44,640 nucleotides of DNA from Polyangium sp. 15x6 (lineage in GTDB: Bacteria; Myxococcota_A; Polyangia; Polyangiales; Polyangiaceae), in contig NZ_JASBQE010000098.1 in the NCBI RefSeq assembly GCF_029960785.1, forward strand, positions 1 to 44,640. Reading direction: 5' to 3'. Below, one piece after another: positions 1 to 44,640 of the stretch. Numbering within the stretch: position 1 is the stretch's first letter; each line of letters starts with the position of its first letter. The notes under the pieces are model-generated. The model had not been told where the DNA came from. It saw only the letters and a list, made by a program, of their open reading frames with translations, and made no database searches. Made by a program: the position numbers and the translations under genes.

Positions 1-32
1 GCGAAGCGATCTTCCCTCGGGGGGTGAATCGG

Positions 33-127
33 CCGGGCTTTGCCCGGACGAGAGGGGGACGCGAGGCGTCCCCCTCGGGACAAAAGAGCTAGAACATCGA
101 GCGGTTGCAAACCGCTCGATGTTCTAG
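33..127. repeat. Array of three perfect stem-loops at left edge
   Basis: Three consecutive perfect hairpins, each with a 3-nt loop: 33-47 (CCGGGC arms, TTT loop), 52-76 (11-bp arms, GAG loop) and 89-127 (18-bp arms, GCA loop). The last lies 25 nt beyond the stop of the minus-strand ATP-grasp gene. On that strand it is followed by a short T-run (CTCTTTTG), so it could act as its terminator. The order of two GC-rich stems then one long AT-containing stem resembles the dispersed hairpin element found elsewhere in this window, but the sequence differs. It may be the edge of a related element cut by the window boundary (inference). Confidence 0.6.
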
Positions 128-151
128 GGGCAGGGAGGGGGAATGGCAAGG

Positions 152-1396
152 TCAAGCCGTCGCCTGGGTCGGCGGCGGCAGGATGGCCGTGAAATCCCCG
201 ACGAACCGCACCGCGTAATCCTCGACGAGCTCGCGCACGCGGGCCGGGTTGTCGGCGCGGACGATGAGACCCGCGTGGTGCGGCTTCTCCGGCGTGCGCC
301 AGACGATCTCGGGGTCCGTGTACGCCGACATGTCCGGGTGCTCCTGCCGCGACAGCGAGAGCACGAGGCCGCCGTAGTCGTACCGCCGCGGCGGCAGCAC
401 GTACGGGCGTTCGCCTTGCGCGATTTCGACCTTCGCCCATTCGCGCCACAGGTTGATCCCCGTCGCCGCCTCCACCACGTCCGCCGTGTGGCTGCCGCCG
501 ACGCGCGCCGCCGCCTCGATGAAGTAGATCCGGCCGTCCTCGGCCGAGCGCACGTACTCGATGTGCGTCACGCCCCGCACGAGGCCCATGTGCTCGATCA
601 CCCGCTCGTTCAGGTCGATGATCTCGCGCCAGAGGTCGCTCGACCGATCGATCGTCTGCGTCGCCGAGGGGCCGCCCTGGTTCACGACCTCGAAGAGCGA
701 CGTCCGGTACTGGTGCGCCTCCGCGAACACGATGCGCTTCTCGGAGACGATCGAGTCCACGTGGAAGAACTCACCCGGGATCATCCGCTCGAGCAGGTAA
801 CGCGAGCGATCGTCGCCGAGCTCTTCGATGACGCGCAGCGCGTCCTCCTCGCGGTCGAGCTTCTTGATGCCGAGCGACGCGGCCTCGGAGCGGGGCTTGA
901 GCAGCCACGGCGCTCGCACCGTGCGCAAGAAGCGGCGCACGCGCTCGTCATTCAACACGTGCACGAAGTCCGGCACCGGGATGCTTCGATCCTTGGCGCG
1001 GGCGCGCATCGCGAGCTTGTCGCGGAAATACCGCGCCGTCGTCTCGCCCATGCCGGGGATGCGCAGGTGCTCGCGCAGATGCGCGGCGAGCTCGACGTCG
1101 TAGTCGTCGAGCGGCGCGACGCGCTCGATCTCGCGCGTCCGGGCGAGGTAACTGACGGCGTTCACCACGGCGCGCCGATCGTTCAAGGTCGGCATGCCGA
1201 AGATCTCGTCGATGTCCTCGCGCGCCCAGGGTTTGTCGAGCAAGGACTCGAGCGTGAGCAGAATGACCCGACAACCCTCGCGCCGCGCCTGCTTCAGGAA
1301 GTCGTTGCCCTTGAAGTAGCTCGACACGCAGAGGATCGTGGTCGGCGGCGGGGGCAGGGAGGCGGGCCTCGTCGGATCGTGGTCGGTGTTGATCAC
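152..1396 (-). CDS. ATP-grasp domain protein
   Basis: A 414-residue soluble protein with an N-terminal pre-ATP-grasp Rossmann-like segment (TTILCVSSYFKGNDFLKQA) and an ATP-grasp fold. Visible features are the nucleotide-binding lysine in WLLKPRSEAASLGIKK, a stretch reading YLLERMIPGEFFHVDSIV, and the metal-binding end HIEYV...IYFIEAAARVGGSHTADVV. ATP-grasp enzymes join a carboxylate to an amine or thiol through an acyl-phosphate; the substrate here cannot be told. The start is a GTG, because an ATG just upstream is out of frame and stops at once. The upstream ribosome-binding site is weak. It lies 55 nt downstream of uridine kinase on the same strand, so the two may be cotranscribed. It could be misannotated as biotin carboxylase, but no biotin-carboxylase C-terminal domain is present. 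Confidence 0.85.
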   Translation of the reverse strand: MINTDHDPTRPASLPPPPTTILCVSSYFKGNDFLKQARREGCRVILLTLESLLDKPWAREDIDEIFGMPTLNDRRAVVNAVSYLARTREIERVAPLDDYDVELAAHLREHLRIPGMGETTARYFRDKLAMRARAKDRSIPVPDFVHVLNDERVRRFLRTVRAPWLLKPRSEAASLGIKKLDREEDALRVIEELGDDRSRYLLERMIPGEFFHVDSIVSEKRIVFAEAHQYRTSLFEVVNQGGPSATQTIDRSSDLWREIIDLNERVIEHMGLVRGVTHIEYVRSAEDGRIYFIEAAARVGGSHTADVVEAATGINLWREWAKVEIAQGERPYVLPPRRYDYGGLVLSLSRQEHPDMSAYTDPEIVWRTPEKPHHAGLIVRADNPARVRELVEDYAVRFVGDFTAILPPPTQATA

Positions 1397-1451
1397 GGCG
1401 CGTCCATTACCCCAACTCGGGGCAGGATGTCACCCGGCCGTCGCGCCAAAC

Positions 1452-2081
1452 TCAGCCGGCCATCTCGGCTCCGCGCATCTGGCGGATGAGGGCGATCACG
1501 AGATCGATGCCAATCTTGTTGTCACCCCCCTCGGGGATGATCACGTCGGCCCAGCGTTTCGAGGGTTCGACGAACATGAGGTGCATCGGCCGCACGGTCC
1601 GATAGTACTGCTCCCGGATCGACTCGAACGTCCGGCCGCGGTGCTCGATGTCGCGGCGGATGCGGCGGAAGGCGCGGATGTCGGCGTCGGTGTCGACGTA
1701 GATCTTGATGTCGAGCTGTTCGCGGAGATTCGCCTCGACGAACACCAGGATGCCCTCGACGATGACCACGGGCGTCGGCGCGACGCGGCGCGAGTCCGGG
1801 GCGCGGCGGTGCGTCTTGAAGTCGTACCGGGGGACGTCGATGGTCTCGCCTCGCCGGAGGGCGGCGAGGTGCTCGACCAGGAGCGCGGTCTCCAGGGACT
1901 CCGGGTGATCGAAGTTCAGCCCGCAGCGCTCCTCGTAGGAGATGTCATCACGGTCGCGGTAATACGCGTCGTGTTCGAGGATGGTTACGCCGGCGGGAGG
2001 CAGCGCCTCGGCGATACGGCGGGCCACGGTCGTCTTGCCGGAGCCGCTGCCGCCGGCAACTCCTATCATGAGCGGTCGCAT
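1452..2081 (-). CDS. udk: Uridine kinase
   Basis: A 209-residue enzyme close to the usual size of bacterial Udk (about 213). It phosphorylates uridine or cytidine to UMP/CMP in pyrimidine salvage. The Walker A loop GGSGSGKTT lies at residues 9-17, followed by the family motifs EHDAYYRD, NFDHPES, VPRYDFKTH, VIVEGILVF and the lid-like RRIRRDIEHRGR. A longer reading frame extends upstream, but the family starts right before the P-loop, so the ATG giving MRPLMIGVAGG was chosen. Transcribed divergently from the HPF-type gene, with a 290-nt spacer between them. Confidence 0.93.
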   Translation of the reverse strand: MRPLMIGVAGGSGSGKTTVARRIAEALPPAGVTILEHDAYYRDRDDISYEERCGLNFDHPESLETALLVEHLAALRRGETIDVPRYDFKTHRRAPDSRRVAPTPVVIVEGILVFVEANLREQLDIKIYVDTDADIRAFRRIRRDIEHRGRTFESIREQYYRTVRPMHLMFVEPSKRWADVIIPEGGDNKIGIDLVIALIRQMRGAEMAG

Positions 2082-2260
2082 CAGAGCTCGTTCGTCCCGG
2101 CGGCACCATACTTCGATTCGGCGGTCCGGTCGACCATGGAGCGAAGAAGCAAGCCGTGCCACACCTTGACGGGCGCGCCGGGTCTTGCCGCAGCGCGGAC
2201 GGAGCCGAATGGAGGAGGGAGAAGGTCAAGACGGCGGTGTCCCGACGGCTCCGCCATGGG

Positions 2261-2355
2261 GGTTCGGGGGCGCAGCTCGGCTCGCCGAGCGTAGCCTCCG
2301 AGCGTCGAAAGGGTTCGGGGGCGCAGCTCGGCTCGCCGAGCGTAGCCTCCGAGCG
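2261..2355. repeat. Two-copy 44-bp direct repeat upstream of the HPF-like gene
   Basis: A 44-bp unit beginning GGTTCGGGGGCGCAGCTCGG occurs identically at 2261-2304 and 2312-2355 (period 51 bp). Each unit contains a small inverted repeat (GCTCGGC-TC-GCCGAGC). The second copy ends 7 nt before the Shine-Dalgarno-like GAGGTG, so both copies lie in the probable leader of the hibernation-factor gene. The rest of the spacer 2082-2260 shows no other gene. Confidence 0.85.
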
Positions 2356-2371
2356 CCCGAGTGAGGTGCGC

Positions 2372-2947
2372 ATGAAGTTACCGCTCCAGATCACGTTCCG
2401 CGACATGCCATCGTCGGAGTCCGTGGCGCGCGAGGTGCGCGAGAAAGCTGACAAACTCGACGAGGTCTACGACGGGATCCTGGGGTGCCGCGTCGCGATC
2501 GCGTCGCACTCCCGGCGGCACCACCAGGGCAACGTCTACCGGGTTCGCATCGAGATGACGGTGCCCGGCGGAGAGGTCGTGTTCGGCCGCGAGGCCTCCG
2601 AGGATCACACGCACGAGGACGTGTACGTGGCGGTGCGCGATGCGTTCGACGGCGCGCGCCGGCTCCTCCATGAGCACGGGGCCAAGCAACGGGGCGAGGT
2701 GAAGACCCGCGTCGGGCCGCCGCACGGAAAGGTCGCGCGGATCTTCCCGGAGAGCGGCTACGGCTTCCTGGAGGCCGAGGACGGTTACGACGTGTACTTC
2801 CACAAGAACAGCGTGCTCAACAACGGCTTCTCGCGGCTCGCCGTGGGCACCGAGGTCCGCTACGAGGAGGAGCTCGGCGAGAAGGGCCCGCAGGCGAGCA
2901 CCGTCGCGATCGTCGGCAAGGGCGGACACGGACACCGCGCCGCCTAG
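2372..2947 (+). CDS. Ribosome hibernation factor (HPF/RaiA) fused to cold-shock domain
   Basis: A 191-residue protein. Residues 1 to about 105 match the HPF/YfiA (S30Ae) ribosome-binding domain: MKLPLQITFRDM, then EKADKLDEVYDGILGCRVAI, then VYRVRIEMTVPGGEVV and VYVAVRDAFDGARRLL. Residues about 118-180 form a cold-shock/OB-like domain (HGKVARIFPESGYGFLEAED, VYFHKNSVLN). HPF proteins bind the decoding centre of idle ribosomes; the fused cold-shock domain presumably contacts RNA. The ATG at 2372 was chosen because it is preceded by GAGGTG and starts exactly at the domain. Longer upstream starts would only translate the non-coding direct repeats. The fusion is known in proteobacteria, so the function is inferred with fair confidence. 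Confidence 0.88.
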   Translation: MKLPLQITFRDMPSSESVAREVREKADKLDEVYDGILGCRVAIASHSRRHHQGNVYRVRIEMTVPGGEVVFGREASEDHTHEDVYVAVRDAFDGARRLLHEHGAKQRGEVKTRVGPPHGKVARIFPESGYGFLEAEDGYDVYFHKNSVLNNGFSRLAVGTEVRYEEELGEKGPQASTVAIVGKGGHGHRAA

Positions 2948-3064
2948 GACATCGAACCCGCCGCCCCTTGCGGAGCCCCGGCAAACTAGGTACGAACGCC
3001 CGCTGCGGACGCGCGGCCCGGGCAGTCGCCCGGCGCGGCGATCCTGGTCTTGGCGGAGGACGGC

Positions 3065-6000
3065 GTGGCGGACCCTTCGGGGCGCTTCCCCATACGTGAT
3101 CACGACACGCTGGCCGGCGGCTTTCCAGGAGGGCCGCGCGCGGGCTCGACGCTGCCCGGTCCCTTGCCCGACGGGATCGGGCCCGCGCTGCGCGCCGTCG
3201 AAAAGGGCGTGCGCATCGGCAAGTTCCCCATCGTCCGCGTGATGAGCACGGGCGGGATGGGCATCATCTACGAGGCCGTGCACCCCGTGCTCGGCTCGCG
3301 CGTCGTCATCAAGACCGTCCGCCCCGAGATGGCCGGCAAGGCCGCGATGGCCGAGCGTTTCCGCAACGAGGCGCTCGCCGCGAGCCGCATCCGCGACGAC
3401 CGCCTGCCGCAGATCTTCGACATCGACCGGCTCGACGACAACACGCAGTACATGGTGATGGAGTACCTCGAAGGCGAGGATCTCCAGCAGCGGCTCACGG
3501 ACGGGCCGCTCGCGCCGGCGTACGCGACGCGCATCGTCTTCGAGGTCCTCGAGGTCCTGAACAAGGTCCACAAGCTCGGCGTCATCCACCGCGACATCAC
3601 GCCGCGAAACATTTTCCTCGCGCGGAGCGAGGTGCTCGGCGAGATCCCGAAGCTGCTCGATTTCGGCGTCGCTCACTTCGTCGACGATCCGAACACGCGG
3701 CCCGGCGAGCTCGTGGGGTCGCCGTTCTACATGGCGATCGAGCAGGTCCGCGATCACGGCGCGATCGGGCCATGGACCGACGTCTTCGCCGCGGGCGTCG
3801 TGCTCTACGAGCTCGTCGCCGGCGTGCGCCCGTGGGCCGGATCGAGCCTCATCGGCTACCTCACGGCGCTCGCCGAGAGGCAGCCTCCGCGCCCGCTCGC
3901 CGCCGCCGCGCCGAACGTCCCGCCCGGCCTCGCCGAGGCCGTCATGCGCGCCATCCGCATCGAGCCGATCGAGCGGTTCCCCGACGCGGCGGCGTTCGCC
4001 CGCGCCCTCGAGCCCTTCGCCGCGGACCGCGCCGTGCTCTACGACCTGCGCCGCGCGGCGCAACGATCGAGCGTGCCCACGCGCCGCGCGAGCCTCGAGA
4101 ACGAGGCCACGGTCGCGATCACGCGCGGCAAGACGGTCTCGATCCCGCCGCCGCCGCCCGTGCCCAAGCTCGCGGGCATCCAGTCGAAGCTCGCGGGCCT
4201 CGGTCGCGCGCGCGCCGGGGCCGACGTCCCGCGGCCGAGCCTGCGCAAGGGCGAACGCAGGCACCTCACGATCGCCATGGTCGGCCTCGCGCTCGACGAG
4301 CCATGCGAGAGCACGCTCGGCGCCGAGGACATCGAGCAGATCGCCACGCAGATCTCCGAGGTCATCGGCCGCGCCTTCGAGACGGTCGGCGCGCGCGTCG
4401 ACAGGCCGCCGGGCGAGTCCTTGATGGCCGTCTTCGGGTATCACGCGTCGAGCGAGGACGACGCCGAGCGCGCCGTCGCCGCCGCGTTCGCCGCGCTCGA
4501 TCAGCGCCACGAGATCAACGCGACGCTCGCCGAGATCGGCTGCGCGCTCTCCATGCGCATCGGCGTCCACACGGGGTTCGTCACGCGCGGCGGCGACGCC
4601 ATGCTCACGGGCGAGAGCATCAACCTCGCCGAGATGCTCCAGCGCTCCGCGCCGCTCAACGCCGTCGTGGTCAGCCGCGAGACGCTCGATCTGCTCGGCG
4701 GCAGGTTCACCGAGCGGCACTTCGGGCCCATCTCGATGAAGGGCCGCGCGCGGCCGAGCGAGGCCTACGAGATCCTCGGCCCCTCCGAGGCCGAGGGCCC
4801 GCGCAAGAGCCGCGCCGGCGCCCCCGAGGATCGCCCCTTCGTCGGCCGCGACGCCGAGCTCTCCACGCTCGAAGGCCTCCTCGCCGAGGCGCGCGCGCGC
4901 GGCGGCTTGCACCTCGGGCTCGTCATGGGCGGGCCCGGCGTCGGCAAGTCGCGCCTCGTGCACGAGCTCTTGCGGCGCGTCGAGGCCGACGACGCGCGCT
5001 CGACCCTGGTCGTCCGGGCGCACCCGGCCTCCGCCGCGCCGTACGGCGCCTGGGTGGCCTTCCTTCGCCGCGTCTTTTTCCCGCCCGGCGCGACCATGAT
5101 CGACGCGCTGCAGACGACGACCGAGATCGGCGCCCTCGCCGCCGCGCTCGAGGATGCCCGCCGCAGCGAGCTCATCGCCAAGGCGCCCGTCGTCGACTTC
5201 CTCCTCGGCCTCGGCGGGCACGACCTCGTCGACCAGTACGGGCCCGACGGCTTCCAGAGCCGCGTGCAGCAGACGCTCACGCTCCTGCTCGAAGCCCTCG
5301 CGCGGAGGGCGAGCGCGCTCCGGCCCGGCAGGCCCGTCCTCTGCGTCCTCGACGACATGCACCGCGCCGACGCGACGAGCCTCGACCTCCTCGGCCGCGT
5401 CCTCGGCGGCTACCGCGCCGCGCTCCCCGTCGTCTTCCTCGTCACGAGCCGCGACGGCGAGATCGCCACGCTCCCCGAGCACGTCGCGGTCACGCGTGTC
5501 CCGCTCGCGCCCCTCACGGACGACGAGATCCGGGAGATCTCCGTCCACCTCGCCGGGGAGGAGCCCTCCGCGGACGTCGTGCGCCTGCTCGTCGAGCGGG
5601 CCGCGGGCAACCCCCTCTTCGCCGAGGAGCTCTCGCTGTCCTTGCGCGAGCAATGCATGGTCACGGCCGACGCCGCGTCCCTCCGGCGCTTCACGGTGCC
5701 CTCCTCGCTCGTCGGCATGCTCCTCGCGCGCCTCGATCGGCTGGAGCCCGAGCTCCGCACCACGCTTCAATACGCGAGCATCCTCGGCGTGGAGTTCAGC
5801 GCGGATCTTTTTGATGCCGTTGCATCTGCGCTCGGCGACGAGCGGACCTCGCAACGGCATCTTCACGAGCTCGTCCGCCGGGGTATCCTCTCGCACCGCA
5901 AGGAGCGCGGCGAGGAGACGTTCGCCTTCCGGCAGGTGCTCGCGCGGGACGCCATCTACGGCACGGTGCTCATGGACAACAAGCGCGTACTGCACCACCT

Positions 6001-7246
6001 CGCCGCCGCGTCCATCGAGCGCCTGCACGCCGGCAAGCTCGCGCCGCACCTGCCCGCGCTCTTCCATCACTACAGCCAGACCGACGAGGTCGAGCGCATC
6101 GTGCAGTATGCGCGCCTCACCGGCCGCCGCGCCGTGGCCCTCGGCGCGTTCGTCGACGCGGTCGAGGCGCTCATGACCGCGGAGACCTTGCGCAGCCGCC
6201 TCCGCGACGACGACCCGCTCGCGGCTGCCCGCGCGCTCTTCGACCTCGGCATCGCGCTCTTCTGGCTAGGCCGGTTCGACGAGGCGAGCGAGCGTGTCGA
6301 GCAGAGCCTCGCGCTCCTCAGCGACGACGCGCGCGAGGAGGCGCTCACGGTGCGCGCGCGCTGTCACCTCCTCTGCGCCGAGACCGCGCATCAGCGAGCG
6401 CGCTGGCCCGAGGCGGTCTCGCAGCTCGAACGGGCCGAGGAGCTCTTCCGGCGCGCGGGCAGGCCTTTCGACGCGGCGCAGGCGCTCTGCACGCGCGGCT
6501 TTCAGCTCCGCAGCCAGGGCAAGATCGAGGAGGGCCTCGCGCTCGCCGAGAAGGGCTGGGAGACGCTGCGCGGCTCGGACAACCTGCCCGCGGTCGTGCG
6601 GGCCGGCCACGACCTCGGCAATTTGCTGCGCGACGTGCGGCGGTACGACGCGGCGATCGAGGTGTTCGAGGCGGCGATCCGCGCCGGCGAAGAGCTCGCC
6701 CTCGAGGGGGATCCGCTCGCGGCCGTGTGGGGCCAGGTCGCGGCGCGCAGCGGCCGGGCGATGACGTTCGCCGCGATGGGTCGGCTCGACGAGGCGATCG
6801 AGGATCAGAAGGCGGTGCACGCGCTCGCGGTGCGCGAGGGCAACGTGCTGGCGCAGGCGCACTCGGGGTTTCACCTGGCGCATCACCTGCGCGAAAAAGG
6901 CGAGCTCCTCGAGGCCGAGGTGCAGGCGCTCCGCGCGCTCACGTTGTGCACCGAGCTCGGTTTGTCGGGGCGCGCCGTGAAGTGTCGGCTCCTCCTCGCG
7001 GACCTCGCGGAGAAGACGGGCCGCGGGTCCGAGGCGCTGGATCACGCGGAGGAGGCCGAGCGGCTGGCGCGGCCGATGGGCGGCGATCCGTGGATCGACG
7101 TGGTGGAGCGGCTCGCGGGCCTGCTCCGGGCGCGGGGACGATCGGACCGGATCGCTGCGCTCGCGGCCGACACCGCGTCGTATCTCGGGCCGTCGGCGGA
7201 CGCGTCGCTCCGGCAGCGGGTGGCGGCGCTCGTGGCGAAGGCTTGA
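3065..7246 (+). CDS. Ser/Thr kinase - degenerate adenylate cyclase - AAA ATPase - TPR signalling protein
   Basis: A 1393-residue cytoplasmic multidomain regulator of a type common in myxobacteria. The kinase domain (about 55-325) has a Gly-rich loop STGGMG, Lys83 (VVIK), catalytic loop HRDITPRN (175-182) and DFG (199-201). The usual HRDLKP lysine is Thr179, and APE reads AIE. A class III nucleotidyl-cyclase-like domain (about 400-575; ERRHLTIAM, LMAVFG, MRIGVHTG) lacks both metal-binding aspartates: the FAD motif reads MVGLA and the GD motif reads GES. A signalling ATPase follows: GRDAEL, Walker A GGPGVGKS near 622, Walker B VLCVLDD near 757. The C-terminal about 350 residues are TPR-like helices. 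The GTG start was chosen because GGAGGA sits 4 nt upstream; a TTG 15 nt earlier is the alternative. A repeat element starts 22 nt after the stop. Confidence 0.87.
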   Translation: MADPSGRFPIRDHDTLAGGFPGGPRAGSTLPGPLPDGIGPALRAVEKGVRIGKFPIVRVMSTGGMGIIYEAVHPVLGSRVVIKTVRPEMAGKAAMAERFRNEALAASRIRDDRLPQIFDIDRLDDNTQYMVMEYLEGEDLQQRLTDGPLAPAYATRIVFEVLEVLNKVHKLGVIHRDITPRNIFLARSEVLGEIPKLLDFGVAHFVDDPNTRPGELVGSPFYMAIEQVRDHGAIGPWTDVFAAGVVLYELVAGVRPWAGSSLIGYLTALAERQPPRPLAAAAPNVPPGLAEAVMRAIRIEPIERFPDAAAFARALEPFAADRAVLYDLRRAAQRSSVPTRRASLENEATVAITRGKTVSIPPPPPVPKLAGIQSKLAGLGRARAGADVPRPSLRKGERRHLTIAMVGLALDEPCESTLGAEDIEQIATQISEVIGRAFETVGARVDRPPGESLMAVFGYHASSEDDAERAVAAAFAALDQRHEINATLAEIGCALSMRIGVHTGFVTRGGDAMLTGESINLAEMLQRSAPLNAVVVSRETLDLLGGRFTERHFGPISMKGRARPSEAYEILGPSEAEGPRKSRAGAPEDRPFVGRDAELSTLEGLLAEARARGGLHLGLVMGGPGVGKSRLVHELLRRVEADDARSTLVVRAHPASAAPYGAWVAFLRRVFFPPGATMIDALQTTTEIGALAAALEDARRSELIAKAPVVDFLLGLGGHDLVDQYGPDGFQSRVQQTLTLLLEALARRASALRPGRPVLCVLDDMHRADATSLDLLGRVLGGYRAALPVVFLVTSRDGEIATLPEHVAVTRVPLAPLTDDEIREISVHLAGEEPSADVVRLLVERAAGNPLFAEELSLSLREQCMVTADAASLRRFTVPSSLVGMLLARLDRLEPELRTTLQYASILGVEFSADLFDAVASALGDERTSQRHLHELVRRGILSHRKERGEETFAFRQVLARDAIYGTVLMDNKRVLHHLAAASIERLHAGKLAPHLPALFHHYSQTDEVERIVQYARLTGRRAVALGAFVDAVEALMTAETLRSRLRDDDPLAAARALFDLGIALFWLGRFDEASERVEQSLALLSDDAREEALTVRARCHLLCAETAHQRARWPEAVSQLERAEELFRRAGRPFDAAQALCTRGFQLRSQGKIEEGLALAEKGWETLRGSDNLPAVVRAGHDLGNLLRDVRRYDAAIEVFEAAIRAGEELALEGDPLAAVWGQVAARSGRAMTFAAMGRLDEAIEDQKAVHALAVREGNVLAQAHSGFHLAHHLREKGELLEAEVQALRALTLCTELGLSGRAVKCRLLLADLAEKTGRGSEALDHAEEAERLARPMGGDPWIDVVERLAGLLRARGRSDRIAALAADTASYLGPSADASLRQRVAALVAKA

Positions 7247-7267
7247 GGTCTCAGAGGGGATTGCACA

Positions 7268-7580
7268 GCGTAGCGCCGGGGCTCTGCCCCGGACCCCGCG
7301 GGGGCTGTCCGCCCCTCGACCCGGACCAGGGCAAGCCCTGGACCTTTTGGGGAAGAACTGCGCGATGCGCAGTTCTTCCCACAGGCCCGTGGCAAGACCA
7401 GCGACGGCGTTGCCGGTCGCAGCGGTCTTGGCTGGCAGGGTCGCTCGCCGGTCTTGACTGCGGCCTGTTCGATGAACTGCGCATCGCGCAGTTCATCGAC
7501 CCCGGGTCCAGCGCTTGCGCTGGTCCGGGTCCAGGGGCGGATAGCCCCTGGTGGGGCCTGGGGCAACGCCCCAGCGAAAC
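7268..7580. repeat. Dispersed palindromic hairpin-mosaic element, copy A
   Basis: A non-coding element beginning GCGTAGCGCCGGGG 22 nt after the kinase stop. The left arm holds stems at 7276-7292 (CCGGGGC-TCT-GCCCCGG), 7300-7315, 7326-7341 (CCAGGGC-AA-GCCCTGG) and a long perfect hairpin at 7350-7380 (14-bp arms, GAT loop). The right arm is the same order inverted: hairpin 7469-7499 (ATC loop), CCAGCGC-TT-GCGCTGG at 7507-7522, and a GGGGC...GCCCC stem ending near 7575. The middle carries GGCCCGTGGCAAGACC and an inverted relative. It lies between the convergent kinase and peroxidase genes, so transcription termination is one possible role. Confidence 0.85.
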
Positions 7581-8182
7581 GCCCCCCAGATGGAGCGCGA
7601 CGTGCCTTGCCTGCATGCAAATCGCCCGATGGCGGCTGCTCGGTGGGGGTTGCACGCGTGCAAGGCGCTCCAAACGATCTGCGCGGCGTGCCTTGCACCG
7701 GCTCGAGGGACGTCGAGCAGGCGGCGCGGGAGTGCTTGCGCGCGTCCCAGCGTCGCCGTGACGTGGTCCTGCCGGCCCTTGCATCGACGCAAGGGCACGG
7801 CTCACTGCGTCACAGGCGCGCTTGCTCCGGTGCATCCCGCGCTGTGCACGTGTCCTGGGCGCCTTCGCGCCGGTGCAAGGATGACCGCGCAGCCGCTCGC
7901 GCTCGATTTGCGTCGTTGCGGCCACGGGCGCCGCTCCTGCCCCACCTCGCGAGAGCAAAAATCAGCCGGATCGATGAACTGCGCATCGCGCAGTTCATCG
8001 GGGCTCCGCCTCGGCGGCGGAGAGAGGTGTCGTGAAGCCAAGAGCCGCGAGCGCCACGCCCAGAGGCAGGACCCTCGTGCCGAATAAGAATGTGGTTTGC
8101 ATCTCGGAACGACGTTACGGGACCATGCCGTCGAACGCGAGCGGAAGCGGAGTCGGTAGCGTGCGCGACGGGGGCGCGGGGG
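7581..8182. repeat. Gene-free, hairpin-rich spacer
   Basis: About 600 bp with no credible gene. It contains several small TTGC...GCAA palindromes: around 7605-7622, TTGCACGCGTGCAA at 7650-7663, and GCCCTTGC-N6-GCAAGGGC at 7775-7796. One isolated copy of the long hairpin of the dispersed element lies at 7972-8000 (13-bp arms, ATC loop). Short open frames here share no family features and partly translate the repeats. From 8001 to 8182 nothing recognisable was seen before the convergent peroxidase gene. Confidence 0.65.
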
Positions 8183-9592
8183 TCAGTCGTCGACGGGCAG
8201 CCCGCTCGGGAGTTTGTCCGGGATCAGGTGGAGCAGATTCAACGACGAGGGATCGGTCAGCGCCGACAGGAAGGCCATCAGATCCGAAACCTCGGCGTCC
8301 GTGAGCGGCGCGCCTTCCACCTTCAGCATCGGATCCAGCGACGCGAGCAGCGTCTTCTGCGTCTCCTCGCTGCTCTGGTACGTGCCCACGAGCTCGGGCT
8401 CGACCTGCTTGTCGTCGTACGCCTTCAAGAACGCCTCGGGATCGAGGTGATGCCGGACCGCGTCCTCCAGCCGAGCGTAAGCGCCATTGTGCATCCACGG
8501 TCCTTCGAGCTCCGTGTTTCGCAGCGACGGCGTCCGGAACTTGAACCGATCCTCCTCTTTGAGCGTGATGCGCCCGCGCCCGTAATCGAGAGGCGCCTCT
8601 TCGCCCTTGCCCGTGCCCACCTGCGGCGCCGCGATGTTGTGGAAGCCGAAATCGGTCTGCAGCGCCCCGCTATGGCACGACCCGCAGTTCGCGCGCCCAT
8701 AGAACAGCATCGCGCCTCGCTTCTGCGCGTCGGAGAGCGCCTCGTGATCGCCGGCGAGGTATCGATCGAACGGCGTATCGAGCGCCGTGAACGCGTCGGT
8801 CATGAAGGCGCCCACGGCTTCCGCCAGGTGCACCACGTTGATATCGGCCTCCGTCGTCCCCGGGAACGCCGCGAGCAGCGCGGTCCGGTAGTCGGGAATG
8901 GCCATCGCGCGCGCCACGACGAGCGGCCAGATCTGGGCGAAATCCGCGTCCGTCAGGTCGCCCATTTCGTTCGGGTTCCCCTTCACGTCGAGCTCACCCT
9001 GGAACCCACGCATCTCCTCGCCCGGCGTGATCGGGATGATGAAGAATGCCGCGAGCGCATTCGAGAATTCCTGCGGCGTCGCGTCGCCCGCGGGCGAAAA
9101 ATAGCCGTCCGTGGGATTGCCGCCGAGCCGGCCGTCCCAGAACATCGTGTCCCAGCCCTTGACGCCTCGGTTCCAGATCGAGAGCGTATTCCGGGCCAAG
9201 AACAGGCTATCCGGCCCGTGCACCCGCTGCGGCCCGAGCCCCGTCGCGCCCTGGCCGCGGGATTGGCTCTGGCCATCCGCGGACCCGAGCAAAGGATGAT
9301 GGCACGTGCTGCAGGCGATGTTTCGCCGTCCGCTCAGCTCTTTCTCGAAGAAGAGCAATTGCCCGAGCTTCACGAGCTTCGGATCCTGCGCCGCCGGCTT
9401 CTCCACCGGCTTCACGCCCTCGGCGGCGAGGAGCTCCGTGAGCTCCTGATCGAGAGCGGGCGCGATCGGCGCGCTGCCCGTCTCATTCTCCCCGCTGCAA
9501 GCGCCGACGAGCGCCACCGACGCCAGAACACCTGCCAGCACCCATGACGCGCCCACGCGCCGTCGCCCGTTTTCGTTCCCCGATCGCTCCAT
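8183..9592 (-). CDS. Di-haem cytochrome c peroxidase/MauG-family lipoprotein
   Basis: A 469-residue exported protein. The signal peptide ends in a lipobox (ALVGAC, Cys32), so it should be lipid-anchored in an envelope membrane. Two haem-c sites are seen: CSTCH at 94-98 and CGSCH near 302. They sit in typical CCP contexts (LGQLLFFEKELSGRRNIACS; NCGSCHSGALQTDFGFHNIA; FRTPSLRNTELEGPWMHNGA). The family reduces H2O2 with electrons from small cytochromes, although MauG-like relatives oxidise protein residues; which applies here is unknown. The ATG was chosen because a strong GAGGAGGACGAGG precedes it and the signal peptide starts there. It is divergent from a sigma-54 activator across a 220-nt spacer rich in operator-like dyads, which suggests the activator controls it. 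Confidence 0.9.
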   Translation of the reverse strand: MERSGNENGRRRVGASWVLAGVLASVALVGACSGENETGSAPIAPALDQELTELLAAEGVKPVEKPAAQDPKLVKLGQLLFFEKELSGRRNIACSTCHHPLLGSADGQSQSRGQGATGLGPQRVHGPDSLFLARNTLSIWNRGVKGWDTMFWDGRLGGNPTDGYFSPAGDATPQEFSNALAAFFIIPITPGEEMRGFQGELDVKGNPNEMGDLTDADFAQIWPLVVARAMAIPDYRTALLAAFPGTTEADINVVHLAEAVGAFMTDAFTALDTPFDRYLAGDHEALSDAQKRGAMLFYGRANCGSCHSGALQTDFGFHNIAAPQVGTGKGEEAPLDYGRGRITLKEEDRFKFRTPSLRNTELEGPWMHNGAYARLEDAVRHHLDPEAFLKAYDDKQVEPELVGTYQSSEETQKTLLASLDPMLKVEGAPLTDAEVSDLMAFLSALTDPSSLNLLHLIPDKLPSGLPVDD

Positions 9593-9701
9593 CCTCGTCC
9601 TCCTCACAGCCTCCCCCGCACACGGCGCGCTGGGCACGCCACGTACCAACCGGCCAGAGCCGGTAACCCCTCGATTTCCTTGGATGACGCTGTGCGCAAT
9701 G

Positions 9702-9779
9702 GCACCGACGGGTCGGTGCGCAGCGAAATATCGTTGCGCGACACCGAGCTGTCGTTGTTCGAACAACGAGGCGTCGTTG
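9702..9779. promoter_or_regulatory. Operator-like cluster between peroxidase and sigma-54 activator
   Basis: The divergent spacer (9593-9812) contains GCACCGAC-GG-GTCGGTGC at 9702-9719, a perfect 18-bp palindrome TCGTTGTTCGAACAACGA at 9752-9769, and three direct TCGTTG boxes at 9731, 9752 and 9774. The boxes are spaced 21 and 22 bp, about two helical turns. This is the pattern expected of a multimeric regulator site. No clear sigma-54 promoter (GG-N10-GC element) was confirmed by eye. Confidence 0.55.
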
Positions 9780-9812
9780 CGTGCATCGAGACAGGTCAGT
9801 TAGTCTCGCCGT

Positions 9813-11378
9813 ATGAACCTCGACGATTGGGTCGCCGCGAGCACGCGCGAGCTCGCGGACCTCGCGCAGCTGGCGGACGGGACGCCGGCGGCGCTCGACG
9901 AGCTCTTGCACCGGGGCCTCGAATGGCTCGGTCGCATCGCGCCCTACGATCTCGCGGTCATCTTCGAGCTCGAAGGCGCCTTGCTCCGCCCGAGGGCCGG
10001 GCGCGGCTCGCTCTTCCGCCCCGAGGTCCGCGAATACCGGATTCACCTCGACCATTTCCCCTCCATCCGGCTCGCCATCGAGGAGCGCAGGAGCCGCGTC
10101 TTCACCGAGGACGACCACGCCCACGGCGACGGCGACCTCTTCGACGGATTGATGGATTTTCCGCACGGCCACGCGTGCATGGTCGTGCCGCTCGTGACCG
10201 GCTCCGAGGTCTTCGGGGTCATGTCGATCGACCGCGCGCGATGCGGACCTTATCCGCGCGCGGTGGTCGATCTCGTCGAGGTCTTCGGGCGCCTCCTCGC
10301 GCTCTCGATCCATTGCATTCGCCAGAATCAGCGGCTCGCCCGCGCCGGGCTCGAAAGTGAAGAGCGGGCCGCCGCCCTCGAGCGCCGCATCGGCGAGATC
10401 ACCGAGGACGCCTCCGTGCTCGGCGACAGCGACAATCTTCAGGTCCGCGAGCTCGCGCGGCAGGCGGCCCTCGTCGCGGGAACGAGCTCGACCGTGCTGC
10501 TCATCGGGGAGACGGGCACCGGCAAGGAGCGGCTCTCGCGCTTCATCCACGAAAAGAGCCCGCGCCGCAAGGGCCCGTTCCTCCCCGTCAACTGCGCGGC
10601 CTTGCCCTCGGGGACGCTCGAGAGCGAGCTCTTCGGGCACGAGCGCGGCGCTTTTTCGGGCGCGCTCCGGGCCCGCCCCGGCCTCTTTCGGGCCGCGGAC
10701 GGCGGGACGTTGTTCCTCGACGAGATCGGCGAGCTGCCGCTCGATCTCCAGGGCAAGCTCCTCCGCGCAGTGCAGGAAAGCGAGGTCCTGCCCGTGGGCG
10801 CGGAGCAGCCGATCAAGGTCTCCGTGCGGGTCATCGCGGCGACGCACGTGGATCTCGAGCAAGCCGTCGCCGCGGGCCGATTCCGGGGGGATCTTTATTA
10901 TCGACTCTCGGTCTACCCGCTGCGCCTCGTGCCGCTGCGCGAGCGCATGGAGGACCTCCCCGCGATTTGCCGGGTCCTCCTGGAGGAGCTCTCCGCGCGG
11001 GTGGGCAAGGCATCGCTTCGCCTCTCCGCGGGCGCGCTCGACGCATTGCGGCAGCATGATTACCCGGGCAACATCCGCGAGCTTTCGAATATCCTCGAGC
11101 GCGGGGCGATCCGTGCGTCGTCGGGGATGATCGAGCGCGCGGACCTCGCCCTGTTCGCGGCGAAGGCACGCAAGCGATCCGGCGCCGGGGAGACGGGGAC
11201 GTCGGAGCCGCTCGTCTCGCTGGCCGAAAATGAGCGACGCCACATCCAGCGGGTCCTCCGCGCGACGGGCGGCCGCATCTATGGGGAAGGGGGCGCCGCC
11301 GCCATCCTCGGCCTGCCCCCGACCACACTTCAGAGCCGCATGAAGCGGCTTGGATTACGGCGCGAGACGAACGCCTGA
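9813..11378 (+). CDS. Sigma-54-dependent transcriptional activator with GAF domain
   Basis: A 521-residue NtrC-type enhancer-binding protein. A GAF-like sensor domain occupies about residues 25-175. The AAA+ domain (about 205-440) shows Walker A GETGTGKE (232-239), the sigma-54-contact loop as GAFSGA (279-284, instead of the usual GAFTGA), Walker [12 protein letters not shown] (299-309) and [22 protein letters not shown] Fis-type helix-turn-helix lies at the C-terminus ([22 protein letters not shown]). It has no receiver domain, so its activity is probably set by a ligand or redox signal on the GAF domain. The ATG start has no strong ribosome-binding site. Its position divergent from the peroxidase gene makes that gene a likely target. 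Confidence 0.92.
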
Positions 11379-11444
11379 CAAAAAGCGTCTGGCCCTCCGC
11401 GGGCCGTCTTGTTTGGCGCGCGCCGTCGGTGTTATGGTGACATC

Positions 11445-12077
11445 ATGGGGAAATCGATGGGGAAGCGTATGGGGGATCGCGTGGGGGTTTTCGTGGAGAG
11501 CCGACCGTTCGGGGCGGTCAGCGTCATGGGAATGGCGCTCGCGGTGATGTCGATCGGGTGTGCCAAAAACGAGACGACCCCGCTCAAGCGTCCGAGCGAA
11601 CCGCTGATCACCGGGGAGCCGCAATGGCCGGAGGACGTGACGCGTCAAGCGGAGCGCGCCGATCGCGTCTGCAGCCAGCGCCAGGCGCAGCTCCTCTACG
11701 ATTACGAGGAAGCCAAGCAGGACCAGCAGAAGTTCAAGACCATCATGGGCTCGATCACGGGCGGCGTCGGGACGGTGGGCGGCGCCGTCGGCGGCGTGGG
11801 GGCGTACGTGATCGATTCCCCCGAGACGATCAAGAAGGTGACAGGTATCACGGGCATCGTGACGGCCGGGCTCGGCGCCGTGGGCTCGGTCGTGACGCTC
11901 GTCCTCTCGCCCGGTGAATCGAAAATGCATTCCGCGTCTGCGTCCATCGCCTCGATCGAGCAGAAACGAGCGGCGGCGCGGACCGCGCTCACGCAGAAGG
12001 ATCCGAGCACGTGGTCGGAGGAAGAGAAGGAAGCCTGGAGCAAGGCAGCCAAGGATCTCGAGGCTGCATGTAAATAG
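11445..12077 (+). CDS. Putative lipoprotein with glycine-rich hydrophobic segments
   Basis: A 210-residue protein of unknown function. A hydrophobic N-terminal segment ends in a lipobox (MALAVMSIGC) near residue 39. The mature part has a short charged region, a coiled-coil-like stretch with YDYEEAKQDQQKFKTI, and a glycine/valine-rich hydrophobic stretch (GGVGTVGGAVGGVGAYV, then ITGIVTAGLGAVGSVVTLVL) that could insert in a membrane. The C-terminal helix is charged and ends in Lys. Several in-frame ATGs lie before the lipobox, so the exact start is uncertain; the first is used. It resembles no family I can name. Confidence 0.7.
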   Translation: MGKSMGKRMGDRVGVFVESRPFGAVSVMGMALAVMSIGCAKNETTPLKRPSEPLITGEPQWPEDVTRQAERADRVCSQRQAQLLYDYEEAKQDQQKFKTIMGSITGGVGTVGGAVGGVGAYVIDSPETIKKVTGITGIVTAGLGAVGSVVTLVLSPGESKMHSASASIASIEQKRAAARTALTQKDPSTWSEEEKEAWSKAAKDLEAACK

Positions 12078-12152
12078 CCTCGTGGCGGAAACCTGCCCTC
12101 TGCTTGCCGGAGCGCGCGCATGCGCGATGACGTGCAAGTCTGGAGGTGCTTC

Positions 12153-12716
12153 TTGAAACGTTGTCTTTTCCTCTGCTTCTCCTTCGCGCTCGCTGCCGGT
12201 TGCGGCGGCACCACGCCCGACGCTGTCGAGGGCACGCCGGGGGACATCATCACCGTGGGAAACACGACCCTCACGCCCCGCTCGACGATCTGGGCGCGCA
12301 GGGAGTCGATGACGACGCCGTGGATCTCGCCGCTCGTCTTCATCACGAATTTCGAGGATGCCTGCGGTGTCTTTCCCGACGGGTGCACCGGGACGGACGA
12401 GCCGAACGTGAACGTCACGCTGTCCTTTTCCCTTCACGCCCAGAATCCCGGCCCCGGGACCTATGACGTCGGCACGTTCGACGAGGCGACGACGCCGGCG
12501 GGCGCCAAGGTGGCCTGGGGGGTGTTCCGGCACTTCGAGGAGAAAAAGGCCACGTTCACGAGCGAGGTCGCCTCTGGAAACGTGGTCGTCGATCATTACG
12601 ACGACACCACGCTCCGCGGCGATTACACGTTCACGTTCGACACCGGCGAGACACGACAAGGGACGTTCGAGGCAACCTATTGCGAGGCGCTCGACGAGGC
12701 CATCACCTGCATGTGA
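12153..12716 (+). CDS. Putative secreted lipoprotein
   Basis: A 187-residue protein of unknown function. The TTG start is chosen because GGAGGTG lies 4 nt upstream and it yields a clean signal peptide MKRCLFLCFSFALAAGCGG, with lipobox LAAGC. The mature part is predicted mostly beta-strand (VNVTLSFSLHAQNPGPGTYD; GDYTFTFDTGETRQGTFEATY) with a few cysteines near the middle and end. Such small beta-rich lipoproteins are numerous in myxobacteria. It follows the preceding lipoprotein gene by 75 nt on the same strand and could be cotranscribed. Confidence 0.75.
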   Translation: MKRCLFLCFSFALAAGCGGTTPDAVEGTPGDIITVGNTTLTPRSTIWARRESMTTPWISPLVFITNFEDACGVFPDGCTGTDEPNVNVTLSFSLHAQNPGPGTYDVGTFDEATTPAGAKVAWGVFRHFEEKKATFTSEVASGNVVVDHYDDTTLRGDYTFTFDTGETRQGTFEATYCEALDEAITCM

Positions 12717-12776
12717 CGAGGCGGCCGCAGGAAAAGGGAGGAATGGGGTGATTGGGCGCTCACCCCGTTTTGGAGG

Positions 12777-13562
12777 CTACTCCGCGAAATCGAAGGTCGC
12801 CGTCACCTCCGTCGTCACCCGGATCTCGCCGGGCTCGACCGGGAATTCGACGGACTCCGACCCCCCTCCGCCAATCATACCGTAATCTTCGTGCGCGGCC
12901 TGCTGGGCGAATTCGTAGCTTCGTGCCACCTCCGTCGTTATCTTCCGGAGCCCGCGCAGATCGACCCTCGCCGTGCCGGCTACCACCTTGGCATTCTCCT
13001 CCGCGTCGCGCACCGCCGCCGCGAGCGCGAGCCGGTATGCCTCGCGCGGTTTGCTCAGGAAGAAATCGAGCCCGCCGACGACATTGGCGCCCGCGCCGAG
13101 CGCCGTGTCGAGGAGCCGCGGGCCGACGACGCGCAGGGTCTCGGTCCCGACGCCCCGCAGGGCGACCGAGAGCCTGCTCTCCGCCTCGTAGCCGATGATC
13201 TGGGGCGGCGTCTCGTCTTCCTCTCTCTGACGCTCCGTGATGGGCGTCACCGTGATTTCCAGCGTCCGGACTTGCAAATCCGAGATCCGGAGGCGCTCCA
13301 GCGCCTGCATGATCGAACGTGTCTTGCTCGCGGCCTCCGTCCGCGCCTCGACCAGCGTCGTGGCCCGGGCGCGGACCGAAATGCTCGTGCGTAGCGAATC
13401 GGGCGCCACCATGACCTCACCGAGCCCCCCGACGGTCACGGTCTGAGCGTCGGCTTCCTCCGCCTCCGCAGCTTCCACGGCCTTGTCCGCGAATGCGGGC
13501 GCGGAGACGGCCGATGCCATGAAGGCGGCGAGTGCGGCAATGAGCTTTGTCGAATTCCTCAT
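12777..13562 (-). CDS. SIMPL-domain (DUF541) periplasmic protein
   Basis: A 261-residue exported protein. The signal peptide ends SAPAFA-DK. The mature domain matches the SIMPL/DUF541 fold: VTVGGLGEVMVAPDSLRTSI, VRARATTLVEARTEAASKTR, LQVRTLEITVTPI, GYEAESRLSVALRGV and AYRLALAAAVRDAEENAKVVA. Family members (such as E. coli YggE) are periplasmic and linked to oxidative stress, with no known enzymatic activity. The ATG at 13562 has a good GGGAGGGAAG ribosome-binding site. An open frame continues upstream through a repeat element into the next gene's antisense, but that is not coding. Confidence 0.85.
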   Translation of the reverse strand: MRNSTKLIAALAAFMASAVSAPAFADKAVEAAEAEEADAQTVTVGGLGEVMVAPDSLRTSISVRARATTLVEARTEAASKTRSIMQALERLRISDLQVRTLEITVTPITERQREEDETPPQIIGYEAESRLSVALRGVGTETLRVVGPRLLDTALGAGANVVGGLDFFLSKPREAYRLALAAAVRDAEENAKVVAGTARVDLRGLRKITTEVARSYEFAQQAAHEDYGMIGGGGSESVEFPVEPGEIRVTTEVTATFDFAE

Positions 13563-13614
13563 GCTTCCCTCCCTTACCTCGGACAATCTAAGGCGGACGG
13601 AGCGGAGGCGGGAG

Positions 13615-13940
13615 CGGCCGCCGCGCCGGGGCTCTGCCCCGGACCCCGCGGGGGCTGTTCGCCCCTCGACCCGAACCAGCGCAAGCGCTGGACTCGTGAT
13701 GGAAGAACTGCGCTCCGCGCAGTTCTTCCAACGGGCCCGTTGGAAGACCAGGGACAGCGTTGCCGATCGAAAGGGCAGCGCGGCTGTCTTGGTTGGCGAG
13801 GGGCGTTCCTCGGCCTGTTCGATGAACTGCGCATCGCGCAGTTCATCGACCCCGGGTCCAGCGCTTGCGCTGGTCCGGGTCCAGGGGTGGACAACCCCTG
13901 GTGGGGCCTGGGGCAACGCCCCAGCGAAACGCCTCCCAGG
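13615..13940. repeat. Dispersed palindromic hairpin-mosaic element, copy B
   Basis: Same architecture as the copy at 7268-7580. The left stems are CCGGGGC-TCT-GCCCCGG, GGGGC...GCCCC and CCAGCGC-AA-GCGCTGG, then a perfect hairpin at 13700-13730 whose loop is TCC. The right arm begins with the hairpin at 13829-13859 (ATC loop), nearly identical to copy A, and ends GGGGCAACGCCCC. Between SIMPL and beta-propeller genes, both on the minus strand, it begins about 58 nt before the SIMPL start and ends 2-3 nt from the propeller stop. The left CCAGCGC stem differs from copy A's CCAGGGC with both sides changed. Confidence 0.85.
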
Positions 13941-13942
13941 TA

Positions 13943-15253
13943 TCAGGGGAAGAACCTCGCGACGAACGCCGCGGGGAAATTCCCGGAGGGCAGGGGCCCG
14001 GCGCCGAAATCGAGGGTGCCCGTGAATTGCCCCGCGAGCAAGACCTGATCCGCCTTCGTCACGTGCAGCGCGCTCACGCGTACCGACCCGCCGAATCGAC
14101 GCGTCTCGAGAGCCTCGCCCGTGGAGGAGAGCGCCGTCAAGGTGAGCTCCCCCGTCTCTGCGGCGTCGCCGGTCAGCAGGATACGGCCCCCGGACTGCAC
14201 CGCGATGCGCCTGGAATCCTTCGCCGCCGGTCGGCGCCAGATCACGCGCCCGTCTTGACGATCCAGCCGGGCCACGAACTCGATTTCGGTATCGCGTTCG
14301 GGGCGCGGCGCGGAGAGCTCGCCGAACGCGCCGTAGGCGCGGAGCAGGATATCCCCGTCGGGCGTGAGCGCCATCCCGTGAAAGATCTCGTTCTGCGAGC
14401 CCGTGTCCCGGAATCGCTTGTGCCAGAGGAGCTGTCCGCGCGGATCGAGCCGCGTCGCGAAGAGGTTCGTGCCCGTCACCTTGTGCCCCGCGACGACCAC
14501 GTGGCCGGCTGCGTCCACCTCCATGGCGAGCGCCTCGTCGTCGGTGCTCCGTGTCACGACGGTATGCCATGCGGGTCGCCCCTCGGAATCGAGCGCGGCC
14601 ACGAACGCTTGAAGGCTCGGGCTGTGGATCGGCATCCCGGCGAGCTCCGCGCGCCCCTCCAGGTTGCCGAGCACGAACACCCCGGGCGCGAAACCCGTGG
14701 CGAGCATGTCGAGATGGTAAATGTATTCATCCGTGTACGCGCGATGCATCCAGGCCGCTCGGCCCGTCGGATCCATCCGAACGAGGAAGGATCCACCGCC
14801 TTCGAGCGCTCCGCTGCCGAAATCGATCCGCCCTTCGAAGGAACCCACGAAATACCGATTTCCCGCCGTATCCACGGCGACGTCCAGGATCCTCTGATTC
14901 CGCGCGTCGCCGTACCCGCGCAGGTCGCGGATTGCCCCGCACGCGTCGATCTCGGCGATGAACGCGTCCGCGTCGCCGGCGCTCCGGAGGACCTTGTCTT
15001 CGAGCGTGAGCGAACCCTTGAAATGGCCCGCCACGACGATCCCCCCGTCGGGCGTTTCGACCGCGTCCGCGATGACCACCTCGCCTCCCTCCGAGGCCGT
15101 CAGCTTGTGCGCGACCACGCGCGGCTCGCCGCTGGGGCACGTCACGCGGCTCGCCGCCGCGCTCGCGTCCCGCGGCGCCTGACAGACCGCGGCGAACATC
15201 GTAAAAGCGGTAAAAACGTCCCGCGCGCGCCGCCCCGCCCCATTCTGTCGCAT
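13943..15253 (-). CDS. Secreted beta-propeller (SBBP/PQQ-like repeat) protein
   Basis: A 436-residue exported protein of unknown function. After a basic N-terminus and hydrophobic segment, the mature part is a series of about 45-60-residue repeats of the type VVAGHFKGSLTLEDKVL, FVGSFEGRIDFGSGAL, VLGNLEGRAELAGMPI, VVAGHKVTGTNLFATRLD and LLAGQFTGTLDFGAGPL. Each places a glycine-rich strand before an F/L-D-G motif, as in SBBP-repeat beta-propellers common on myxobacterial surfaces. These often act as binding scaffolds. The ATG is the first possible start. Its stop lies a few bases inside the next repeat element. Confidence 0.78.
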   Translation of the reverse strand: MRQNGAGRRARDVFTAFTMFAAVCQAPRDASAAASRVTCPSGEPRVVAHKLTASEGGEVVIADAVETPDGGIVVAGHFKGSLTLEDKVLRSAGDADAFIAEIDACGAIRDLRGYGDARNQRILDVAVDTAGNRYFVGSFEGRIDFGSGALEGGGSFLVRMDPTGRAAWMHRAYTDEYIYHLDMLATGFAPGVFVLGNLEGRAELAGMPIHSPSLQAFVAALDSEGRPAWHTVVTRSTDDEALAMEVDAAGHVVVAGHKVTGTNLFATRLDPRGQLLWHKRFRDTGSQNEIFHGMALTPDGDILLRAYGAFGELSAPRPERDTEIEFVARLDRQDGRVIWRRPAAKDSRRIAVQSGGRILLTGDAAETGELTLTALSSTGEALETRRFGGSVRVSALHVTKADQVLLAGQFTGTLDFGAGPLPSGNFPAAFVARFFP

Positions 15254-15307
15254 CGTGCGCCCTCCCCGAGGGATCTGGGTCGTGGCGCCGCGCGCGTCAA
15301 TGTGCCC

Positions 15308-16669
15308 TCACTCCGCAGAGCGAAGGAAATGTCCGACGAACGTCGCCTGATTCAGCATGTCGGGCTCGGGCACGAACGGGACACGCCAGGTCTCGAATCC
15401 TCGAAGGCGCCCGCCGAAGAGGTAAGGGGAGCAGACGAGCGCGGCGCGCCGCTCCACGGGACCTTCGTCGGTGAACTCCAGCAAGGTGTATTCGCGGGGC
15501 CGGACGCGCCTCTGCACGAGCCACAGGGAGGGCGGCTCTCCACGCTCCGCCGGCTGCGCGGGCAGCTCGCGGAGCCAATGCTCCCATTCGTCTTGCTCGA
15601 CGGCGCAACCGAAAAAGACGTGCCGGCCCATGTGCGAGTCCGCCCGCTTGAGGATGAAATCTCCGCGATTGCGCCTGACGTGGTCGAGCTCCGCGCCGCT
15701 CATCAGGTCGAGCAGCCGGGTCTCCGGGATCAACGTGCCCACGGCGTCCTGCTCCTCCGGCGTCAGGTTTCGTGGCCTCGTGCGTGGATCGCTCAGGCAG
15801 GCGAGAAGCAGCTTCGATTGCAGAGCGGCGAGGCGGAGGGGCACCGTCGAGCCCGCGACCGTCGGCACGAGCGGGCGCAGGGTGTCGGTGAACGCGTCCC
15901 GCGCCTTGTTCACGGTATAAAGCGAGCACGCGCGGTGGATGTGGCCCGGGAGCGCGGGTGAATAGGATGGGCTCGGCTCGCCGGCGTAGTGGGCGAAGTG
16001 CTGGATGCCGTGGGGATTCTGGTTCAGGTAGGCGAGAATCGGCTCGCACTCGGGCGCCGCCGCGGCGCTCCTCACCCAGTGAATCCGGTGCGGGCGCGCC
16101 TCGGCGAGCTCCGTGAAATAGTCCTTCAGGCCGGCGAGGGGGCGCCCGCTTTGCAGCAGCGCGCTCGGGAGCTCGAAGAGCTCGGCGCTCTGCGTCCACA
16201 GATCATCGGGCTTCTCGTACCCCGAGACGGCCGTGTCGAAATTGGTCTCCGCCACCTGCGGCCCCTCTTCGCCCATCACGATGTCCGGGCGCCCGAAGAG
16301 GAAAGACACGGGCGCTTCGCGGAGCGCCGTTTCGGAGAGCCGCGTCCGCTCGGCTTCTTCGAGGATGGGCCAGCCCTGGTAGAAATGTACCACCGCGCGG
16401 AGCGCGCGCGTCATTCGCACGAGCTCCGGCTCCGAGGGCGGTGGCTCCACGAGCGCCATGGTGAGCACCGCGAGGTGCGCGCGATACAGCGCCTGGAGCT
16501 TTCGCTCGAAGGCTCGCACCGCGTCGGCCGGCGACTCGACGGGGCTCCACAACGTGCGCGGCGCGAGGTCCGACCACGAGGTCCGCCGCATGCGCTCCCG
16601 GAAAGAAGCCAGGAGGCGCGAAGGCTCGGGCGGTGTCCACGAAATGGTTCCGATAGGTAACGTGCTCAC
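15308..16669 (-). CDS. ATP-grasp-type ligase, first of a pair
   Basis: A 453-residue cytoplasmic protein. The C-terminal half has ATP-grasp-like motifs: FILKRADSHMGRHVFFG (Lys plus Gly-containing loop) and LVQRRVRPREYTLLEF. The N-terminal half includes PQVAETNFDTAVSGYEKPDD. The protein at 17797-19179 has the same order (IEVNQAAPLGLHYHD; WIAKPTDSSFGEGVVFG; VFQRRVEYPVIPALEI), so the two are probably paralogues. A GTG start preceded by GGGAGGTGG 2 nt upstream was chosen; a much longer open frame upstream is antisense to the next gene. It is divergent from the OCD-family gene, sharing a 96-nt promoter region. The reaction is probably ATP-driven amide formation, but the substrate is unknown. Confidence 0.75.
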   Translation of the reverse strand: MSTLPIGTISWTPPEPSRLLASFRERMRRTSWSDLAPRTLWSPVESPADAVRAFERKLQALYRAHLAVLTMALVEPPPSEPELVRMTRALRAVVHFYQGWPILEEAERTRLSETALREAPVSFLFGRPDIVMGEEGPQVAETNFDTAVSGYEKPDDLWTQSAELFELPSALLQSGRPLAGLKDYFTELAEARPHRIHWVRSAAAAPECEPILAYLNQNPHGIQHFAHYAGEPSPSYSPALPGHIHRACSLYTVNKARDAFTDTLRPLVPTVAGSTVPLRLAALQSKLLLACLSDPRTRPRNLTPEEQDAVGTLIPETRLLDLMSGAELDHVRRNRGDFILKRADSHMGRHVFFGCAVEQDEWEHWLRELPAQPAERGEPPSLWLVQRRVRPREYTLLEFTDEGPVERRAALVCSPYLFGGRLRGFETWRVPFVPEPDMLNQATFVGHFLRSAE

Positions 16670-16692
16670 ACCACCTCCCACCCATCCGCATT

Positions 16693-16738
16693 GCGAACGT
16701 ATTCGCGCTTGACCCACATACCTGCCCGTCGGTATCTT
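16693..16738 (+). promoter_or_regulatory. Candidate promoter and operator for the OCD-family gene
   Basis: A sigma-70-like TTGACC (16709-16714) and TATCTT (16733-16738) are separated by 18 bp, 27 nt upstream of the ATG at 16766. The spacer holds an inverted repeat ATACC-N8-GGTAT (16718-16735), and GCGAA-N4-TTCGC (16693-16706) lies just upstream of the -35. Both sit where a repressor would block expression. The region is shared with the divergent ATP-grasp gene. Confidence 0.45.
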
Positions 16739-16765
16739 CGCAACTCGATTCGCGGAGCGTCGATC

Positions 16766-17806
16766 ATGAAGCAACGCGACGGTGAGGTGCTTTTCTTGTC
16801 GCTCGAGGACGTCGTCGCCTGTGGGGGCGCCGATGTGAGGCGGGCGAGCGAGGACGTGCAGCGCGGCTTCGCATTTCTGCTGGAGGGGCGCGTCGTTCAA
16901 CCGACGAAGGCATCCATGAGGCACCCGCGGCCCGCCCCGGAGCCCGAGGTGGGGTTTCTCAACTTCATGCCTTCGCTCGTCCTGTCGGAGGGCAGGGAGA
17001 TCCTCGGTTGCAAATCGATGGGATCGATGCCCGCGAACGTGGCGCTCGGGCTGCCGCGCGCCGCGGGGATCATCACCTTGTTCGACGCGCAAACGAAGTT
17101 TTTGCGATCCGTCATGGATGCGCAGGTGATCAGCGCGACGCGCACCGGCGCCGTATCGATGCTCGCGGCCCAGAAGCTCGTGCCCGCCGATACCGAGGAA
17201 ATCGCCCTCATCGGGGCGGGCGTGAACATGCGGACGCAGCTCCTCGGGCTGCATCTGGCCCTCCCGAAGCTGCGGCGCGCGCGCGTATATGCGGAGGGCG
17301 CCTCGAAAGAGCGCTTCGCCGCGGAGATGTCGCGTCGAACGGAGATCGACATTCGCTCCGTGGCGACCGCCGAGGAGGCGGTCCGCGGCGCTCCCTTCGT
17401 GGTCACCTGCGTCTCGCGGGACGACCGCCCCGTCGTGCAGGATCGATGGATACCCGAGCGCGGGGTGACGATCTTCTCGATCGGCGGATTCGAGGTGGAG
17501 GCGTCGCTGCTCGCGCGGATGGACCGGATCGTCGCGGATCGCTGGGCGGACGTGAAGAGCCGCAACGTGCAGACGCACGCTTTCGCGGTGGCGCACGGGG
17601 TCATTCCGGAGAGCCGCGTGGAGGACCTCGGGCCCATTCTCGCGGGCCAGCGCGAAGGGCGCACCTCCCGGGACGAGAGCATCTTTTTTTCGCCCGTGGG
17701 GCTCGCGTTCGAAGACATCCTCGTCGCGGATCGGGTCTATGAAGAGGCGCTCCAGCGTGGCGTCGGACAACGGCTGCGCCTGTGGAGCTCCCCGGAATGG
17801 ATCTGA
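16766..17806 (+). CDS. Ornithine cyclodeaminase/mu-crystallin family, SbnB-like
   Basis: A 346-residue NAD(P)-dependent enzyme. The N-terminus (VLFLSLEDVVACGG, VVQPTKASMR, FLNFMPSLV) is closer to SbnB (siderophore diaminopropionate synthesis) than to classical ornithine cyclodeaminase. The nucleotide-binding glycine loop is IALIGAGVNMRTQLLGLHLA (147-166), and the family motifs LRSVMDAQVISATRTGAVS and SRDDRPVVQ are present. Family members catalyse reversible amino-acid oxidative deamination or cyclisation. SbnB's partner SbnA is not in this window, so the product may not be diaminopropionate. The ATG at 16766 fits the promoter above and a GGAG box. The end overlaps the next gene by 10 nt, implying a two-gene operon. 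Confidence 0.85.
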   Translation: MKQRDGEVLFLSLEDVVACGGADVRRASEDVQRGFAFLLEGRVVQPTKASMRHPRPAPEPEVGFLNFMPSLVLSEGREILGCKSMGSMPANVALGLPRAAGIITLFDAQTKFLRSVMDAQVISATRTGAVSMLAAQKLVPADTEEIALIGAGVNMRTQLLGLHLALPKLRRARVYAEGASKERFAAEMSRRTEIDIRSVATAEEAVRGAPFVVTCVSRDDRPVVQDRWIPERGVTIFSIGGFEVEASLLARMDRIVADRWADVKSRNVQTHAFAVAHGVIPESRVEDLGPILAGQREGRTSRDESIFFSPVGLAFEDILVADRVYEEALQRGVGQRLRLWSSPEWI

Positions 17807-19179
17807 AGGACGAGGCGCGCGCTCGGCTCGAACGCCTCTCCCGAGCGCGGCGCGCCGGCATCGTGCAGGCGAGCCTGCAAATGGGGCGCGCCGCGGAGTA
17901 CCCCCTAGAAGGCCGGCCGTTCCTCGTTCCTCTGGAGCTCGACGCCGCGCGGGTGAAACATGCCTTTCGCCAGGTGGAATGCCTCGTCCGGGCGCTCGTG
18001 CGCCTGGAGCATCACGCCCGCGGCCGGGGAGGGGAGGCCCTGCTCCAGCGCTTGCGGAGCTCGCTGGAAGAGGGCAGCGATCGGCTCGTGCGTCAATGCA
18101 CGTTCGAATCGACGGGCTCCGTCGAGCGTCGGCTGCGCCGCGTCGACGCGTTCTTCGATCCCGCGAGGGGCCGCTGCACGGCGATCGAGGTGAACCAGGC
18201 CGCGCCCCTCGGATTGCATTACCACGACGTGGATCAGCGGATGGCCGGCTCGTTCCTGGGCGCGCTGGGAATCCCGTACGAGCCGCGGCTCCTCGCCCCG
18301 CACGTCGTGGAGTGGCTCTTCCACGAGTATCGAGCGCGTTACCCGGGCCGCATTCCTCGACGGATCGCCCTGGTCTCCGAGCACGGCTACGCCGGCAAGC
18401 GCGAAGTCCCGCACGTGGCGAGGGAATACCAGCGCGCCGCGCGCGAGCGATACGGCGAGCATGTCGACATCGTGTTTTGTTATCCGCCGGAGGTGAAGCT
18501 CGCCTCTGGCCGACCCACGGTCGGGGGCGCGGAGGTCGATATGATCTGGCGCTACTCCGTGTATCTCGACACCTATCACGAGCGCGGCATCGACGTGACG
18601 GATTACGAAACGGTGTACGCGCATCCGGAGGAGCACCTGATCGTCAATTCGACCGGAGCGTTTCTCACCGCGTCGAAGGAGACGTTTGCATTGCTCGGGG
18701 ATGCCTCCGTGGTGGCTGCGCTCGGTCTTGCGCCGGAGGACGTGGAGCTGCTTCGCGAGACGGTGCCCGATACGGTGAACCTCGCCTTCGATCCGACGCG
18801 GCGCCGGGAGGTGCTGGAGGAGCGGGGGGCGTGGATCGCGAAGCCCACGGATTCGTCGTTTGGAGAGGGTGTCGTCTTCGGCGCGGCGCTATCACGCGGG
18901 GAATGGGAGCGGCTCGTGGAGGAGCGCAGCCGGGGAGGGTTCGTCTTTCAGCGGCGTGTGGAATACCCGGTGATCCCCGCGCTCGAAATCGCGGAGGACG
19001 GCGCGATGGTCGAGCGGGAGATCGAGATCGATTTTTGCCCCTTTCACGTGGACGGCCGCGTCCCCGGCCCGACCATCCTGCGTGCCCACGTGGTGGAGCC
19101 AGGTCAGCGCGGGACGCGGGTCATGAACACGCGCGCCGGGGCGTTCATGGTGCCGTTCCTCGCGCCGGCTGCCGTTTGA
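17797..19179 (+). CDS. ATP-grasp-type ligase, second of a pair
   Basis: A 460-residue cytoplasmic protein, apparently paralogous to the divergent ligase at 15308-16669. Features in order are IEVNQAAPLGLHYHDVDQ, IALVSEHGYAGKREVPHV, VNSTGAFLTASKETFALLG (resembling glutathionylspermidine-synthase-type or circularly permuted ATP-grasp proteins), WIAKPTDSSFGEGVVFG and FQRRVEYPVIPALEI. The ATG at 17797 overlaps the OCD stop codon and has GGAG 8 nt upstream; a GTG 15 nt earlier is the alternative. Its 3' end overlaps the convergent gene by 35 bp. Two such ligases around an amino-acid dehydrogenase-like enzyme suggest a small amide- or peptide-like natural product. Confidence 0.78.
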   Translation: MDLKDEARARLERLSRARRAGIVQASLQMGRAAEYPLEGRPFLVPLELDAARVKHAFRQVECLVRALVRLEHHARGRGGEALLQRLRSSLEEGSDRLVRQCTFESTGSVERRLRRVDAFFDPARGRCTAIEVNQAAPLGLHYHDVDQRMAGSFLGALGIPYEPRLLAPHVVEWLFHEYRARYPGRIPRRIALVSEHGYAGKREVPHVAREYQRAARERYGEHVDIVFCYPPEVKLASGRPTVGGAEVDMIWRYSVYLDTYHERGIDVTDYETVYAHPEEHLIVNSTGAFLTASKETFALLGDASVVAALGLAPEDVELLRETVPDTVNLAFDPTRRREVLEERGAWIAKPTDSSFGEGVVFGAALSRGEWERLVEERSRGGFVFQRRVEYPVIPALEIAEDGAMVEREIEIDFCPFHVDGRVPGPTILRAHVVEPGQRGTRVMNTRAGAFMVPFLAPAAV

Positions 19180-19600
19180 CGAACGCAGTGGCGACGATCA
19201 CGACGTCGGACCGGCAGAGCTCCAGCGACACGAATGTATCCAGCACGTGCGTGCAGCGCTCGATCGAATTCTTTCCGAAACAAAGGCCCAACAGGTCGTC
19301 CCACAAGGAATCTCTCATGAGCCCGGGCAGAGCGCTCGGTGCACCGTCGAAAAGCTCCGCGAGCGCCGCATGGCGCAAGTAGGCCTGCTCGTCTTCATCG
19401 GCGTCGTGCATGAGCTTCACGTCGAGGTCGAGCTCCCTCACGAACTCGGCATACGTGGGAGACAGGAGCGCGACGAGCTCGTCCCGTCCGAACACGAGCT
19501 TCACCTCGTGCAAGAGCTCCGCGGGCACGCCGCCGGTTCCCATCTCACGAAAGCTGAGGTGTGCGGGATCGAACGAACGGCCGTCCAGGAAGCACAACAT
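19145..19600 (-). CDS. Hypothetical protein, third gene of the AAA-ATPase operon
   Basis: A 151-residue protein I do not recognise. It begins MLCFLDGRSFDPAHLSF, contains an acidic stretch (ELDLDVKLMHDADEDEQAYL) and ends with a hydrophobic beta-like segment (SDVVIVATAFV). It has no signal peptide or membrane segment. Alternative starts are the ATG used here (preceded by GGTGGG) and a GTG 9 nt upstream. It lies 28 nt downstream of the middle operon gene and overlaps the convergent ATP-grasp gene by 35 bp at its end. Its tight position after the ATPase pair suggests a third subunit or accessory factor. Confidence 0.65.
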   Translation of the reverse strand: MLCFLDGRSFDPAHLSFREMGTGGVPAELLHEVKLVFGRDELVALLSPTYAEFVRELDLDVKLMHDADEDEQAYLRHAALAELFDGAPSALPGLMRDSLWDDLLGLCFGKNSIERCTHVLDTFVSLELCRSDVVIVATAFVKRQPARGTAP

Positions 19601-19628
19601 GGGTCCCACCGAAAGAACGCGTGCAGCT

Positions 19629-20429
19629 CTATTCGACGTGCTTCCGAGGCGACAGCGCTGGAGGCGAGCCGGCCTGCATGTAGGTTCGCCGGAGCGCGTC
19701 GAGCAGAGCGGGACAGCCGGTCATCCGATCGACGGCCTCGTAGAAGGACTTCCCCGCCTCCCAGACGGCCTCCGCGGGGTACCCGGGGCCCGTCAGCTCG
19801 ACGTTGTGGGCCTTGCGGAGGCAAGAGTCCTCCCACGGCTTCCTGATCTCGTCGAGCAGGCGTCGATCCTGCGCCCAGTCGTCGAAAGCGCCGAGGTGCT
19901 TGCCGCAGCCGCGGGCGCAGATCCGCTTGGCGATCTCGGTATGCTGGTAAGTCCACGCCTCGATGCAGTAGAACGGCTCGATCGCGACGAGGCCACTCAT
20001 GATGCGCGCGAGCTCTTCGCCTCCGACGTTGCGCTCCGCTTTGATTTGCTGCTCGATTTTCAACCGGAATTCTGCGAAGTGGCGTCGCGCGTCGCTTCTG
20101 TCCCGGTCCCCGTAGCTCTCGTCGCCGTCGTAGTGGAGGAACACGAATCCGCTCGGCCGTCCGTCGTCGTCCTCGATCAGGAGCTGGCTGACGATGGCCC
20201 GCATGAGCTTGCGAATGTCCGACTCGTGCTCCTCCTTGGTGCTGCGCCAGAGGTTCATGCGCATGGCGCGCCGCCCGTCGCCTCGCTCTTCGTCGAACCG
20301 GAGTTTTTCCCTTTGCGTCTGCACCGCGGGGTCGACGATCTTGAGCATCGACTTGGAGAGCGCGACGACCACTGCGTGCGCGTGGTCCGACCCGTCTTCG
20401 CTCAAGGCGAGGATGCGGAGGACCGGCAT
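19629..20429 (-). CDS. Putative TOPRIM/DUF4276-like protein
   Basis: A 266-residue protein partnered with the upstream ATPase. The N-terminus VLRILALSEDGSDHAHAV places an acidic Glu11 where TOPRIM folds carry their glutamate, and HYDGDESYGDRD (99-110) has the spacing of a TOPRIM DxD pair (Asp101, Asp103). A later IEPFYCIEAWTYQHTE resembles the E-x-W region of DUF4276 proteins. TOPRIM nucleases partnered with ABC-like ATPases occur in anti-phage systems (OLD, Gabija, PARIS). Homology is judged by eye only and is weak. The ATG lies 1 nt after the ATPase stop, so translation is coupled. Confidence 0.5.
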   Translation of the reverse strand: MPVLRILALSEDGSDHAHAVVVALSKSMLKIVDPAVQTQREKLRFDEERGDGRRAMRMNLWRSTKEEHESDIRKLMRAIVSQLLIEDDDGRPSGFVFLHYDGDESYGDRDRSDARRHFAEFRLKIEQQIKAERNVGGEELARIMSGLVAIEPFYCIEAWTYQHTEIAKRICARGCGKHLGAFDDWAQDRRLLDEIRKPWEDSCLRKAHNVELTGPGYPAEAVWEAGKSFYEAVDRMTGCPALLDALRRTYMQAGSPPALSPRKHVE

Positions 20430-20430
20430 C

Positions 20431-21708
20431 TCACCAGAGCCCTTTTTGCCGGAGGACCTCGCTGACGGCCTGGATGCCGGTCCGATACGCGACGAAGAAG
20501 TCGTCCGCTTCCTCGTCGGTGAAGTTTTGCCAGATCATCTCGTCGCCTTCGAGCGAGCAGCGGATGAACCGCGATTTTACGGCTTCGCGGCTCTTGAAGC
20601 CCATGTGGTCGACGAGGAGGGGATTTTGACTCGCGAAGAACTTCTGGCGGCCTCGGGTCGCATCGACGCAGGCGGAGATCCAGTCGTAGTGCAGGCCGTC
20701 GACGAGCTCGTCGGCGACGACGGGGTTTGAAATGGTGAGGTAATAGAGGAACGAGAGCAGCCGCTTCTGGCCGAAGCTCAGGTGTTGTTCGCGGAGCTCT
20801 TCGCCGTTGTGGCGTCGGAAGAGGAAGGAGGGTCTCCCGAACAAGGCATAGGGCTTCTTTTCGGAGGCGTCTCGCTGGAGGAGTTCGAGGTGGAGCGATG
20901 CGCTCGAAAAACCGGTCAGATCCACGAACCGGCGCAAGAAAGGCAGGTTATGGTGCTCGACCGAGATGCGTTCGTCCGCGCTCTGGAGCGAATCGCCGAA
21001 TACTTTCACGAGCTCGGGGCTTGCAAGGGACCGCCCGAAGGGGCCTTCAAGAGTAGAGAGGGTCACGTCGCCATTGGGGCCAATTTGCTGGAAAAGTGTC
21101 AGGATCTCATCAAAGCGATGCACGTCCCCGGACATGGCTGCCGCCTCCGCGCTCTCACGAAATCGGGGTTGTGTGATTAAAAGGTTAGGGTAGCCAAGTA
21201 ATAGAATTAGATAGAATAGCGAATATCCACCTGCCCGGCTTCTGGCTCGCATGCCAAAGTGCCCGTCGATTCCGCGTTCGTCACCAGTCATGTCGCTGCT
21301 TCCAAGGCCCCCGGAGAGCTCTGCGCGAAATCGACGCTGGGGTGAATGCTCGAGCGCCGGCAGACTTTCTACACGCTCGGGGACGATGATCGGCTCCGAG
21401 TTCTTGACGGACCACTTCACCTCGACGGGCCCGAATGAAAGCCTCGCCTCCAGGTCGTAATCAAGGCCCTCAAAAGCCTTCAAATCCGCTCGAATCGTCG
21501 CCGCAATCAACTCCAGCAGCGTCGTCTTCCCCGTCCCATTCTTCCCGAGCAGGACGTTCCACTCGTCGTCGAACACGAGCTCCGTCGGCCGCACGTTCCG
21601 GAACTTGTTGATCTTGAGCCGCCGGAGCCGCGGCCCGGGGATTCCGTTCCCGCCGTCGGGGGCCTGTGTCGTCGTCTCCGGGGTCGCGTCGCTCATCGCG
21701 CGCAGCAT
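20431..21708 (-). CDS. AAA/ABC-type (SMC-like) ATPase
   Basis: A 425-residue cytoplasmic ATPase. The N-terminus is typical of the AAA_15/AAA_21 group: RLRRLKINKFRNVRPTELVF then GKNGTGKTT (Walker A, 55-63). Near residue 310 is a signature-like LSFGQKRLLSFLYYL, followed by NPVVADELVDGLHYDW, a Walker-B/D-loop region in which the usual DE-P is only partly conserved, and FFASQNPLLVDH, where related proteins have ATHSP. Such ATPases act as sensors in defence or repair modules. It is the first gene of a three-gene minus-strand operon and is divergent from a TrpD-like gene across the tandem-repeat spacer. The first in-frame ATG was used; a second lies four codons later. Confidence 0.85.
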   Translation of the reverse strand: MLRAMSDATPETTTQAPDGGNGIPGPRLRRLKINKFRNVRPTELVFDDEWNVLLGKNGTGKTTLLELIAATIRADLKAFEGLDYDLEARLSFGPVEVKWSVKNSEPIIVPERVESLPALEHSPQRRFRAELSGGLGSSDMTGDERGIDGHFGMRARSRAGGYSLFYLILLLGYPNLLITQPRFRESAEAAAMSGDVHRFDEILTLFQQIGPNGDVTLSTLEGPFGRSLASPELVKVFGDSLQSADERISVEHHNLPFLRRFVDLTGFSSASLHLELLQRDASEKKPYALFGRPSFLFRRHNGEELREQHLSFGQKRLLSFLYYLTISNPVVADELVDGLHYDWISACVDATRGRQKFFASQNPLLVDHMGFKSREAVKSRFIRCSLEGDEMIWQNFTDEEADDFFVAYRTGIQAVSEVLRQKGLW

Positions 21709-21779
21709 CGCACACGGCAGGGCAGGGGGCCTACCTCCCGGCCTCGCCGTTCCCGTTCAACCTTCCTGTTCCCTCTACC

Positions 21780-22054
21780 GAGCCCCGGGACAGAACTGTT
21801 TAGACCGAGCCCTCGCTCCACCGTCCCCTGTTGTAAAACATCTTTCAAATTTGCTCGCTCCCCCGAGCCCCGGGACAGAACCAGTTCAGACCGAGCCCTC
21901 GCTCCACCGTCCCCCTCTGTAAAACATCTTTCAATTTTGCCCGCTCCCCTGAGCCCCTCGACAGAACCGGTTCAGACCGAGCCCTCCCTCCACCGTCCCC
22001 CTCTGTAAAACATCTTTCAATTCCGCTCCCTCCCCCGAGCCCCGCTGAGAACCC
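21780..22054. repeat. Tandem repeat, three 85/86-bp units plus a partial
   Basis: Units start at 21780, 21865 and 21951, with a truncated one at 22037 (lengths 85, 86, 86). Each begins GAGCCCC and carries a dyad of the form GAAC-NN-GTTC (degenerate as GAACTGTTT in unit 1), then CCGAGCCCTC-CTCCACCGT. The AT-rich TGTAAAACATCTTTCAA that follows is unusual in this GC-rich genome. The unit length is not a multiple of three, so the array is not coding. It lies between the divergent ATPase operon and the TrpD-like gene; no other gene is visible from 21709 to 22127. Confidence 0.9.
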
Positions 22055-22127
22055 GTTCTCCCGTGGCCTTCCCCTCCCGAGGCCCCCCTTCTCGGTTTGT
22101 CGCGATCCGGCTACGCTCCCCCGACCC

Positions 22128-23246
22128 ATGCCCGACGAAGACAAGCTCCGCGCCTTCGGCCGCCTCGTGGTCAAGCTCCAGCAGCGCGAAGACCTCACCC
22201 GAGACGAAGTCCGCGAAGCCTACCGCCAGATCTGGCGCAACGAGCAGCCCGAGCTCCACCAGGGCGCCTTCATCGCCGCCCTCCGCGCCAAAGGCGAGTC
22301 CCAAGCCGAGCTCACCGGCGTCGTCGAGGCCTTTCAAGACGAGTGGCGCCTCTGGTTCCCCCACGTCGTCCGCTCGCCGGAGCCCCCCCTCAGCATCGCC
22401 GGCGTCGGCATGGACGCCCTCAAGACCATCAACGTCTCCAGCGGCGCCGCCGTCCTCGCCGCCGCCTGCGGCCTCTACGTCCACAAACCCGGCGCCCCCG
22501 CCCTCACCGGCGTCAGCGGCGCCGCCGACATGTTCGCCCTCTGGGGCGTCGACCTCGACGCCCCCGGCGAAGCCCAGGTGAAGAGCACCGAGACCTGCCG
22601 CCTAGGTTTCACCTCCGTCGTCGGACGCGCCTTCATGACGAGCGGTTTCGCCCGCGTGATCAGCCAGATCCGCATCGGCACGTCGTTCCACATCGGAGGC
22701 CCCCTCGTCCGCCACGTCGGCGAACGTCACAAGATCGCCGGCGTCCCCGAGCCCCGTCTCGTCCGCATCGTCTGCGAAGTGATGCGAGACCTCGGCTACG
22801 AGCGCGCCCTGGTCCCCTGCGCCGAATCCCGCGCCCACCCAGGTCGCTACCTGGACGAGATCGGAAACGTCGGCCCAACCCACGTGGCCGAGCTGCTCCC
22901 CGGCGGCGAGATCCGCGAGTACACGATCCGCCCCGAAGACGCCGGCCTGCGCGAAGCCCCCTTCGAAGCCATCGCCTCCCGAGGCACAGCCGAAGAAAAC
23001 GCCCGCATCCTGGCCCGCGCCCTCGGCGGGAAGGTCGAAGGCCCGATCGTCGACGTGCTGCTCCTGAACGCCGCCGCAAGCCTGAAGCTGATGGGCAAAG
23101 TCGACTCGCTCGCCAGAGGCGTGGATCAAGCACGTCTCGCGATCCACGAAGGCCGCGCAATCGCCCAGCTCCGCGCCCTGATCGAGTCACAAAACCCCGA
23201 GCCCGCCCGCGGTCGCGCCAAGCTCGAAACTTTGCTCGCAGACTAA
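22128..23246 (+). CDS. Divergent TrpD-like phosphoribosyltransferase-family protein
   Basis: A 372-residue soluble protein with the overall TrpD fold order: N-terminal helices with LTRDEVREAYRQIWRNE and QGAFIAALRAKGES; TINVSSGAAVLAAACGLYV; GAADMFALWGV; SFHIGGPLVRHV; and GPTHVAEL. However, the PRPP loop GTGGD reads GVGMD, the KHGNR loop reads KPGAPA, and the anthranilate-binding HP segment is missing. It is therefore unlikely to be an ordinary anthranilate phosphoribosyltransferase, and no other trp gene is nearby. It sits 87 nt before the leader-peptide gene on the same strand and could be cotranscribed with it. Function unassigned. Confidence 0.75.
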   Translation: MPDEDKLRAFGRLVVKLQQREDLTRDEVREAYRQIWRNEQPELHQGAFIAALRAKGESQAELTGVVEAFQDEWRLWFPHVVRSPEPPLSIAGVGMDALKTINVSSGAAVLAAACGLYVHKPGAPALTGVSGAADMFALWGVDLDAPGEAQVKSTETCRLGFTSVVGRAFMTSGFARVISQIRIGTSFHIGGPLVRHVGERHKIAGVPEPRLVRIVCEVMRDLGYERALVPCAESRAHPGRYLDEIGNVGPTHVAELLPGGEIREYTIRPEDAGLREAPFEAIASRGTAEENARILARALGGKVEGPIVDVLLLNAAASLKLMGKVDSLARGVDQARLAIHEGRAIAQLRALIESQNPEPARGRAKLETLLAD

Positions 23247-23333
23247 AAGTCGTTGGAACTACGTGACGAGCCCCCCTCCGGTGGGTATCCTCGGCGCATT
23301 GCGTCGTCCGCCGTGAACGGGGAACAATTTCCG

Positions 23334-23639
23334 ATGACGAACAAGACCACCTACACGAAACACATCGAAATGTCGGCCGACGAGATGGCAAACCTCGCCG
23401 TCTGGGATCGCGCCGTCCTCCGAGCCTGGCAGGACCCCGAGTTCCGCCAAAAGCTGATCGACGACCCCAACGCAGTCCTGTCCGAGCTCGGCTTCAAAAT
23501 CCCCGCCGGCGTGCGCTTCGTCGTCGTCGAAAACACCCACGACCGCCGTCACATCGTCCTGCCGTCCGCTCCGTCCGGAGACGTGTCGGTGTTGCCCCTC
23601 GATACGTCGCCGCTGCACGACTACGATCCTGGGTTCTGA
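23334..23639 (+). CDS. NHLP-type (nitrile-hydratase-like leader) RiPP precursor candidate
   Basis: A 101-residue protein. The region AWQDPEFRQKLIDDPNAVLS then ELGFKIPAGVRFVVVENT and HIVLP is typical of nitrile-hydratase-alpha-like leader peptides (NHLP), known precursors of ribosomally made, modified peptides. After the VLP end of the leader comes a 24-residue tail (78-101), a possible core: no cysteine, four Asp (83, 90, 96, 98), plus Ser, Thr, His, Tyr and Pro. No Gly-Gly cleavage site is seen. The ATG at 23334 follows a GGGGAA box. Tailoring-type enzymes follow within 6 kb. It is too short to be nitrile hydratase itself. That the tail is modified is inference. Confidence 0.7.
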   Translation: MTNKTTYTKHIEMSADEMANLAVWDRAVLRAWQDPEFRQKLIDDPNAVLSELGFKIPAGVRFVVVENTHDRRHIVLPSAPSGDVSVLPLDTSPLHDYDPGF

Positions 23640-23645
23640 TGTGAA

Positions 23646-24000
23646 GCGTGGGCGCCGGGGTTTCACCCCGGTCCCCGACCAGGGGCTCTCCGCCCCTGGA
23701 CCCGGACCAGGCACGGCCTGGACCGAAGGCGGAGAAACCGCGCAACGCGCGGTTTCTCCGACGGGCCCGTGGCAAGACCCGAAGCCCTCGTTGCCAGTCG
23801 AGGCGGCAACGTTCCACCCTCGAACAGACACGTTCGCGCTGCGGTCTTGACTGGCAACGTCGTCGCCGGTCTTGCATCGGCCCGTTGCAAAAACCGCGCA
23901 ACGCGCGGTTTTTGCACCCTCGGTCCAGGCCGTGCCTGGTCCGGGGTGCAGGGGGCGGACAGCCCCCGCTGGGGCCCGGGGTGAAACCCCGGCGCTACGC
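23646..24000. repeat. Dispersed palindromic hairpin-mosaic element, copy C
   Basis: Same design as copies A and B, but stems differ by compensated changes: first stem CCGGGGT-TTC-ACCCCGG, GGACCAGGC-AC-GGCCTGGACC, and long hairpins at 23730-23760 and 23886-23916. Both long hairpins have perfect 14-bp arms and an AAC loop, with CCGCGC/GCGCGG replacing the CTGCGC/GCGCAG of other copies. It starts 7 nt after the leader-peptide stop. At the other end the family motif GCGTAGCGCCGGGG, on the minus strand, supplies the TAG stop codon of the S53 peptidase gene (23995-23997). Confidence 0.88.
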
Positions 24001-25773
24001 CTTCCTGCCTTGGCGCGTGACGAGCTCGATCAGGCGCGTCACGTCAGGCACCCCGAGGCCCGTCGCAGGGTCCCAGCCAGGGGCGGCCGAGTAGCCAGAG
24101 AGTTTGTGGATCACGGCCTTGCCGTGGGCGTTGAGGACGTTCATGGCGACGTCCGTGCTGCCCTCGGAGATCTCGCGGAAAGGGGCCGGGGTTTCCTTCC
24201 GGAGCGCGTAGAGCAGCGGGTTGACGAAGCCGACGCGTCCGAGTCCAGCTGCGCGCCGAGCTTGGTTCATGAGGGCCACGATGGCTGCCCAGATCGGCGC
24301 GGCCACGCTGGTGCCGCCCGCGTAGTCGACCCACTGTCCACACGCGACCGCCTGGTAGCCCTGCATCGTGAGCGGCTGGCCCGGCGCGCGCTGCACGGCC
24401 GATCCCGAGGCCATGAGCGCGACGTCAGGGAAGCCGCGGCCATAGGGGACGACGGCAGGTTCGCCCTCGCCGCGGGCATACCAGCCCTTCATCGCGTCGG
24501 TTTGCCATTTCGGAATGGGCACCTCGCGGCTGAACCCACCACTCGACGCGAGCCGCACGAAATGAAGCACGCGGCCGAGCCCAGGAGGCGGCGGCCCACT
24601 CCACGCGATCTCCGTGAGCGGCGCGCGACCCGTGATCATCGTGCCGCCGACCGAGAGCACACGTTCCTCCACAGCCGGGAAGACCCCGTGAGGCCAGGGT
24701 GCGTCCCCGACGTACCTCCCGTCCTTGATCGTGCGCGGCACGCCGTCGAAGGCGCCCCAGTCGCCCGCTGCGCTGATCACCGTGACGCCGATGGCCGCAG
24801 CTTGATCGAGCAGGCCACTCACGACGCGGCGCCCGTGCACTCGGTAGTAGCTGCGCTCGGGCGTGATCCAGCTCGTCGAGACGATCGTCGGCATGTTCTC
24901 GCGGTCGCCGATCACCTTGAGCAGGAACGTCACCCACGGATCGGCGATGACCATCGGATCGACGAAGTACACGAGGATCCGCGCGCCCGGCGCCATCGCG
25001 CCCACCCACTCGACGGTCATCGCGACCTCGAGCGTGTAGAGCTTGTTCGCGCTCGTGACCTTCGAGGGCCGTGATCCCACGTGGTACGTCTTGATCTCCG
25101 GCGGATGCGGGATCCCGTGGGCGTCCCAGAACGCGTGGAGATCGCTCTCTTCGAGGGCGCCGCCGAGCATCAAGAGCGCGATCGTCTCGCCGGACCCGTC
25201 GAGCTCGCTCATCGGCGGGAAGCGGTAGATCTGGCGCACGTCGGCGGGGGTCAAGCCGAAGCCGGGCTCGGGACGGCTCTCGCGCGCGCCTTCGAGCGTG
25301 GGGAACTGCATCGGGTGCTCGGAGCCCGCGTCGGCGACCATCGTGCTGCGCGCGCGGTTGCCGCTCTGCCGGACCTTCACGGACTGGACGTACCGCGCGA
25401 TCTGTCGCGGGATCGGCCATTCCATGGGCGTGAGCGCGCGCTCGTCCTTCTCCTTTTCGTCGAGCCAGCGCCGGCACTCGGCGCCGAACGTGCGGCCCAC
25501 GGCCTCCTTCGTGGTCTTCACGAAGATCGTCTGTCCCGAGACGCTGCGCACGTCCATGTGCGGCATGCCGTGCTCTTCGAGCCACTCGAGCACGGCGCGG
25601 CGCTCGTCCGAGGGGAGGACGACGAACTTGCGCAGCTCCTCGCGCTCGAGGTGCCGCGCGCGCTTGTGGTTGTCGGGGTGGCTCGCCGCCTCCGCCGCGC
25701 GCCGGATCGACTCCCGATCGTTCTCGTGCAGGACGAAGACGAGGGTCAGCTCGTCGCTAGCGTAAGCGTTCAA
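23995..25773 (-). CDS. S53-family (sedolisin/kumamolisin-like) peptidase with altered catalytic Asp
   Basis: A 592-residue protein without a signal peptide. Residues about 1-125 resemble the S53 prodomain; the peptidase domain spans about 170-585. Compared with kumamolisin, Glu (249, in LYTLEVAMTVEW), the oxyanion Asp (338, SAAGDWG) and nucleophile Ser (489, YAGGTSVAAP) are present. The catalytic Asp four residues after the Glu is Thr253. The C-terminal calcium-site region (STDVAMN; GYSAAPGWDPATGLG) is kept. It may have low or unusual activity. The TTG start overlaps the halogenase stop (TTGA), so the two are translationally coupled. Its stop codon lies inside a repeat element. A role in cutting the nearby leader peptide is possible but unproven. 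Confidence 0.88.
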   Translation of the reverse strand: MNAYASDELTLVFVLHENDRESIRRAAEAASHPDNHKRARHLEREELRKFVVLPSDERRAVLEWLEEHGMPHMDVRSVSGQTIFVKTTKEAVGRTFGAECRRWLDEKEKDERALTPMEWPIPRQIARYVQSVKVRQSGNRARSTMVADAGSEHPMQFPTLEGARESRPEPGFGLTPADVRQIYRFPPMSELDGSGETIALLMLGGALEESDLHAFWDAHGIPHPPEIKTYHVGSRPSKVTSANKLYTLEVAMTVEWVGAMAPGARILVYFVDPMVIADPWVTFLLKVIGDRENMPTIVSTSWITPERSYYRVHGRRVVSGLLDQAAAIGVTVISAAGDWGAFDGVPRTIKDGRYVGDAPWPHGVFPAVEERVLSVGGTMITGRAPLTEIAWSGPPPPGLGRVLHFVRLASSGGFSREVPIPKWQTDAMKGWYARGEGEPAVVPYGRGFPDVALMASGSAVQRAPGQPLTMQGYQAVACGQWVDYAGGTSVAAPIWAAIVALMNQARRAAGLGRVGFVNPLLYALRKETPAPFREISEGSTDVAMNVLNAHGKAVIHKLSGYSAAPGWDPATGLGVPDVTRLIELVTRQGRKA

Positions 25774-27560
25774 GCCGAGGCCCCGGGCGCGAGCTTTACA
25801 AATCCTTTTTTCGCGGCGGCGCGTACGACGGAGAGCGTCGCGGCGCGGATGGCGTCGGGCGACGCGTATCCCTCGGGCAGGAGCCGCGGGGCCTCGGCGA
25901 GCAGCGTCGCGACCTCGCGGTGGCGGCCCATGGCGTCGACGACCGGGCCGAGCACGGGCGCGATCTTGCTCGGCGCCGCGTGCGTGCGATGCGTGAAGTC
26001 GGCGTCGTCGCTCACGAGATCGTAGAAGACGTCGAGCTCACCCGTCGGTTTGCCCTCGCTCGCCATGGGCTCGGTGCGCAGCGCCAGCCGGAAGGGCGCG
26101 AGGTGCTCGATCGCATGCTTCGGCAGCTCCGCGGGCGGCGGCAAGCCGTCGTCGTAGAACACGTTGTACACGTCGCCCTGGAGGCCCGCGATGCCCGCGA
26201 CGAGCGGGATCACCGTGTCGTCCGTGACGGCGCGGAGCGTCGGGAAGAACCCGGCGCTCGCCATGGTGAAGGCCTGCCGATCGTCGACCGCGAGCTTGCC
26301 CGAGGCGTTCACGAGCCGCTGCGCCTCCCACCACCACGACGGCGCCGCGCGGTTGTTCCCGTAGAAGTAGCGCGCGAGCCGGAGGAACGAGCCCGCCTCG
26401 CCGCGGATGTAGTCGGCGTACGCGCGCCAGAGCGCGTCCTCGGGCAGCTCTTTGCGTGCGCGCGCGGTGCGGTACGTGTACGCCGCGCGATGACCGCTCT
26501 GCATCGCGAGCGTCACGCCCGACGAGAGGATCGGATCGACGAAGATCGCCGCGTCTCCGGCCGTGGCCCAGCCCGGTCCCGTGGGGCTCTTCGCCCACGA
26601 CGACCAGTCGCGGGTGACGGCGATGCGCTTGCCTCCGCCGATGAAATCGTCGCGGTTGGTGGCGCGCGAGAGCAGGCCGCGCACCTCGGGGCAGCCCTGG
26701 ATCGTCTCGTGGTAAAACGACTCGGGATCCTGGTTCTGGAGCGCGTCCTTGAAGTGCGTCGTGTTCGTCACGACGCCGACGCTGAGGAGGTCTCGAGCGA
26801 CGGGGATGTACCAGATCCAGCCTTTGTCGACCGAGCAGATGAACACGTTCGTCCGGTCGTGCGTGCCCCGGTAGAGGATCTTCCACTCGGCGCCGGACCA
26901 GTAGCCGTAGACCGCGTAGTTGTTCATGTGCGGATCGAAGACGCGGCCGCCCGGCGTGAAGCGCGTGCCTTGCCCGCTCGCGTCGAGCACGAACGAGGTC
27001 TCGATCGTGCCCTCGCGGCCCTGATCGTCCTCCCAGTCGACGCCCGTGACGCGGCCCTCTGCGTCCTTGTGGATGGTTCGTCCGCGCGTCCCTTCGCGCA
27101 CGTCGGCGCCGAAGTCCCGCGCGCGGTTCATGATCATGTGGTCGAACTCGGCGCGCCGGACGTTGAAGGCGTTGAACGTCTCGTCGCGCTCTTCGGGCCG
27201 GCGCAGGAGCTTCGAAAAATCCTGGCCGAGCACGTTGAGCACCTCGGCGCCTTCGTGGAGCCGGACGTCGCCGAGCTTGAGGTAGTCGGCGTCCCAGGGC
27301 GTCCGATCGCGGCCCCACACGAAGGTGATGCCCATCTTGCGGATGAAGCCGGCGCGGCCGAGATCGTCGTAGATCCCGAGGTCACGCAGGACCGGGTTCA
27401 GCGCGGGGATGAGGGATTCGCCGATGTGGTAGCGCGGGAAGCGCGCCTTCTCGAGGACCGTGACCGAGAGGTTCGGCTCGTACTTTTTGAGGATGGCGGC
27501 GAAGGTGCTGCCCGCAGGACCTCCGCCGAGGACGACCACGTCGCGATGCTCGATGCCCAT
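25770..27560 (-). CDS. Flavin-dependent halogenase (FADH2-dependent)
   Basis: A 596-residue enzyme. The FAD-binding GGGPAG lies at 12-17 and IGESLIPALN at 46-55. The halogenase signature WxWxIP is present as WIWYIP (248-253), and the second signature FxxPxxSxG as FVDPILSSG (340-348). Lys75, in GFIRKMGITFVWG, is in the position of the catalytic lysine of phenol-type flavin halogenases. Such enzymes use HOCl made at FADH2 to chlorinate or brominate aromatic rings; the substrate may be an aromatic residue on the leader-peptide tail (Tyr97 or His95) or a free compound. First gene of a two-gene operon with the S53 peptidase, divergent from the haem-oxygenase-like gene. Confidence 0.88.
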   Translation of the reverse strand: MGIEHRDVVVLGGGPAGSTFAAILKKYEPNLSVTVLEKARFPRYHIGESLIPALNPVLRDLGIYDDLGRAGFIRKMGITFVWGRDRTPWDADYLKLGDVRLHEGAEVLNVLGQDFSKLLRRPEERDETFNAFNVRRAEFDHMIMNRARDFGADVREGTRGRTIHKDAEGRVTGVDWEDDQGREGTIETSFVLDASGQGTRFTPGGRVFDPHMNNYAVYGYWSGAEWKILYRGTHDRTNVFICSVDKGWIWYIPVARDLLSVGVVTNTTHFKDALQNQDPESFYHETIQGCPEVRGLLSRATNRDDFIGGGKRIAVTRDWSSWAKSPTGPGWATAGDAAIFVDPILSSGVTLAMQSGHRAAYTYRTARARKELPEDALWRAYADYIRGEAGSFLRLARYFYGNNRAAPSWWWEAQRLVNASGKLAVDDRQAFTMASAGFFPTLRAVTDDTVIPLVAGIAGLQGDVYNVFYDDGLPPPAELPKHAIEHLAPFRLALRTEPMASEGKPTGELDVFYDLVSDDADFTHRTHAAPSKIAPVLGPVVDAMGRHREVATLLAEAPRLLPEGYASPDAIRAATLSVVRAAAKKGFVKLAPGASA

Positions 27561-27656
27561 GATTCGGCCTCGATTATCACGCGGCGCGCGCGCCTGGAAG
27601 CTTCGCGCCCGATGGGGTATCCGTGCTCTCCGAGGGCCGGGGAGGAGTCGCCGATC

Positions 27657-28490
27657 GTGCAGGGTTCCGACATCACGTGGGCGCGCATCGCGGAAGGAAA
27701 GATCGTGGTCGCGACGAGCACGCGGGCCTTCCTGCACGAGGACGCGCTGGCCTTCGGAGGGCCGTTCTCGGTGCCGCCCGAGGGGCCGGTGAGCCTCGCG
27801 GCGACGCGGAACCTGCTCGACGGCGCGGTGGGCGTCGCGCAACGCGAAGGGCCCGCGCCGCCGCGGCGCGAGCTCACGCTCACGGGCTGGATCCATCGCC
27901 TCGCGGGGTACTTTCATACGACCCACGCGACGCCGCCGCTCATGATCGAGGCCGCGGCGCGCTTCGAAGCCGAGGGGCGCGCGGCGCTCGCGGCGTGGGC
28001 GCACGAGAAGTCGCGCGACGAGCACGGGCACGATGCGCTCGCGCTGCGAGATCTCGCGTCGCTCGGCTACGACGCCCGCGCGCTCGTCGCCGCGCACGTG
28101 CCGGAGACCGCGGCGGCGCTCGTGGATTTCTTCACGTCGCTCGTGCGTGGACCAGGAGATCCCGCGCGGTGCGTGGGGTACGCGTTCGCGCTCGAGCGCC
28201 TCGCCGCGACGCGCAGCGCGGCCGAGGTGCGCGCCGTGCAAGCCGTGCTCCCGCGCGGCGTCGACGCGACGCGGTGCCTGCGCGTGCACAGCGCCGCGGG
28301 CACCGACGCGGATCACGTCGAGGACATCGTCACGCTCGCGGCCGGCCTCTCGCATGGAGAGCGCGAGGCGATCACGCGGGCCGCTTACGAGACCACCCGG
28401 ATCGGGAAGCGCGCGCGCGGCGACGCCGCTCTCCGCGACGACGATCTCTCCACGATGTTCGAGCCGTTTCGCGTCGCGCTCGAAACTTGA
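27657..28490 (+). CDS. Haem-oxygenase-like oxidase (HDO/TenA-PqqC-type) candidate
   Basis: A 277-residue all-helical protein. HDO-type (diiron) metal-ligand patterns are visible: AHEKSRDEHGHDALALRDL (115-133, with E117, E122, H123/H125), FALER (E180) and VHSAAGTDADHVED (H211, D217, H220). Such proteins oxidise amines or fatty-acid and amino-acid substrates, in several RiPP and siderophore pathways. The GTG at 27657 has GGAGGAG 9 nt upstream and is preferred over an ATG at 27612. The assignment rests on motif spacing only. It is divergent from the halogenase and is followed by the beta-hydroxylase 54 nt later. Confidence 0.62.
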   Translation: MQGSDITWARIAEGKIVVATSTRAFLHEDALAFGGPFSVPPEGPVSLAATRNLLDGAVGVAQREGPAPPRRELTLTGWIHRLAGYFHTTHATPPLMIEAAARFEAEGRAALAAWAHEKSRDEHGHDALALRDLASLGYDARALVAAHVPETAAALVDFFTSLVRGPGDPARCVGYAFALERLAATRSAAEVRAVQAVLPRGVDATRCLRVHSAAGTDADHVEDIVTLAAGLSHGEREAITRAAYETTRIGKRARGDAALRDDDLSTMFEPFRVALET

Positions 28491-28543
28491 CACGAGGGGC
28501 CCGCCTCGGCTGCGATGCTCGGCCTCTCGACAGGGAAGAGCGG

Positions 28544-29248
28544 ATGTACCAGAGGCGTCACGTCCCGAGCCCGCGCGCGCTTTCGAAGGCCTATCGTTTC
28601 CTGCGGCTTCCGCTCGCGATCGACGTCGCGTCGATCGTCGCCGAGATCGAGGCGACGGACATCACGTGGCTGCCGAGCCAGTGGAAGTGGCACCTCGGCA
28701 CCTCGTTCTGCATCCTGCGCGGCGGGCAAGAGCGAGGCTGGCCCGGCAGTCGTCTCACGAGCGGAGGCGGCATCGATGCGCCTGCGCTCGAGGCCCTTCC
28801 GCGCCTGCGCGAGCTGCTCGACACGGCGTTCCCCGCGCGCCCCGTCTCCGCGTGGCTCGGCTTGAGCCCGCCGGATTCGCGCATCCATCTGCACGTCGAC
28901 AACACGCCCCACTGGGACGAGCACCACCGCTTCCACGTCCCGCTGATCACGACGCCGGCCGCGCGCCTCTGCGTCGCGGGTCGTTTCCTGCATCTGCCCG
29001 CGGGCACCGCGTGGGCCTTCAACAACAGCGTGCCGCACGGCGCGGAAAACCTGGGTCCCCCGCGCATTCACCTCATGGTCGATCTGCCGCCCGCGCCGGC
29101 GGTCGAGGCTCTCGTCGCCGCGGGCACGCCGGAAGAAGGCGCGAAAGATCCCGAGGCGATCGCCCGTTTGTCGCGGGATCCGATGGAGTCGATCCCCGAG
29201 GCGATGAAGTCGGACGCGTATCTGCTCTGGCGACTCGCGCAGCAGTAG
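28544..29248 (+). CDS. Aspartyl/asparaginyl beta-hydroxylase-like 2OG dioxygenase
   Basis: A 234-residue protein. It shows the family order HVDNTPHWDEHHRFHVPL (HxD metal site), FLHLPAGTAWAFNNSVPHG (second metal His) and NLGPPRIHLMVDL (2-oxoglutarate Arg). Family members hydroxylate the beta carbon of Asp or Asn in proteins or peptides. The Asp-rich tail of the nearby leader peptide is an attractive substrate (inference). The start ATG has a GGGAAGAG box. It lies 53 nt after the haem-oxygenase-like gene, on the same strand. Confidence 0.8.
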   Translation: MYQRRHVPSPRALSKAYRFLRLPLAIDVASIVAEIEATDITWLPSQWKWHLGTSFCILRGGQERGWPGSRLTSGGGIDAPALEALPRLRELLDTAFPARPVSAWLGLSPPDSRIHLHVDNTPHWDEHHRFHVPLITTPAARLCVAGRFLHLPAGTAWAFNNSVPHGAENLGPPRIHLMVDLPPAPAVEALVAAGTPEEGAKDPEAIARLSRDPMESIPEAMKSDAYLLWRLAQQ

Positions 29249-29363
29249 CGGGAGGAAGGGGAGGGGAGGGAAGAACACCCTCCACTTGACCAACCCCACC
29301 TCGACGAACCTCGAACGTGCCCTTACGGAACGTTCTTCTCTCACCGAATTTGCGTCACCGTGT

Positions 29364-29417
29364 GGTCCGACCAACCGTTCGTCGGACCGTGAGGGAGGGG
29401 GCGCGGCAAGTTGCCGC
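29364..29417. promoter_or_regulatory. Inverted repeats upstream of the complex III operon
   Basis: In the 261-nt leader before actA, GGTCCGAC-N9-GTCGGACC lies at 29364-29388, flanked by TCAC/GTGA, and GCGGCAA-G-TTGCCGC lies at 29403-29417. Both are candidate operators or leader structures. A TTGACC hexamer is at 29286-29291, but no good -10 follows it, so no promoter is assigned. Confidence 0.45.
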
Positions 29418-29509
29418 AGCCGTGCGGCGCTTTGCCATCTTGCCCTCGTCGGCTGGGGACGGCAAAACCCGCCCGCGTCGTCGGGAATTCCCGATGATCG
29501 AGCGTCCAC

Positions 29510-30163
29510 ATGGCGAGATACCTATTCCCAAAGTGGTCCAACCGGGTGCTGCCGATGGTGGCCGCCTTCGTACTTGCTCCGCTTGGCACCGCGGCTGCCG
29601 GCGGCCTTTGGTACTACGGTACCAACAAGCACGTCGAAGTTGGCTACACGCCCACACAACCCGTGGACTACAGCCACAAGCTGCATGCCGGCGATCTCGG
29701 CATCGACTGCCGTTACTGTCACACGGCCGTCGACAAGAGCGCCCAAGCGTCCGTCCCTCCCACCGAGACGTGCATGAACTGCCACTCGAAGGTGAAGACG
29801 GATAGTCAAAAGCTTCTTCCCGTGCGGGAGAGCTACGCCACGGGGAACCCCATCCCCTGGGTGCGCGTCCACAACCTGGCCGACTACGCGTACTTCAACC
29901 ACCAGGCCCACGCGACCGCAGGAGTGGCTTGCCAGAGCTGCCACGGCCGCGTCGACCAGATGATCAAGGTGAGTCAGGCGCAGCCCCTGTCCATGGGCTG
30001 GTGCCTCGACTGTCATCGGAACCCCGAGCCGAACCTCCGGGATCCGAAGGACATCACCAAGATGGTCGACGAGACCGTGCCGGCGAGCGTCGCGAACCTC
30101 GCGGCTCCGCCCTCGCAGCGCAAGGTCTCGCCTCCCGTTCACTGCTCGGGGTGCCACCGATGA
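29510..30163 (+). CDS. actA: Alternative complex III subunit ActA, pentahaem cytochrome c
   Basis: A 217-residue periplasm-facing membrane-anchored cytochrome, the haem subunit of alternative complex III (quinol:electron-acceptor oxidoreductase). A single N-terminal membrane helix (about 11-35) is followed by five CxxCH haem sites: CRYCH 67-71, CMNCH 88-92, CQSCH 141-145, CLDCH 165-169 and CSGCH 212-216. Five haems are normal for ActA. It passes electrons from the ActB cluster toward ActE and the oxidase. The stop overlaps the actB start by 4 nt (ATGA). Confidence 0.95.
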   Translation: MARYLFPKWSNRVLPMVAAFVLAPLGTAAAGGLWYYGTNKHVEVGYTPTQPVDYSHKLHAGDLGIDCRYCHTAVDKSAQASVPPTETCMNCHSKVKTDSQKLLPVRESYATGNPIPWVRVHNLADYAYFNHQAHATAGVACQSCHGRVDQMIKVSQAQPLSMGWCLDCHRNPEPNLRDPKDITKMVDETVPASVANLAAPPSQRKVSPPVHCSGCHR

Positions 30164-33140
30164 AGCGAGCTCCGTATCCCATCGAGCCGGATACGTCCGG
30201 AAAGAACTACTGGCGGAGCCTCGACGAGTTCGAGAAGTCACCGTCGTTCGCAGAGGACCTCACGCGCGAGTTCCCGGAGGGCGCCGCAGAGCCTCCGCAA
30301 GGGACGAACCGCCGGCAGTTCCTCTCCATCATGGGCGCGTCGATGGCCCTCGGCGGTCTCGCGGCGTGCCGCAGGCCCGAAGAGGTCATCGTCCCCTACA
30401 CGCGCGCGCCGGAAGAGGTCATCCCGGGCAAGCCGCTCTTCTTCTCGACCGCGATGCCGATCCTCGGCACCGCGATCGGCCTCGTCGTCGAGACGCACGA
30501 GGGCCGGCCGACGAAGATCGAGGGCAACCCGCGGCACCCCGAGAGCCTCGGCGCGACGAACTCGTTCGTGCAGGCGTCGGTGCTCGACCTCTACGATCCC
30601 GACCGCAGCCAGAGCCCGCAAGAGAAGGGCCTGGCGCGGACGTGGGACGAGGCGAACGCCTTCCTGCGCAAGCTCGGCGACGACGCGAAGAAGAAGAACG
30701 GCAAGGGCCTCGCGGTCCTCGTCGAGGATCATCGCTCGCCCACGCTCGCGGCGCAGCTCGACGCGCTCCTCAAGCTGATGCCCGACGCGCGCGTCGTGCG
30801 GTACGAGGCGTTCGGCCGGGACGTTCAGGAAGAGGGCGCGCGGATCGCCTTCGGCAAGGCGCTCGTGCCCGTCTACGACATCGGCGAGGCCGACGTCGTG
30901 GTCTCGCTCGACGCGGACTTCCTGCTGAACGAAGGCAGCGTCGTGAAGAACGTGCGCGCCTTCGCGGCGCGGCGGGACCCGGACCGCAAGGACAAACCGA
31001 TGAACCGGTTCTACGCGATCGAGAGCATCTTCTCGGTCACGGGGACGAGCGCGGATCATCGGCTGCGCCTTTCGAGCCGCAAGATCCCGGCGATCGCGTA
31101 CGCGCTCGCGCAGGAGATCGCCGCGGCCGCGAAGGTGGAGCTGCCCGCGGACATCACGTCCGCGCTCGGCGGCGCGCCCGCGCTCGATCCCGACGCGGCG
31201 AAGCTGGTCAAGGCCATCGCCGGCGATATCGCCAAGCGCAACGGCGCGGTCGCGATCGTCGTGGGTCGCAAGCAGCCCGCGGCCGTGCACGCGCTCGTGC
31301 ACGCGGTGCATCGCGCGATCGGCGCCGTCGGCAAGACGGTGAAGCTCGTAAAACCCCTCGACGAGGTGAAGGGCGGCCCGGCAGAGATCGCGGCGCTCGC
31401 GAAGGACCTCCAGGCGGGCACGGTCGACACGCTCCTCGTGCTCGGCGGCAACCCCGTCTTCAACGCGCCCGCGGACGTCCGCGACGCCATCGGCAAGGCG
31501 AAGACGCTGGTCCACGTGGGCACGCACGTCGACGAGACGGGCAAGGCCGCGGCGTGGCACCTGAACCGCGCGCACACGCTGGAGAGCTGGGGCGACGTCC
31601 GGTCCGAAGACGGCACGGGCGCGATCATCCAGCCGCTCATCGCGCCGATGTACGGCGGCAAGACGGACGCGGAGATCCTCGAGGTCTTCCTCGGCGGCAC
31701 GCGCAAGGGCTACGACCTCGTCCGCGCGAGCTGGCGTGGGGCGCAGTCGCTCGTCGCCGACTTCGAGCGTGACTTCCGGCGCGCGCTGCACGACGGCATC
31801 TGGAAGGACAGCGCCTTCCCGGCCGAGACGGCGGATCTCGACGCGGCGAAGGTCGGCGCGGCGATCAAGGCGCAGAAGGCCGTGGCGCCGAAGGGCGACC
31901 TCGAGGTCGTCTTCGACCCGGATCCGCACACGTGGGACGGCCGGTACGCGAACAACGGCTGGCTCCAGGAGATGCCGGACCCGATGGCCAAGCTCACCTG
32001 GGGCAACGTCGCGTCCCTCTCGCCGAAGACGGCGAAGGGGCTCGGCGTGGTCGACGGGGATCTGGTCACGGTGAGCGCGAACGGGGCGTCGGTGACGTTG
32101 CCCGCGCTCGTGGCGCCGGGCCTGGCGGACGGGACGATCCTCGTCACCGTCGGTCAAGGCCGGACCGTGGTCGGTCGGGTCGGCAAGAACGTCGGCGTCG
32201 ATACGGGGGCGCTGCGCGCGAGCGCGGCCTTCCACGTCGCGGACGGCGTGTCGATCACGAAGGCGGGCGGCTCGACGAAGCTCTCGCGGACGCAGGAGCA
32301 CTTCCTCACGGAGGGCCGGCCGCTCGTTCTCGAGGCGTCGTTCGCCAAGTACCAGGCGAACCCGCAGGTCGTCCCGCCGCCGAAGAAGTACCTGAGCCTC
32401 TTCGAGGAGCGGAAGTACGACCAAGGTCACGCCTGGGGCATGACGATCGATCTCGCGGCCTGCGTTGGCTGCAACGCTTGCAGCATCGCCTGCCAGGCGG
32501 AGAACAACATCCCGATCGTCGGCGCCGAAGGCGTGCAGAGGTCGCGCGAGATGCACTGGCTCCGCATGGATCGGTACTTCGAGGGCGACCTCGAGAACCC
32601 GACCAGCGTCTCGCAGCCGATGATGTGCGTGCACTGCGAGAATGCGCCGTGCGAAGAGGTCTGCCCGGTCGCGGCGACGACGCACAGCCCCGAGGGGCTG
32701 AACGAGATGACCTACAACCGGTGCATCGGCACCAAGTACTGCGCGAACAACTGCCCCTTCAAGGTTCGTCGGTTCAACTACCACGACTACACGAAGGACA
32801 CGATCGAGCAGCACAAGATGCAGATGAACCCCGACGTCACGGTGCGAAGCCGAGGCGTCATGGAGAAGTGCACGTACTGCGTGCAGCGCATCAATCGCGC
32901 GAAGATCTCCGCGAAGGCGGAGGGGCGCGACCGTCTCCGTGACGGCGAGGTGGTGACGGCGTGCCAGGCGGCTTGCCCGGCGCAGGCGATCCACTTCGGC
33001 GACCTCAACGACAAGCAGAGCGAGGTGGCCAAGCGCGCCGCCGGGCCGCGTGGATACAAGCTCCTCGAAGAGCTCAACATCCGCCCGCGCACGTCGTACC
33101 TCGCCAAGATCAAGAACCCCAACCCTGAGCTGGAGGGGGC

Positions 33141-33144
<4 letters not shown>
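30160..33144 (+). CDS. actB: Alternative complex III subunit ActB, molybdopterin-like/iron-sulfur
   Basis: A 994-residue subunit. A twin-arginine-like N-terminus ([17 protein letters not shown]) precedes a molybdopterin-oxidoreductase-like domain, which in ActB proteins normally lacks the cofactor. The C-terminal ferredoxin-like domain (about 765-960) has Cys motifs [37 protein letters not shown] and CTYC...CQAACP for its Fe-S clusters. It receives electrons from quinol through ActC/ActF and hands them to ActA haems. It overlaps actA and actC by ATGA. Confidence 0.95.
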
Positions 33145-34641
<1,497 letters not shown>

Positions 34642-34649
<8 letters not shown>

Positions 34650-35208
34650 GGCTCATCGTCACGAAGAGCTCGAGGAAGAGGCGGCGAAGCCGTTCGGCCT
34701 CATGGGCTACTTCCTCACGCCCGGCGAGCTGATGCACGCCTGTGAGAAGCTGAAGAACGCGGGGTACAAGAACTTCGACGCGCAGACGCCGTTCCCCGTG
34801 CACGGCCTCGAGAAGGCGATGGGGCTGCCCCCGTCGAAGATGCCCTGGATCGTGCTGGCCGCCGGGACGACGGGCCTGCTCAGCGCGATCGCGCTGACGT
34901 GGTTCGTCTCGATCGACTACCCGCTCGTCATCAGCGGCAAGCCGTCGTTCTCGTACCAGGCGTACATCCCGATCATGTTCGAGCTCACCGTACTCTTCTC
35001 GGCGTTCGGTGCGTTCTTCGGCATGTGGGGCATGAACCGCCTGCCGATGTTCTACCACCCGTCGATGAAGCACCCGTCCTTCCCGCGTGCGACGGACGAC
35101 GCGTTCTTCGTCACCGTCGAGGCGAAGGACCCCAAATACGACGCGTCGAAGACGAGGAAGCTCCTCGAGGAGCTCGGCGCGCGCGAGATCGTGGAGGTCA
35201 CGGAATGA
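34642..35208 (+). CDS. actD: Alternative complex III subunit ActD
   Basis: A 188-residue membrane protein with a short cytoplasmic N-terminus, the DUF3341-type start ([20 protein letters not shown]), and two helices ([39 protein letters not shown]) separated by an external loop. The GTG start has GGAGGAG 4 nt upstream and lies inside the actC end. ActD is a structural subunit bracing ActC and ActF. The end overlaps actE by 4 nt. Confidence 0.92.
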
Positions 35209-35816
35209 GGCCCGCCGCATTCCTCTTGTTCGCGTTGGCCCTCGCGGGCTGCCGCGGCAACAAAAGCGAGGAGCCGCCGGTCCACGTCTTCGGCGACATG
35301 GACTGGCAGCCCAAGTACCAGTGGGGTGAGGCGAGCCCGTTCTTCGATGACGGTCGCGCGATGCGGCCGATCGTCGACGGGACGGTGCCGGTCGGCCACC
35401 TGGACGAGGACGACGCGTATCACCGCGGCAAGGACGCGAAGGGCGAGTTCGTCGCCCGCGTGCCGGTCGAGGTGGACGAGAAGGTCGTTCGTCGTGGCCA
35501 GGAGCGCTTCAACATCTACTGCGCGCCCTGCCACGACATGTCGGGCAGCGGCCGCGGGATGGTGGTGCAGCGCGGCTTCCCCCCGCCGGTCGAGCTCTCG
35601 TCGGATCGCGTCCGGACCATGCCGGACGGGCAGATCTTCGACACCATTTCGCACGGCGTCCGGAACATGCCGTCGTATCGCAAGCAGATCCCGGTGGCCG
35701 ACCGGTGGGCCATCGTCACGTGGGTGAGGGTGCTCGGCAAGAGCCAGCATGCCTCGATCGACGACGTGCCTGCCGAGAAGCGCAGCGCGATCGAGCCGGA
35801 AGGAGACGCGCAATGA
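35205..35816 (+). CDS. actE: Alternative complex III subunit ActE, monohaem lipoprotein
   Basis: A 203-residue lipoprotein cytochrome c. A signal with lipobox LALAGC is followed by one haem site CAPCH (in RFNIYCAPCHDMSGSGRG), with later Met residues (e.g. HGVRNMPSYRK) as candidate axial ligand. It carries electrons from ActA to the terminal oxidase. ATGA overlaps join it to actD and actF. Confidence 0.94.
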   Translation: MRPAAFLLFALALAGCRGNKSEEPPVHVFGDMDWQPKYQWGEASPFFDDGRAMRPIVDGTVPVGHLDEDDAYHRGKDAKGEFVARVPVEVDEKVVRRGQERFNIYCAPCHDMSGSGRGMVVQRGFPPPVELSSDRVRTMPDGQIFDTISHGVRNMPSYRKQIPVADRWAIVTWVRVLGKSQHASIDDVPAEKRSAIEPEGDAQ

Positions 35817-37048
35817 GCCAGGCGGCGGCGATGACCGCAGGTCGGGCCACGGGCGGCAAGGCCAAGACCGACGACGCCCGGAAGCTCCCGAAAGACGTGG
35901 GTGACACGCTCACGAAGGCGGGCATGGGGCTCGCTGTCGTGGGCGTGGCGGCGGCGGGCGCCGGTTATGCGATGGACGCGAAGCGATTCGCGTTCTCGTA
36001 TCTGATCGGCTTCCTGTTCGTCGCGACGATCGCGCTCGGCGGCCTGTTCTTCGTGCTGGTCCAGCACCTCGCGCGCGCGGGCTGGTCGGTGGCGGCGCGG
36101 CGGCAGATGGAGTGGCTCGCGGGCCTCCTCCCTGCGGTCGCGGTCCTCGCGATTCCGATCTTCCTCTGGGCGCACGACCTCTACCACCCCTGGATGGGGC
36201 CGCAGGCGGCGACGGATCCGATCCTGCAGAAGAAGGCGGGGTACCTGAACCCCTCGTTCTTCTATGGCCGGTCGGCGTTCTACCTCGTGGTGTGGGTGGC
36301 CCTCGGCCTCTACTTCATGCGCAATAGCCGGGCGCAGGACGAGAGCGGTGACCTCAAGCTCACCGAGAAGATGCAGACGGCGAGCGCGCCGGCGATGATC
36401 CTCTTCGCCCTGACGACGACGTTCGCGGCGTTCGACTGGGTGATGAGCCTCGACCCGCACTGGTACTCGACCATCTTCGGCGTGTACGTGTTCGCCGGGT
36501 GCGCCACGAGCTCGCTGTCGGTGCTCGCGCTCATCACGGTGCAGCTCCAGCAGCGCGGCTACTTCCGCAAGGTCAGCACGGTCGAGCACCGGCACGACAT
36601 CGGCAAGCTGCTCTTCGGGTTCATCGTCTTCTTCGCGTACATCGGCTTCTCGCAGTTCCTGCTGATCTGGTACGCCGACATCCCCGAGGAGACGATCTGG
36701 TATCACCACCGCTGGGACGACGCGGGCTGGGCGAAGGTGAGCCTCGCGATCTTCTTCGGCCACTTCCTGATCCCCTTCCTGCTCCTGCTCTCGCGGCATG
36801 CGAAGCGGCACGGGATGGTGCTCTCGCTCGGCGCGGTGATCATGCTGGTCATGCACTACGTCGACCTCTACTGGCTCGTCATGCCGACGTTCGACCACCA
36901 CTTCCACTTCAGCGTGGTGGACATCTGCGGCCTGCTCGGACCGCTCGGCATCGCGGCGTTCCTGGTCGCGCGGCAGGCTGCGCAGGGCCCGCTCTACCCG
37001 CTCCGTGATCCTCGGCTCGCCGAGACCGTGAAGGTGGACAATCCATGA
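35813..37048 (+). CDS. actF: Alternative complex III subunit ActF
   Basis: A 411-residue integral membrane protein with about ten helices, homologous to ActC (NrfD-like) but smaller. Recognisable segments are GWSVAARRQMEWLAGLLPAV and HDLYHPWMG, YLNPSFFYGRSAFYLVVW, and IPFLLLLSRHAKR. Together with ActC it frames the quinol site and a possible proton path. An N-terminal about 35-residue polar extension is seen. The end overlaps the next gene by ATGA. Confidence 0.94.
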   Translation: MSQAAAMTAGRATGGKAKTDDARKLPKDVGDTLTKAGMGLAVVGVAAAGAGYAMDAKRFAFSYLIGFLFVATIALGGLFFVLVQHLARAGWSVAARRQMEWLAGLLPAVAVLAIPIFLWAHDLYHPWMGPQAATDPILQKKAGYLNPSFFYGRSAFYLVVWVALGLYFMRNSRAQDESGDLKLTEKMQTASAPAMILFALTTTFAAFDWVMSLDPHWYSTIFGVYVFAGCATSSLSVLALITVQLQQRGYFRKVSTVEHRHDIGKLLFGFIVFFAYIGFSQFLLIWYADIPEETIWYHHRWDDAGWAKVSLAIFFGHFLIPFLLLLSRHAKRHGMVLSLGAVIMLVMHYVDLYWLVMPTFDHHFHFSVVDICGLLGPLGIAAFLVARQAAQGPLYPLRDPRLAETVKVDNP

Positions 37049-37710
37049 GCAAGAAGAAGAAGAAGAACCAGGGCCGCGCGGAGTCCGCTGCCGAGGAGAC
37101 CTCGAAGGTGTCCTCGGACAACGACGAGTCCACCTCCGAGGAGCGCGAGGACGGCGCGGAGTCGAGCGCGCACGCCGAGGAGCACGACGCTCACGGCGAG
37201 GCGCACGAGGGTGGTCACGGGCACGGCGGGCACGACCCGGTGGAGGATGACAGGCCGCGCAACGGCCTCATCACCCTCATCACGGTCATCACCTGCGTGG
37301 TCGTGGTGATCCTCTGCGTCGCGGTGCGCGAGATCTTCAACTACTACGTGGATCGCGAGCTCCACGACAAGGTCCTCTCGCTGCAATCGAGTGACCTTCG
37401 GGCTCTTCGCGCCTCCGAGCAGCAGAAGCTCACGCATTACCAGTGGGTGAGCAAGAAGGACGGCGTCGTGCGGATCCCGACGGATCGCGCTGTCGAGCTG
37501 ACGATCGCGGGGTATCGGCAGCCGCCCGTGGCCCCGCCTCTGAAGGAGGAGCCGGCCCCCACGCCCCAGCAGGACAAGCCCGAGGAGAACAAGGGCGAGA
37601 ACAAGGGCGAGGAGAAGAAGGACGGCGCCAAGGTCGAGGAGAAGGGCGACAAGAAGGGCGAATCCACGGATACTAAGCCCGAGGACAAGCCCAAGGAGCC
37701 CAAGAAGTGA
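37045..37710 (+). CDS. Membrane protein of the complex III-oxidase operon, His-rich N-terminus
   Basis: A 221-residue single-span protein I cannot match to a named subunit. The N-terminus is lysine-rich, then acidic and His-rich (HAEEHDAHGEAHEGGHGHGG). One helix (LITLITVITCVVVVILCVAV) is followed by a domain with the motif YQWVSKKDGVVRIPTDRAVE, and the C-terminal about 55 residues are low-complexity Lys/Glu/Pro. Proteins with a W-x-x-x-x-GVVRIPIDRA motif often sit beside SCO in such operons. It overlaps actF (ATGA) and the SCO gene (1 nt), so it belongs to the operon, perhaps in oxidase assembly. Confidence 0.8.
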   Translation: MSKKKKKNQGRAESAAEETSKVSSDNDESTSEEREDGAESSAHAEEHDAHGEAHEGGHGHGGHDPVEDDRPRNGLITLITVITCVVVVILCVAVREIFNYYVDRELHDKVLSLQSSDLRALRASEQQKLTHYQWVSKKDGVVRIPTDRAVELTIAGYRQPPVAPPLKEEPAPTPQQDKPEENKGENKGEEKKDGAKVEEKGDKKGESTDTKPEDKPKEPKK

Positions 37711-38564
37711 TGGTTCGTCCGGGCCGCTTCCTTATGTTCGTCGCTGCCGCGCTCACGGCGGCCGTGGTCACGCTTGCGCCGGTAACGCCTGCGCTCGCGG
37801 GGGATCCGGCGCTGCCGAAGGAGCTCGAGGGCGTGGATATCGAGGAGCGACCCGGCGCCGTCCTTCCGGCGGACACGAAGCTCCGCGATCAAGCGGGGAA
37901 CGACGTCACGCTGGGCGGCTACCTCGACGGCACGCACCCGGTGATCCTGGTGCTCGCGTATTACGAGTGTCCGATGCTCTGCTCGCTGGTCGTGAACGGC
38001 CTGATGCAGGGCATGAAGGGCCTCGCCTGGACGGCGGGCAAGGAGTACCGCGTCGTCGTCGTCAGCATCGATCCCCGCGATACCCCCGAGGCGGCCCGCA
38101 AGAAGCGCGATTCGTACATCGGCGCGTATGGCCGGCCCGTGGCGGAGCGGGGATGGGATTTCCTGGTGGGGGAGGATGCCCAGGTGCGTCGCGTGGCCGA
38201 CGCGGTGGGCTTCCGGTACCGCTGGGAAGAGGCGACGCAGCAGTACGCGCACGCGGCGGGCGTCTTCGTGTTCACGCCCGAGGGCAAGCTCTCGCGGACG
38301 CTGTACGGGCTCAATTACAGCGCGAAGGACCTCGAGCTCTCGCTGCTCGAGGCGTCGCAGGGCAAGCTCGCGTCCGCGTGGGGTCGCGTGCTCCTGTTCT
38401 GCTTTCATTACGATCCCGCAGAAAACAAGTACGTCCTCGCGACGAGGCGTCTGATGAAGGCGGGCGGTGCGTTCACGGTGCTGGGCCTCGGAGGCATGCT
38501 CCTCGGGTTCTGGCGGCGTGAGCGTCGTCGCGCGTCGAAGTCGGCGGATGGAGCTCTGGCATGA
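37710..38564 (+). CDS. SCO1/SenC copper chaperone
   Basis: A 284-residue thioredoxin-fold protein that delivers copper to the CuA site of oxidase subunit II. A signal peptide (to about residue 30) is followed by ECPMLCSLVVNGLMQGMKG, with Cu-binding Cys87 and Cys91, and a His in YAHAAGVFVF near 178, the third copper ligand. A C-terminal membrane helix (FTVLGLGGMLLGFW) with an RRERRR end adds a second anchor, which is less usual. The ATG is preferred to a GTG one codon earlier; TGATG overlap with the preceding gene. Confidence 0.9.
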   Translation: MVRPGRFLMFVAAALTAAVVTLAPVTPALAGDPALPKELEGVDIEERPGAVLPADTKLRDQAGNDVTLGGYLDGTHPVILVLAYYECPMLCSLVVNGLMQGMKGLAWTAGKEYRVVVVSIDPRDTPEAARKKRDSYIGAYGRPVAERGWDFLVGEDAQVRRVADAVGFRYRWEEATQQYAHAAGVFVFTPEGKLSRTLYGLNYSAKDLELSLLEASQGKLASAWGRVLLFCFHYDPAENKYVLATRRLMKAGGAFTVLGLGGMLLGFWRRERRRASKSADGALA

Positions 38565-39517
38565 GGTTGGATCCGATCGAACTCGGCTCGTTCTGGATGC
38601 CGAAACAGTCTTCGACGATCGCAGAGGAAATCGATACTGCGTACTACATCGTCTACTGGCTGGATGTCGTGATGTTCGTTGCCCTGATGGGGGCGCTCGC
38701 GTACTTCATGTACAAGTACAAGCGACGCGGCCCGAAGGACAAGCTCAGCGACGTCACCCACAGCACGACGCTCGAGATTTCCTGGACCATCATCCCGACG
38801 ATCCTCGTGATCGGCCTCTTCTTCGTGGGCCTCAAGGGCTGGATGAAGGCGATGGTCGCGCCGGGCAATGCGCTCGAGATCCGCACGACGGCGGAGATGT
38901 ACATGTGGACGTTCACGTACCCGAACGGGAACGTGAGCGTGAACGAGCTCGTGGTGCCCAAGGGCCAGCCCGTGAAGCTCATCATGAGCTCCAAGGATGT
39001 CCTCCACAGCTTCTTCGTGCCCGAATTCCGGGTGAAGCAGGACGTCGTCCCGGGCATGTACACGACGGTCTGGTTCGAGGCCACGGAGAACCGCGATACC
39101 ATCCTGTTCTGCACGGAGTATTGCGGCGTCGGCCATTCGGACATGATGGCCAAGGTTCTGGTGCTCGATAAGCCCGAGTACGACCAGTGGCAGGAGACGG
39201 GCCTCAAGCCCGGGGAGAAGCCGCTTCCCCCGGCGGAGCTCGGCAAGAAGCTCTACGCGACGCGTAGCTGCAACACCTGCCATTCGCTCGATGGGTCGCG
39301 CATCCAGGGCCCCACGTTCAAGGGGGTCTTTGGTCGGACGGAGCAGATCGCGGATGGTTCGTCGGTCAAGGTCGACGAGAACTACATCCGCGAGAGCTTG
39401 CTCGAGCCGAACAAGAAGGTGGTCCAGGGGTATCCGGCGGTCATGCCGACCTACAAGGGCCTGCTCAAGGAAACGGACATCGACGCGATCATCGCGTACC
39501 TGAAGACGGTGCAGTAG
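38561..39517 (+). CDS. coxB: Cytochrome c oxidase subunit II, caa3-type
   Basis: A 318-residue membrane-anchored subunit. Two transmembrane helices are followed by a cupredoxin with CuA ligands: Cys184, Cys188, His192 and Met195 in CTEYCGVGHSDM, and an earlier His in DVLHSFFVPEF. A fused C-terminal cytochrome c carries CNTCH (237-241) and a probable Met ligand in AVMPTYKG. It accepts electrons from ActE or another cytochrome and passes them to subunit I. ATGA overlap with the SCO gene. Confidence 0.94.
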   Translation: MRLDPIELGSFWMPKQSSTIAEEIDTAYYIVYWLDVVMFVALMGALAYFMYKYKRRGPKDKLSDVTHSTTLEISWTIIPTILVIGLFFVGLKGWMKAMVAPGNALEIRTTAEMYMWTFTYPNGNVSVNELVVPKGQPVKLIMSSKDVLHSFFVPEFRVKQDVVPGMYTTVWFEATENRDTILFCTEYCGVGHSDMMAKVLVLDKPEYDQWQETGLKPGEKPLPPAELGKKLYATRSCNTCHSLDGSRIQGPTFKGVFGRTEQIADGSSVKVDENYIRESLLEPNKKVVQGYPAVMPTYKGLLKETDIDAIIAYLKTVQ

Positions 39518-39535
39518 GGAATCGGAGGCTCGATC

Positions 39536-41172
<1,637 letters not shown>

Positions 41173-41173
<1 letters not shown>

Positions 41174-41853
41174 TGAGCGCGAAAGCCGAGGCTTTGGGCG
41201 GCGCCGGGGAGAGCAAGCTCTCCCCCCAGTTCCACGTCGCCCACCACTTCGACAAGGCAGACACCCAGTTCGACGCAGGTCGAATGGGCGTGTGGCTCTT
41301 CCTGGTGACGGAGATCCTGCTGTTCGGCGGCTTGTTCTGCGCCTTCGCCATCTTCCGTAGCAAGTACTTCCCGTCGTTCGTCGAGGCGCACCACCACCTC
41401 GACCGCGTGATGGGCGGCATCAACACCATCGTGCTCATCACGTCGAGCTTCACGATGGCGCTCGCCGTCCGCTCCGCGCAGAAGAACGAGACCAAGAAGA
41501 CGACGCTCCTGCTCGCGATCACCCTCGCGTGCGCGGCGGGCTTCCTCGTGGTCAAGTACTTCGAGTACAGCCACAAGATCCACGACGGGCTCCTGCCCGG
41601 CGGGAACTTCACGGCGGCGGATTTCGCCTCGGGTCACCCGGGCATCTTCTTCGCCATCTACTTCATGATGACCGGGATCCACGGCGTGCACGTGGTCATC
41701 GGCATGGGCCTCATCCTCTGGATCCTCCTCCGGAACCAGAAGAACGAGTTCTCCAGCCGCTACTACGCGCCCGTCGAGAACGTGGGCCTTTACTGGCACC
41801 TCGTCGACCTCGTCTGGATCTTCCTCTTCCCGCTCCTTTACCTGGTCGGCTGA
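41173..41853 (+). CDS. coxC: Cytochrome c oxidase subunit III
   Basis: A 226-residue protein with about five helices. Family landmarks include GVWLFLVTEILLFGGLFCAF, YFEYSHKIHDGLLPG, FFAIYFMMTGIHGVHVVIGM and VENVGLYWHLVDLVWIFLFP. It stabilises subunit I and the proton uptake path. The ATG at 41173 overlaps the coxA stop (TGATG) and has a GAGGAG box. Confidence 0.94.
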
Positions 41854-41873
41854 TCCCCGGAGCAGAGCGCACC

Positions 41874-42383
41874 ATGAGCACTTCGCACGCAGAGCACGAC
41901 CACGGTCACGGTCACGGAAGCGCGAACGGCGATCACGTTCCGCACGTCCTGCCGTTCAAGGTCTACATCGGCACGTTCGCCACGCTGCTCTTCCTCACGG
42001 TCGTCACCGTGGCGGCGAGCTACGTGGACATCGGTCACACGGGCAACCTGATCGTCGCCCTCTTGATCGCCACGATCAAGGCGTCGGTCGTCGCGCTCAT
42101 CTTCATGCACCTCAAGTGGGACCATAAGTTCCACGGGATCATCTTCGTCTCCGCGCTCATCTTCCTCGCGGTCTTCATCGGCATCACGATGAGCGACACG
42201 GAGTTCCGCGGCGAAGCCGAGTCGATCGAGGCGCATAACCCGGTCGATCTGAAGGACCCGTTCAAGGCCCAGCGCACCGGCGACGTCGCCATCCCCAAGG
42301 AGGCGGCTGCGCCCGCCGCCGCCGGCTCGGCCGCTCCGGCCGCCGGTTCGGCCGCCCCGGCCGTGACCCCCGCCAAGCACTGA
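41874..42383 (+). CDS. Cytochrome c oxidase subunit IV (COX4_pro type)
   Basis: A 169-residue small membrane subunit with a His-rich N-terminus (HAEHDHGHGHGSANGDHVPH), a core helix trio (YIGTFATLLFLTVVTVAASY; LIVALLIATIKASVVALIFM; IIFVSALIFLAVFIGITM) and an Ala/Pro-rich tail. It closes the respiratory operon, 20 nt after coxC. Confidence 0.9.
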   Translation: MSTSHAEHDHGHGHGSANGDHVPHVLPFKVYIGTFATLLFLTVVTVAASYVDIGHTGNLIVALLIATIKASVVALIFMHLKWDHKFHGIIFVSALIFLAVFIGITMSDTEFRGEAESIEAHNPVDLKDPFKAQRTGDVAIPKEAAAPAAAGSAAPAAGSAAPAVTPAKH

Positions 42384-42405
42384 GTCTTTCCCTCCCGCCC
42401 TTCGA

Positions 42406-42434
42406 GGGCTTGGCTCGCCAAACGAGCTGAGCCC
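42406..42434 (+). terminator. Possible hairpin terminator of the oxidase operon
   Basis: Stem GGGCT-TG-GCTCG with loop CCAAA and matching CGAGC-TG-AGCCC, 22 nt after the subunit IV stop. It lacks a T-run, so if it is a terminator it is atypical or Rho-assisted. The histidine kinase gene begins 75 nt further on. Confidence 0.4.
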
Positions 42435-42508
42435 CCAGCCTCCCTCGCGCTCCTTCAACCGCGAACCGCTCGACACCGGGTTCGGACTCGCCATAGTCTT
42501 CCGACCCG

Positions 42509-43855
42509 ATGTCGGCCCGTGTCTCCGTTCCCCCCATCGCCGTCGTCGAGCCGGGGACGGCGCGCGCGGCGGGTGGTGTACCCGCGGGCGTACGGGCCGT
42601 CCTTTCGAGCGCGGATCCGATCCCCGAGGGGACCGCGGCGCGGTGGCTGATCCAGCTCCGCTGGCTCGCGATCCTCGGCATGGGCGCGACCACGGCGACC
42701 GGAAAATGGTTCGTCCCGGATCTCGCGGTCACGCCGGTGTTCCTGATCCTCGGCTTGCTCGTGATCCTGAACGGCGCGTTCGCGCTCGTTCTCGGCCGCA
42801 TCCGCGGGCATGAGCAGCGCCTCGTCGCCGGGCAGATCACGTTCGACGTGCTCGCCCTCGGCGCTGTGCTCTGGGTCACGGGCGGCACGGGAAACCCGTT
42901 CGCCGCGTTCCTCGTGTTTCAGATCGCCCTCGCAGGTCTGCTCAGCGGCGGCCGCGCCATCCTCGCGATCGCGGGCCTGACCGTGGCCGTCGGCGCGCTC
43001 GTCTCGTTCGCCGATCCGCTGCCGCTCGCCTCGGCGCCGCTCGGTAAGGAGCGTGTCCACCACCTCGGCGCGTTCGTCTCGCTCGCGACCGTGGCTGGTT
43101 TCCTCGGCGTGTTCCTGTCCGTGTACGCGCGGCGGCTCGACGAGCTCCGGCAACGTTCGCTCCGCAACGACAAACTCGCGATGCTCGGCCGCGTGGTCGG
43201 CGGCATGTCGCACGAGCTCTCGACGCCGCTCGCCACGATCCTGCTCGCCGGGCGCGAGCTCTCGGAGCTCACGAAGGACGTTTCGCCCGACGCCTCCGAG
43301 CTCGCGCGTACGATCGCGGGCGAGGCGCAGCGGGCGAGCGACATCATCGGCCTCGTCCGTGGGTACATCCGGCCCGATCAGCGGTGCGAGGAGGTCGAGC
43401 TCGGCAAGCTGGTCATGGAGATGGCGGGGCGTGAGCTCCGGCGGCTCGCGTACCGGGGCGAGATCACGATCGACGCGCCCGAGCCGGTGCACGTGACGGT
43501 CATGCCTGCGGGGCTCTTGCAGGTGCTGGTGAACGTCCTGACGAACGCGACCGAGGCGATGGTGCGGACGGCGAAGCCGGAAATCGCGATCGTGGTGCGG
43601 GACGGCGGCGATCACGCCGAGATCGTGATCGCCGACAATGGGCCGGGGTTTGCGCCGGAGATCCTCGCGCGGCTCGGCGAGCCGTTCCAGACGACGAAGG
43701 AGCGCGAGGGGGGGATGGGGCTCGGGCTCTACGTGAGCTCGGTGCTGCTCGATCGGATGAACGGCACGTTGAGTGTGGACAATGGGGCCGAGGGCGGGGC
43801 AAGAGTGATGATCCGGCTCGCGCGCCGTGTGGCGTCGCGTGACTCGGAGGTGTGA
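42509..43855 (+). CDS. RegB/PrrB-like redox sensor histidine kinase
   Basis: A 448-residue membrane sensor. Six or so N-terminal helices contain VTGGTGNPFAAFLVF (123-137), the GGxxNPF quinone-binding motif of RegB. The phosphoacceptor is His235 in GGMSHELSTPLATI; the ATPase has NVLTNATEAM, IADNGPGF and GGMGLGLYV. RegB's redox cysteine, about 40 residues after the His, aligns by eye with Ala276, so its regulation would rest on quinone sensing. It probably senses the redox state of the quinone pool used by the upstream operon. It ends 2 nt before the regulator gene. Confidence 0.87.
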   Translation: MSARVSVPPIAVVEPGTARAAGGVPAGVRAVLSSADPIPEGTAARWLIQLRWLAILGMGATTATGKWFVPDLAVTPVFLILGLLVILNGAFALVLGRIRGHEQRLVAGQITFDVLALGAVLWVTGGTGNPFAAFLVFQIALAGLLSGGRAILAIAGLTVAVGALVSFADPLPLASAPLGKERVHHLGAFVSLATVAGFLGVFLSVYARRLDELRQRSLRNDKLAMLGRVVGGMSHELSTPLATILLAGRELSELTKDVSPDASELARTIAGEAQRASDIIGLVRGYIRPDQRCEEVELGKLVMEMAGRELRRLAYRGEITIDAPEPVHVTVMPAGLLQVLVNVLTNATEAMVRTAKPEIAIVVRDGGDHAEIVIADNGPGFAPEILARLGEPFQTTKEREGGMGLGLYVSSVLLDRMNGTLSVDNGAEGGARVMIRLARRVASRDSEV

Positions 43856-43857
43856 GG

Positions 43858-44406
43858 ATGCCTCGCAAGATCGAGACGGCGCTGCTCATCGACGACGACG
43901 ACGCATTTCGCACGACGCTCCAGGGCGCGATGCGGCGGCGCGGGGTGCAGGCGCGGACGGCGGCGACGGTGGAGGAGGGGGTCGTCGCGCTGGAGGACGC
44001 GCCCGTGGATCTCGTGGTCGTCGATTACCGCATGCCGCGCGTCGACGGGCTCTCGGCCTTGCCGCGATTGCGACGGCTTTGCCCGGAGGCGGCGATCGTG
44101 ATGCTCACGGGATTCGGGGACATCCCGCTCGCGGTGGCGGCGGTGCGCGAGGGCGCGGATACGCTGCTGACGAAGCCGATCGACGCGGATCGATTGCTGC
44201 GCGAGGCGACGGTCTTGTTCGAGCGCCCGCGCGCGCCGTTTTCGGGGGCGCCGCCGTCGAGCCGCACGACGTACAAGCTCGACGAGCTCGAGCGCGACGC
44301 GATCAACGCCGCGCTCAAGGATTCGGGGGGGGTGATTGCGGTGGCAGCCAAGCTGCTCGGGATCGATCGCCGGACGCTCCAGCGGAAATTGAAGAAATCG
44401 TCCTGA
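43858..44406 (+). CDS. RegA/PrrA-like response regulator
   Basis: A 182-residue regulator, about RegA length. The receiver domain has acidic residues 12-15 (IDDDD), phospho-acceptor Asp56 (VVVDYRMP), Thr84 and Lys106. A Pro-rich hinge (RPRAPFSGAPPSSR, 123-136) leads to a Fis-like helix-turn-helix (AKLLGIDRRTLQRKLKK) nearly identical in kind to RegA/ActR. It is the partner of the adjacent kinase, and respiratory genes are the expected targets. The ATG is preceded by GGAGG 7 nt upstream; a GTG two codons earlier overlaps the kinase. Confidence 0.9.
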   Translation: MPRKIETALLIDDDDAFRTTLQGAMRRRGVQARTAATVEEGVVALEDAPVDLVVVDYRMPRVDGLSALPRLRRLCPEAAIVMLTGFGDIPLAVAAVREGADTLLTKPIDADRLLREATVLFERPRAPFSGAPPSSRTTYKLDELERDAINAALKDSGGVIAVAAKLLGIDRRTLQRKLKKSS

Positions 44407-44411
44407 TGATA

Positions 44412-44640
44412 ACGTAGCGCCGGGGTTTCACCCCGGACCCGACCAGGGGTTGTCCACCCCTGGACCCGGACCAGCGCAAGCGCTGGACTCGGGGTCGATG
44501 AACTGCGCGGAGCGCAGTTCATCGAACGGGCCAGGTCAAGACCGGCGAGCGACTTTGCCAACCAAAACAGCGGCGTGACATTTCACCTGGCAACGTTCTG
44601 CCTGGTCTTGCCACCGGCCGTGGGTTGTAAAGCGCGGACC
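44412..44640. repeat. Dispersed palindromic hairpin-mosaic element, copy D (cut by window edge)
   Basis: It begins ACGTAGCGCCGGGG 6 nt after the response-regulator stop. Stems are CCGGGGT-TTC-ACCCCGG, CCAGCGC-AA-GCGCTGG and a perfect hairpin at 44495-44525 (14-bp arms, GGA loop). The centre carries GGCCAGGTCAAGACC and its inverted relative near 44601-44616. A second long hairpin seems to start at the window edge (GTTGTAAAGCGCG), so the element continues beyond. Confidence 0.85.

Follow-up and report, generated by a model that had tools for sequence, protein, structure and literature searches.

The window, the whole 44,640-nucleotide stretch of Polyangium sp. 15x6 DNA analysed here, carries on its forward strand a gene for a 101-aa precursor peptide (23334–23639) that consists of an NHLP leader and a conserved tail. 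The putative core is the conserved C-terminal region (23583–23636, forward strand), the last 18 residues, which end in SPLHDYDPGF. On the reverse strand lie the gene of an S53 (sedolisin/kumamolisin)-like protein that lacks the catalytic Asp (23995–25773) and, overlapping it by 4 nt, that of a flavin-dependent halogenase-like enzyme of the CndH/CmlS group (25770–27560; 596 aa; PF04820, 94.3 bits). Two further forward-strand genes encode a haem-oxygenase-like dimetal (diiron) oxidase (HDO; 27657–28490; 277 aa; PF14518, 31.6 bits, cut-off 28.9) and a 2-oxoglutarate/Fe dioxygenase of the Asp/Asn hydroxylase family (28544–29248; 234 aa; PF05118, 37.9 bits, cut-off 22.6). All five genes were found, with matching domain models, where a preliminary description of this DNA had placed them, and their strands give the three transcription units it had claimed. 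It had overlooked a further member of the gene set, a 372-aa TrpD-like (anthranilate phosphoribosyltransferase family) paralogue (22128–23246, forward strand) with the peptide gene 87 bp downstream. A palindromic repeat element with inverted repeats (about 23652–23995) does lie in the spacer between the peptide and S53 genes, as described, but the length of this spacer is not constant among strains, which rules the repeat out as a functional separator. Because the gap varies from 125 to 360 bp across six Polyangium genomes, we regard the element as a lineage-specific insert. No transporter and no standard RiPP protease was seen among the 14 Pfam-annotated window genes.

The window peptide scores 57.2 bits against the NHLP leader model TIGR03793 (cut-off 50.9) and contains no Cys, which bears out its earlier classification as an NHLP-type, Cys-free peptide; it also lacks GG, and no C39/C1A protease is found among the 14 annotated genes. 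Such peptides are present in all six Polyangium genomes that the order sample contains. An alignment of 11 peptides from eight genera revealed a common C-terminal motif, PLxDx(N/D/E)xGF. The leader is NHLP in four genera, counting five f38 peptides that stay below the TIGR03793 cut-off (35.8–45.2 bits) and match the window peptide over its full length (E 6.6e-15 to 1.7e-18), and it is short, with no TIGR03793 match, in four genera (four short peptides). Since the tail is also carried on short non-NHLP leaders, NHLP is not the defining feature, and the constant, modified part of the peptide is probably the tail. Purifying selection acts on the peptide across the six Polyangium genomes (raw dN/dS about 0.16), and pairwise comparison of the last 10 codons gives 19 synonymous differences and 0 nonsynonymous ones. 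Among 5,638 stop-ended frames of 40 aa or more in the examined loci, 16 have the C-terminus D.[NDE].GF (L077 and L082 being a single record entered twice), and all 16 are cassette peptides. At position -5 the peptides have Y, A, E, D, V, F or L, so the Tyr of the window peptide is ruled out as a general halogenation target. Pro -9 is an unlikely obligatory hydroxylation target, given that it is Leu in G352, which has the hydroxylase. The last Phe is the only conserved aromatic residue, and Trp is absent from the tails.

The flavoenzyme has the FAD motif, the WxWxIP motif and the Lys of the flavin-dependent halogenase family, and its nearest solved structures are 3e1t (5.3e-51), which we take to be CndH, and CmlS (3i3l, 1.3e-42). 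With these it shares GGGPAG, the presumed catalytic-Lys position, WIWY(I/F)P and (V/I)DP(I/V)LS(S/T)G. Lys75, which we take to stand at that position, is kept in all nine rows covering it (the G352 sequence is cut at its N-terminus), and WIWY(I/F)P in ten of ten, with FP replacing IP in g47, Minicystis and KLAP118. Against the CmlS equivalog the enzyme reaches 185 of 900 bits, far under the cut-off, and models of LodB- and QhpG-type maturation enzymes also match it (93 and 130 bits). Unlike CndH and CmlS, it belongs to a family of its own that is 54–58% identical between genera and tied to a peptide gene.

In the HDO, residues E122, H125, E180, H211, D217 and H220 are invariant in 11 of 11 rows; by our own assignment from sequence they are the predicted metal ligands. 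The HDO superfamily (UndA, HrmI, CADD, BesC, AetD) is described in the available text of its source as having a 3H/3C ligand set (PMC13108848), and the window enzyme has similar invariant residues as well as the haem-oxygenase fold. Its AlphaFold2 model (pLDDT 81.9), with three His and three carboxylates, matches 3dde (Z 18.4) and HrmI (Z 14.9). The fold search resolves the superfamily only, and no reaction was read from it because Z values differ little below the top row, a protein without assigned function. The window-type HDO differs from known members in its 6–18% identity to solved chains among the matches listed, and in that 12 of the 13 sample genomes carrying it, all except G331, also carry the tail peptide.

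The TrpD-like protein scores just below the cut-off of TIGR01245 (193.1 against 199.05 bits) and is distinct from a second TrpD-like gene of its own genome (677 versus 128 bits). Its motifs GVGMD and HK(P/V)GAP stand where, we presume, PRPP and anthranilate motifs are usual, and these changes suggest another acceptor. Enzymes of these kinds might instead make a small molecule, with the peptide as carrier, scaffold or regulator and its tail docking into the flavoenzyme or the HDO. The nearest solved flavoenzymes, 3e1t and CmlS, act on carrier-bound small substrates, the TrpD-like protein is of a small-molecule enzyme type, the tail is conserved in the manner of a docking motif and its last Phe is the sole conserved aromatic, but the NHLP leader found in four genera (in the five f38 peptides below cut-off) is typical of RiPP precursors, and we consider a small-molecule pathway unlikely.

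The dioxygenase retains HxD...H, the 2OG-Fe facial triad, in nine of nine rows, and HVDN...H and R are present in the same nine. The only solved relative found with its family profile is L-proline cis-4-hydroxylase, 4p7w (1.8e-8); the predicted structure of the window dioxygenase (pLDDT 36.6) was left out of the analysis. The neighbouring protein, previously called an S53 peptidase, is indeed S53-like by its Pro-kumamolisin domain and a family-profile match to kumamolisin (2e-40), and it shares the catalytic fold, judged by sequence, and the nucleophile Ser and Glu (9/9 rows) with kumamolisin and sedolisin. The kumamolisin triad is E78/D82/S278 in the available text of PMC5935664, and here every one of the nine rows has T, S, A or G at the position equivalent to D82, so the Ser-Glu-Asp triad is missing; the oxyanion Asp is moreover Asn in G190 and G322, and in two genomes the protein is fused to the dioxygenase. 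An active leader peptidase in an ordinary proteusin pathway with tailoring enzymes would account for the retained Ser and Glu and for the protease that a RiPP pathway is expected to include. The lost Asp, the Asn substitutions and the four genera without an NHLP leader argue against it, as does the absence of the terms S53, sedolisin and kumamolisin from the available text of PMC10885120, which reviews the leader proteases of RiPPs, and this reading appears improbable.

Profile searches of 377 Myxococcota genomes, all related to one another, located the halogenase in 12 (with a profile built from Polyangium and g47 only) and the HDO in 13, namely the same 12 and G331, which has neither halogenase nor tail. 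The tail model hit the identical 12 genomes, with no match of comparable score in the remaining 365; since 9 of the 12 positive genomes supplied its rows, only the absence of the tail elsewhere is informative. The best tail match in the 365 halogenase-free genomes has an E value of 0.0056, and the 15 weak matches at E 0.0056–0.05 compare with a chance expectation of 377 x 0.05 = 19. All seven genomes newly found by the halogenase profile at 54–58% identity (six f38 genomes including KLAP118, and Minicystis) carry the peptide. Within this sample the precursor is co-inherited with its putative modifying enzymes, and we did not observe homologous peptides apart from the enzymes in most genomes, the pattern that would have spoken against the link. 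G070 (64% complete, outside the 377-genome sample) has the HDO and a tail without GF, and gave no halogenase match. Three distant halogenase matches (27–28%; L079–L081) were seen outside Myxococcota, a flavoenzyme search of plasmids gave no match at 1e-60, and the tail motif is absent from the loci of three halogenase paralogues (L058–L060); weaker halogenase, HDO and hydroxylase paralogues were left aside. Named strains with the cassette are Polyangium fumosum DSM 14668 and Minicystis rosea DSM 24000.

Synteny within Polyangium proves nothing, given that cytochrome/NrfD neighbours are there as syntenic as the cassette genes. Outside the genus gene order differs and genes are fused or distributed over separate loci, yet halogenase, HDO and tail remain within the same genomes. 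The S53-like protein and the hydroxylase form a single fused gene in G012 and G030. In five f38 genomes the peptide adjoins the HDO, away from the stretch with the halogenase and hydroxylase. HDO and peptide genes overlap by 4–8 nt in G352, G368, G281 and KLAP118, and the TrpD-like gene adjoins both in KLAP118 and five other f38 genomes. Accessory genes vary: Minicystis keeps a tail with Asp -6 and has no hydroxylase at E<=1e-15, no S53 match is seen in KLAP118 at E<=1e-60, and G012, G030 and Minicystis have no TrpD paralogue. KLAP118 falls together with g47 and Minicystis in the halogenase tree, by leader type, not family (92/94, below the strict mark), and this group is not recovered in the HDO tree. 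The link between peptide and enzymes, at first based on proximity, is now supported by the same tail with homologous enzymes amid other gene orders, split loci and a fusion. That they are unrelated genes and neighbours by chance, as the equally syntenic cytochrome/NrfD genes might suggest, is largely contradicted by the new groupings that the enzymes form, again with this tail, in other genera, and by the identical 12 of 377 genomes, and has almost no plausibility left.

The gene set observed in the preliminary description is thus confirmed, and its interpretation is partly supported. Peptide and enzyme genes are inherited together, and the tail is conserved through changes of leader, gene order and accessory genes. 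We consider it likely that they encode a RiPP-type pathway acting on an almost invariant tail, with the HDO and the flavoenzyme as its steady enzyme pair, and we infer that the tail is the substrate. Several observations weigh against this reading: the annotated window genes include no transporter or standard RiPP protease and the peptide has no GG, the S53-like protein has lost its Asp, accessory genes are missing in Minicystis, KLAP118, G012 and G030, G331 has the HDO alone, and the incomplete genome G070 combines a tail lacking GF with no halogenase match. A precursor with an NHLP leader here and a short non-NHLP leader elsewhere would present the tail P-L-x-D-x-(N/D/E)-x-G-F to the diiron HDO and the CndH/CmlS-type flavoenzyme as an oxidative pair. 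In most genera the 2-oxoglutarate dioxygenase and the S53-like protein would be added, the latter (Ser and Glu kept, Asp lost) more plausibly as a docking or unusual processing partner than as an ordinary protease, and in many genera the TrpD-like phosphoribosyltransferase paralogue would join. Possible sites, proposed with low confidence, are the C-terminal Phe or its vicinity for the flavoenzyme, by analogy with SrpI on a C-terminal Trp, and the invariant Asp -6 or Asx -4 for the dioxygenase.

In the literature covered (titles and the start of abstracts, with most subscription journals outside), no description of this gene set was found. The pathways of the peptide-derived cofactors PQQ and mycofactocin likewise pair a short precursor bearing an invariant motif with oxidative enzymes, and PqqC has the haem-oxygenase fold (1otw in the HDO fold search); the window set differs in that its motif is unrelated and no radical SAM gene is seen among the genes annotated in the window. 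The srp proteusins, according to the available text of PMC10858898, combine an NHLP leader with a flavin-dependent halogenase as the window does, and SrpI brominates an NHLP peptide at its C-terminal Trp, a terminal aromatic like the conserved Phe here. SrpI can do without the structured NHLP half (PMC10858898), and the window-type set is naturally non-NHLP in four genera. Unlike the srp system, it has HDO, 2OG dioxygenase, S53-like and TrpD-like partners, tails that lack Trp and are conserved between families, and a flavoenzyme nearest to 3e1t and CmlS, SrpI being compared by its description only (PMC10858898).

So constant a tail suggests that the product is a single conserved molecule and not an antibiotic under fast evolution. 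As a more tentative reading, somewhat less probable than not, the cassette would make a new class of peptide-derived product through HDO and flavoenzyme action on D-x-(N/D/E)-x-G-F, with an exchangeable leader and the S53-like protein as a peptide-presenting pseudoprotease. The product could be physiological, since distant myxobacterial families have nearly the same tail but different leaders, gene orders and accessory enzymes; it may be a metal ligand, a redox cofactor or a signal rather than an antibiotic. The leader may have been swapped from NHLP to a short one, or the reverse, with enzymes and core retained.

Here, we describe a defined gene set, present in named strains, whose HDO and flavin halogenase-like enzyme appear to act on a single short tail of ribosomal origin. 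The S53-like family, which consistently lacks the Asp and in two genomes is joined to a dioxygenase, hints that a protease fold has taken on a new role. The role of the proteusin leader is in question because SrpI does not need the leader's folded half (PMC10858898, available text), and the naturally occurring precursors that carry this tail on either an NHLP or a non-NHLP leader offer a direct test of that role.

The five genes named in the preliminary description all lie where it placed them, and the families it assigned agree with domain and profile matches: an NHLP (TIGR03793) peptide (23334-23639, forward), an S53-like protein (23995-25773, reverse), a flavin halogenase-like protein (25770-27560, reverse), a haem-oxygenase-like diiron oxidase (HDO; 27657-28490, forward) and a PF05118 hydroxylase (28544-29248, forward). 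A TrpD-like gene (22128-23246, forward), which ends 87 bp upstream of the peptide gene, is a sixth member of the cassette. The full-length window peptide (E<=1e-8) was found in 6 of 144 order-wide genomes, all of them from Polyangium, the genus to which the window belongs, and these six genomes share one arrangement: TrpD, peptide, S53, halogenase, HDO, hydroxylase. The adjacent cytochrome/NrfD operon is likewise syntenic across the Polyangium genomes, and intra-genus synteny of the cassette is therefore weak evidence. That operon, with cytochrome c7 and NrfD genes at 29510-34649 and beyond, lies directly downstream of the cassette and is presumably alternative complex III-like. Within Polyangium the peptide gene is under purifying selection, strongest in its last ten codons, where raw counting gives 0 nonsynonymous and 19 synonymous pairwise differences. 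The spacer holding a nested palindromic repeat (23652-23995, two exact 21-nt copies) differs in length among the six genomes. At 19629-21708 an AAA_21-type ATPase adjoins a 266-aa protein without a Pfam match, and the two might be a defence pair. The window's own genome (13.4 Mb, 275 contigs) holds five more stretches with similarity to the peptide's NHLP portion (E 6e-8 to 0.0024; L002-L006, on contigs C204, C50 and C227), three of them close together on C204.

Outside Polyangium, two genomes of another family (G012 and G030, genus g47) carry on one strand an HDO, a 51-aa frame, a halogenase (about 56%) and a fusion protein that joins S53-like and hydroxylase domains in one chain. The 51-aa peptide does not match the NHLP model and ends APLTDVNFGF; the window peptide ends SPLHDYDPGF. 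A halogenase profile built from Polyangium and g47 sequences reached six further genomes, of another myxobacterial family (f38), and a genome-collection scan returned Minicystis rosea and KLAP118, the latter one of these six. Minicystis has an HDO, a short peptide ending APLTDVNFGF, a halogenase and an S53-like protein, with no hydroxylase match at E<=1e-15. KLAP118 combines a TrpD-like gene, an HDO, a halogenase and a short peptide that ends in APLSDFEPGF; its hydroxylase gene is located some 7 kb away from the halogenase gene, and nothing in this genome matches S53 at E<=1e-60. In the remaining five f38 genomes the cassette genes are spread over different stretches: the halogenase stretch carries the hydroxylase in G190 and G322, hydroxylase and S53 in G368 and G281, and S53 in G352, where the hydroxylase is on another contig. 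TrpD-like gene, HDO and NHLP peptide (ending LGDANPGF, PLSDENPGF, PLTDENAGF or PLTDDNAGF) are located away from the halogenase stretch in all five, and S53 adjoins the peptide in G190 and G322. In G190 and G322 several kb of flank on both sides make this split plain; the contigs of G281, G352 and G368 are short (4-23 kb), and assembly breaks could account for part of the separation there. G070, whose genome is 64% complete, encodes an HDO plus a short peptide that ends in APVTDLNVIL. The HDO gene overlaps the peptide gene by 4 to 8 nt in G352, G368, G281 and KLAP118, is separated from it by 20-105 nt in G322, G190, G070, Minicystis and g47, and lies 4 kb away from it in the window. The TrpD paralogue is absent from G012, G030 and Minicystis, where the only TrpD scores 100-136 bit. 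The accessory genes (hydroxylase, S53-like, TrpD) come and go between genomes. Immediately upstream of their TrpD-like genes, KLAP118, G352 and G190 encode very large proteins that cluster together (L082 13608-17684, L101 5775-9911, L102 2723-7753), with a window relative at 3065-7246, about 15 kb from the TrpD-like gene there.

The tail and the enzymes are co-inherited. One sample of 377 phylum genomes yielded the halogenase (E<=1e-90) in 12, the HDO (E<=1e-30) in 13 and the tail (E<=2.2e-12) in 12; the halogenase and tail sets are identical, the HDO set adds G331 alone, and the best tail match elsewhere has E 0.0056. Since 9 of the 12 tail-bearing genomes contributed sequences to the tail model, their own hits follow by construction, and the evidential weight lies in absence from the other 365 and in the peptide's presence in 7/7 genomes newly reached via the halogenase. 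The peptides of the five NHLP-type f38 genomes are recovered by their match to the whole window peptide as well as by the motif (E 6.6e-15 to 1.7e-18). Of the 234 genera sampled, 6 carry the set; because of the kinship among these genomes, very small chance values for co-occurrence overstate independence. The loci examined contain 5638 stop-ended frames of 40 aa or more; 16 of these end in D.[NDE].GF (one record counted twice), and every one is a cassette peptide. The functional link that the preliminary description based on proximity is supported beyond Polyangium by the recurrence of tail and homologous enzymes in rearranged loci. G331 (L120 9256-10593) has an HDO relative (44%) but neither halogenase nor tail peptide, with no tail in the 19 kb examined; a 148-aa protein follows this HDO, a different context for it. 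Halogenase paralogues (36-40%) occur in G134 and G127 (L058 6632-11483, L059 6061-11789), with neighbours common to both.

The flavoenzyme matches 3e1t (CndH) best and is also close to CmlS. It keeps Lys75 and WIWY(I/F)P and has a family likeness to CmlS, but scores far under the CmlS cut-off and resembles LodB/QhpG as well. By predicted structure and fold search the HDO adopts a haem-oxygenase-like fold, and its six invariant His/carboxylate residues (11/11 rows) fit the 3H/3C ligand set of HDOs given in PMC13108848, the ligand assignment being our own. All 9 dioxygenase rows have HxD...H and Arg. The S53 family assignment stands, but an intact peptidase site does not: Glu and Ser of the triad are retained, and T, S, A or G replaces (9/9 rows) the equivalent of D82, part of the kumamolisin triad according to PMC5935664.

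Aligning the tails of 11 peptides from 8 genera gives Asp at -6, N, D or E at -4 and Leu or Val at -8 in all 11, and Pro at -9, Gly at -2 and Phe at -1 in 10 each. Position -5 is free to vary; hence a halogenase using a shared aromatic would have to target the last Phe, or the flavoenzyme is in effect no halogenase. The motif D-x-(N/D)-x-G is also similar to a metal-binding loop, and metals are known to be bound by beta-hydroxy-Asp; from this comes the more speculative idea that the product might be a metal ligand.

We infer that the tail is the substrate of the HDO and flavoenzyme; recognition would run through whichever leader the peptide carries, and the S53-like protein may be a docking or processing partner. 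Modification sites and chemistry are guesses. PMC10858898 reports a flavin brominase that modifies an NHLP peptide at its C-terminal Trp and for which the structured NHLP half is dispensable, and its authors comment that the rigid NHLP may have been fused onto a normal leader-like sequence; here the same tail occurs naturally with and without NHLP. NHLP peptides, flavin halogenation of one and HDOs are each already known. The literature titles and abstract openings searched describe neither the combined gene set nor the exchange of leaders, and mention no fusion of S53 with hydroxylase and no Asp-less S53 family; there is a fair chance that the cassette represents a new RiPP class.
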